Positions 1 to 40,933 of a DNA stretch of 40,933 nt are shown here, piece after piece. Source of the stretch: an uncultured Gammaproteobacteria bacterium (lineage in GTDB: Bacteria > Pseudomonadota > Gammaproteobacteria > Pseudomonadales > Porticoccaceae). The stretch covers positions 1-40,933 of the forward strand of contig CAJXRS010000013.1 of the NCBI GenBank assembly GCA_913060555.1, written 5' to 3'. Each line of letters opens with the position of its first letter. Position 1 is the first letter of the stretch. The position numbers and the translations under genes are program-made. The notes beneath the pieces were generated by a model. It was not told the origin of the DNA. It searched no databases and was given only the letters and a program-made list of their open reading frames with translations.

Positions 1-46
1 AGATCATGCCTAGTCTCGTGGGCTCGGAGATGTGTATAAGAGACAG
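1..46. other. Nextera i7-side adapter (artefact)
   Basis: The first 46 bases are not genomic. They read as the end of the Illumina i7 primer (AGAT), an 8-base index CATGCCTA that matches Nextera index N706, then the Nextera read-2 transposase adapter ending in the mosaic end AGATGTGTATAAGAGACAG. Genomic sequence begins at base 47, in the middle of ccoP. Confidence 0.97.
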
Positions 47-856
47 GCCCTGGCCGATGGACGTGGTGATGGCCGGAAGCTCGCCCCCGTAGAGCCAGAT
101 CGCGTCATTGAGGCGGGGCGCGCCGAGCGCCGGGTTGCCATCGCCGCCCGGGCCGTGGCAGGCGGCGCAATATTGCCCGAAAACGGCCCCGCCGGGATGG
201 TCCTCCGGAGCCCCGCCGGCCAGCTGACCGACGTAGTCGGCGACCGCGCCCAGGTCTTCTTCGCCGAGCACCGCGCCCCAGGCGGGCATGGCCGCCGTCC
301 GGCCCTGACGGATGGTCTGCTCGATGCGGTCCGGGCCGCCGCCCCACTGCCAGGCGGCGTCGCGCAGGTCGGGAAACAGCTGGGCCTGGCCGCGCGCGTC
401 ACTGCCGTGACAGGCTGCGCAGTGCTGCCGAAACAGGCCCTGCGCGACCGCCATCAGCTCGGGGTCCGCGGCCAGCGCCGCGAGGTCCCGGTCGGCCAGC
501 TCGGTGCGGCGCGCCGCGAACTCGGCAACGAATTCGCGCTGGTGCTCGCGGAACTGCCCACCCTGGGACCACTTCAGTGCGCCGGCATAGGAACCGAAGC
601 CGGGGTACAGCATCAGGTAGATGACGCTGAACACCATGGCCGCGAGCAACAGCCAGAACCACCAGAACGGCGCCGGATTGTCCCCCTCATGCAGGTTCTC
701 GTCCCATACCGGATCCTCGCCGGACACCTTGCCCCGCTCCGGGCCGGCGCGCAGGAAATAGACGCTCAGCACCAGCCACAACAGGCCGCCAAAGCTGAGC
801 ACCGACAGCAGGATGATCCAGCCGCTCCAGAAATCCGTCGGCATGTCAGCCATCAT
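47..856 (-). CDS. ccoP: cbb3-type cytochrome c oxidase subunit III, 3' end cut by adapter
   Basis: Dihaem cytochrome c subunit of the cbb3 terminal oxidase, which passes electrons toward CcoN at the inner membrane. The 270 visible codons begin MMADMPTDFW and show two membrane segments (about residues 11-35 and 64-84). Two class I haem sites follow: CAACH at residues 146-150 and CAACH at residues 230-234. The family is usually about 300 residues, so roughly the last 30 are missing because adapter replaces genomic sequence at base 46. The start overlaps the ccoQ stop (ATG ATG at 856/853, ccoQ ends 846), which suggests translational coupling. A third in-frame ATG at 844 is possible but would lose the overlap. 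It is the last visible gene of the yip1-ccoNOQP unit. Confidence 0.95.
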
Positions 857-998
857 CCTGCTCATCCTGCTCGTCCTGCAAAGGGATGCGGGCACTGAAA
901 TCCAGTGTCTCCCGGGTGGAGCGCAACGACAGCCAGGTGACCACCACTACCATGAACAGCATCACCAGCATGTCGCCGAGAAACAGAAACCAGACCAT
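846..998 (-). CDS. ccoQ: cbb3-type oxidase small subunit CcoQ
   Basis: A 50-residue protein with one hydrophobic helix (starting MVWFLFLGDMLVMLF) and an acidic tail (DEQDEQDDG). Size, topology and position between ccoO and ccoP are those of CcoQ/FixQ, a small membrane subunit that stabilises the cbb3 complex. The start at 998 lies just past the ccoO stop (1000-1002). A longer frame upstream of this ATG is ccoO read out of frame. Sequence conservation of CcoQ is weak, so the call depends mainly on context. Confidence 0.85.
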   Translation of the reverse strand: MVWFLFLGDMLVMLFMVVVVTWLSLRSTRETLDFSARIPLQDEQDEQDDG

Positions 999-999
999 T

Positions 1000-1653
1000 T
1001 CAATGCCCCCCGTGCGCGTCTGCGGCATCTGCAGCGTCCGCGTCCAGCCCGGTGCCCAGCATCTGCAGATAGACAATCAGGGCGTCGATCTCGCGCAGCC
1101 CCTCCAGGCGCTGGGGCGCGGCGGCAATGTCCGCATCCGCATACGGATGTCCCAGCCGGCGCAGGACACGCAACTTGGCCTGGATGTCACCGACCCCGGC
1201 CGCCGGTCGCTCGGCCAGCCAGGGATAGGCCGGCATGATCGACTCCGGCACCACCTGGCGCGGGTCGAGCAGGTGCACCTCATGCCAGATATCGCTGTAC
1301 TTGCCACCGATCCGGTGCAGATCGGGCCCGGTGCGCTTGGACCCCCACAGGAAGGGGCGGTCGTAGACGAACTCTCCGGCCCGCGAGTAGGGTCCATAGC
1401 GTTCGACCTCCGCCACCAGGGGACGCACCTGCTGGGAATGGCAGACGTGGCAGCCTTCGCGGATGTAGATGTCGCGGCCGGTCAGCTCCACCGCGTCGTA
1501 CACCCGGGTGCCAGACAAGGGCGTACTCAGCGACTCCTGGAACAGGCTGGGCAGCACCTGCACCAGGCCGCCGATGGCCGATACCAGGAGGATGCCGAAG
1601 ATCAGCAGGCCGGCGTTCTCTTCGATTTTCTTGTGCAGTTCGAGAGCGTTCAC
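1000..1653 (-). CDS. ccoO: cbb3-type cytochrome c oxidase subunit II
   Basis: Monohaem membrane-anchored cytochrome c subunit of the cbb3 oxidase, 217 residues. It has an N-terminal membrane anchor at about residues 14-36, then the haem c motif CHVCH at residues 68-72, followed by the family signature SQQVRPL. The MPAYPW stretch is the likely region of the axial methionine. The C-terminus is rich in Ala and Asp. The start overlaps the ccoN stop (1650-1653, ATGA), so ccoN and ccoO are probably translationally coupled. Confidence 0.97.
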   Translation of the reverse strand: MNALELHKKIEENAGLLIFGILLVSAIGGLVQVLPSLFQESLSTPLSGTRVYDAVELTGRDIYIREGCHVCHSQQVRPLVAEVERYGPYSRAGEFVYDRPFLWGSKRTGPDLHRIGGKYSDIWHEVHLLDPRQVVPESIMPAYPWLAERPAAGVGDIQAKLRVLRRLGHPYADADIAAAPQRLEGLREIDALIVYLQMLGTGLDADAADAADAHGGH

Positions 1654-3125
1654 GCGCGCGCCCTCTCGGTGGCGATACCGGCGGCACCGCGTTCCAACCG
1701 CCAGGGCTCGGCGACCGGGGGCGGCGAGACCGCCACCGTGCGGCGCCCGCGCAAGGTCATGAACAGGTTATAGGCCATCAGCAGGGTGCCGCCCCAGAAC
1801 AGCAGACCGGCGACCAGGCGCAGCCCATAGTAGGGGCGCATGCCGGCCATGATGTCGCGGAAGCCGAAGCTGAGTTCGCCGAGCCGATCGACACTGAGCC
1901 AGAGCAGCCCCTGGGAGACACCACTTGCCCACATCGCCAGGATGTACAGCAGAGTACCGGCGAGGGCGAGCACGAAATGCAGGTTGGCCAGCCGCGTGCT
2001 GTGCAACTCCGCGCCCACCAGCCGCGGCACCAGAAAGTAGAAGGTGCCGTAGGTCACCATGGCGTTCCAGCCCAGGGCGCCGGAGTGCACATGGCCGATG
2101 GTCCAATCGGTGAAATGGCTGACCACATTGACGCTGCGGATCGCCATCATCGGCCCCTCGAAGGTCGCCAGGCCGTAGAACGCCAGCGACAGCACGATGA
2201 ACTTCAGCGCCGGATCGCGCTTGAGTTTTGCCCAGGCCTTGCTCACCGTCATCACGCCATTGATCAGGGTGGCCCAGGACGGCGCCAGCAACACCAGGCT
2301 CATCACCATGGCCGTCGACTGCACCCACTCCGGCACCGCGTTGTAGTGCAGGTGGTGGGGGCCGGCCCAGATATAGCTGTAGGTGAAGGCCCAGAATGCC
2401 ACCACCGACAGCCGATAGCTCCAGATCGGCTGGTCCGCCTGCTTGGGCAGAAAGTAATAGAGCATGCCCAGGAACCCGCCGGTGAGCAGGAAGCCAACCG
2501 CGTTGTGCCCGTACCACCACTGCACGATGGCGTCCTGGGCACCCGCGTACAGGGAATAGGACTTGTCGAGGGTCACCGGCAGCGCCAGACTGTTGACGAT
2601 ATGAAGCATGGCGATGACGATGATCAGCCCGCCGTAGAACCAATTGGAAATATAGATCGGCCGGATCCGGCGGCGGGCGATGGTGCCGAAGAACACGATA
2701 CCGAAGCACACCCAGATCAGGGCGATGGCGATATCGAAAGGCCATTCCAGTTCGGCGTATTCCTTGCTCGAAGTCCAGCCGGCGAGCAGCGACAGGCCGC
2801 CCAGCAGCACCACCAGCTGCCAGGCGTAACAGCAGAACCAGGCCAGCCCGGGCAGGAACAGGCGCACGTGAGAGGTGCGCTGCACGCTGTAGAAGCCGGT
2901 CGCCATCAGTGCCGAGACCCCGAAGCCGAAGATCACGGCATTGGTATGCAGCGGCCGGAGGCGGCCAAACGACAGCCAGAACTGGCCGAAGTCCAGGGTC
3001 GGCCAGAGGAACTCGGCGGCCACCCAGACTCCCGCCGCCATGCCCAGCACGGCCCACAGCACCGAGAACTGGACCAGCCTGACGACCACGCGGTCCTCGT
3101 AGATTTCCGGATTCTGTCTCTGCAT
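1650..3125 (-). CDS. ccoN: cbb3-type cytochrome c oxidase subunit I
   Basis: Catalytic subunit of the high-affinity haem-copper oxidase, reducing O2 to water with proton pumping. It has 491 residues and many membrane helices. Ligands can be read directly: His60 (HTNAVIFGFG) and His347 for low-spin haem b, His345 (GHVHSGALGWN) for haem b3, and His207 (WWYGHNAVGF) with His257/His258 (AGPHHLHY) for CuB. Tyr251 sits where the His-cross-linked tyrosine of C-family oxidases is expected. All key residues are present, so the enzyme should be active. It lies 15 bases after the Yip1-like gene and leads directly into ccoO. Confidence 0.98.
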   Translation of the reverse strand: MQRQNPEIYEDRVVVRLVQFSVLWAVLGMAAGVWVAAEFLWPTLDFGQFWLSFGRLRPLHTNAVIFGFGVSALMATGFYSVQRTSHVRLFLPGLAWFCCYAWQLVVLLGGLSLLAGWTSSKEYAELEWPFDIAIALIWVCFGIVFFGTIARRRIRPIYISNWFYGGLIIVIAMLHIVNSLALPVTLDKSYSLYAGAQDAIVQWWYGHNAVGFLLTGGFLGMLYYFLPKQADQPIWSYRLSVVAFWAFTYSYIWAGPHHLHYNAVPEWVQSTAMVMSLVLLAPSWATLINGVMTVSKAWAKLKRDPALKFIVLSLAFYGLATFEGPMMAIRSVNVVSHFTDWTIGHVHSGALGWNAMVTYGTFYFLVPRLVGAELHSTRLANLHFVLALAGTLLYILAMWASGVSQGLLWLSVDRLGELSFGFRDIMAGMRPYYGLRLVAGLLFWGGTLLMAYNLFMTLRGRRTVAVSPPPVAEPWRLERGAAGIATERARA

Positions 3126-3140
3126 CCGCCAGCGGCTCCC

Positions 3141-3743
3141 TCAGATTCTGATCGCCGGCCCCAGGCCGGCGGTCCACAGTCCGGCGCTGATCCCCAGCAG
3201 GCTCACCGCCGCGACCAGCAGCCAGCCCACCAGCGCCGAGGACATCAGCATGCCCCGCTCCGGCGGGATGTGGAGCACCACCGGCAGGCCGCGGTAGAGC
3301 AGTGCCATGCTCCAGATCACCGCCGGAATCATCACCAGCACATTGAAAAACACATGGGGAAACAGGTGCGCCAGGCTGGCGACGGCGAGCGGCGCGCAGA
3401 CCACGGTGAACAGCGCCACATAGACCCGATAGGAGCCCTCGGCGCCATAGGTCACCCCCATCCAGCGCGCCAGCGCCACGGTGGAGAAAAAGCCGAAACA
3501 GAGCGCGAACAGATACAGCAGACTCACGATCACCGCCTGAGCGGTACCCAGATAGAGCGGTTCCGAGGCGCCCAGACGCCAGCCGAAGACGATGCCCCCC
3601 AGGGCCGCGCAGGCGGGCGGGAGCAGCAGCAACAGGGGCAGGTAGCGCTGGATCGCGCGGATGCGCGTTCGCTCCGCGTCGGCCAATTCGCGAAACACCC
3701 TTGCCGGATCGAAGAGCAGGGTGAGAAAAGGTCCGCGCTCCAT
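3141..3743 (-). CDS. Yip1-family membrane protein leading the cbb3 operon
   Basis: A protein of 200 residues, almost all hydrophobic helices after an N-terminal cytoplasmic stretch (MERGPFLTLLFDPARVFREL). About five membrane segments are visible. The pattern resembles the Yip1/DUF1282 family of small bacterial membrane proteins, whose role is not settled. The start at 3743 is chosen because AGGGG lies five bases before it; the frame stays open upstream to 3851, but that part runs into the FNR box. It is the first gene after the FNR/Anr-type site and is 15 bases from ccoN, so it is probably co-transcribed with the oxidase. A part in oxidase assembly or metal or haem supply is possible but unproven. 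Confidence 0.75.
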   Translation of the reverse strand: MERGPFLTLLFDPARVFRELADAERTRIRAIQRYLPLLLLLPPACAALGGIVFGWRLGASEPLYLGTAQAVIVSLLYLFALCFGFFSTVALARWMGVTYGAEGSYRVYVALFTVVCAPLAVASLAHLFPHVFFNVLVMIPAVIWSMALLYRGLPVVLHIPPERGMLMSSALVGWLLVAAVSLLGISAGLWTAGLGPAIRI

Positions 3744-3802
3744 GTTTCCCCTGCCCATTCTGAACTGCCTCGGCGCCGCGCATGGTAACCGTCCGCCGGC
3801 AC

Positions 3803-3808
3803 CACCGT
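3803..3808 (-). promoter_or_regulatory. possible -10 element of the cbb3 operon
   Basis: On the minus strand TACGGT begins 29 bases downstream of the centre of the FNR/Anr-type box. This is the spacing expected for a class II FNR promoter with the box at -41.5. The match to TATAAT is only three of six, so the assignment depends on spacing. Confidence 0.4.
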
Positions 3809-3830
3809 AATCGCCTGCCGGCACCACCAA

Positions 3831-3844
3831 TTGATCCAGATCAA
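3831..3844 (-). promoter_or_regulatory. FNR/Anr box
   Basis: TTGATCCAGATCAA is a perfect TTGAT-N4-ATCAA match to the FNR/Anr consensus. It lies 88 bases before the Yip1-like start and directs oxygen-responsive expression of the cbb3 operon if functional. The box is symmetric and also lies 49 bases before the divergent ChaC-like gene, so it might affect both directions. Confidence 0.85.
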
Positions 3845-3892
3845 TTACCATCCAGACCCCGCGTCCGCCAAGCCTAACACCCGCAACCCGCC

Positions 3893-4456
3893 ATGGTCAT
3901 TGACACCAGCGCCATCAACCGCCGCAACCATGCCCTGGCCGACGACGACGAGGTCTGGCTGTTCGGTTACGGATCGCTGATCTTCAAGGCCGACTTCCCC
4001 TATCTGGAACGGCGCGGAGCCCATATCCAGGGATGGGCGCGGCGCTTCTGGCAGGGCTCCCACGACCATCGCGGCACGCCCGAGTCCCCCGGCCGGGTGG
4101 TCACCCTGACCGCGGCGCCGGGCCAGCACTGCCATGGCGTCGCCTACCGCATCCGGGGCGCGGTCTTCGCCCACCTCGACCACCGCGAGAAGAACGGTTA
4201 CCTGCGCCTCGACACCACCCTGCACCTGACCGGCGGCGAGACAGTCGCCGGGCTGCTCTACGTCGCCACCGCCGACAACCCGGCGTTCCTGGGCCCGGCG
4301 CCGGCCGCCGATATCGCCCGCCAGATCGCCGCCGCGCACGGACCCAGCGGCGCCAACCTCGACTACCTGCTCGATCTCGCGGCCGCGCTGCGCGCCCTGG
4401 GCACCCGCGATACCCATATCGAGCAACTGCTGGCCGAACTCTCCGCCGGGGTCTGA
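3893..4456 (+). CDS. gamma-glutamylcyclotransferase, ChaC-like
   Basis: A 187-residue protein of the ChaC-type gamma-glutamylcyclotransferase family, which cleaves glutathione to 5-oxoproline and Cys-Gly in the cytoplasm. The glycine-rich substrate loop FGYGSLIF lies at about residues 23-30. The family motif with the likely catalytic glutamate (HREKNGY) is at about residues 97-103. Length is slightly below the usual 200-230. It is divergent from the cbb3 operon and has no partner gene on the same strand. An unspecific AIG2-like cyclotransferase is the alternative, but the REKNGY motif favours ChaC. Confidence 0.88.
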   Translation: MVIDTSAINRRNHALADDDEVWLFGYGSLIFKADFPYLERRGAHIQGWARRFWQGSHDHRGTPESPGRVVTLTAAPGQHCHGVAYRIRGAVFAHLDHREKNGYLRLDTTLHLTGGETVAGLLYVATADNPAFLGPAPAADIARQIAAAHGPSGANLDYLLDLAAALRALGTRDTHIEQLLAELSAGV

Positions 4457-4848
4457 ACCCCCGCCGGGCCTGGCGCACTTGGGCCGCCTCGGCCTCTGGG
4501 CCGGTTTGTATTGATCATCTGCAGAGCGCCGGGCTACGCTGCGACCCACACCCGAGCGGGGCGTGCCCGATGCCGGCGCCTTGGCACCCGCGCTGGCCAA
4601 CATCGAATTTCTGCGAACAGGCGGGCTACGCAGAAATGTTCCAGAATTGCGCAGCGGCCCGCTTGTATCAGGACGCATGGAAGCGCAGCGATGGAATTTT
4701 CAAGCAATTGCTACGCGACGATTTTTTGATCGAAGGGTTGCCTGATCCGGGATACACTCGGCTGGCAAGGATCGTACGGGATATGCGGAAATCTTCCGTT
4801 TTTCAACACGGAAGATTTCCAGATGCTCAATGTTAGGCCATCGCAGTC
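4457..4848. other. intergenic patch with two hairpins
   Basis: About 390 bases with no convincing gene. GC content falls toward the right. Two perfect inverted repeats are present: ATTTCTGCG/CGCAGAAAT (4607-4615 and 4629-4637) and a 13-bp arm pair (4787-4799 and 4808-4820) with an 8-base loop. A 66-codon frame from the ATG at 4636 to 4836 exists but has no ribosome-binding site and no recognisable family. Confidence 0.5.
4787..4820. repeat. 13-bp perfect inverted repeat
   Basis: GGAAATCTTCCGT and ACGGAAGATTTCC are separated by TTTTCAAC. The pair forms a strong hairpin 29 bases before the GIY-YIG gene. No T-run follows on either strand, so a simple terminator is unlikely. An operator or RNA structure upstream of the gene is possible. 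Confidence 0.7.
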
Positions 4849-5664
4849 ATGAGAATATTTGACCTTCTATCCATCCTGAACCCAAGTATTCGCCCTGACA
4901 AGGCAAAGGTCCATCTTGCGAGTTGGAACGGAATTGAAAACCCCATTGATGTTTACCTCGCGGGCAAGTTTGAGGAGTGGCAGCGTTGGCAAAGGCGGAA
5001 GAATTTTGAGAGAAAATTGGTGGTTTCGCTAATCAGTCTTCCGGGCTCAGATAGGTGGCTTTTTGCTGGGGTGCATCATTCGACTGCGCCTGAATGGGTT
5101 GAAGGAAAAAAAGAATACTGGTACGAGCTGACCGAGGACCAAAGCTGCAAGGAGATGAATGGCCGGCTTGTTGCGGCGTTCCGCCGGCCAGGACGTCAAT
5201 CCTATTTAAACGCAGAAAATTGGGCTGACAAGATTCAGCTAAGCAAAATATTTGGCGAACAACTATCCATTGGCGAGTTTCCAGGATTTAAAGCCGTTAA
5301 TCTCACGAAGGAAGAGCTTGAGTTGATTGTCCGGCAGTCATTGGAGTCCTGGCGTACAGCGTTATCCAACGTTGCTGGCGTTTATTTAATATCGGATACG
5401 GTATCTGGGAAGCTTTACGTCGGTAGCGCTGCGGGAGAGGGCGGAATCTGGCAGCGCTGGTCTTCTTATGCGGCACACGGGCACGGTGGAAATATAGAGC
5501 TCCGTAAGCTCTTAGCTGAAGAGGGGACGGATCGGGCCAAGGAATTTCGGTACTCCATCCTGGAGATTGCAGATCTGCATGCCAGTCATCAGGATATCCT
5601 AGACAGAGAGTCCCATTGGAAAGACATTCTTATGTCTCGTGCGTACGGGCTAAACGCGAATTGA
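4849..5664 (+). CDS. GIY-YIG nuclease-family protein, orphan
   Basis: A protein of 271 residues with a C-terminal GIY-YIG-type domain: GVYLISD at about residues 177-183 and KLYVGSA at about residues 189-195, followed by the expected basic helix with Trp/Arg (IWQRW) and a late Glu (DRESHW). The N-terminal 170 residues are not a family I recognise; they are rich in Trp and charged residues (EEWQRWQRRKNFERK). The GIY-YIG fold cuts DNA in homing endonucleases, UvrC and some restriction enzymes; the substrate here is unknown. Base composition is clearly more AT-rich than the neighbours, which suggests recent acquisition. There is no good ribosome-binding site before the ATG. Confidence 0.8.
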   Translation: MRIFDLLSILNPSIRPDKAKVHLASWNGIENPIDVYLAGKFEEWQRWQRRKNFERKLVVSLISLPGSDRWLFAGVHHSTAPEWVEGKKEYWYELTEDQSCKEMNGRLVAAFRRPGRQSYLNAENWADKIQLSKIFGEQLSIGEFPGFKAVNLTKEELELIVRQSLESWRTALSNVAGVYLISDTVSGKLYVGSAAGEGGIWQRWSSYAAHGHGGNIELRKLLAEEGTDRAKEFRYSILEIADLHASHQDILDRESHWKDILMSRAYGLNAN

Positions 5665-5806
5665 AGAACTGGCCTAATCGGGTACTCCCCTATCGCCATG
5701 CAACCACGACCTGACCCGGCGGTGCCGGGGACGCTGCGTTTGCCCATCCATCGAACAGCAGTTTTTAGGGCCTGCCGTCTGTTGTGAGTGGTATCTCCGC
5801 CGCCAC

Positions 5807-6817
5807 TCAAGGCGACGATTCAAGCTGATCAGCCTGCGCCAACAGGCCGAATATCCCTCCGGTATGGATGAATACCAGGTCGGTGACGCCGGCAAAGCGG
5901 CCGGCGCGGATCTCTTCGGTCAAGCCGTGAAAAGCCTTGCCGCTGTAGACCGGATCGAGGACCAGCCCTTCGGTGCACGCCAGGCGACGGATGGTCGCGA
6001 AGACCTCGGGCCCGGCGCGGCCGTATCCCGCGCCGATGTAGCCATCTTCGACCTCGATCGCGAGTTGCTCGACGTCGATCGGCGGGCGATAGCGCGCGGC
6101 CCAGTCGCGGAGATCGGCGCGCACCTTGTCGTGGAAGTAGGCGGCGTCGTCGCATACCGCCACACCGATCACCGGGCAGCCGAGCCCATAAATGGAGGCG
6201 CCGGCGGTCAGGCCGGCCTGGGTGCCGCCGGACCCCGTGGCATGGATGATGGCGCCGGGGCGGATATTCGCGGCGGCGAAGTCCGCCGCCAGTTCCGCCG
6301 CGCAGCCGATATAGCCCCAGACGCCGGTGCCGTCGCTGGCACCCACCGGGATGACCCAGGGCGTTGCGCCCCGCGCCAGATAGCGCTCACCCCAACTGGC
6401 GTAGAGCTCATCGAGGTGGGCGCGATAAAACGGCTTGCTGTAGCGGGATATTTCGGCACCGGCGAGCAGGCCGAGCAACAGGTTGCCCTGGGTGGATGAC
6501 GAGTCGCCCTCCTCGCGCAACAGCAGGTGCACCCGCAAGCCCAGGCGGGCGCCCAGGATGGCGGTGGCGCGGCAATGGTTGGACTGCAGGCCACCGGCGG
6601 TGATCAGGGTATCGGCGCCGGCGGCCAGGGCGCGGGCCAGGGTGAACTCCAGCTTGCGGACCTTGTTACCGGTGGCGGCACAACCGGTGAGGTCGTCGCG
6701 CTTGACCCAGATGCGCGGCCCGCCGAGTTCGGCGCTGATCCGCTCCAGGGGCTCGAGCGGGGTCGGCAGCCGCGCCAGTGCAAGCCGTTCGGGAAAGGTC
6801 ACCGCCGGCGGTTGCAC
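5807..6817 (-). CDS. PLP-dependent D-cysteine desulfhydrase / ACC deaminase family
   Basis: A 336-residue fold-type II PLP enzyme. The Schiff-base lysine lies in GNKVRKLEF (about residues 50-58) and is followed by the SNHCRAT motif (about residues 79-85), as in D-cysteine desulfhydrase and ACC deaminase. The phosphate-binding region ATGSGGTQAG is near residues 193-202. Such enzymes release pyruvate and ammonia (plus sulfide from D-cysteine). D-cysteine desulfhydrase is the more likely activity in a proteobacterium, but substrate cannot be fixed by eye. The start is a GTG at 6817 with GAGGG about nine bases before it, 10 bases after the yajC stop. Confidence 0.85.
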   Translation of the reverse strand: MQPPAVTFPERLALARLPTPLEPLERISAELGGPRIWVKRDDLTGCAATGNKVRKLEFTLARALAAGADTLITAGGLQSNHCRATAILGARLGLRVHLLLREEGDSSSTQGNLLLGLLAGAEISRYSKPFYRAHLDELYASWGERYLARGATPWVIPVGASDGTGVWGYIGCAAELAADFAAANIRPGAIIHATGSGGTQAGLTAGASIYGLGCPVIGVAVCDDAAYFHDKVRADLRDWAARYRPPIDVEQLAIEVEDGYIGAGYGRAGPEVFATIRRLACTEGLVLDPVYSGKAFHGLTEEIRAGRFAGVTDLVFIHTGGIFGLLAQADQLESSP

Positions 6818-6827
6818 GGAGAAACCC

Positions 6828-7157
6828 TCAGATGGCCTTCAGGGTTCCCTTGGGCAGCACCGCGTGGACCGCCTCGCGCTGCAACTTCAGCTCGACCTTG
6901 TCGGAGACTTCCAGCACCACGTAGTTTCCCTCGATACGGGTGATGCGGCCCAGAATCCCCGCCGTGGTGGCCACTTCGTCGCCCTTGTCGAGATTGGCGA
7001 CCAGCTTGGCGTGCTCCTTGCGCCGCTTCTGCTGCGGCCGGATCACCATCAGGTACATGAACAGGAAGAGCCCGCCGAACAGCAACAGGGTGAACATGGG
7101 GTTGGGCTCTGCGCCCGGCGCCGCCTGGGCCCAGGCGGACGGAATGAAAAACGACAT
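6828..7157 (-). CDS. yajC: Sec translocase accessory subunit YajC
   Basis: A small inner-membrane protein of 109 residues that associates with SecDF and the SecYEG translocon. It has one membrane helix (about residues 21-42) after a short periplasmic N-terminus, then the conserved IRPQQKRRKEH and the SH3-like cytoplasmic part with GDEVATTAGILG. Length is typical. AGAGGA lies seven bases before the ATG. The usual neighbours tgt, secD and secF are absent; here it sits between bcp and the desulfhydrase-like gene. Confidence 0.95.
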   Translation of the reverse strand: MSFFIPSAWAQAAPGAEPNPMFTLLLFGGLFLFMYLMVIRPQQKRRKEHAKLVANLDKGDEVATTAGILGRITRIEGNYVVLEVSDKVELKLQREAVHAVLPKGTLKAI

Positions 7158-7189
7158 CTAGGTTTCCTCTGATAGATATACCCGCCGAT

Positions 7190-7666
7190 TCAGACGGCGT
7201 GTTCACGCAACCAGTCCAGCACGTCCTGGTGATGGCTCTTGGTCTTGACCTTGTCCATTATGTGGCGCAGGCGCCCGTCGCGGCCGATGATGAAGGTGGT
7301 ACGCAGGATACCCATGAACTCGCGTCCCATGAACTTCTTGAGCCCCCAGGCACCATAGCGCTCGGCGATCTGGTGGTCGGCATCGGACAGCAGGTCGAAC
7401 TCCAGGCTGTCGCGGTCGGCAAATCGGGCCAGCCGCGGCACCGGATCCGGGCTGATGCCCAGCACCACCGTATCCAGCTCGGCAAAGGCCTGCCGGCTAT
7501 CGCGCAAGCCGCAGGCCTGGGTGGTACAACCGGGCGTCATCGCCTTGGGATAGAAGTACAGCACCACGGCCTTGCGATCGCGAAAATCGCGCAGCACCAC
7601 GGGTTCGCCGCGCTGGTTCGGCAGTTGGAATGCCGGCGCCAGATTGCCGATCTTGGGAAACGCCAC
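7190..7666 (-). CDS. bcp: thioredoxin-dependent peroxiredoxin, BCP type
   Basis: A 158-residue peroxidase reducing H2O2 and organic hydroperoxides with thioredoxin. The catalytic motif TPGCTTQAC holds the peroxidatic Cys and, five residues later, the resolving Cys, the arrangement of the BCP/PrxQ group. The start is taken as the GTG at 7666 because GAGGAGA lies seven bases upstream. The frame is open to 7726, but that part runs into the end of mdh. It lies 22 bases after mdh and 32 bases before yajC on the same strand. Confidence 0.93.
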   Translation of the reverse strand: MAFPKIGNLAPAFQLPNQRGEPVVLRDFRDRKAVVLYFYPKAMTPGCTTQACGLRDSRQAFAELDTVVLGISPDPVPRLARFADRDSLEFDLLSDADHQIAERYGAWGLKKFMGREFMGILRTTFIIGRDGRLRHIMDKVKTKSHHQDVLDWLREHAV

Positions 7667-7688
7667 GCCGGATCTCCTCAGCCCCGAC

Positions 7689-8669
7689 TCAGGGCAGCAG
7701 ATGGCCGACCGCGTCGCGCTCCTCACGGAGCTCGGTTTCGGTCTCGGTCATTTTCTGCCGGGAAAACTCATTGATTTCCAAGCCCTGCACGATACGCCAG
7801 GCGCCGCCCTCGCAGACACAGGGAAATGAATAAATCAAACCCTCGGCGATCCCGTAGCTGCCGTCGCTGAACACGCCCATGCTCACCCAGTCGTCGGCGG
7901 GAGAGCCCAATGCCCAGCTGCGCATATGGGCGAGCGCGGCATTGGCTGCAGAGGCGGCGCTGGACGCGCCGCGCGCCTTGATCACCGCGGCGCCACGCTG
8001 CTGGACCAGGGGGATCATCTCGTTCTGGTACCAGGAGCGCTCGACCAGGTCCAGTGCCGGACGGCCCTTCACCAAGGTGTGATGGAGATCCGGGTACTGG
8101 GTCGCGGAGTGGTTGCCCCAAATGGTCATCCGGCGCAGATCATTGACTGTGGTCCCGGTCTTGACTGCCACCTGGGTCAGCGCCCGGTTGTGGTCCAGCC
8201 GGGTCATGGCGGTGAACTGGCGGGGATCGATGTCCGGTGCGTTGCGCTGGGCGATCAAGGCGTTGGTGTTGGCCGGGTTGCCGACCACCAGCACCTTGAT
8301 GCCGCGGCTGGCGCAATCATTGATGGCCTTGCCCTGCACGGAAAAGATATTGGCGTTGGCTTCGAGCAGATCCTTGCGCTCCATGCCGGGGCCGCGCGGC
8401 CGGGCCCCGACCAGCAGTGCGTAGTCGGCATCGCGGAAGGCGATCTTGGGATCATCGGTCTGGACGCTGCCGGCGAGCAACGGGAAGGCGCAGTCCTCGA
8501 GTTCCATAGCGACGCCCGCCAGCGCGGGCAGCGCCGGCGTGATCTCCAGCAACTGCAGGATCACCGGCTGATCCGGGCCGAGCATCTCCCCGGCGGCGAT
8601 GCGGAACAATAGGGAGTAGCTGATCTGTCCAGCCGCTCCGGTGACGGCAACGCGAACGGGTGCTTTCAC
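7689..8669 (-). CDS. mdh: malate dehydrogenase
   Basis: Cytoplasmic TCA-cycle enzyme converting malate and NAD+ to oxaloacetate, 326 residues. Visible are the dinucleotide-binding start [19 protein letters not shown], the substrate arginine loop [29 protein letters not shown] and the catalytic histidine in [12 protein letters not shown]. This is the longer class related to cytosolic/Thermus-type enzymes, not the E. coli-type Mdh. The start is a GTG with GGAG nine bases upstream and a TATAAT promoter before it. Confidence 0.97.
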
Positions 8670-8723
8670 TAAGATATCTCCGTAGTCGGGTGGGAACGGG
8701 AAGTCGGGGCCGAAAGGCCGCCA

Positions 8724-8751
8724 ATTATACGGATCGCAGTGGCGATTTCAC
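8724..8751 (-). promoter_or_regulatory. probable mdh promoter
   Basis: A perfect minus-strand TATAAT (8724-8729) lies about 55 bases before the mdh start. GTGAAA (8746-8751), a four-of-six match to TTGACA, is 16 bases upstream of it. The -35 overlaps the end of the dUTPase gene. Confidence 0.55.
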
Positions 8752-9377
8752 CCGCCGGGGACGGTCTCGTAGCAGGCGCCCAGGGCGGCGTACAGTTCGG
8801 CGGCAAAGGTTTCGCTGGCCGGGTCCAGCCGGGCGCTGAGGATCACCAGCCATTCGTTGTCCTCGCGATCCCCCCAACGCTTGCGGTAGGTGCCCTGCCG
8901 GTAGCCACGGTCCTGACGGAAGCGGTTGAGTACATTCTTGCCCACATAGCTGCGATACAGTCGGTCGACATCCAGGCCCGCGGCATGCATCAGCGCGGCG
9001 AAACCGGGCAGATCGAAATTGCGCGCGCCCAGGGTGTTCGCTGCAAAGTGCTCTACCGCATCGCGAAATGCTTCGGCGCCAGCCGGTGCGGGCACCGCCG
9101 GTACCTGCTGCAAGGCCGCCGCAATCCGCGCCGCGGGCACCGCCCGCGTCAGCAGGTCGCTGAGCCCGAAATGCCAGATGTCCACCAATTCGAGTTGCAC
9201 CTGCTCCAGATCGGGCGTCTGGTGCTTCCACCATTTCCATCCGTAGTGATCGAGCAGTTCGGCACATTCCACCCAGATCGCCCGGTACCAGGGATACCCC
9301 TGTCCGCGCCAGTGCGGATGGATGTGCGCATTGATCTCGTCCTGCAATGCCAGCATGGCCTGAATCTGGAGCTCCAC
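8748..9377 (-). CDS. dimeric all-alpha dUTP diphosphatase
   Basis: About 209 residues of the dimeric (type 2, all-alpha NTP pyrophosphatase) dUTPase family, which hydrolyses dUTP to dUMP and so keeps uracil out of DNA. The N-terminal signature YRAIWVECAELLDHYGWKWWK carries the acidic metal ligands, followed by ELVDIWHF; a conserved YVGKNVLNRFRQDRGY lies near the C-terminus. I choose the GTG at 9377 because homologues start a few residues before MLALQDEIN. An ATG at 9356 is possible; neither has a strong ribosome-binding site. The frame stays open far upstream, but that part is tatD read out of frame. The gene follows tatD by 16 bases. Confidence 0.88.
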   Translation of the reverse strand: MELQIQAMLALQDEINAHIHPHWRGQGYPWYRAIWVECAELLDHYGWKWWKHQTPDLEQVQLELVDIWHFGLSDLLTRAVPAARIAAALQQVPAVPAPAGAEAFRDAVEHFAANTLGARNFDLPGFAALMHAAGLDVDRLYRSYVGKNVLNRFRQDRGYRQGTYRKRWGDREDNEWLVILSARLDPASETFAAELYAALGACYETVPGG

Positions 9378-9393
9378 GTCCGGGGCGCTCGAC

Positions 9394-10188
9394 TCAGGCC
9401 TGCGCCACAGCCAGCTCGACCCCGAACAGGCTCGAGAAGTTGGCCGCGATCCGCTCGTCGAACTCGGCCTGGCCGAGGCCGTGCAGCGCCGCGACGCAGC
9501 GCGCCACCTCGGCGACATACTGGGGCCGGTTGGTCTTGCCGCGAAAGGGCACGGGTGCCAGCCAGGGCGCGTCGGTCTCCACCAGCAGGCGATCCAGGGG
9601 TACGCGGGCGGCGACATCGCGAAGTTCGCCGGCGTTGCGGAAAGTGACGATTCCGGAGAAGGAGATATAGAACCCGAGCTCGATCGCGGCCCTGGCCATG
9701 TCCCAGTTTTCGGTGAAACAGTGCAACACCCCGCCGACCTCGGGATCCACCGCTTCGCGCAGCACTTCCAGGGTCTCGGCGCGGGCGTCCCGGGAGTGCA
9801 CCACCAGGGGCTTGCCCAGGCGCCGCGCGACCCTGGCGTGGATGCGAAAGCTTTCGCGCTGCCAGTCGAGATTGTCGCTGTCGTAGTGGCGGTCGATGCC
9901 CGTCTCGCCGATCGCCACCACCCCGGTGCTGGCGCCCAGTTCGAGCAACAGGTCCTCGTCGGGCAGCGCCGTCGGACGCTCCTGCAGGGGGTGGACGCCG
10001 ACGCTGGCATGAAGGTCGGCGTGGCGTGCCGCCAGGCGAATCATTTCCCGCGAGGACTCCAGATCGATTCCCACCGCCAGCAGCGCGCCCAACCCCGCCG
10101 ACCTGGCCTCGGTGAGCAGGGCATCCAGGGAACCGTCGTAGGCAGACAGATCCAAACGGTCCGGATGGCAGTGCGAATCGATCAGCAT
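9394..10188 (-). CDS. tatD: TatD-family metal-dependent hydrolase
   Basis: A 264-residue TIM-barrel hydrolase of the TatD family (YcfH type), proposed metal-dependent DNase or hydrolase in the cytoplasm. Metal-binding motifs are visible: DSHCHPDRL at the N-terminus, GETGIDRHY in the middle, VVHSRDA, HCFTENW and the C-terminal ETDAPWLAP. Length is typical. It closes the pabC-mltG-tmk-holB-pilZ-tatD series, a conserved gammaproteobacterial order. Confidence 0.95.
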   Translation of the reverse strand: MLIDSHCHPDRLDLSAYDGSLDALLTEARSAGLGALLAVGIDLESSREMIRLAARHADLHASVGVHPLQERPTALPDEDLLLELGASTGVVAIGETGIDRHYDSDNLDWQRESFRIHARVARRLGKPLVVHSRDARAETLEVLREAVDPEVGGVLHCFTENWDMARAAIELGFYISFSGIVTFRNAGELRDVAARVPLDRLLVETDAPWLAPVPFRGKTNRPQYVAEVARCVAALHGLGQAEFDERIAANFSSLFGVELAVAQA

Positions 10189-10196
10189 GGCGTCGA

Positions 10197-10547
10197 TCAG
10201 AGCGTGTGCGAGAAGCGATCGGCGCTGGGCATGCCCGCGAGATGGTTTTCCAGCTTGGTTACCACTTCGGCGTAGTCGGCGCCGAGCTGGATGCCGATGC
10301 CCTGGGGTCGGGAACTGCTGCCCACGGGGTTGATCCAGACGATGTGCCCGGTGAGGGGGATCTTCTCCGGCTCATCGACCAGATCGAGCAACACGAAGAC
10401 CTGATCGCCCAGGCCGTATTCCTTGTGGGTGCGAACGAACAGGCCGCCGTTCTCGATGAAGGGCATGAAGCTCGCGTGGATTTCACCGGCGTCCTTGAGG
10501 GTGAGATTGAGAATCCCGTTACGCAGGTTGCCGCCCGAGGCTCGCAT
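10197..10547 (-). CDS. pilZ: PilZ-domain protein of the type IV pilus type
   Basis: A 116-residue PilZ-domain protein between holB and tatD, the conserved position of the pilus-biogenesis PilZ. Its sequence (IENGGLFVRTHKEYGLGDQVFVLLDL, split by strands, and GHIVWINP) fits the fold. The N-terminal RxxxR c-di-GMP-binding motif is not seen, as in type IV pilus PilZ proteins that do not bind the nucleotide. The start at 10547 is taken from the domain length; only a weak GAGCGG lies before it. The frame continues upstream, but that part overlaps holB. Confidence 0.88.
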   Translation of the reverse strand: MRASGGNLRNGILNLTLKDAGEIHASFMPFIENGGLFVRTHKEYGLGDQVFVLLDLVDEPEKIPLTGHIVWINPVGSSSRPQGIGIQLGADYAEVVTKLENHLAGMPSADRFSHTL

Positions 10548-10635
10548 CGATCCGCTCTCGTTGGTTGATCGTTGACCCAAGATAGCCACCACACCGGGCG
10601 GTGGCCATCGCCAGCCTAGCACAGCGGGGCCGGAG

Positions 10636-13223
<2,588 letters not shown>

Positions 13224-13239
<16 letters not shown>

Positions 13240-14057
13240 GGCACCAGCCGGTGCAGGGCGGCGCTGATCGGCGCGACCGCGCCGATGTCGAGGTTACGCC
13301 AACCCTCGATCCGGGCTACCGGCTCGATCCCGCGCACTGCATTGCAGGCGAATGCCGCCTCTGCCGCGCACAGCTCGGAGAGCGTCATATCGGCTTCATC
13401 GAGCGTTTCACCGAGAGCGGGAAATACGGTATCCAGCAGCAGCTCGCGCAGCACGCCGCGGACGCCGTTTCCGGTCAGGGGCGGAGTCCGCCAGCCGGCC
13501 GCGCTCTTGACGAAAAAATTTCCCGATAACACTTCGACAATCCGCTGCGAGCCGTCCAGCAGGAGGCCCTCGCAACCGGGATCCAGTTCACGCGCCGCCA
13601 GCACCTGATCGAGGCGGTTGAGGTGCTTGATCCCGGCCAGCGCCGGCGCGCACGGCAAGCGGTGGGAACAGACCTGCAGCCGGAGCGGCGCCCGGGGCTC
13701 GGGCACCGGGCGGTAACCGATCACCCGGGTAGAGACCGCACCGGCATCGGCACGATAACCCTCGCCGCCACTGCCGGCGGTGACGATGAGCTTGACCACG
13801 CCCTCGCTCGGCCATAACGCCCGCGCGCGCGCCAGCTCGTCCTCGACCTGGACCTCATCCAGGGCGATGCCGAGGGTTCGCGCGCCGCGCGACAACCGCG
13901 CTCGGTGGCGCGGCCAGAGCGGCAGTTCGCCCCCGCTCAACCGCATGGTCTCGAACAGCCCCTGGCCATAGTGGAGGCCGCGATCGCCGGCCGGCACCCT
14001 GTCACACACCGCACCGTTGACCAGCCAGGGGCTGTTCACCGCGGCGCTCCGGAGCAT
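13224..14057 (-). CDS. pabC: aminodeoxychorismate lyase
   Basis: A PLP enzyme of fold type IV (277 residues) that makes p-aminobenzoate from 4-amino-4-deoxychorismate for folate synthesis. Signatures are RGLHYGQGLFETMR near residue 30, the PLP lysine in GIKHLNRLDQVLA and LSGNFFV. Branched-chain aminotransferases are the nearest alternative, but position in the fab cluster favours PabC. The gene that normally precedes it, fabF, is absent; only 97 bases separate it from acpP. Confidence 0.92.
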
Positions 14058-14112
14058 TGGATCTGGGGTTGGGAAACAGCGGCGCTAGCCACTCTGTATG
14101 GAGCGGGGGGAT

Positions 14113-14134
14113 ACCGCCGGCCCACGCCGGCGGT
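14113..14134. repeat. GC-rich hairpin in the acpP-pabC gap
   Basis: ACCGCCGGC and GCCGGCGGT form a perfect 9-bp stem with loop CCAC. It lies in the short gap where fabF would normally be. No T-run follows, so it is not a standard terminator; it may slow polymerase or protect an mRNA end. Confidence 0.65.
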
Positions 14135-14154
14135 CCGGGACGGGATGGGCGTGA

Positions 14155-14391
14155 TCAGCCCAGATTGTTTTCGATGTAATCGATCGCATCCTGCACTCTG
14201 GTCAGCTTTTCGGCGTCCTCGTCGGGAATCTCGGTATCGAATTCCTCCTCGAGGGCCATGATCAGCTCCACCGTGTCCAGCGAGTCGGCGCCGAGATCAT
14301 CGATGAAAGAGGAATCGGGCTTGACGTCCTCTTCCTTGACCCCCAGCTGCTCGGCAACCATTTTGATGACGCGCTCTTGTGTGTTGCTCAT
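14155..14391 (-). CDS. acpP: acyl carrier protein
   Basis: A 78-residue, very acidic carrier of fatty acyl intermediates. The phosphopantetheine attachment serine is Ser37 in the motif [10 protein letters not shown]. Everything matches AcpP. It lies after fabG with a 155-base gap that contains a promoter-like sequence, as expected for a highly expressed gene. A GGAG-type site precedes the ATG. Confidence 0.98.
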
Positions 14392-14490
14392 GATTAACCA
14401 TCACTCCTGTTGTGCCACATGTTATGTGAGACGGCTCCGGTCGGCGGCCTGGTGCCGTTGGAGCCAGAGCGCTCCGCGGTAACGGCGCGC

Positions 14491-14496
14491 ATTTTA
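14491..14496 (-). promoter_or_regulatory. candidate acpP -10 element
   Basis: TAAAAT on the minus strand, about 100 bases before the acpP start, in the fabG-acpP gap. The upstream -35 region (TTACGC) is a poor match. acpP commonly has its own promoter in this gap, which supports the call. Confidence 0.4.
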
Positions 14497-14546
14497 CCCA
14501 AAAACCCCTGGAGCGTAACTGCCGAGACCAGACGCGGCAGAAAACC

Positions 14547-15290
14547 TCAGCCCATATACATACCGCCGTTGATCTGAATGGTCTCCCCGGTGATATAGGC
14601 GCCGCCGTCGCCGGCCAGAAAGACCACCATGGCGGCGATCTCCTGCGGTTGACCCAGCCTGCCCAGCGGGATGCTGGCCAGCATCGCCTCCCTACCCGCC
14701 TCCGGCAACTCCCTGGTCATGTCGGTATCGATGAAGCCGGGAGCAATGGTGTTGACCGTGATCCCCCGCGAACCCAGCTCCCTGGCCAGCGAGCGCCCGA
14801 AACCCTCGACCCCCGCCTTGGTGGCCGCATAGTTGGCCTGGCCGGCATTGCCCATGGCGCCGACCACGGAGCCGATATTGATGATGCGCCCCCAGCGCGC
14901 CCGGGTCATGGGGCGCGCACAGCCCTTGCTCAACCGGTACAGCGCGCCCAGATTGGTCTCCACGACCTCATTCCACTCCGACTCCTTCATCCGCAACAAC
15001 AGGTTGTCGCGGGTAATGCCGGCGTTGTTGACCAGAATCAAGGGTGCACCAAAGTCCGCCTCGACCGCCTGAATGACGCTGGTCACCGCATCGCCGTCGC
15101 GCACGTCGAGGGCCATACCCTGCCCGCGGACACCCAGGCCATTCAGCCGCTCGGTGATGCGCTCCGCACCAGCCTGGGTGGTGGCGGTGCCGACGACGAT
15201 GGCGCCCGCCGCGCCCAGCGCGTCGGCAATGGCGGCGCCGATGCCCCGGGAAGCGCCGGTCACCAGCGCGACCTTACCCGAAATACTCAT
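14547..15290 (-). CDS. fabG: 3-oxoacyl-ACP reductase
   Basis: NADPH-dependent short-chain reductase of fatty-acid elongation, 247 residues. It shows the cofactor motif TGASRGIG near residues 11-18, NNAG, the catalytic serine (IGSVVG) and YAATKAG. The ATG at 15290 has a strong GGAGGA site about eight bases upstream; the frame extends to 15437, but that part is fabD sequence out of frame. Confidence 0.97.
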   Translation of the reverse strand: MSISGKVALVTGASRGIGAAIADALGAAGAIVVGTATTQAGAERITERLNGLGVRGQGMALDVRDGDAVTSVIQAVEADFGAPLILVNNAGITRDNLLLRMKESEWNEVVETNLGALYRLSKGCARPMTRARWGRIINIGSVVGAMGNAGQANYAATKAGVEGFGRSLARELGSRGITVNTIAPGFIDTDMTRELPEAGREAMLASIPLGRLGQPQEIAAMVVFLAGDGGAYITGETIQINGGMYMG

Positions 15291-15319
15291 ACAGGATTCC
15301 TCCAGGGTTACGCTTGCAC

Positions 15320-16261
15320 TCAGTCTGCGGCTGCTGTCAGAGCGGCCTTGAAACTGGCTTCGTCCTCGGTGGCATGGGCGGCCATCTCCGGCGCGATGCG
15401 CTTGTTGAGCCCACACAGCACCCGACCGACCCCGCATTCGATGGCGATCCCGGCACCGGCCTCGCCCAACGCCGCCACGCAGTCCACCCAGCGCACCGGG
15501 CTATGGATCTGCTCCGCCATGAGCCGGCGGATCGCCTGTGGATCGGATTCCACAGCGGCGTGGACATTGTGAATGATGGGGATGGCCGGTGCCGAAAAGC
15601 TGGTAGCGGCGATATCCGCTGCCAGGCGCTCGGCTGCAGGCTGCATCAGGGGGGTGTGAAAGGGCGCGCTCACCGGCAGGGGCAGGGCGCGTTTGGCGCC
15701 GGCGCCCTTGCAGGCCTCGATGGCGCGTTGCACCGCGGCTGCGTGACCGGCGATCACCACCTGGCCGGGGGCATTGTAATTGACCGCCTGCACCACTTCG
15801 CCCTGCGCCGCCCCGGCGCAGCAGCGCTCGACCTCGGCATCATCCAGCCCCATCACCGCGGCCATGGCGCCCACCCCGGCAGGCACTGCGTCCTGCATGT
15901 AGGCGCCGCGCTTGCGTACCAGTTCGACCGCGTCGGCAAATTCCACCACCCCGGCACAGACCAGCGCCGACCACTCGCCCAGGCTGTGTCCGGCCAGCAG
16001 CGCAGGGCGGGCACCACCCGATTCCTGCCACAGTCGCCACAACGCGACACTGGCGGTGAGCAGCAGAGGTTGGGTGCGCTCGGTCTGAGCGATATCGTCG
16101 GCGCTACCCTGCTGGCACAGCGCCCAGAGATCGTAGCCGAGTTGCCGGGAAGCCTCGGCGAAGGTCTCCAGCAACTGCGGGTAGCTGTGGGCCATATCGG
16201 ACAACATGCCGATCTTCTGTGATCCCTGGCCGGGAAAAACCAACGCAAGCCTGGTGTTCAA
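15320..16261 (-). CDS. fabD: malonyl-CoA:ACP transacylase
   Basis: Loads malonyl groups onto ACP. The 313 residues begin (M)NTRLALVFPGQGSQ, with the catalytic serine in GHSLGEW (about residue 93) and the later conserved histidine in PFHTPLM. The start is a TTG at 16261: GAGGAG lies five bases before it and no ATG fits the family N-terminus. It follows plsX directly (17 bases), so fabH, which normally lies between them, is missing. Confidence 0.96.
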   Translation of the reverse strand: MNTRLALVFPGQGSQKIGMLSDMAHSYPQLLETFAEASRQLGYDLWALCQQGSADDIAQTERTQPLLLTASVALWRLWQESGGARPALLAGHSLGEWSALVCAGVVEFADAVELVRKRGAYMQDAVPAGVGAMAAVMGLDDAEVERCCAGAAQGEVVQAVNYNAPGQVVIAGHAAAVQRAIEACKGAGAKRALPLPVSAPFHTPLMQPAAERLAADIAATSFSAPAIPIIHNVHAAVESDPQAIRRLMAEQIHSPVRWVDCVAALGEAGAGIAIECGVGRVLCGLNKRIAPEMAAHATEDEASFKAALTAAAD

Positions 16262-16277
16262 TGCGTCTCCTCGCTGA

Positions 16278-17285
16278 TCAGTCGTCGGTAGAGTGATCGG
16301 GCCGCGGCGCCGCCAACAGTCCGGCGATGCGTTCGGGCAGGCGACCACGCGCCTCTGCCAGCGCCGTGCCCAGAGCGTAGCCAAAGCCCGCGGCATCGAC
16401 GCCACCATGGCTCTTCACCACCACGCCGCGCAGGCCCAGCAAAGAGGCACCATTGTATTGGGCGGGATCGAGAAAACCGAATGCTTCCGCGAGCAGCGGC
16501 TGCGCCGCCCACTTGCGCCACGCGCCCGGAGACTCCCGCAGGCGGCGGAGCAACAGTCTGGCCAAGCCTTCGATCGACTTCAGTGCCACATTGCCGACAA
16601 AGCCGTCGCAGACCACCAGATCGGCCTGCCCCAGGAGAAGCTGGTCGCCCTCGATAAAGCCCTGATAATCCAGACTGGAGTCGGCTGCGAGCAGTGCCGC
16701 GGCCGCTTTCACCGCGCGATTGCCCTTGCCGCCCTCGGCACCGACATTGAGCAGCGCCACGCGCGGCGGGCGGTCACTGCCTCCGACCTGCAGCAAGGCG
16801 GTGCCCATGCGAGCGAATTGGTGCAGCTGCTCCGGGCCGCAGTCGACATTGGCCCCCAGGTCCAGCAGGCAGACGCGTCCGGATACTGCCGGGATCTGGG
16901 CACAGAGGGCGGGCCGCTCGATGCCCGGCAAGGTGCCCAGCACGGCCATGCCCATGGCCATCAGCGCACCCGTATTGCCGGCACTGACGCAGGCATCGGC
17001 GTTGCCCTCGGCCACCGCCTGCAACGCCCGCCACATGGAGGAGTCGCGCTTGTGACGCAGGGCGTGGGCCGGGCGGTCATCGCGCTCGACCCGCTGCGAG
17101 CACTCGACCAGCGCCAGGCGGCCACTGCGGTCATCAGACAGCGCCCGCAGCACCGCCGGCTCGCCGAACAACCGCACCCGAATGTCCGGGTGGCCGGCGA
17201 GAAAGGCGGTCACCGCAGGCGCGGTGACGGCAGGGCCGTGGTCCCCGCCCATCGCATCGACTGCGATGACCACGGCTCGGGTCAA
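16278..17285 (-). CDS. plsX: phosphate acyltransferase PlsX
   Basis: Makes acyl-phosphate from acyl-ACP for phospholipid synthesis, 335 residues. Signatures are VDAMGGDHGP near the N-terminus, SAGNTGALMA, LLDLGANVDC and DGFVGNVALKS. The start appears to be a TTG at 17285, giving the usual MTRAVVIAVDAMGGD N-terminus, only three bases after the rpmF stop. A GTG four codons later is possible. Confidence 0.96.
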   Translation of the reverse strand: MTRAVVIAVDAMGGDHGPAVTAPAVTAFLAGHPDIRVRLFGEPAVLRALSDDRSGRLALVECSQRVERDDRPAHALRHKRDSSMWRALQAVAEGNADACVSAGNTGALMAMGMAVLGTLPGIERPALCAQIPAVSGRVCLLDLGANVDCGPEQLHQFARMGTALLQVGGSDRPPRVALLNVGAEGGKGNRAVKAAAALLAADSSLDYQGFIEGDQLLLGQADLVVCDGFVGNVALKSIEGLARLLLRRLRESPGAWRKWAAQPLLAEAFGFLDPAQYNGASLLGLRGVVVKSHGGVDAAGFGYALGTALAEARGRLPERIAGLLAAPRPDHSTDD

Positions 17286-17288
17286 GGA

Positions 17289-17468
17289 TCAGTCGTTGTC
17301 GATGTCGACGACCTTGCGGCCCCGGTAAAAGCCGTCGGCCGTCACATGGTGACGACGATGCTTCTCTCCGCTGAGATTGTCGACCGCCAGGGTTGGCCCG
17401 CTGAGGGCATCGTGGGAACGGCGCATGCCGCGCTTGGAACGGGTCTTGCGATCCTGTTGTACAGCCAT
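17289..17468 (-). CDS. rpmF: 50S ribosomal protein L32
   Basis: A 59-residue basic ribosomal protein. It begins [20 protein letters not shown] and contains the histidine-rich [20 protein letters not shown], both diagnostic of L32. It lies between yceD and plsX, the standard position. The zinc-binding cysteines of some L32 proteins are absent, as is common in gammaproteobacteria. Confidence 0.97.
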
Positions 17469-17507
17469 GGTGCTCTGTCCTCGTGAATGAAATACCCGCG
17501 ATCGCCT

Positions 17508-18026
17508 TCAGCGTCGCGGTTTGAGCCGCTCGAGCGCCCGGAAGGGGCTCTGGGTATCATCGGCGTCATCTACGCCGGCCAGCCAAGGCTGGCAGGACAC
17601 GTCCTCGTGCATGGCAACGATCGGCAACGCCAACAGCAGTTCTTCCTCGACAAGCTCGAACAGATCGAGATCCTCACCCGGCAGCACGCAGGGATCGAGA
17701 CGCCCGGGCAGAGCCTCCGCTTCAGCATCGGTACGCACCAGCCCCAAAGCCGGCTCGGCCGCCAGGGTCAATTCGACCGGCTTCAGACAGCGCTCGCAGT
17801 TCAGGGTCACCCGCGTCTCGACATGCCCGTGAATCTCGGGTTTGCCGCCCTCCTCGGCGGAAAACTGTAGCTCCACAGTTACCTGCGGACCGGATTCGAG
17901 CACCGCGTCCATCAGCCGGGGCAAGACTTCCTGGGCAACCGCACCGCCCAGCCGCTGCCCCTGGGAGGCGAGTTTCCTGGCCGCCACGGCGCGCGGCAGG
18001 CTCGGGCTGGCGGATACTGTGCTCAT
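17508..18026 (-). CDS. yceD: YceD/DUF177 family protein
   Basis: A 172-residue acidic protein of the YceD (DUF177) family, linked to large-subunit rRNA accumulation. The core motif LNCERCLKPVEL, with a CxxC pair, is near residue 93, and the tail ends in SPFRALERLKPRR, typical for the family. It precedes rpmF by 39 bases and is transcribed with it. A near-consensus promoter puts the transcript start only a few bases before the ATG. Confidence 0.92.
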   Translation of the reverse strand: MSTVSASPSLPRAVAARKLASQGQRLGGAVAQEVLPRLMDAVLESGPQVTVELQFSAEEGGKPEIHGHVETRVTLNCERCLKPVELTLAAEPALGLVRTDAEAEALPGRLDPCVLPGEDLDLFELVEEELLLALPIVAMHEDVSCQPWLAGVDDADDTQSPFRALERLKPRR

Positions 18027-18035
18027 CGCGGCGCG

Positions 18036-18064
18036 ATTTTAGGGATAGCTGGTTGATCTGTCAA
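18036..18064 (-). promoter_or_regulatory. near-consensus sigma-70 promoter of yceD-rpmF-plsX
   Basis: Minus strand: TTGACA (18059-18064), a 17-base spacer, and TAAAAT (18036-18041). The -35 is perfect and the -10 has five of six. Transcription would start near 18029, leaving a leader of about three bases before the yceD ATG at 18026. Confidence 0.8.
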
Positions 18065-18108
18065 AGAAAACCGGACCATAGTCACACCTTTTTTCGAGGA
18101 CAGGGCAA

Positions 18109-18684
18109 ATGCAGATCATACTGGCTTCCGCTTCGCCCTATCGTGGCGAACTTCTGTCACGGCTGGGCCTATCCTTCCGCCAGATAGCGACGGACATCGA
18201 GGAATCCGCCCGAGCCGGCGAATCGGCGGCCGAAGTCGCCCGACGTCTGGCGGCGGCCAAGGCCGAAGCAGCCGCCGCCGATTGTGCTGGCGCTGTCATC
18301 ATCGGCTCGGATCAAACTCTGGACTGCGGGGGCACCCTGCTCGGCAAGCCCGGCGGCTTCGACGCCGCCCGCCGGCAATTGCTGCGCCTGTCTGGCGACA
18401 GCGCCCGCTTCTATACCGCCGTCGCCGTGCTGGATGCCCGCAGCGGCAGCTGGATGGAGGATATGGCCATCACAGAGGTCAAATTCCGCACCCTGGCCGA
18501 GGCCGAGATCGAACGCTATCTGCTGCGCGAGACCCCCTACGACTGCGCCGGCAGTTTCAAGGCCGAGGGCCTGGGGATCAGCCTGTTCGACGCCGTACAC
18601 AGCGACGACCCCACAGCGCTGATCGGCCTGCCGCTGATTCGCCTGCGGCGCCTGCTGGCCGTCCTGGGCGTGGCGGTCCCCTGA
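18109..18684 (+). CDS. maf: Maf-family nucleotide pyrophosphatase
   Basis: A 191-residue Maf/YceF-type nucleoside triphosphate pyrophosphatase that removes modified or non-canonical nucleotides. It starts MQIILASASPYRGELLSRL (the SxxR signature) and has the catalytic GSDQTL, LGKPG, TAVAV and the late GSFKAEGLG. The position next to yceD-rpmF matches E. coli yceF. It is divergent from yceD and convergent with rluC. Confidence 0.95.
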   Translation: MQIILASASPYRGELLSRLGLSFRQIATDIEESARAGESAAEVARRLAAAKAEAAAADCAGAVIIGSDQTLDCGGTLLGKPGGFDAARRQLLRLSGDSARFYTAVAVLDARSGSWMEDMAITEVKFRTLAEAEIERYLLRETPYDCAGSFKAEGLGISLFDAVHSDDPTALIGLPLIRLRRLLAVLGVAVP

Positions 18685-18707
18685 CCGCTCGGGCCGTTTT
18701 GGGCGTA

Positions 18708-19670
18708 TCAATCGACCCCCTCCGCCAGCCGTTCCAGCAGCCGCTCCAGGCCCCTGGGCAAGGACGCCCGGCAGTGCACCTCACCGCCCTCCGGATCGTC
18801 AAAACCAAGTTCTGCGGCGTGCAGAAAAAGCCGCCGCAGGCCCAGCGCACGCAGGGCGCGGTTCGCGTCCCGATCGCCATACTTGCCGTCGCCGGCGATG
18901 GGGTATCCCATCAACTGGCAGTGCACGCGGATCTGGTGTGTTCGCCCGGTGCCCAGCCGGGCCTCCAGCAGGGTGTGGCCGGGCAGATGGCGCTCGACCC
19001 GAAAGTGCGTGAGTGCGGATTTCCCGGAGGCATCCGCGGTCACCATGCGCTCGCCCGAGCTGAGGGTATTCTTGCGCAGCGGCGCGTTGACCTCGCGCAG
19101 CTCCTTGGGCCAGCGACCGACAACCAGCAGGCGATAGCGCTTGTCGACGCGCCCCGCGCGCATCTGCGCCTGCAAGGCCACCAGGGCGCTGCGTGTACCG
19201 GCAACCAGCAGGCAACCCGAAGTCTCACGATCCAGCCGGTGGACCAGGTCCAGGGATTGCTGCGGGTACAGCACGCGCAGCGCCTCGATCACGCCGAGTG
19301 CTAGCCCGCTACCGCCGTGCACCGCAATACCCGCGGGCTTGTCGAGCACCAGCCAGCCCCGCCCGCGCGCGACGATGCGCGCTCCCAGATCGGCACGCAG
19401 CGCCTCGGAAACCTGTGGATCGGAACGGGGGGCGGCGCTGCGCACGGGCGGCAGACGCACCAGATCACCCTCTACCAAGCGGTAATCCGGACGCACCCGG
19501 CGCCTATTGACGCGGACCTCGCCCTTGCGCAGCAAGCGGTAAATCCGTGACCTGGGCACCCCTTTGAGCACCGCCAACAGATAGTTGTCGACGCGCTGAC
19601 CGGCATTGCGCTCGCCGATCTCGACCGCGCTGACCCCTGGGGTCGATCCGCCCACTCCAACAGCCGCCAA
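18708..19670 (-). CDS. rluC: 23S rRNA pseudouridine synthase, RluC type
   Basis: About 320 residues of the RluA family that makes pseudouridines in 23S rRNA. It has an S4 RNA-binding domain (QRVDNYLLAVLKGVPRSRIY and RKGEVRVNRRR) and the catalytic aspartate motif VHRLDRETSG, then LGTGRTHQIRVH. The start is unclear. I choose a TTG at 19670 with GAGGAG eight bases upstream, which gives the usual 320-residue length; a GTG at 19679 also fits. rluC normally lies divergent from rne, but here a tRNA and an integrated element follow. Confidence 0.92.
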   Translation of the reverse strand: MAAVGVGGSTPGVSAVEIGERNAGQRVDNYLLAVLKGVPRSRIYRLLRKGEVRVNRRRVRPDYRLVEGDLVRLPPVRSAAPRSDPQVSEALRADLGARIVARGRGWLVLDKPAGIAVHGGSGLALGVIEALRVLYPQQSLDLVHRLDRETSGCLLVAGTRSALVALQAQMRAGRVDKRYRLLVVGRWPKELREVNAPLRKNTLSSGERMVTADASGKSALTHFRVERHLPGHTLLEARLGTGRTHQIRVHCQLMGYPIAGDGKYGDRDANRALRALGLRRLFLHAAELGFDDPEGGEVHCRASLPRGLERLLERLAEGVD

Positions 19671-19816
19671 GCGCAGCACTCCTCGTGCAAAAACAGATAT
19701 CCAGTTTAGCAGCGGGTCAACAGACCCAACTGCAGCGCTGCGGCCGCCACACCCAAGGACAGCCGGCACGCCCATCAGCCGCCCGCGAGCCCTCTCGCCG
19801 GGGGTGTCGCCGGCGG

Positions 19817-19845
19817 TTGACGAGCTGCGGAACGGCCCTTAGTAT
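19817..19845 (+). promoter_or_regulatory. tRNA-Asn promoter
   Basis: TTGACG (19817-19822), a 17-base spacer and TAGTAT (19840-19845), followed by a GC-rich discriminator (TGCGCACCC) that is typical of stringently controlled stable-RNA promoters. Confidence 0.75.
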
Positions 19846-19860
19846 TGCGCACCCTGCCAC

Positions 19861-19936
19861 TCCGCCTTAGCTCAGTTGGTAGAGCAAATGACTGTTAATC
19901 ATTGGGTCGCTGGTTCGAGCCCAGCAGGCGGAGCCA
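19861..19936 (+). tRNA. tRNA-Asn (GUU)
   Basis: A complete 76-base tRNA with encoded CCA. The acceptor arms TCCGCCT and AGGCGGA pair, the anticodon GTT is at 19894-19896, and the T arm GGTTCGAGCC is normal. Its last 48 bases are repeated at 28084-28131, so this gene is the integration site of the element to its right and has been left intact by it. Confidence 0.97.
19889..19936 (+). repeat. attL, 48-bp direct repeat copy 1
   Basis: The 48 bases from the anticodon stem to the CCA end of tRNA-Asn are identical to 28084-28131. The identity stops on both sides (19937 T versus 28132 A). This is the attachment-site core of the element. Confidence 0.95.
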
Positions 19937-19982
19937 TAAAATCAACGGGTTAGCGGATTATCAGCCCAGACCACAGCCCACC

Positions 19983-20004
19983 GGGTCACAGATAAGTCAC
20001 AGCA
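19983..20004 (+). repeat. candidate integrase arm site, left
   Basis: Paired GTCACAG-ATAA-GTCACAG, preceded by GG and followed by CA. The same 22-base arrangement with two mismatches occurs at 27934-27955 near the right end. Position inside both attachment sites suits arm-type binding sites of the integrase or excisionase. Confidence 0.6.
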
Positions 20005-20014
20005 GGCACCGCAC

Positions 20015-20415
20015 CACGGCCAGGGACTCGGCCACCACCGGCTAGAGGCGGCAAGGCGCGCCGGCATTGCTGCGGTGCCTTGCTGGGTGCGGGAAATGTC
20101 GGACGACGACGCATACATGGCGCTTGTGACCAGCAACAGCCAGGGGGAGCTTTCGCCGCTGGAGATCGGCATGCACGCATTGCATTGCGTGGCGCTGTCG
20201 AAGGGTGGCCGCGTCAAAGGTGGCGATGGGAATAAAGGCGGGCTGTCGGAGTATGCGGGGAAGATTGGGCGCGACGAATCGTTCATTCGACAAATCCGTA
20301 AAGCCGCCGAGGTGGCGGAAAAGGTCGGAGTCAACTCCGAGCTTTCAAGCAAAACCCAGCACCTATCTGCAATCCACTCCCTGCCTGAACCCTGCTGGCA
20401 GCCGGCCATGCTGCG
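20015..20415 (+). pseudogene. ParB-like protein remnant
   Basis: A plus-strand frame with about 130 codons that resemble the middle of a phage ParB-like protein. GHHRLEAARRAGIAAVPCWV matches the ParB/sulfiredoxin-fold core, followed by LSPLEIGMHAL and a helix-turn-helix-like part (LSEYAGKIGRDESFIRQIRK). The N-terminal part, including any proper start, is missing because the frame runs into the attL region. The similarity stops at the terminator of the capsid gene. It is the only gene-like sequence on this strand of the element, so it is probably a leftover from a larger phage or an earlier insertion. Confidence 0.65.
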
Positions 20416-20418
20416 CGC

Positions 20419-20448
20419 AAAAAAAACGCCCCGCCACATGACGGAGCG
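20419..20448 (-). terminator. Rho-independent terminator after the capsid gene
   Basis: On the minus strand, CGCTCCG and CGGGGCG form a 7-bp stem (one G-T pair) with an 8-base loop, followed by eight T. It begins 25 bases after the major capsid stop and ends the element's operon. Confidence 0.8.
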
Positions 20449-20472
20449 CAGGGTGCGGGAGTATCCGCCGGG

Positions 20473-21621
20473 TTATGCCGCGGTCAGGTCGCCATACGCG
20501 ACACTCACGGGCCGGACCACCTGGAGCGCACCGCGGAGCTCTGCTCTGACAGTGACAAGATTGCGCGTGAAATCGTCGTTGACGAAGCCAACGTCGATGG
20601 TGGCGTCTTGTCTGGAGTAATACTCACCGAGCGTCGCGGTATCGAGTACCAACAGCTTGTCGGCCGGCATACTGTTGGACACCAGCACCGGGACACCCCA
20701 CAGCATTTCCCCCGTCACCTGCTGCGGGTTGCCGACGATATGTTGGCCGTCGCCCGCCACGGCGCGAATGCGCTGGATCGAGCGCCACGTTCCCGGGTTG
20801 AGAATGATCAGCGTTCCCTGCGCGTCGTTGGCCTCGAGAGCAGCCAGCGCCCGGTTTACCGACGCGATCGCATCGTCACCGCTGGTCGGCGTGAACGCGG
20901 TGAAATTCCCCACGGTCGTCAGCGTCGCGAGAATTTCCGCATCCTGGCGGACTCGCAAGCCGTGGCGCAGCCGGCTATCGAGCAGCGCGCGAAGCTGGCC
21001 CACGTCGGCCAATGCCTGAACGGATGCCTTCACGAAATGCGCGATGGTCGGCAAGCGCAGATCGACGGTCTCGAACACGATGTCGGATTCCGCCTTCGGC
21101 GCGCCTTCCGTGAATATCGCCGGGCTTCCCGCCACGGTCACCGCGGCATTGTTGGTGAATGACGTCTCCCTCACCACGGCGACGTGTCCGGTCGCGACGG
21201 CCACACGCGGCAACGCGTCGAAAATGAAGCGCCGGCGCTCAAGCCCGCCAAAAATGCCGGCCGCCGTGACGTTGTGAAACACACTGTCGTTATCGGTGAC
21301 GGTGCTCTTGCGCTCCAGCCCGATCAGGTCCGCGGCCTTCACGGTGATCTGTCCACCGTCGCGGCGGTGCTTGCCGGCAAGCGATGTCACCAGGTCGTCC
21401 TTAACGAGCGTCGCCGCCAGGTCGTCCCTGCCGGTCAGGATGCCCGGCGGCAGGCCGTCCGCGGTTTTCTGCTCCAGGCAGCGCAGCTCTTCCTTAGTGC
21501 CGTCCAGTTCGGCGCGCAGCTTGGCGATCGTTTCGGCCGTCGCGGTGGCGTGCGCTTCGATCGCGGTTTTGATCTCGCCCAGGTCGGGCGCGTTTTTCGT
21601 TTCGAGTTTGAGAGTGTTCAT
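20473..21621 (-). CDS. HK97-family major capsid protein
   Basis: A 382-residue phage major capsid protein of the HK97 fold. The first 60 residues are a charged, probably coiled-coil scaffold-like segment (EIKTAIEAHATATAETIAKL and following), normally cut off by the prohead protease. The rest has the fold's pattern, with the E-loop/N-arm region and the C-terminal A-domain signature (AGDGQHIVGNPQQVTGEMLWG, split, and VPVLVSNSMPADKLLVLD). It is full length with no frameshift. The start overlaps the protease stop (ATGA, 21618-21621), so they are translated together. No portal gene accompanies it. Confidence 0.9.
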   Translation of the reverse strand: MNTLKLETKNAPDLGEIKTAIEAHATATAETIAKLRAELDGTKEELRCLEQKTADGLPPGILTGRDDLAATLVKDDLVTSLAGKHRRDGGQITVKAADLIGLERKSTVTDNDSVFHNVTAAGIFGGLERRRFIFDALPRVAVATGHVAVVRETSFTNNAAVTVAGSPAIFTEGAPKAESDIVFETVDLRLPTIAHFVKASVQALADVGQLRALLDSRLRHGLRVRQDAEILATLTTVGNFTAFTPTSGDDAIASVNRALAALEANDAQGTLIILNPGTWRSIQRIRAVAGDGQHIVGNPQQVTGEMLWGVPVLVSNSMPADKLLVLDTATLGEYYSRQDATIDVGFVNDDFTRNLVTVRAELRGALQVVRPVSVAYGDLTAA

Positions 21622-22262
21622 TTCGAATTCCTCATGGCGGCGGTTGCCGCGGTGATGCTGGTCAGGATGGATTCAACCGCCACAGATCGAGCCTCGCGCT
21701 CGGTATCCAGTGCGCCGCGAAAACCACGGGCAACAATGCCCGCGGCCATCGCTTTGGGAAGCCCTGCATCACGCAGAATGCTTTCGACAATTCGGGGTGT
21801 GATCTCGCCGCTTTTCACACTGGACACGCGCGCCCGCGAAGCGGATGGCAGCGTCACCAGCGAAATTTCGGCAAGGTCGATCTGCTTGAGAAGCCGCCCG
21901 CCTTCGGGCAGTTCGTCGAAATCCTCAACACGGAATCCGATGCTCAGGCCGTTCAACGCTTGGTCTCGCAACAGCGCGTAGGCCTCGGCACCGCGGCGGG
22001 TTTCAAGGGTCAGCCGGCCGGTGACGCGAAGGCCGGTCGCATCTTCGCGAACGTCGGTCCAGGTTCCGATTGGCTCGGAAAGGTCGTGGCTCCACAGCAT
22101 CAGCGGCACATTGCCGGACGCGAGCGAACGGGCGAAGGCACCCGGAGCGATAACATCGCCATGGCGATCGGCGGGCGGGCCGAATACGGACGCATAGCCG
22201 CTCAGCGTGCCCGCGTTGTCACGCGAAAACTTGAGTTCGAGGGGGTTCAGATGTTCAAGCAC
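21618..22262 (-). CDS. HK97-family prohead protease
   Basis: Phage capsid maturation protease (peptidase S78) of about 214 residues. The triad can be read: His59 in LWSHDLSEPIGTW, Ser107 in NGLSIGFR and Glu132 in LAEISLVTLPS. GYASVFG and GDVIAPGAF are classic N-terminal motifs. I choose the GTG at 22262 because GAGGT lies eight bases before it and it gives the usual N-terminus; an upstream start at 22349 is possible. The protease and capsid pair should be able to form mature heads if enough partners are supplied by a helper phage. Confidence 0.88.
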   Translation of the reverse strand: MLEHLNPLELKFSRDNAGTLSGYASVFGPPADRHGDVIAPGAFARSLASGNVPLMLWSHDLSEPIGTWTDVREDATGLRVTGRLTLETRRGAEAYALLRDQALNGLSIGFRVEDFDELPEGGRLLKQIDLAEISLVTLPSASRARVSSVKSGEITPRIVESILRDAGLPKAMAAGIVARGFRGALDTEREARSVAVESILTSITAATAAMRNSK

Positions 22263-22373
22263 GGGGCATACCTCGGGCGGTGGTTGGATGGTCCAACTCT
22301 GCCCCGGTATCGCACCGGCTAGCGTCGTTCGAAGTGTCGCGGTCGGCATCGCGCCGAGTCCGCTACACCTCGA

Positions 22374-22401
22374 ATTATAGCGGGCAGAGTGTGGATCGCA
22401 A
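22374..22401 (-). promoter_or_regulatory. probable promoter of the capsid module
   Basis: A perfect TATAAT on the minus strand (22374-22379) with TTGCGA (22396-22401, four of six) 16 bases upstream. It lies in the only sizeable gap of the operon, between the small 22407-22577 gene and the prohead protease, so capsid genes may be expressed separately from the replication genes. Confidence 0.6.
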
Positions 22402-22406
22402 AGTTT

Positions 22407-22577
22407 CTAATCCGCGTCCGGCGGTAACTCGCTCATCATGATCGCCGCGTCCAAACGTCGCGCGGTTTCTTCACGCTGGCGCGCCCGTTCGGCTTGGTGT
22501 TGCCGAAACACCTCGCACGCTTCGAGCAGGTTGTGGATCTCCTCCCGAAGCGCCGGGTCGTAATGTCGCTTTGTCAT
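22407..22577 (-). CDS. small charged protein of the element
   Basis: A 56-residue protein, MTKRHYDPALREEIHNLLEA followed by a strongly charged helical part (QHQAERARQREETARRLDAA) and an acidic end. It is probably all helical or coiled coil. I do not recognise a family. GGGAG lies eight bases before the ATG, and the gene follows the 77-residue gene closely. Confidence 0.6.
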   Translation of the reverse strand: MTKRHYDPALREEIHNLLEACEVFRQHQAERARQREETARRLDAAIMMSELPPDAD

Positions 22578-22593
22578 TGCGGGTGCTCCCAAT

Positions 22594-22827
22594 TCAATTG
22601 ATGGTGATCGGTGCTTCGGGGTTGGCTTCGATATGATCGGCGATCTTGCGCAACACGATGGGCACGGCCTCGCGTCGCCCGCCTTGCGCGTGCTGAATGA
22701 TCCTCATCGCCAATTTCACAATCTCGTTCGCCACGACTTCATCGGGTACGCCAGCATCAACGGCCGCCACCATGGCGTCGGCGAGTGCGTCGGATGCTAT
22801 GAGCTCATGTTTGTTAATCGGCTTCAT
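22594..22827 (-). CDS. small unknown protein of the element
   Basis: A 77-residue, probably helical protein (MKPINKHELIASDALADAMV onwards). The start overlaps the stop of the preceding 106-residue gene (ATGA, 22824-22827), which supports it being translated. No family recognised. Confidence 0.65.
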   Translation of the reverse strand: MKPINKHELIASDALADAMVAAVDAGVPDEVVANEIVKLAMRIIQHAQGGRREAVPIVLRKIADHIEANPEAPITIN

Positions 22828-23144
22828 TTGTTTTCTCCGTGGTTGTTGCGGTTGGTGGTTGGTCTCGTGGCGTGTTCGAGCGCCGCCCGCAGATCTGGCA
22901 GGCGCGCGCGCAACGCAGCGCGGTCGCCTTTGGTCATCTCGCGCCCGTGGTACTGGCGCCAGGCATCGGCGAGGCTCCACACATACCCCGGGGCGCCAAT
23001 CAGGCCGGGCTCGTCCGGGTGCTCGATCTTGTACGCATCCCACCGGCTGACGGGATCGGGAAACGGTGCGCCGGTCAGTGCCGCGGTGATGGTGGCGCTG
23101 TACGTCGGCGCGCGGCGGCGCGGTGCGCGGGTCGTCTTGCTCAT
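22824..23144 (-). CDS. small unknown protein of the element
   Basis: A 106-residue protein with a basic N-terminus (MSKTTRAPRRRAPTYSATI) and a Trp-rich middle (SRWDAYKIEHPDEPGLIGAP, VWSLADAWRQYHGREM). AGAGGT eight bases before the ATG is made by the end of the terminase gene. Its place directly after the small terminase suggests a packaging or head role, but this is only positional. Confidence 0.65.
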   Translation of the reverse strand: MSKTTRAPRRRAPTYSATITAALTGAPFPDPVSRWDAYKIEHPDEPGLIGAPGYVWSLADAWRQYHGREMTKGDRAALRARLPDLRAALEHATRPTTNRNNHGENK

Positions 23145-23149
23145 CGGGT

Positions 23150-23482
23150 TTACCTCTTGAGTCCAGGGGGTCGTGGTGCGCCGGCCGGCGCGGATTCCAA
23201 ACCAAGCTCGCGCAGCAGTCGGGCAAAGCCGATACGCGAATCCCGCTCGATTGCCACCTCGGGGCGCGCCTTCGGCTGGCCGAACCGGTCGGTGTATGTC
23301 GTGCCGTGAACAGCGATGTGACTCCGTGCCTCTTCGGCGCGGTCCCAGGCAGTCGCAGCCAGCGCCAACAGCCGGACGTGGTGCGGCTCCATCTCATAGT
23401 CATCGACGACACTTCGAAACCATGCCGCCGCGTCGCGGCTCAGATGCCCGGGTGGCTCGGGGGTGCGTGTTTTTGCGGTCAT
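23150..23482 (-). CDS. phage small terminase subunit, P27 family
   Basis: A 110-residue protein matching the P27-type small terminase: LSRDAAAWFRSVVDDYEMEP followed by helical LLALAATAWDRAEEAR, GTTYTDRFGQPKARPEVAIE and SRIGFARLLRELGL. Small terminases choose the DNA to be packaged. The large subunit (ATPase/nuclease) normally sits next to it but is absent here, so the protein may direct a helper phage's large terminase to this element's DNA, as in known satellites. A GGAG site lies about 9 bases before the ATG. Confidence 0.82.
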   Translation of the reverse strand: MTAKTRTPEPPGHLSRDAAAWFRSVVDDYEMEPHHVRLLALAATAWDRAEEARSHIAVHGTTYTDRFGQPKARPEVAIERDSRIGFARLLRELGLESAPAGAPRPPGLKR

Positions 23483-23501
23483 GGTGTGTGTCTCCGGTTT
23501 T

Positions 23502-23639
23502 TCATTTGAACCGTGTTGGGGCGCGCAAGATTGTGGCTACCCACGCCGATCCCAGGAGCCCACCGCGGGGACTTTGAGAAAAGCCCCCGTGGCCAGGCGC
23601 CGGCTCATGCGGTCTGGCATCAAAGCGGGTGGTCATCAT
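23502..23639 (-). CDS. very small unknown protein
   Basis: A possible 45-residue protein, with two ATG codons overlapping the stop of the zinc-ribbon gene (TGATGA at 23634-23639). The C-terminus reads GLLGSAWVATILRAPTRFK. No family recognised. The overlap suggests coupling, but the frame competes with the one ending at 23620, so only one of the two may be used. Confidence 0.35.
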   Translation of the reverse strand: MMTTRFDARPHEPAPGHGGFSQSPRGGLLGSAWVATILRAPTRFK

Positions 23640-23748
23640 CGGCCAGAGCCTCGCGGTACGCTTCGTCCACCGCCGCGCGCCATTCCTCGAACGTCGGGGC
23701 TTCGAGCCGGCCCACCATGGCCCGCAGGTCCCGCGCCTCTGACAGCAA
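23620..23748 (-). CDS. very small unknown protein, TTG start
   Basis: A frame of about 42 residues ending FEEWRAAVDEAYREALADDD-HPL. It looks protein-like (amphipathic, acidic). A TTG at 23748 with GGGAG seven bases before it is the best start; an ATG at 23718 is possible. It overlaps the end of the zinc-ribbon frame, whose G/R/P-rich tail may be only the shadow of this gene. Confidence 0.4.
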   Translation of the reverse strand: MLSEARDLRAMVGRLEAPTFEEWRAAVDEAYREALADDDHPL

Positions 23749-23971
23749 TGGGTTTCTCCCGTGGTTGGTTGTGGTCTGGCACATGCTCCGGGTCGCACAG
23801 CCGACGAAACTCCAGCCGCGCCTTTGCGCCCGTCCGCACCACCGCGCCGCCAACGCTCAGCACCCAGCGGCCACAGCGGCCACAGGCCCGGCACCGCTCA
23901 AAGCGCAGCACCGCGCACCCGTGAACCTGCCTCGCCGGCAGCGTGGATCCACCGCACGGACAGGCGCTCAT
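23636..23971 (-). CDS. zinc-ribbon-like small protein
   Basis: A 111-residue frame whose first 65 residues look real: MSACPCGGSTLPARQVHGCA then FERCRACGRCGRW, giving several cysteines arranged as a zinc ribbon. The start overlaps the DUF3631 gene stop (ATGA, 23968-23971). The last 40 residues are low-complexity and overlap another small frame, so the true end is uncertain. Role unknown. Confidence 0.5.
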   Translation of the reverse strand: MSACPCGGSTLPARQVHGCAVLRFERCRACGRCGRWVLSVGGAVVRTGAKARLEFRRLCDPEHVPDHNQPREKPIAVRGAGPAGHGGPARSPDVRGMARGGGRSVPRGSGR

Positions 23972-25368
23972 GGGGTAACCCTCATGGCTGGTGTGGCGCA
24001 TACCCAACCCCTCTGCCGGCACCAGTCGCAACCATCACCGAGGCACTTGCGACAGGCGACAGTTTCTTCTGTTGCGGGTGTTGCGGATGTTGCGGATCCA
24101 TAGGGAGGTGGTCCCAGGCTTTCGTCAGGCTCTGGTGTTGCAGCTGTTTTGCATGTTGCGGATCCATAGTGGGGTGCACCTAGAGCACCTTCACCACCAC
24201 CGTGGTCTGTCACTTTGTTGGGCAGGTAGCGCACCCATGCGTCGTGAAAGTCCTCACGCTTGTATCCCCTCGGCGTTCCTGCTCCTACCCTTATCGTGGT
24301 TGGCTTAATACCGTATTTGTCCAACCTATTGGATAAGCCGCGATCACTCAGCGGTTTACCTCTCAAGTCTCCCCATGGTGACTCTTCCAGCGCTATAAGC
24401 TTGTCTAGTAGTGTCTTGGTAGGTATGCCGTCGGCGTCACCAAACACTTGTCGAATGTCGGCCAGCAGTTGAATTCCTAGGCTGGGTACACCTGCCTTAG
24501 AGTCCGCAACATGCGCAACAGCCGCAACACGCGCGGTCTCCGGCCACCTTCCGCCAGCAGCGTCGGCAACGGCCAACAGCGCCTCCCACACGTCCGCGTC
24601 ACGGTCCGCAATGCCGCTCGGCATATCCGGCCACGCGATGTTGTCGGCCGCCTGTACAGCCCATGCGGCCAGCCTGTCGCGCAGCTCGTGCCCCTCGGCG
24701 GCATGAACACGGCGTCGAAATGGCTCCACCTGCTCCGTCGGTGATCTGCGCCGCATTTTGATAATCACGGATCTCGACAAAATGGTGTCAGGCAGGCCGC
24801 CCAGCCCGGCCAGTGCGACGGCGCAGTAGGCGGGGATCTCCTCGGTCTCGACAGTCTTACCGCGCACCACACAGCGCCCAGCGACAGCGTCGCGCCGGTG
24901 TCCAGCATTCAGCAAGCCGCGAATTTCCTCATTGTCTTTTGCCTTGGGTCCGAAAACGGTATCCACTTCGTCGAAGAGAATTGTTGGCCGTCCGTCCTCG
25001 CTCCCAACCTTTCGAAACAGGTATGCCGGCGTCACGTTGACGGCCTCGACGGGTAGCGGCACCAGCAACTCAGTAACTTCAAGCGCGCGCGACTTACCGC
25101 TCCCGGGCTCTGGCGACAAAAAGGCTATGCGCGGCGTTGAGTCCCAGCGCTCCATGAAGTGGGTGTGTGCGATCCACAGCACGTGAGCAATGCCGGCGTG
25201 ATCGCTTGGGTACGCCACAAAGCGCGCGGTGAATGCCGCGACGTCGTCCAGCAGCGCCGCGCCGTCCTGGTGCTCGGTTATCAGCTGTGAGGCAGCCTGT
25301 CGCGCCGCTGGTGCGCGTTTCAACTGCTCCTCGGCCAGCCGGTCCAGGTAGTCCGCGCCGTTATCCAC
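23968..25368 (-). CDS. DUF3631-domain ATPase/helicase-like protein
   Basis: A 466-residue protein with Walker A SPEPGSGKS (residues 85-93) and Walker B ILFDEVD (about residues 130-136), followed by a DUF3631-like C-terminal region (IPTKTLLDKLIALEESPWGD, RVGAGTPRGYKREDF). Such proteins occur in phages and islands beside primase-like genes and probably act in replication as helicase-like ATPases. The start is a GTG at 25368 with GGAGG seven bases before it, overlapping the CHC2 gene by 8 bases. The tail is unusual: two near-identical 22-residue units (GAPHYGSAT and GPPPYGSAT), then a cysteine-rich ribbon (CRKCLGDGCDWCRQRGWVC). Confidence 0.82.
   Translation of the reverse strand: MDNGADYLDRLAEEQLKRAPAARQAASQLITEHQDGAALLDDVAAFTARFVAYPSDHAGIAHVLWIAHTHFMERWDSTPRIAFLSPEPGSGKSRALEVTELLVPLPVEAVNVTPAYLFRKVGSEDGRPTILFDEVDTVFGPKAKDNEEIRGLLNAGHRRDAVAGRCVVRGKTVETEEIPAYCAVALAGLGGLPDTILSRSVIIKMRRRSPTEQVEPFRRRVHAAEGHELRDRLAAWAVQAADNIAWPDMPSGIADRDADVWEALLAVADAAGGRWPETARVAAVAHVADSKAGVPSLGIQLLADIRQVFGDADGIPTKTLLDKLIALEESPWGDLRGKPLSDRGLSNRLDKYGIKPTTIRVGAGTPRGYKREDFHDAWVRYLPNKVTDHGGGEGALGAPHYGSATCKTAATPEPDESLGPPPYGSATSATPATEETVACRKCLGDGCDWCRQRGWVCATPAMRVTP
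24087..24169. repeat. 66-bp-period tandem duplication inside the DUF3631 gene
   Basis: A 17-base sequence occurs exactly twice (24087-24103 and 24153-24169), 66 bases apart. This equals 22 codons, so the duplication keeps the frame and encodes the repeated YGSAT units of the C-terminal linker. Confidence 0.75.
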
Positions 25369-25876
25369 AGCCCACCTCCGACGCAGCAGCGCGCAAGCGT
25401 CCGACAGCCTGGGCCACGCGGTCCAATGCGTCCCGCGTTAACGGTGTCCCTGCCAACAGTTGCTCGCCAGCGACAGCGACAACCAGCGCCTCGAATGCGA
25501 CGCCAGACAGCGCCTCGCGCGGGATCCAGCGCTCGCTAGGACGCAGCGGCCGCCGGTTTTCGCGTGAGCGGGGAAACAGGTCGTGAAGCCTCAGCCCGGC
25601 CGCCCCGACGATATCGGCGCCGCCGCAGCCACTCCAGCATTTCACCAGCAAGGTGCCGTCGGGCAGCTCGCGAACGCTCAGGCTCGGGCGCTTGTCGTCA
25701 TGCGCGGGACACTGCGCGATCCAGCGGTCAGCGCCGGTTTTCTTGGCTTGCTCCAGGCGCGGCAGCAGTTTTTCAATGGGCGGGATGGTGCTATGCTGCG
25801 CGTGCCAGTTGTGTTTTTTGGAAGTCCCTCGCCCCCGCGCGCCCGCCAGCGCCGGGGGTTTTGTTTGGGCGATCAT
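25361..25876 (-). CDS. CHC2 zinc-finger (primase-like) protein
   Basis: A 171-residue protein containing the zinc-binding module of DnaG-type primases: RWIAQCPAHDDKRPSLSVRE then LLVKCWSGCGGADIV, with Cys56, His59, Cys80 and Cys84 as ligands. No TOPRIM or polymerase domain follows in this frame. Paired with the DUF3631 ATPase it makes a small replication module. The first 30 residues overlap the excisionase gene end (ATGA, 25873-25876) and do not resemble the family, so the true start may be internal. Confidence 0.8.
   Translation of the reverse strand: MIAQTKPPALAGARGRGTSKKHNWHAQHSTIPPIEKLLPRLEQAKKTGADRWIAQCPAHDDKRPSLSVRELPDGTLLVKCWSGCGGADIVGAAGLRLHDLFPRSRENRRPLRPSERWIPREALSGVAFEALVVAVAGEQLLAGTPLTRDALDRVAQAVGRLRAAASEVGCG
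25832..25866 (+). terminator. terminator-like hairpin on the opposite strand
   Basis: On the plus strand CCCCCGCGC pairs with GCGCCGGGGG (one bulge) around an 8-base loop, followed by TTTTGTTT. It lies antisense to the 5' part of the CHC2 gene. All element genes are on the minus strand, so it suggests a short antisense RNA ending here. Confidence 0.5.
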
Positions 25877-26085
25877 TCCGCCAGCCCCGCCACAGCCTCC
25901 CCGACCGGATCAACGGTGCGCCGGTCGAGCCACGCATCCAGGTCGGCGCGGCGATACCGAACACCACGGCCCGCCCTCGTCCACGGGGGGCCAATGCGCA
26001 GCCCGCGCCAGCGGATCAGGGAGCGTTCACACACCCGCAAGTAGCGGGCTGCCTCGGGGGTCGTCAGGTATTCGTGCGTCTGCAT
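25873..26085 (-). CDS. excisionase/AlpA-like HTH protein
   Basis: A 70-residue DNA-binding protein of the winged-helix excisionase/AlpA type. It reads YLTTPEAARYLRVCERSLIR then RGVRYRRADLDAWLDRRTV, the classic HTH_17 pattern. In satellites such proteins activate the integrase or excision. A GAGG site lies about nine bases before the ATG and is part of an inverted repeat. Confidence 0.85.
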   Translation of the reverse strand: MQTHEYLTTPEAARYLRVCERSLIRWRGLRIGPPWTRAGRGVRYRRADLDAWLDRRTVDPVGEAVAGLAE

Positions 26086-26090
26086 TGTTT

Positions 26091-26115
26091 CGCCTCACTT
26101 TGTCACTGTGAGGCG
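26091..26115. repeat. inverted repeat before the excisionase-like gene
   Basis: CGCCTCAC and GTGAGGCG, a perfect 8-bp pair with a 9-base loop, end six bases before the ATG at 26085. One arm contains the GAGG ribosome-binding site, so folding of the mRNA would hide it. It could equally be an operator. Confidence 0.6.
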
Positions 26116-26173
26116 CAGCATTGCAGGGTCGTGGCCCGCGATGTAAGGCAATCAAATAGGGGGTTTCGTTACC

Positions 26174-26680
26174 CTAGCGACGGCGAAAGCGCAGCACGGC
26201 GTAGCGGCCCGGCTCGGTTTTTAACCGCCGAGAAACACGTTTGTACGCCGCCTCGATGGTGTGAGCGTGGCCGGTGTGGCCGTAAATTAATTCTGATACC
26301 TCGTCGTAGACATCCTTCCACGACTCCCCCAGCGCACGCCCCTCCACCACGGCCTCGTAGCGGTCGAGGTCGGCCATGTCGTCGGCGTAGCGGTGCACCC
26401 ATGTCTTATGTCCGCGCCGGCCGGTGCTGTCGCCGTGCTGGTCGCGTTTCAAGCTCTCGCGCAAGCCCTCGATGATCCACGGCGGGAGGGGCAAGGGGTG
26501 GTCGGTGCACAGCACCAGGGCGGCCTCCAGCGCGCCTAGATTGCCGTCGCGGTAGGCGCGCCGAAGCCCCTCGATCTTCGCCTCAGCCGCCTCGGCGCGG
26601 GTCTGCTCAGTGCTCCGAGTGTCCCGGTTCCAGGGGTGCTGTGGGTCGAGCGGGTAACCGTCCTCGTTACAGGCGCTCAT
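26174..26680 (-). CDS. unknown 168-residue protein next to the integrase
   Basis: A charged, mostly helical protein (EQTRAEAAEAKIEGLRRAYR, LCTDHPLPLPPWIIEGLRES, then a basic C-terminus ending AVLRFRRR). I do not recognise a family. The phrase CTDHPLPLPPWI recalls phage and island proteins found beside integrases, but this is an impression only. The start overlaps the integrase stop (26677-26680), so it is translated after the integrase. Confidence 0.7.
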   Translation of the reverse strand: MSACNEDGYPLDPQHPWNRDTRSTEQTRAEAAEAKIEGLRRAYRDGNLGALEAALVLCTDHPLPLPPWIIEGLRESLKRDQHGDSTGRRGHKTWVHRYADDMADLDRYEAVVEGRALGESWKDVYDEVSELIYGHTGHAHTIEAAYKRVSRRLKTEPGRYAVLRFRRR

Positions 26681-27909
26681 ACCGCGCCCCGGGCCAGCGC
26701 CACCACGTTGTCGCCGTCCGCCTTGCCCTCGACGATTCGCAGCAGCCGGCGCTCCCAGGCCTCCATGGCGGCGCGCTTTTCGAGCTCGTAGCGGTGCAAG
26801 TCGTAGACCGCGGCAATGCCCTTCCGTGTGTGGCCGATCGCCATCTCCGCCACCACGTCACTCACCCCAGCGGCGGCAAGCCCGGTGCGCATGGTCCGGC
26901 GCAGATCGTGCGGCCTCCAGTGCCCCCATGTGTCGGCCTCTGCGCTCCCTAGCGCCTCTGCGCACCGCCGCACCGCCTTTGCCAATGCACCCGGCCCCAG
27001 CGGCCGCCCCCGTGCGTTGAACACGTGGTCCGGGTGGCCCTTGGCCTCGTCGAGGATGGCGCGGGCGGTATCCGTCAAGGGCACGGTGTGAGCGCTCCCG
27101 GTCTTGCCCCGGCGCGCGGCGGGGATCGTCCAGCGCGGGCCGTCTATCTCGGCCCACCGCATACCGGCAACCTCGCCTGGGCGCTGTCCGGTGACAAGGA
27201 TCATCTTGAGCGCAAGCAGTGTGGCCCGGTGCACCCCTCGTGGTGGGCGCTCCAGGCACCACAGCGCGCGGATCTCGTCGGCGCTCAGCACTCGCCCCCG
27301 CTGGCGGGAGGTGAGCCCCTTTCCCAGCGTCCCGGCCTTGAGCGATGCCACAGGGCTTGCGTCGATGATTTCCCGGTCTTCAGCGTAGGAAAACAGCTGC
27401 TTCACGTAGGTGAGCAGAATGCCGGCTTGGCGTGGCCGACTCTCGGCCAGCGCTTCAAGCGGCGCGATCACGGCACGGCGGCGCACGTCGCGAATCTTCA
27501 GCTTGCCGATGGCGGGCAACAGGTGGTTGCGCAGGACGGCCTCGATCTCGCGGTGGCTTTTGCGGTCGCGCTTGGTGCGCAGAAACCGCTCGGCCACGTC
27601 CGCCACGGTGGGCTCGGCCTTTTCCTCGCGGCGCTGCTCCAGGATGTCCACGCCGCCGTCGATGTCCCGGCGCAGATCAGCGCCGCGCTTCCGGGCGGCC
27701 GTCAGGCTCCAAGTCGGGTGCTCCCCGATGGTCAACAGCCGGTCCTTGCCATCGGCGGTGATGTACCTCAGCACGAAAGCCCGCTTGCCGGCGGCAGTCA
27801 CCCGCAGGCCGAACCCCTTGGGAGCGTCCTTGTGGTCGTCGAAGACCAGCCGGCGGCCCCTCGCCGGCACCTCCAGCTTGCGGATAGCGGTATCGCTCAA
27901 AGTTGGCAT
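26677..27909 (-). CDS. tyrosine-type integrase
   Basis: A 410-residue P4-type tyrosine recombinase. It has an N-terminal arm-binding domain (DUF4102-like: GFGLRVTAAGKRAFVLRYI), a core-binding domain and the catalytic domain with Arg243 (TGQRPGEVAG), His334 and Arg337 (HDLRRTMRT), His360 (GHTRKGI) and the nucleophile Tyr369 (AAVYDLH). All catalytic residues are present. The ATG at 27909 is chosen because GAGGA lies eight bases before it; a GTG at 27924 is possible. It should carry out integration at the tRNA-Asn 3' end. Confidence 0.95.
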   Translation of the reverse strand: MPTLSDTAIRKLEVPARGRRLVFDDHKDAPKGFGLRVTAAGKRAFVLRYITADGKDRLLTIGEHPTWSLTAARKRGADLRRDIDGGVDILEQRREEKAEPTVADVAERFLRTKRDRKSHREIEAVLRNHLLPAIGKLKIRDVRRRAVIAPLEALAESRPRQAGILLTYVKQLFSYAEDREIIDASPVASLKAGTLGKGLTSRQRGRVLSADEIRALWCLERPPRGVHRATLLALKMILVTGQRPGEVAGMRWAEIDGPRWTIPAARRGKTGSAHTVPLTDTARAILDEAKGHPDHVFNARGRPLGPGALAKAVRRCAEALGSAEADTWGHWRPHDLRRTMRTGLAAAGVSDVVAEMAIGHTRKGIAAVYDLHRYELEKRAAMEAWERRLLRIVEGKADGDNVVALARGAV

Positions 27910-27933
27910 CTGACAGTTCCTCACTTGGCTTGC

Positions 27934-27955
27934 GGGTCACAGTTATGTCACAGCA
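27934..27955 (+). repeat. candidate integrase arm site, right
   Basis: Paired GTCACAG-TTAT-GTCACAG in the same orientation as 19983-20004 and with the same flanking GG and CA. It lies 24 bases before the integrase ATG and 128 bases inside attR, so it could bind the integrase and also control its gene. Confidence 0.6.
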
Positions 27956-28083
27956 TAGCTGGGTATTTCGTGGCGCGCAATGTCAGTTGGTGTCAGTGAC
28001 TATCAGGGCCAATCCAAAGTGAAAACAGGCGGTTATCGGCAAAAACGCTGTTGTGACAAGGGGTTCAGGAGGGGCGTTGCAGC

Positions 28084-28131
28084 TGACTGTTAATCATTGG
28101 GTCGCTGGTTCGAGCCCAGCAGGCGGAGCCA
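28084..28131 (+). repeat. attR, 48-bp direct repeat copy 2
   Basis: Exact copy of 19889-19936, the 3' part of tRNA-Asn including CCA. It lacks the 5' 28 bases and the promoter, so it is a partial tRNA left by integration and not a second gene. Confidence 0.95.
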
Positions 28132-28347
28132 AACAAAACAAGCAGTTACAAACGTAGCCACCTTAGACTCCCTCCCTCAGGAGTTATAGAAAAGCCTCTG
28201 TAGCGGCCCCCTGCCGCCGGCAGCACGAAAAAGGTATGTAGCGACTGCGCGAGCGTGTCCAGAACCGGCAAAATGGAGAGCAAGCCGGCCAACCCGCGCC
28301 AATACCCACCAAAGGATCAAGTTGACACTTCAGAGCTGTTGGCCTGA

Positions 28348-28389
28348 AGTTGCAATATCCCCTGCGTCAGTTGCAATACCCCCTGCGTC
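28348..28389. repeat. two 21-bp tandem repeats
   Basis: Two adjacent 21-base units (28348-28368 and 28369-28389) differ by one base. The core reads GTTGCAATAYCCCCTGCGTC. Confidence 0.8.
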
Positions 28390-28402
28390 CAAAGTGAAAG
28401 CG

Positions 28403-28660
28403 TCACCTTGGCGCTGCTGCACGGGGGTCCAGAGCCTGGAACATGCCAAGAGCCTCGCACACAATGCCCTGCACTGCGCGCATTCTGGGCCTTGATCCGC
28501 TCATCCAGGTTGCGCAGCTCCTCGGCCAGCTCTGCCAGCAGAATCCGGAAATCCCCGACAGACCGTTCTCGGGGCCTTCGAGGACCTCCGGCAGGGCGCG
28601 GCGCAATGCCCCCAGCGAGGTCGACACCACAAGACCGGACTCCCCCCTGCTGTGACTGGT
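28403..28660 (-). pseudogene. IS110-family transposase fragment
   Basis: Minus-strand sequence resembling the linker/middle part of IS110/IS1111 transposases: LRRALPEVLEGPENGL in one frame, then DFRILLAELAEELRNLDERI in another. The change of frame, missing N-terminal DEDD domain and missing C-terminal domain show it is a decayed fragment. Confidence 0.65.
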
Positions 28661-28799
28661 TGCTTGAATGACGAGTCTGGCGCAATGCGATGCCGTTAGC
28701 CGCTAGAGGGGAGTCCATTCCACTGGTCTACGGGGACGGCGGTGGCACTGGGCATAGCGTGGATAAGCCGCAGCGCACCCGCCGTTTCCGATGCGCGGA

Positions 28800-29525
28800 T
28801 CAGGCGTCGCAGAGCGCCTGGGCAGCGGCCAGATCCAGGGTGCCCTCGTAGATCGCCCGTCCGGTGATGGCGCCGAGGATTCCCTGCGCGGCGACGGCCT
28901 TGAGCGCGCGGATATCCTCCAGGTTGGTGACGCCGCCGGAGGCGATCACCGGGATGCCGGCCTCCGCCACCGCTACCGTGGCGGCGACATTGACGCCCTG
29001 CATCATGCCGTCGCGCTGGATGTCGGTGTAGACGATGGCGCTCACCCCGTCGGCAGCAAACCGGCGCGCCAGATCCACCGCTTTCACTTCGCTGACCTCG
29101 GCCCAGCCGTCGGTGGCCACCAGACCGGCGCTGGCGTCGATGCCGACGATGATGCGACCGGGAAACTCCCGGCACATTCGCGTGACGAAATCCGGATCCT
29201 TGACCGCTTTGGTGCCCAGGATCACGTAGCGCACCCCCGCCTGAAGATAGGCCTCGATGGTGTCGGCGCTGCGGATGCCGCCGCCGATCTGGATCGGCAG
29301 CGCGCCCTGGGCACGGGCGATGGCGCGCACCGCGTCGCCGTTCACCGGTGCACCCGCAAAGGCGCCGTTGAGATCCACCAGGTGCAGGCGGCGGGCGCCC
29401 TGGGCGACCCAGTGGGCGGCCATGGCCACCGGGTCATCGGAAAACACGGTGGCATCATCCATGCGGCCCTGACGCAGACGCACGCACTGGCCGTCCTTGA
29501 GATCGATGGCGGGGATCATCAGCAT
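28800..29525 (-). CDS. hisA: phosphoribosylformimino-5-aminoimidazole carboxamide ribotide isomerase
   Basis: A 241-residue TIM barrel converting ProFAR to PRFAR in histidine synthesis. It begins [20 protein letters not shown] with the catalytic Asp in IDLKDG, then [16 protein letters not shown], the second catalytic Asp in [11 protein letters not shown] and [11 protein letters not shown]. It overlaps the hisH end by seven bases. It is the last visible gene of the operon. Confidence 0.97.
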
Positions 29526-30184
29526 CGGTCACCACCTCCCCAATCGGTGAAGTTGGCCAGCAGGCGCAGGCCGTCGGTATGGCTTTTTTCCGGGTGAAAC
29601 TGCACGGCAAACAGGTTGCCGGCGTGGAGCGCCGCAGCGAAGCGGACGCCATGGGCGCAGCTGCCGGCGATCAGCTGCGGTTCGGTCTCGACCCAATAGC
29701 TGTGCACGAAATAGAACCGCGAATCCTGGGCGATACCCGCCCAGAGCGGGTGGTCGATGGTCTGATGCACGACATTCCAGCCCATGTGCGGAACCTTGAG
29801 CCGTTCGCCATCGGCATCGATCAGGGGATCGCCAAAAAACCGCACCCGCCCGGGCAACAGCCCCAGGCAGTCGGCCCCACCGCTCTCCTCACTGTGCGCC
29901 ATCAGCGCCTGCATGCCCACGCAGATCGCCAATACCGGCTTCTCGGCGATGACCTCCGGCAGCACGCGGTCGAAACCCGATTCGCGAATCGCCGCCATGC
30001 AGTCGCCGATCGCCCCGACACCGGGAAACACCACCCGGTCGGCGCGCTGCAACTCGCGCGGATCCGTGGTGACGCTCACCCGCGCGCGCGGCGCGACCCG
30101 TTCCAGCGCCTTGGCCACCGAATGCAGATTGCCCATACCATAGTCGATGACCGCGATGCGGTCGGCGAAGTCAGTCATACCCAA
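29519..30184 (-). CDS. hisH: imidazole glycerol phosphate synthase, glutaminase subunit
   Basis: Class I glutaminase of 221 residues that supplies ammonia to HisF. It has [10 protein letters not shown] at the N-terminus, the oxyanion region PGVGAIGDC, the nucleophile Cys in AICVGMQAL and the His-Glu pair in QFHPEKSH. The partner hisF is not in the window, although HisH is inactive without it, so hisF must lie elsewhere. It lies seven bases after hisB. Confidence 0.97.
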
Positions 30185-30190
30185 AACTGC

Positions 30191-30784
30191 TCAGAGACTG
30201 CCTTTGGTGGAGGGCGTCGCCTCTCCGACCCGGGGATCCAGGGCCACGGCCATGCGCAGCGCGCGGCCGAAGGCCTTGAAGATGGTTTCCACCTGATGGT
30301 GGGTATTGGCGCCGCGCAGGTTGTCGATATGCAGGGTCGCCCCGGCATGGTTGACAAAGCCCTGAAAGAACTCGAAGACCAGATCGACGTCGAAGCTGCC
30401 GACCCGTGCGCGCGTAAAGCTGACCTCGGCAACCAGTCCGGGACGGCCGGAAAAATCGATCACCACCCGGGACAGCGCCTCGTCCAGCGGCACATAGGCG
30501 TGACCGTAACGGTTGATGCCCTTGCGCTCGCCGAGCGCCTGTTTCACCGCCTGACCGAGGGTGATGCCGATGTCCTCGACCGTGTGATGATCGTCGATAT
30601 GGGTATCACCGGCCGCATTGACCCGCAGATCGACCAGGCCGTGCCGGGCGATCTGATCGAGCATGTGTTCGAGAAACGGCACCCCGGTGGCGAATTCGCC
30701 ACGCCCGCTGCCATCGAGGTCGATCGCAACCTCGATCCGGGTTTCCAGGGTGTCGCGATTGACGGTGGCGCGGCGCGGTGCCAT
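30191..30784 (-). CDS. hisB: imidazoleglycerol-phosphate dehydratase
   Basis: A 197-residue, single-domain dehydratase of histidine synthesis. Metal-binding motifs are visible: [24 protein letters not shown], and near the end [19 protein letters not shown]. It lacks the phosphatase domain of E. coli HisB, as usual outside enterics. The ATG at 30784 has CAGGAGAG upstream; the frame continues to 30871 but lacks family similarity there. Confidence 0.97.
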
Positions 30785-30823
30785 GCGGCTCTCCTGCGGG
30801 GGGCCAACGGCTGAAGGCGCGCC

Positions 30824-30853
30824 ATTATACTGGCGGCCTGGCGGGCGGACCAG
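30824..30853 (-). promoter_or_regulatory. hisB operon promoter
   Basis: A perfect TATAAT on the minus strand (30824-30829), 39 bases before the hisB ATG. The -35 region (TGGTCC or CTGGTC, 17-18 bases upstream) is a weak match. Confidence 0.55.
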
Positions 30854-30883
30854 CGTACCGCCGCCAACCATCAGGGGGAAGGC

Positions 30884-32962
30884 ATGAATAAACCACTTCG
30901 CATCCTGGCCGGCGTAGTGCTGCTGGGGCTGCTGTTGCTCGCCGGCGCAGCCGCCTATGTGCTGCTGTTTCTCGATCCCAACGATCTCAAGCCGAGGATT
31001 GCCGAGCTGGCGCGCAGCCAGGGTATCACTCTGGAAATGCGCGGCGAGCTGTCCTGGGATTTCCTGCCCAGGCCGGGCATCGAGATCGGCAGCACCAGCG
31101 TCCGCTCGGAGCGCGGCGATCTGCCGGAGATCGACTTCGAGCGCGCGACTCTGAGCATGGCCTGGCTGCCACTGCTGCGCGGTGAGCCGCGCATCGAGGC
31201 GCTGCGCCTCGACGGCGCGGAGATCCGCATCGCCAATCGCGCCCAGGCCGGCGCCGCGGCTGTGGCCCCGGTGGCCGCGGCGCCGCCTTCACAAGCGGCC
31301 GCCGCCGGGGACGCCGGCGGCATGGCGATCGGGGTGCGCTCGGTTTCGATCCGCAACACCAAGGTCATCATCGCCACACCCGAGGGCAACAGGGAGCTGC
31401 ACGACCTCAGGTTCACCGGCAGCGATATCCTGCTCGACGGCACGCCCTTCCCCGTCGAGCTCGCCTTCGACTATCTGGATCCCGCACTGCCCTTTCCGGT
31501 CCAGGCGGACTTCCGGGCGACCCTGGGCATCGACCAGCATTCCCTGGCGGTCCGAACCCGGGACGCGCAGCTGCAACTGACCCCGGAGGACCACCCCGCC
31601 ATCGAGACCAGCTTCCAGCTCAGCTACGATGGCGGCGGGGATGTGCTGGAAATCGCCAACCTGGATCTCCGCAGCCAGGGGCTGCAGCTGCGCGGCGAAG
31701 CAAGCATCACCCAGCTGGCCACGGCACCACAGGTTCGGGGAAAGCTGGAAGTTCCGGCGGCGGATCCGCGCCCCCTGCTCGCCGCATGGCAGGTGCCACT
31801 GCCTGAATTCAGCGCCGCGGATGCCCTCGAACAAGTGGCGCTGAGCGCGGGCTTTCATGCCTCTCCCGAGGAGTTGCAGCTCAGCGAGCTCGATCTGACC
31901 CTGGACGACACCCGGATTACCGGCACCGCCAGGGCGCGCCTGGCAACACCCCGCGAACTCAGCGCGGAACTGCACGGCGATCGCCTCGATCTCGGCCGCT
32001 ACAGCAGCCCGAATACCGAGCAGACGCCTGCGTCTCCAGCCACCGCGCTGCTCGCGCCCCTGGCCGCCCCCATGGCCTTTCTGCAGGGCGGCACCGGCAG
32101 CCTCGCTCTGGACTGGGATTTGCTGACCCTGGATCAACTGCGGCTCGAAACCCTGCGCTTGCGGGTCCGCTTCGCGGGCGACGACCTCCACATCGAGGAC
32201 TTCTCCACGCATACCCTGGGCGGCACTGCGTCACTTCGCGGCGGCGTCGAAGGCATCGGCGGCAGGGAACCGGAAGTCAATTTCGCGCCACGGCTGCAAG
32301 GCGTTGCACTCGCCGAGGTGCGCCGCGCCCTGGCCCCGAACCTGGCACTGGACGGCGCCCTGGACCTGACCCTGGCGGGCAGTGCCCGAGGCGCCGACAG
32401 CCAGGATCTGGAGCAATCGCTGCGCGCCCAGGGCGATTTCCGGATCACGGACCCCACCCTGTCCGGCACCAATATCGAGCGCACTTTCTGCGATCTGGTG
32501 GCCACCGTCGAGCGCACGCCGAAACGCCGGGATTGGCCGGAATTCACCCGCTTCGAAACCATCGCCGGCGATTTTCGGCTGGCCGGCCCAAGGGTGACAC
32601 TGGACAACCTGACCACGGGGATCGGCAACCTCGCGCTGCGCGCCTCGGGCACCCTCGACCGCGCCACCGAGACCTACGAGGTGACTGCCGTCACCCGCCT
32701 GGAGGGCGATCGCACCAGCGCCGACGGCTGCCCGGTGCGCAGCGGGCGGCTGCGCGACCGCGACATCCCACTGCGCTGCACCGGCAGCTTCGGTGCCCAG
32801 ACCCAGACCCAGTGCGCGCCCGACCCCGAGTTCGTCGCCGGCCTGGTGGAGGACCGCGTGCTCGAAGAGCTGCGCGACCGGGGCAAGCTCGAAGGCGAGC
32901 GCGGCAAGGCCGTCGAGGGCCTGCTCAAGGGCCTGCTGAACCGAGGTGGGGATGGCGACTGA
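30884..32962 (+). CDS. AsmA-family protein
   Basis: A 692-residue envelope protein with an N-terminal membrane helix ([20 protein letters not shown]) followed by a long periplasmic beta-rich part typical of AsmA. The conserved start [19 protein letters not shown] is clear, as is the C-terminal AsmA-like segment ([19 protein letters not shown] and [15 protein letters not shown]). AsmA-type proteins are thought to act in lipid transport or outer-membrane homeostasis. It is divergent from hisB and overlaps mutY. Confidence 0.92.
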
Positions 32963-34046
32963 CGCCACTGGGACGGGTCCCGATTTCGCCCAGCGCCTGC
33001 TCGCCTGGTTCGACCAGCATGGCCGCCACGACCTGCCCTGGCAGCGCGAACACTCGCCCTATCGGGTCTGGCTGTCGGAAATCATGCTGCAGCAGACCCG
33101 GGTCGAGACCGTCATCCCCTATTTCGAACGTTTCGTCGAGGCTTTTCCCGACATCCCCAGTCTCGCCCGGGCGCCACTGGATGAAGTGCTCCACCTGTGG
33201 ACGGGGCTGGGTTACTACGCCCGGGCACGCAACCTGCATCGCGCCGCGCAACTGGTGACCGAGCGGCATGGCGGAGAACTGCCGGCGGACCCCGCCGCGC
33301 TCCAGGCCCTGCCAGGCATCGGCCGCTCCACCGCCGGCGCCATTCTCGCCATGGCCTGGCAACGCCGCGCGCCCATCCTCGACGGCAACGTCAAGCGGGT
33401 GCTGGCCCGCCACGGCGCCATCGCCGGCTGGCCCGGACAGACCGCGGTGGCGAACCGCCTCTGGGCGCGTGCCGAGCAGCTCACCCCGACCGCCCGGGTC
33501 GCCGACTACACCCAGGCGATCATGGACCTGGGCGCCACCCTGTGTACCCGGGCCCGGCCCCCGTGCAGCCAGTGCCCGGTGGCCGCGGACTGCCAAGCAA
33601 GGAGCGCAGACCAGGTCAGCGCCTACCCGGGACGCAAACCGAGCGCCGTCACCCCGGTGCGCCGGAGCCTGTGGCTGATTCTGCGCAACCGGGAAGGCGA
33701 GGTGCTGCTCGAACGACGGCCACCGCAGGGCATCTGGGGCGGCCTGTGGAGCTTCCCCGAATGTCCACCCGACACCCCGCCGACCGCCGTCGAGAACCTC
33801 TGCGCCGATCTCGGCTGCGAGATAAGGACCACCCGGCCCGGCGCCGCCGGACGTCACGTCTTCACCCACTTCAAGCTCGACTACCAGACTCGGGAGATCG
33901 ACGTCCACCCAACCCTGCGGATAGCGGAAGGCGGGCGACTCCGCTGGGTGGACCCGGCAGCCCCGGGTGCCCTGGGACTTCCGGCACCCGTGCACAAGCT
34001 GTTGGTTTCCTTGGCGGCGTCACCGGCCCGGACGCAGATCGCGTAG
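32952..34046 (+). CDS. mutY: A/G-specific adenine glycosylase
   Basis: Removes adenine mispaired with 8-oxoguanine. The 364 residues show the helix-hairpin-helix LPGIGRSTAGAI, the catalytic Asp in the following DYTQAIMDLGA, the [4Fe-4S] site C-x6-C-x2-C-x5-C (CTRARPPCSQCPVAADC) and a C-terminal NUDIX-like domain (RRPPQGIWGGLWSFPE). The ATG at 32952 has GAGG five bases upstream and overlaps the end of the AsmA gene. All catalytic residues are present. Confidence 0.97.
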   Translation: MATDATGTGPDFAQRLLAWFDQHGRHDLPWQREHSPYRVWLSEIMLQQTRVETVIPYFERFVEAFPDIPSLARAPLDEVLHLWTGLGYYARARNLHRAAQLVTERHGGELPADPAALQALPGIGRSTAGAILAMAWQRRAPILDGNVKRVLARHGAIAGWPGQTAVANRLWARAEQLTPTARVADYTQAIMDLGATLCTRARPPCSQCPVAADCQARSADQVSAYPGRKPSAVTPVRRSLWLILRNREGEVLLERRPPQGIWGGLWSFPECPPDTPPTAVENLCADLGCEIRTTRPGAAGRHVFTHFKLDYQTREIDVHPTLRIAEGGRLRWVDPAAPGALGLPAPVHKLLVSLAASPARTQIA

Positions 34047-34091
34047 ACGCGAGGTACACTGACGCCCATCAGCCCCAGCGGAGATCATGTC

Positions 34092-34400
34092 ATGAGCCGT
34101 ACCCTGTTCTGCCGCAAGTACCGGGAAGAACTGCCAGGCCTCGAACAGCCCCCCTTCCCCGGGCCCAAGGGCCAGGAAATCTTCGAGCAGGTATCCAGGC
34201 GCGCCTGGGAAGAGTGGCTCGCCCATCAGACCATGCTCATCAACGAGAAGCGCCTCAACATGATGGACCTGACCGCGCGTACCTACCTCAACGAACAGCG
34301 CGATCGGTTTCTGTCCGGCGGGGACTATGATGCCGCCGAGGGCTATGTTCCCGAGGAAGATCAGGGTTCCAATTCGTCCGGATCGGACCGCCACGATTGA
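34092..34400 (+). CDS. yggX: oxidative-damage protection / Fe(II) trafficking protein YggX
   Basis: A 102-residue protein of the YggX family, which protects Fe-S clusters from oxidation. It begins [20 protein letters not shown] with the conserved Cys7, followed by the family core [34 protein letters not shown]. It is slightly longer than usual, with an acidic, Ser-rich tail. The mutY-yggX order is common in gammaproteobacteria. Confidence 0.97.
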
Positions 34401-34425
34401 CGGCCAGAGCCGCAACCGGTTAAAT
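34397..34425 (+). promoter_or_regulatory. tRNA-Phe promoter
   Basis: TTGACG (34397-34402) overlaps the yggX stop codon. A 17-base spacer leads to TTAAAT (34420-34425), then a GC-rich discriminator (ACGCGCC), 20 bases before the tRNA. Confidence 0.6.
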
Positions 34426-34440
34426 ACGCGCCTTCCTGCT

Positions 34441-34520
<80 letters not shown>

Positions 34521-34807
34521 TAAAAACACGCTATAAAAACAAGCGACTATAAGGCGTTTCTAGCCGCGAACGCAGGCCAGCGCCTCCGGCCAATTCCGAA
34601 CAAATGGCTACTGCGCGACTATGTTGCAGACTGCAAAGGTAGCGCCAAGCAGCTGCCAACCCCAGCGCGCCGCGCCGCCCCGTTCCCTGGATCTGCATCT
34701 CCATCGAGCTGCTGCCTACCTCGAAGCCCTGCTCCGCCATTCACTCGTTTCCAGGCGCACGAACCCCGACGGACAAGGGAAACCGCTGCCGCGGTGCGGC
34801 ACGCCGG

Positions 34808-37800
34808 TCAGACCAAACCCGAGCTCGCCGCTGCCTCGAGCACCGCGACCGGCTGTCCGTGGGGCGCCCAGGTCATCACCTCGAGGGCGTCCTCGACGTA
34901 CTCGGGCCGGCGCATGCCGCAGAGGACCGTGGTCACGCCGGCCAAGCTCGCCGCCGTCCACAGGGCTTGCTGCGACAGCGGCGCCCGGGCGCGACCGTCC
35001 ATCCTGGGGGCGATGGCGTCGGCCACGGCGCGCGCCCGCTTTTGGCTCTGGGCCGCAGCGTGGGCATAGAACGCATCGAGCAAACCGGCGAGGCTTTCGA
35101 GATACGCCTCGCGCACCTCGGACCATCGCTGGGCCAACTGCTGGGGAAGCCCCCGGTCGAGCAGCCGCAGGGTTTGCCCGAGCTGCGGCCGGATGCGGCC
35201 GTGCTCTATCTGCTGCCAGGTGGGCAGCCCGTCGATCTGATCCTGCAGACCCGCGAGCTCTTCCCCCCACCGGAAGAGCGACGCGGTGTTGAGCTCGCCC
35301 ACGTTGGTGCGCAGGCGGGTCGCGAGCTGTTGCCGTAGTTGGTCTTCGTGCTCGCGTACCTTCGCGAGCTGTTCGTGCAAGGCCGGTGCCTCGTCCGGGA
35401 CCTCGAAGCTCGCCAACCGCACCAACCCTCGCTCGGTGATGGCGTTCAAGGGCCGGTTGACCAGCACCGCCACGCCCTCGGCCCGCGCCACCTCGAGGGC
35501 GGTCTGCCCGTCGCCGGTATTGCGGGTGAGCGCGGGGCCTGTTTCCAGCAAGTTGAGCGGCAACTGCAACACTTCGAAGTGATGCCGCCCGACCCCGAGC
35601 TCCTTCGCCGCCTCTCGGGCGGCCTCGAGCATGCGGCTCAGGGAGGTGGCGTCGGGCTCGTCCGGATCGGCGCCAACGGTGTTCGATGACACCCCATAGC
35701 GCCCGATGCGCCCCGCCTGCACCTGCTGCTCGAGGTACACGAAGGCGCGCCGCAGACGGTCGTAAAAGGTGTCGCGCGTCGGCTCGCTCATCTTGCCTTC
35801 GCGTTGGTACGCGTCCGACAGGAAATACTCGGGGTTGTGCAAGAGCAGCACGTCGAGCGACGCGAGCTGCAGCCGCGCCAGCGACCGGCCGAGCTGGTCG
35901 GCCAGAAACTCGGGGTGGACGCAATGCCAGAGCTGGTCACCATGCTCGACCACCTCGGGATACCCCTGGCCGCGGTTCTTGCGGCGCTGGGCGATCTCGA
36001 GGTTTTCACCCTGGATGTAGCCGGCCTTGGAGACCACCACGAGCTCGTCGCGCTGGAGATCGCCCTCGCGCACCAACCGGCCGACGACGTCCCCCACCAG
36101 CCGCTCGGAGCTACCGCCGGTGTAGTTGGTGGAGGTGTCGATGAGGTTCACACCGCGACGCAGGGCATCGCGCAAGGCCTCGCGGTGCTCCGGGCTCTCT
36201 TCGTCGACGCGGTAGCCACCGAAGCCGAGCAGGCTCACGTCGAGCTCGCCGAGCTTGCGTCGCACCTGCCCCTCGAAGCGCTCCGCGTAACGTTTCGTCC
36301 CTTCGGGGCTCGCTGAACCGGGCATGGGCTCGGCCAAGCTGTCCCGCCGGCTGCCGTGACTGGCCTCGGCCTCGTCGGTAAGCGCAGGGCCGACGCTTTC
36401 GGGGTTGGTGATCGGCGACTGGCAAGCGAAGTCACGGCACACATACAGCGCCGGGCGGCCCTGCACGAGCCCCTTGCCGGCGAGCAGCGGCACCCGCTCG
36501 GCGCTCGCCTCGAGAGCCTCGGGGGCCCCCATCACGAGCAAGCGGTTGGGGATGTAGCGCCGCCCCACCTCCTGGCGCAAAGCCGCGCAGGCGGCGTCTG
36601 ATGGCTCCCCCGCAACCACCAGCTCGAGGGGCGGCTCGAGCAACCCGTCGACCACCGCCAGGTTGCTCGCAAACGCCTGGGGCGCCGTGGCTACCAGGCG
36701 TCCGAAGGCCTGGACCGCCCGCCGGGCCGCGTCGACCCACAGCTCGCGCTCGAGGAGCGTCCCGAGCCGCAGGAGGCCTCGCGCCGCCACGCTGTTGGCG
36801 CTGGGAATGGCGCCGTCGTGACCTTCGAGCCGGCGCACGATGAGCGTTTCGTGATCCGCGGCCACGCTGTAGAACGCCCCGCTCTGCTCGTCGACGAAGT
36901 CACCGAGGATGCGCTCGCCGAGCTCGCTCGCCCAGTCGAGGTGCGCCCGCTCGCCGGTCACCTCGAACAAGTCGACCAGCGCGTCGGCCAAAAACGCGTG
37001 GTCTTCGAGATAGGCTTGCAGGTGCGCCTTGCCCGCGCGGTAGGTGCGCAGCAGCCGCCCGCTGTCGTCGACGAGATCCTCGCGCAGAAACCGCGCCGCG
37101 TTCTCGGCCGCGCGCAGGTAGCGCTCATCGCCGAGGATGCGGTAGCCGTCGACCATGGCGCCGATCATCAGGGCGTTCCAGGCGGTAAGGATCTTGTCGT
37201 CGAGCCCGGGGTGCACGCGCTCGGCGCGCGCTTCGAACACCTTCGCCCGGGATTGCTCGATCTCCGCGGCCAGGTCCTCGGCCTTGCGGTTCAGCCGCTC
37301 GGCGACTTGGGGCAGAGGCCGCGGTACATTGGGAATACTCTTGCCCTCCCAATTCCCCGCCTCGGTGATGTCGTAGTACAGGCAGAAATTCTCCGCCCGG
37401 TCGCGATCGCCGATAGCCTCTTCGATCTGCTCGGGGGTCCACACGAAGAACCTCCCCTCCACCCCTTCGCTGTCGGCGTCGGTGGCGGAGTAAAAGCCCC
37501 CCGCGTCGTCGGTCATTTCGCGCAGAATGTAATCGAGGGTCTGCCGGCCCACCCGCTCGTAGCGCGCATACCCGGTGAGCGCGTAGGCCTCGAGATAGGC
37601 GCGAGCGAGCTGGGCGTTGTCGTACAGCATCTTCTCGAAGTGCGGCACGAGCCAAGCTTCGTCGGTGGCGTAGCGGCAAAAACCGCCCCCGACCTGATCG
37701 TAGATCCCGCCGGCGGCCATCTGATCGAGGCTGAGGGTGACCATCTGCCAGGCGCGCTCGTCACCGGTGCGCCGCCACGCCCGCATGAGAAGCAGCAGCG

Positions 37801-38440
37801 CCTGATGGGGCGGGAACTTGGGTGCCCCACGAAAGCCGCCGTGGGTGCGATCGAGCTCGCCGTAGAGCTGCTCCACGGCGCGGTCGATCTCCGCCTCCCC
37901 AAGCCGCGCGTCGGGGGCGGGCCTGGCTTGTGCGCGCAAGCGCTCGGTCAACGACTTGGCCTGGCCCACCAAGGCCCCGCGCTCCTCTCGCCAGGCCTTG
38001 GCGAGGGCGTTGAGCACCGTCGGAAAGCCGGGCCGACCAAACCTGTCCTCCGGGGGGAAATAGGTGCCGGCGAAGAAGGGCTCGAGCTCTGGGGTGAGAA
38101 AGACGGTCATCGGCCAGCCGCCCTGGCCCTGGTTGAGCGTGAGGGTCGCCGCCATATAGACGTCGTCGAGGTCGGGGCGCTCTTCCCGGTCGACTTTCAC
38201 GCAAACAAAATTCTCGTTCATCTGAGCGGCGATGTCCGGATTCTCGAAGGACTCGCGCTCCATCACGTGGCACCAGTGGCAGGCGGAGTACCCGATACTG
38301 AGTAGAATCGGCCGGTCCTCGCGCTCGGCCCGCGCCAGGGCCTCCTCGCCCCACGGGTGCCAGTCCACCGGGTTGTGCGCGTGCTGCAGCAAATAGGGGC
38401 TGGTCTCGTCGATCAGGCGATTGGCGGGCGCGTCGGCCAT
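34808..38440 (-). CDS. YyaL/DUF255 thioredoxin-domain protein fused to aldo/keto reductase
   Basis: One 1210-residue frame with two complete proteins. Residues 1 to about 705 are a YyaL/spermatogenesis-associated-20-type protein: [21 protein letters not shown], the thioredoxin-like CHWC (Cys54, Cys57) in [16 protein letters not shown], then an (alpha/alpha)6-barrel-like part with [13 protein letters not shown] and [13 protein letters not shown]. Residues about 706-1210 are an aldo/keto reductase with the tetrad Asp768, Tyr773 ([17 protein letters not shown]), Lys805 (VVVSKAGY) and His868 (DVLLLHNPE), and a long helical insertion before the C-terminus. The usual lengths are about 680 and 320 residues. 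GGGAGGA lies before the ATG. The biochemical role of YyaL proteins is poorly known, so the joint function is open. An internal Met at residue 706 could give a separate reductase. Confidence 0.9.
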
Positions 38441-38458
38441 GCTTCCTCCCGAAAAGTG

Positions 38459-38476
38459 AGGGCCCCGCGGGGCCCT
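38459..38476. repeat. 18-bp perfect palindrome
   Basis: AGGGCCCCGCGGGGCCCT lies between a TATATT-like -10 and the ribosome-binding site of the YyaL-reductase gene. It may be an operator or a leader hairpin. Confidence 0.7.
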
Positions 38477-38607
38477 GCAAAGAATATATAGGAAGTATAA
38501 GCCCTCTTTTTCACTGAGAAATCACCTTGATCAACCCGGCCATTTCGTGACCAAACGCAGTCAATCTCAGCGAATGCAGTGGCCTGATCAGCGAAATCGA
38601 CCGAGTT

Positions 38608-38848
38608 TCAGCCTTGTGGTGATCCGTCCAATCTGAACCGGTGGCCGACCCGATGGGCGATGGTGTCCAGCAGTTGGGTGAGCATCTGATTGGTCGGCGC
38701 CTTGGCCCGGAGAAACCGGCTGCCATCGGAGCGATCGAGGTACACACCAGCCAGGAACAGCCTGTGCAAGTGGATGTGCAGGTTGAGCGCACTGCCGAAG
38801 CGCTGGATCAGGGCAACTGCACCGGTCTTGGCGATTTTTTGTGAAGCC
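38608..38848 (-). pseudogene. IS91-family transposase fragment
   Basis: Minus-strand frame of about 80 codons: TGAVALIQRFGSALNLHIHL then HRLFLAGVYL, with the HxH motif of Y2-type rolling-circle transposases, and a Arg/Lys-rich end. Neither a start nor the tyrosine-bearing part is present, so it is a remnant of an IS91-like element. Confidence 0.75.
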
Positions 38849-38985
38849 CGCTTGCTTGACCAGGGGCGTCGCGATCACGCGGACCGTAGCGCCGCTGGCG
38901 ATGGGCGGCGTCACCCACCTGATCAGCAGCCTCTCGGACAGCTAGTGGCCCACTAGGCCGGCGGCCGGCAACCTTAGCCGGCGCG

Positions 38986-40674
38986 CTAATCGGCGTCGGT
39001 GACCGCGCCCTTGCTGGCGCTGGAGACCAGGCGCGCGAACTTGGCCAGCACGCCGCGCTTGACGGACAGCTCCGGGGGCGTCCAGGCCGCCCGGCGGCGC
39101 GCCAGCTCGGCGTCGTCGACATTGAGCTGCAGCAGGCGCTGCTCGGCGTCGATGGTCACCGAATCGCCCTCGTGCACCAGGCCGATGGTGCCGCCGACCG
39201 CGGCCTCCGGGGCCACGTGGCCCACGACCATACCGTAGGTGCCGCCAGAGAAGCGGCCGTCGGTGATCAGGCCCACCGAGTCACCCAGGCCACGGCCGAT
39301 GATCGCCGAGGTCGGCGAAAGCATCTCGCGCATGCCCGGCCCGCCGCGTGGGCCCTCGTTGCGGATCACCACCACGTCCCCGGCCTTGATGCAGTCCTCC
39401 AGGATGGCGGCCATGGCGTCCTCCTCGGACTCGAACACCCGCGCCGGCCCGGTGATGGCAAGCCGCTTGAGGCCGGTGATCTTGGCCACCGCGCCCTCCT
39501 CGGCCAGGTTGCCCTTCAGGATGGCCAGGTGCCCGGTCGCGTACAGCGGGTCGTGCAGCGGCCGGATCACCGACTGCCCGGCCGGCGGATCCACCGGCAC
39601 CGCCGCCAGGGTCTCGGCCAGGGTCTCGCCGGTGATGGTCTTGCAGTGGCCGTGCAGCAACCCCGCCTCCAGCAGCATTTTCATCACCTGCGGCACCCCG
39701 CCGGCGTTGTGCAGGTCCACGGTCACGTAGCGCCCCGAGGGCTTGAGATCGCAGAACACCGGCACCCGCCCGCGGATGCGCTCGAAGTCGTCGATGCTCA
39801 GGTCCACGTCGGCGGCGTGCGCGATCGCCAGCAGGTGCAGCACCGCGTTGGTCGACCCGCCCAGGGCCATGATCACGCTGATGGCGTTCTCGAAGGCTTC
39901 GAAGGTCAACAGGTCGCGTGGCCGGATGTCGGCCTCGATCGCCTTGACCAGCGCCTCGGCCGAGGCCGCCGTGCTGTCGGCCTTCTCGGCGTCCTCCGCC
40001 GACATGGTGGAGGAGTACGGCAGGCTCATGCCCATGGCCTCGAAGGCGCTGGACATGGTGTTGGCGGTGAACATGCCCGCGCACGCGCCCGCGCCGGGGC
40101 AGGCGTTGAACTCGACCGCGCGCAGCCGCTGCTCGTCGATGGTGCCGGCGGCGTACTGGCCCACGGCCTCGAACGCCGAGACCACGGTCAGGTCTTCGCC
40201 GTCCAGCTTGCCGGGCTTGATGGTGCCGCCGTAGACGAAGATCGCCGGGATATTCATGCGCGCCATGGCGATCATCGCGCCCGGCATGTTCTTGTCGCAG
40301 CCGCCCAGGGCGATCACCCCGTCCATGCTCTCGGCCTGGCAGGCGGTCTCGATGGTATCCGCAATCACTTCGCGCGAGACCAGCGAGTACTTCATCCCCG
40401 GCGTGCCCATGGAGATGCCGTCGGAGACGGTAACGGTGCCGAAGGTCTGAGCCTTGGCTCCGGCACCCTCGAGCGCGGCCTCGGCGCGGCTGGTGAGCGC
40501 GTTCAGGCCCATGTTGCAGGGCGTGATGGTCGAGTAGCCGTTGGCCACGCCGACGATCGGCTTCTCGAAGTCGGCGTCGGTGTAGCCCATGGCGCGCAGC
40601 ATGGCGCGATTGGGCGTGCGCGCCGGCCCCTCCAGGATGGTGCGGCTGCGGCGCGGGCTGTGCTTCTCGGACAT
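38986..40674 (-). CDS. ilvD: dihydroxy-acid dehydratase
   Basis: Fe-S enzyme of branched-chain amino-acid synthesis, 562 residues. Cluster ligands are visible in [19 protein letters not shown] and [28 protein letters not shown] and the C-terminal GRFSGGTYG are also typical. The ATG at 40674 gives the standard N-terminus [20 protein letters not shown]; the frame is open to 40755 but without family similarity. Confidence 0.97.
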
Positions 40675-40710
40675 CGGAAAAACCCTGCGGCTGGGATGGG
40701 AAGGCCGCTT

Positions 40711-40740
40711 ATTATGCCCCGGAACCGGTACCGCAGTCAT
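40711..40740 (-). promoter_or_regulatory. probable ilvD promoter
   Basis: Minus strand: ATGACT (40735-40740, four of six), 18 bases, CATAAT (40711-40716, five of six), 37 bases before the ilvD ATG. Confidence 0.55.
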
Positions 40741-40886
40741 GCCACGCGGCCACAAAGAAGCGTCGGCGGTCCGGGGCCGCGCCGGGGCTTGAAGCTCTGA
40801 ATAACGCTCCGGTTTTGCGATAGTTGCGGGGTCCAGACCAATCGGCGTTATCCGTGACTCCGTTGACCTTTGCCGAAGCCGAATAC

Positions 40887-40933
40887 CTGTCTCTTATACA
40901 CATCTGACGCTGCCGACGAATAGAGAGGTGTAG
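40887..40933. other. Nextera i5-side adapter (artefact)
   Basis: CTGTCTCTTATACACATCT followed by the read-1 adapter complement, then ATAGAGAG and GTGTAG. ATAGAGAG is the complement of CTCTCTAT, Nextera index S502. Genomic sequence ends at 40886. Confidence 0.97.

Follow-up and report, generated by a model that had tools for sequence, protein, structure and literature searches.

A chromosomal element that encodes a phage capsid protein, a head protease and a small terminase subunit, but neither portal, large terminase nor tail, raises the question of whether it is what a prophage leaves behind or a mobile element that works in this reduced form. The locus lies in a window (the whole stretch of DNA analysed) of 40,933 nucleotides from an uncultured gammaproteobacterium of the Porticoccaceae, and had been read from sequence as a minimal capsid-carrying satellite.

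Boundaries and gene content of the element

The window element comprises 8,195 bp and is integrated at a tRNA-Asn gene (GTT; 19861..19936, plus strand, called by ARAGORN), which is kept intact. It is bounded by an exact 48-nt direct repeat, whose left copy (19889..19936) is the 3' part of the tRNA gene and whose right copy lies at 28084..28131, so that its original placement in tRNA-Asn at 19889-28131 is borne out. These copies are the exact core of a 58-nt direct repeat of 93% identity (19884-19941 vs. 28079-28136; copy spacing 8,195 bp). Just inside the ends there is also a 23-nt subterminal repeat (family D6; 19982..20004 and 27933..27955, copies 91% identical), and this pair plausibly represents arm sites for the integrase.

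All the identified genes are on the minus strand. Integration is represented by a tyrosine integrase (26677..27924; PF00589, 1.2e-18; PHROG 1, 1.5e-58) and an excisionase- or regulator-like HTH protein of the HTH_17 family (25873..26085; PF12728, 7.7e-13; PHROG 66, 1.2e-10), and replication by a CHC2 zinc-finger primase-like protein (25361..25876; PHROG 6088, primase, 1.4e-13; PF01807 at 3.7e-4, below the cut-off) and a DUF3631 ATPase (23968..25368; PF12307, 3.4e-61). The latter is a replication protein of the RepAM type, RepAM corresponding to DUF3631 in the cited account (PMC3218068). The late genes code for a P27-type small terminase subunit, TerS (23150..23482; PF05119, 9.9e-8; PHROG 83, 8.1e-13), a prohead (head maturation) protease of the S78/HK97 type (21618..22349; PF04586, 7.1e-30; PHROG 80, 4e-48) and a full-length HK97-type major capsid protein of 382 aa (20473..21621; PF05065, 8.3e-26). 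The gene list of the original prediction is thus confirmed by Pfam and PHROG matches, and so are its short gene overlaps, of 4 bases at three junctions (orf168/integrase, HTH/CHC2 and protease/capsid) and of 8 bases at CHC2/DUF3631. The predicted structure of the capsid protein includes an N-terminal helical (delta-like) region, in a weak model (mean pLDDT 61.7); the structure search matches HK97 and, lower in the list, the capsid of a gene-transfer agent (GTA) and the virus-like particle of Pyrococcus.

Several features come in addition to that gene list. One is orf168 (26174..26680), with no Pfam or PHROG match and a 28% identical stretch in locus L214 (tblastn, 4e-7). Three small ORFs, equally without assigned function, lie between TerS and the protease: orf106 (22824..23144; no Pfam or PHROG match), orf77 (22594..22827; read directly off the sequence, with no PHROG match for 22597-22824) and orf61 (22407..22592; TTG start as listed), whose tblastn homologues stand directly ahead of the protease in L214 (58% identical) and L215 (54%). 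Finally, no gene was identified in the segment of ~0.5 kb between the capsid gene and the att repeat (19937..20472), where the ORFs tested had no Pfam match and the plus-strand ORF had no PHROG match either.

As to the genes that characterize a prophage, no portal, large terminase (TerL) or tail family was found among the 17 ORFs of the window element, in agreement with the original claim (Pfam and PHROG, among the families listed). The pooled Pfam scan covered 143 ORFs from nine minimal elements, with 25 of 26 families listed; the 26th, judging by the sort order, is represented by one ORF only, at an E-value in the range of 3.7e-4 to 1e-3.

Relatives, trees and selection

The same reduced set has been found elsewhere. 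In the nine minimal DUF3631 elements (the window element and eight others, six of the latter with att or terminal repeats), Pfam recognized capsid, DUF3631 and integrase in all nine and protease in five, and portal and TerL in none of the nine (143 ORFs, among the families listed). By the same method, five fuller relatives (L041, L118, L125, L127 and L128) all had capsid, portal and TerL, in a control on 53 of their 93 ORFs, from which those on the minus strand and one or more on the plus strand had been dropped. A second test used 14 viral-contig records, nine of them minimal (all other than the window) and the remaining five fuller: the TerL nuclease PF20441 was present in 0/9 vs. 5/5, the portal PF04860 in 0/9 vs. 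4/5, and the SPP1 portal in 0/9 vs. 1/5. Where att or terminal repeats delimit a minimal element (ten cases), its length is 8.2-10.9 kb, and the named hosts of the nine belong to Pseudomonadota and Actinomycetota. A search for the same gene order at tRNA sites of other genomes had been proposed earlier as a check; the reduced set was recovered in other bounded elements of distant bacteria. Local HMMs had flagged 16 loci, including the window, as having a capsid without portal or TerL, and nine were taken to Pfam, the other seven being L021 (broken), L031, L039 (weak repeat), L047, L049, L146 (open contigs) and L062. This last has a 49-nt repeat at tRNA-Thr, Pfam was run on its minus-strand ORFs, and its plus-strand capsid call (12761-13861) had no PDB match. 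For L214, L215, L222 and L223, the evidence for absence of portal and TerL comes from local profiles plus four families of Pfam.

Some relatives are informative on how the set is assembled. The L214 element, at tRNA-Met, has the TerS-orf61-protease-capsid order of the window element (tblastn), no DUF3631 by local profile, and a 792-aa replication-protein ORF without identity in any search; since this order is common to two elements that differ in these respects, the late genes seem to travel together as one block. The window protease is 76% identical to that of L214 and 71% to that of L215. Three related elements also encode a tail tape-measure protein, and L116 encodes an OLD-family nuclease, a defence-type gene. 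Two genomes of the same class, G196 and G423, hold broken relatives (L021 and L023 in the former, L034 in the latter), and in L021 both DUF3631 and capsid are broken, so decay does happen among relatives. DUF3631 was present in only 2 of 50,697 phage records. By capsid, close copies were found in one of 112 family genomes, the window's own, and in none of the genome contigs searched by capsid patterns; the closest late module surfaced in the protease scan, the integrase scan gave distant matches only (32% and 28%), and the L161 and L116 capsids, used as queries, matched no contigs other than their own.

In the capsid tree, the window protein forms a group (97/98 support) with seven others, all from contigs in which neither portal nor TerL was detected, two of these contigs (L215 and L220) being short fragments of ~5 kb each; the 16 capsids of phages, prophages and plasmids fall outside this group. 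The window capsid is no more than ~36% identical to any capsid of these three sources that was found. The capsids of the minimal elements L116 and L141 are in another part of the tree, and those of the five fuller relatives are likewise placed apart from the window capsid. The protease tree gives no support for the capsid-tree grouping, the placement of the window protein being unsupported, and the DUF3631 tree, built on 52 rows drawn from 149 loci and without the majority of the Streptomyces-type ones, shows hardly any clustering of the capsid-only label (11 changes vs. a shuffled mean of 12.5).

Protease and capsid are under purifying selection, with dN/dS values of 0.08-0.20 in close pairs of trimmed genes: 0.17 (window-L214), 0.12 (window-L215) and 0.20 (L214-L215) for the protease, and 0.11 (L214-L215), 0.08 (L159-L222) and 0.15 (L159-L223) for the capsid. 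Relaxed selection, which would have spoken against a satellite, was not found. Values for the window capsid are higher at near-saturated dS, reaching 0.45-0.47 with L214/L215, and ~0.5-0.7 with L161/L159, where dS is near or at saturation, as it is between L116 and L141. A full prophage at the same site was also looked for: the tRNA-Asn of three of three congeners showed no second att copy, no element and no prophage, two of the contigs (L190 and L192) ending 2.2-2.3 kb past the tRNA. In the two congeners viewed from hisA, this gene is not beside tRNA-Asn, so only the rluC side is seen conserved (G064).

How the element may work

The att bounds, the same set in distant bacteria, the purifying selection and the lack of the element in three of three congeners make the minimal capsid-carrying satellite well supported. 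This part of the original prediction stands; the element is not a capsid-forming PICI (cf-PICI) as these are described in print (PMC10690885). On balance, we lean towards an integrated satellite of tailed phages that would bring its own head shell and DNA-recognition subunit and borrow the rest. When a helper phage arrives, the integrase and the HTH protein would excise the element at tRNA-Asn, and the CHC2 and DUF3631 proteins would replicate it. The capsid protein, which has an N-terminal helical domain of its own, might assemble around the helper portal into a shell matured by the element's own protease, TerS would bring element DNA to the helper large terminase, redirecting it, and helper neck and tail would complete the particle. 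As for a helper in the window's own genome (G000), no match to the PF04860 portal or the PF03354 TerL was found. On the basis of the shell-protease-TerS set, a helper portal is predicted to accept a foreign shell around it, and this bears on the specificity of the fit between portal and shell. Such an element fills the gap between satellites that do no more than reshape the helper head and those that make a complete one.

More tentatively, and with rather less confidence than in the scheme above, a large cross-phylum satellite class might be envisaged. In it, a chassis of integrase and RepAM (or other replication) genes, similar to that of actinobacterial AICEs, would take on nothing beyond what determines particle geometry and the choice of DNA (shell protein and protease, TerS and, in some members, the tape-measure protein), the helper contributing motor, portal, neck and tail tube; within this class, the window element would be the head-ruler-only form.

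The alternative that survives best, although we consider it unlikely, is that the capsid protein makes no shell of its own, but co-assembles with the helper capsid and alters head size or shape, the protease trimming it because the helper protease misfits. Ccm of SaPIbov5, an HK97-fold homologue of the helper capsid, acts in this way and is the sole SaPIbov5 protein needed to redirect assembly (PMC8569155), and the authors of PISP propose size redirection for its capsid-protease-TerS set (PMC13230959). Moreover, the capsid occurs without a Pfam-recognized protease in four of the nine minimal elements, so not all of them need build a self-sufficient shell, and none was identified in SaPIbov5 either in the cited description (PMC8569155). 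The window element, however, has its own protease adjoining the capsid gene, and the low identity of its capsid to those of the phages, prophages and plasmids found lowers the chance of mixed lattices, except with an unknown helper.

A second alternative, that capsid, protease and TerS mainly disturb head assembly of incoming phages as a host defence, transfer being secondary, is improbable: assembly-blocking defences exist (PMC10884400, PMC11364771) and L116 has its OLD-family nuclease, but TerS, integrase, replication genes and att ends suit transfer, and protease and capsid stay together across different chassis. Still less probable is a shell working without helper tail, as a GTA-like or encapsulin-like particle. 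HK97-fold shells are known in such particles, two of which appear in the structure search; TerS, however, is sensible only with a large terminase and a portal, neither of which was detected in the element. The ordinary HK97 type of the capsid and the broken relatives would fit a prophage remnant from which the genes for portal, large terminase and tail had been deleted, but this is hardly tenable and was set aside in view of the recurrence of the reduced set in nine elements, most of them att-bounded and with named hosts in two phyla, the near absence of DUF3631 from phage records, the purifying selection, the capsid clade without phages and the three congener sites without prophage.

Comparison with known elements

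Classical PICIs are att-bounded integrase elements with an AlpA/HTH protein, a primase-like gene and TerS. All these slots are filled in the window element, but by the CHC2 and DUF3631 pair. To our knowledge, SaPIbov5 is without portal and large terminase. It resembles the window element as a satellite with an HK97-fold capsid homologue, and differs in that it is of cos type, no protease is identified in the cited description, and Ccm is built into capsids together with the helper capsid protein (PMC8569155). The cf-PICIs share the satellite with its own capsid, protease and TerS (PF05065 and PF04586 for the first two in the window), but they also encode portal, connectors, large terminase and HNH, absent from the window element, and need the helper only for tails; the fuller head set originally attributed to them agrees with this published account (PMC10690885). 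Another example is PISP (TG93), an 11.1-kb satellite-plasmid of Vibrio crassostreae with capsid protein, head maturation protease, TerS and a MerR-like regulator, portal and large terminase not being among the features described in the cited text (PMC13230959). The combination of capsid, protease and TerS without portal or TerL is also that of the window element; PISP, however, is extrachromosomal, with ParA/RepA maintenance, no integrase detected by its authors and a PF03864 (capsid E) capsid, whereas the window element is integrated and has an integrase and a PF05065 capsid. Relatives of PISP are reported by its authors in Vibrio only, and it was not flagged by SatelliteFinder (PMC13230959). 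As far as these cited descriptions go, PISP, SaPIbov5 with its Ccm and the cf-PICIs are the closest published systems, and the window element is a variant of a known satellite kind. That the reduced set recurs in bounded elements of both Pseudomonadota and Actinomycetota points to a class of mobile DNA that is under-counted and may escape tools that require a fuller gene set.

The five fuller DUF3631 elements have integrase, DUF3631 and PF05065 capsid in all cases, as in the window, but also carry portal and large terminase. In these contigs or elements of ~9.7-11 kb, protease is present in five of five by local profile and three of five by Pfam, and CHC2 in three of five by local profile. AICEs integrate at tRNA genes. 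Those of the RepAM type, from actinobacteria, share tyrosine integrase and DUF3631 with the window element, but are transferred by conjugation through an FtsK/SpoIIIE-type Tra protein (PMC3218068); the window element carries genes for packaging and the head in its place. For this Tra protein (PF01580), there was no Pfam match among ten window genes. The shared RepAM chassis ties packaging-based to conjugation-based transfer, and a PF01580 match was found at L063, a locus of the actinobacterium Yinghuangia.

Boundaries and gene set of the tRNA-Asn element

The tRNA-Asn gene that serves as integration site lies at 19861-19936, and an exact 48-nt repeat of its 3' part is found at 28084-28131, so the element bounded by these copies spans 8,195 bp; a second repeat, of 23 nt, lies just within both ends. 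The minus strand carries every recognised gene, in the order integrase, orf168, HTH, CHC2 protein, DUF3631, small terminase (TerS), three small ORFs, prohead protease and capsid. Pfam and PHROGs thus recovered the single-strand set proposed in the original prediction, which had also held that large terminase (TerL), portal, connector, tail and lysis genes are absent. None of these families was matched in the ten genes searched one by one (Pfam and PHROGs) or listed for the 17 ORFs of at least 110 aa (pooled Pfam, one weak single-member family being left unprinted), and no tape-measure gene was found in the window. Judged from its sequence, the element belongs to a recurring type of minimal-capsid satellite, a variant of already known satellites. 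Three further features have been observed: a 181-aa open frame opposite the capsid end (20075-20620, plus strand) without a match in Pfam or PHROGs, a pair of 61-nt direct repeats (75%) at 24057-24183 towards the 3' end of the DUF3631 gene, and a two-copy 21-nt tandem repeat at 28348-28389, just beyond the element.

Similar elements were sought at tRNA sites elsewhere, and seven further repeat-bounded minimal elements (with capsid but no detected portal or TerL) were found at tRNA genes: L035 in Parvularculaceae (45-nt repeat, tRNA-Asn), L045 in Nanopelagicales (29 nt, tRNA-Val), L050 in Mycobacterium asiaticum (26 nt, tRNA-Arg), L116 (42 nt, imperfect, tRNA-Leu), L141 (37 nt, imperfect, tRNA-Ser), L214 (51 nt, tRNA-Met) and L222 (51 nt, tRNA-Arg). 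Terminal repeats, as in circular contigs, are present in L166 (119 nt) and L223 (127 nt), and neither bounding nor terminal repeats were found in L159 and L161. The ten bounded minimal elements, window included, measure 8.2 to 10.9 kb and the fuller L041, L127 and L128 (with capsid, portal and TerL) 10.1-10.9 kb, a narrow range that may in part reflect the method, because repeat-search distances and locus lengths were limited. Another locus, L062, holds an element (6795-17272) with a 49-nt repeat at tRNA-Thr and a weak, unconfirmed plus-strand capsid call at 12761-13861. The att-bounded L116 encodes an OLD-family nuclease (AAA_15 and OLD-like TOPRIM, 12332-14251), which is probably defence cargo.

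Derivation by recent deletion from a full prophage at the same site has also been considered. Three congeneric genomes (G062, G063, G064) have a tRNA-Asn with one att-repeat match each, and no integrase-like gene was seen by eye beside it among the listed open frames, nor any such prophage. Within the window's own genome (199 contigs, 98% complete) there were no matches to portal PF04860 or TerL PF03354, and hence a helper of the expected type is not seen there.

Minimal and fuller head sets beside DUF3631

Loci were sorted by local profiles of genes up to 7 kb away on the DUF3631 strand. In viral contigs, capsid, TerL and portal occurred together at 15 of 56 loci, and capsid with one of the other two at 8; another 6 showed capsid only (a state that truncated contigs can mimic), 7 lacked capsid but had TerL or portal, and 20 had none of the three; the same classes in 80 genome-contig loci numbered 1, 0, 7, 2 and 70. 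Genomes of the class to which the window belongs contributed twelve loci, two with capsid only, one of them broken, and ten with none. In L021 (G196, contig 142), of the same class, DUF3631 and capsid are each split over two frames and the protease is open; three further DUF3631 matches lie on two other contigs of that genome.

Nine loci out of the 16 classed as capsid-only, the window among them, were analysed with Pfam (143 ORFs), which recognised DUF3631, capsid and integrase in all nine, protease in five, TerS PF05119 in two and Terminase_7 in one, with portal and TerL in none; portal, TerL and capsid were each found in all five fuller elements (53 of 93 ORFs). A further comparison used 14 viral-contig records, which are possibly fragments; the nine minimal ones (L214, L215, L222, L223, L159, L161, L166, L141, L116) lacked matches to TerL nuclease (0/9 versus 5/5 fuller), portal PF04860 (0/9 versus 4/5), SPP1 portal (0/9 versus 1/5) and PF03237 (0/9; 2/5 fuller, below cut-off). 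Placing the labels full head (19 rows) and capsid-only (14) on the DUF3631 tree takes at least seven changes, so the head set has changed repeatedly on one chassis.

This chassis is not restricted to phage-like settings. RepAM, the replication initiator of actinobacterial integrative conjugative elements (AICEs), is a DUF3631 protein according to passages of PMC3218068. Many of the 80 genome-contig loci are from Streptomyces, with DUF3631, HTH and integrase. Of two loci tested for FtsK/SpoIIIE, Yinghuangia L063 has a match at 1.9e-9 and Streptomyces L054 a weak one below cut-off; Prim-Pol is present in L054. Such genes are what AICEs would be expected to carry. The same chassis is thus found alongside both conjugation-type and phage head genes. 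A search with a 352-aa core of the window's DUF3631 protein hit 2 of 50,697 phage records and 3 of 72,556 plasmid records; among the matches listed, relatives are encoded in at least 529 of 589 pattern-matched stretches of genome contigs, and in 57 of 125 of viral contigs. Phipami28 (L194, PV029746.1 25482-38510), which is among these phage matches, carries genes of chromosomal type close to its DUF3631 gene, which shares 67% identity with that of L159, and the record may include Pseudomonas chromosome. L162:6370-9848 combines DUF3631 with another head set, made up of a scaffold-like protein, a Gp13-like capsid, TerS and TerL, and L142 has local-profile matches to this capsid and this TerL.

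Relatives of the late genes and selection

Window-type TerS and an orf61 homologue (58% and 54%) are present in L214 and L215, whose proteases are 76% and 71% identical to that of the window and whose capsids are about 40% identical; DUF3631 was not found in L214 by local profile, and this element sits at tRNA-Met, not tRNA-Asn. In the capsid tree the window groups with L214, L215, L159, L161, L222, L223 and L220 (support 97/98; 100/99 in an earlier tree with fewer rows), L220 (4.8 kb) and L215 (5.2 kb) being fragments. Sixteen comparison capsids, picked mainly from the best-listed matches, fall outside this group; they come from phages, prophages, a viral contig and plasmids. With its long branch (1.24), the window capsid may be subject to long-branch effects, and the grouping finds no support in the protease tree. 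The minimal capsids of L116 and L141 pair with each other elsewhere, so that capsids have been acquired on more than one occasion.

Relaxed selection on the capsid was not found. Nei-Gojobori dN/dS on trimmed genes (pairs of window, L214, L215, L159, L222, L223) gave 0.12-0.20 for the protease (window-L214 0.17, window-L215 0.12, both at dS 1.2-1.8; L214-L215 0.20) and 0.08-0.15 for the capsid between L loci (L159-L222 0.08; L214-L215 0.11; L159-L223 and L222-L223 0.15). Window capsid ratios were 0.47 with L214 and 0.45 with L215 (dS about 1.4), and its dN/dS pairs with L159 (0.88/1.24) and L161 (0.84/1.62) are near saturation; L159-L161 gave 0.21/1.22 for protease and 0.54/1.56 for capsid, and an untrimmed frame 0.05 for the L159-L222 protease. 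No internal stops were counted in the compared pairs. By these substitution patterns, both genes are maintained as proteins.

Proposed working and known satellites

The window capsid is complete (382 aa). Its predicted structure (mean pLDDT 61.7) shows a helix near the N-terminus (14-55), followed by a stretch of low confidence (55-129); the core, starting around residue 130, matches phiXacJX1, D3 and HK97 capsids (Foldseek against PDB), and a profile of 12 aligned capsids matches HK97 gp5 at 2.5e-53. Proheads form from HK97 capsid and protease alone, and the PDB title 'HK97 Prohead I with protease' among the structure matches is consistent with such assembly. In the HK97 pattern, the N-terminal delta region serves as scaffold (passages of PMC8569155). 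The element would probably borrow from a helper: its own shell, maturation protease and TerS would fix shell make-up and DNA choice, and the helper would supply portal, motor, neck and tail. A self-made shell is favoured over a mixed one like that of Ccm, the SaPIbov5 capsid homologue, because the window has a matched protease and none is identified in SaPIbov5 in those passages of PMC8569155. The four of nine minimal elements without recognised protease may be Ccm-like.

The known capsid-forming type (cf-PICIs) had been expected to carry a fuller head set, in agreement with its description in parts of PMC10690885: cf-PICIs encode every component of the head and the two subunits of the terminase, whereas the window element has no portal or TerL match. 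The Vibrio satellite-plasmid (PISP) TG93 encodes capsid E together with protease, TerS and a MerR-like regulator; its authors propose that it redirects head size, and published PICIs contribute 356 PF03864-type capsids to their tree (excerpts of PMC13230959). Titles and abstract openings of the open-licence literature yielded no description of a DUF3631 satellite with capsid.

Downstream of its capsid, L159 encodes a tail assembly protein homologue (8870-9463; PHROG 32, 3e-61), which may lie past the right end of the element, in flanking prophage DNA. Tape-measure proteins are the only tail genes recognised in three capsid-carrying elements with repeat ends (L035:13282-15123, L050:14071-16476, L223:6651-10010). 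They are also encoded in three DUF3631 loci with TerS in which local profiles found no capsid (L137:8432-11290, L149:14741-18712, L051:7805-9481), and tape-measure genes in satellites appear in Extended Data Fig. 10 of PMC12987554.
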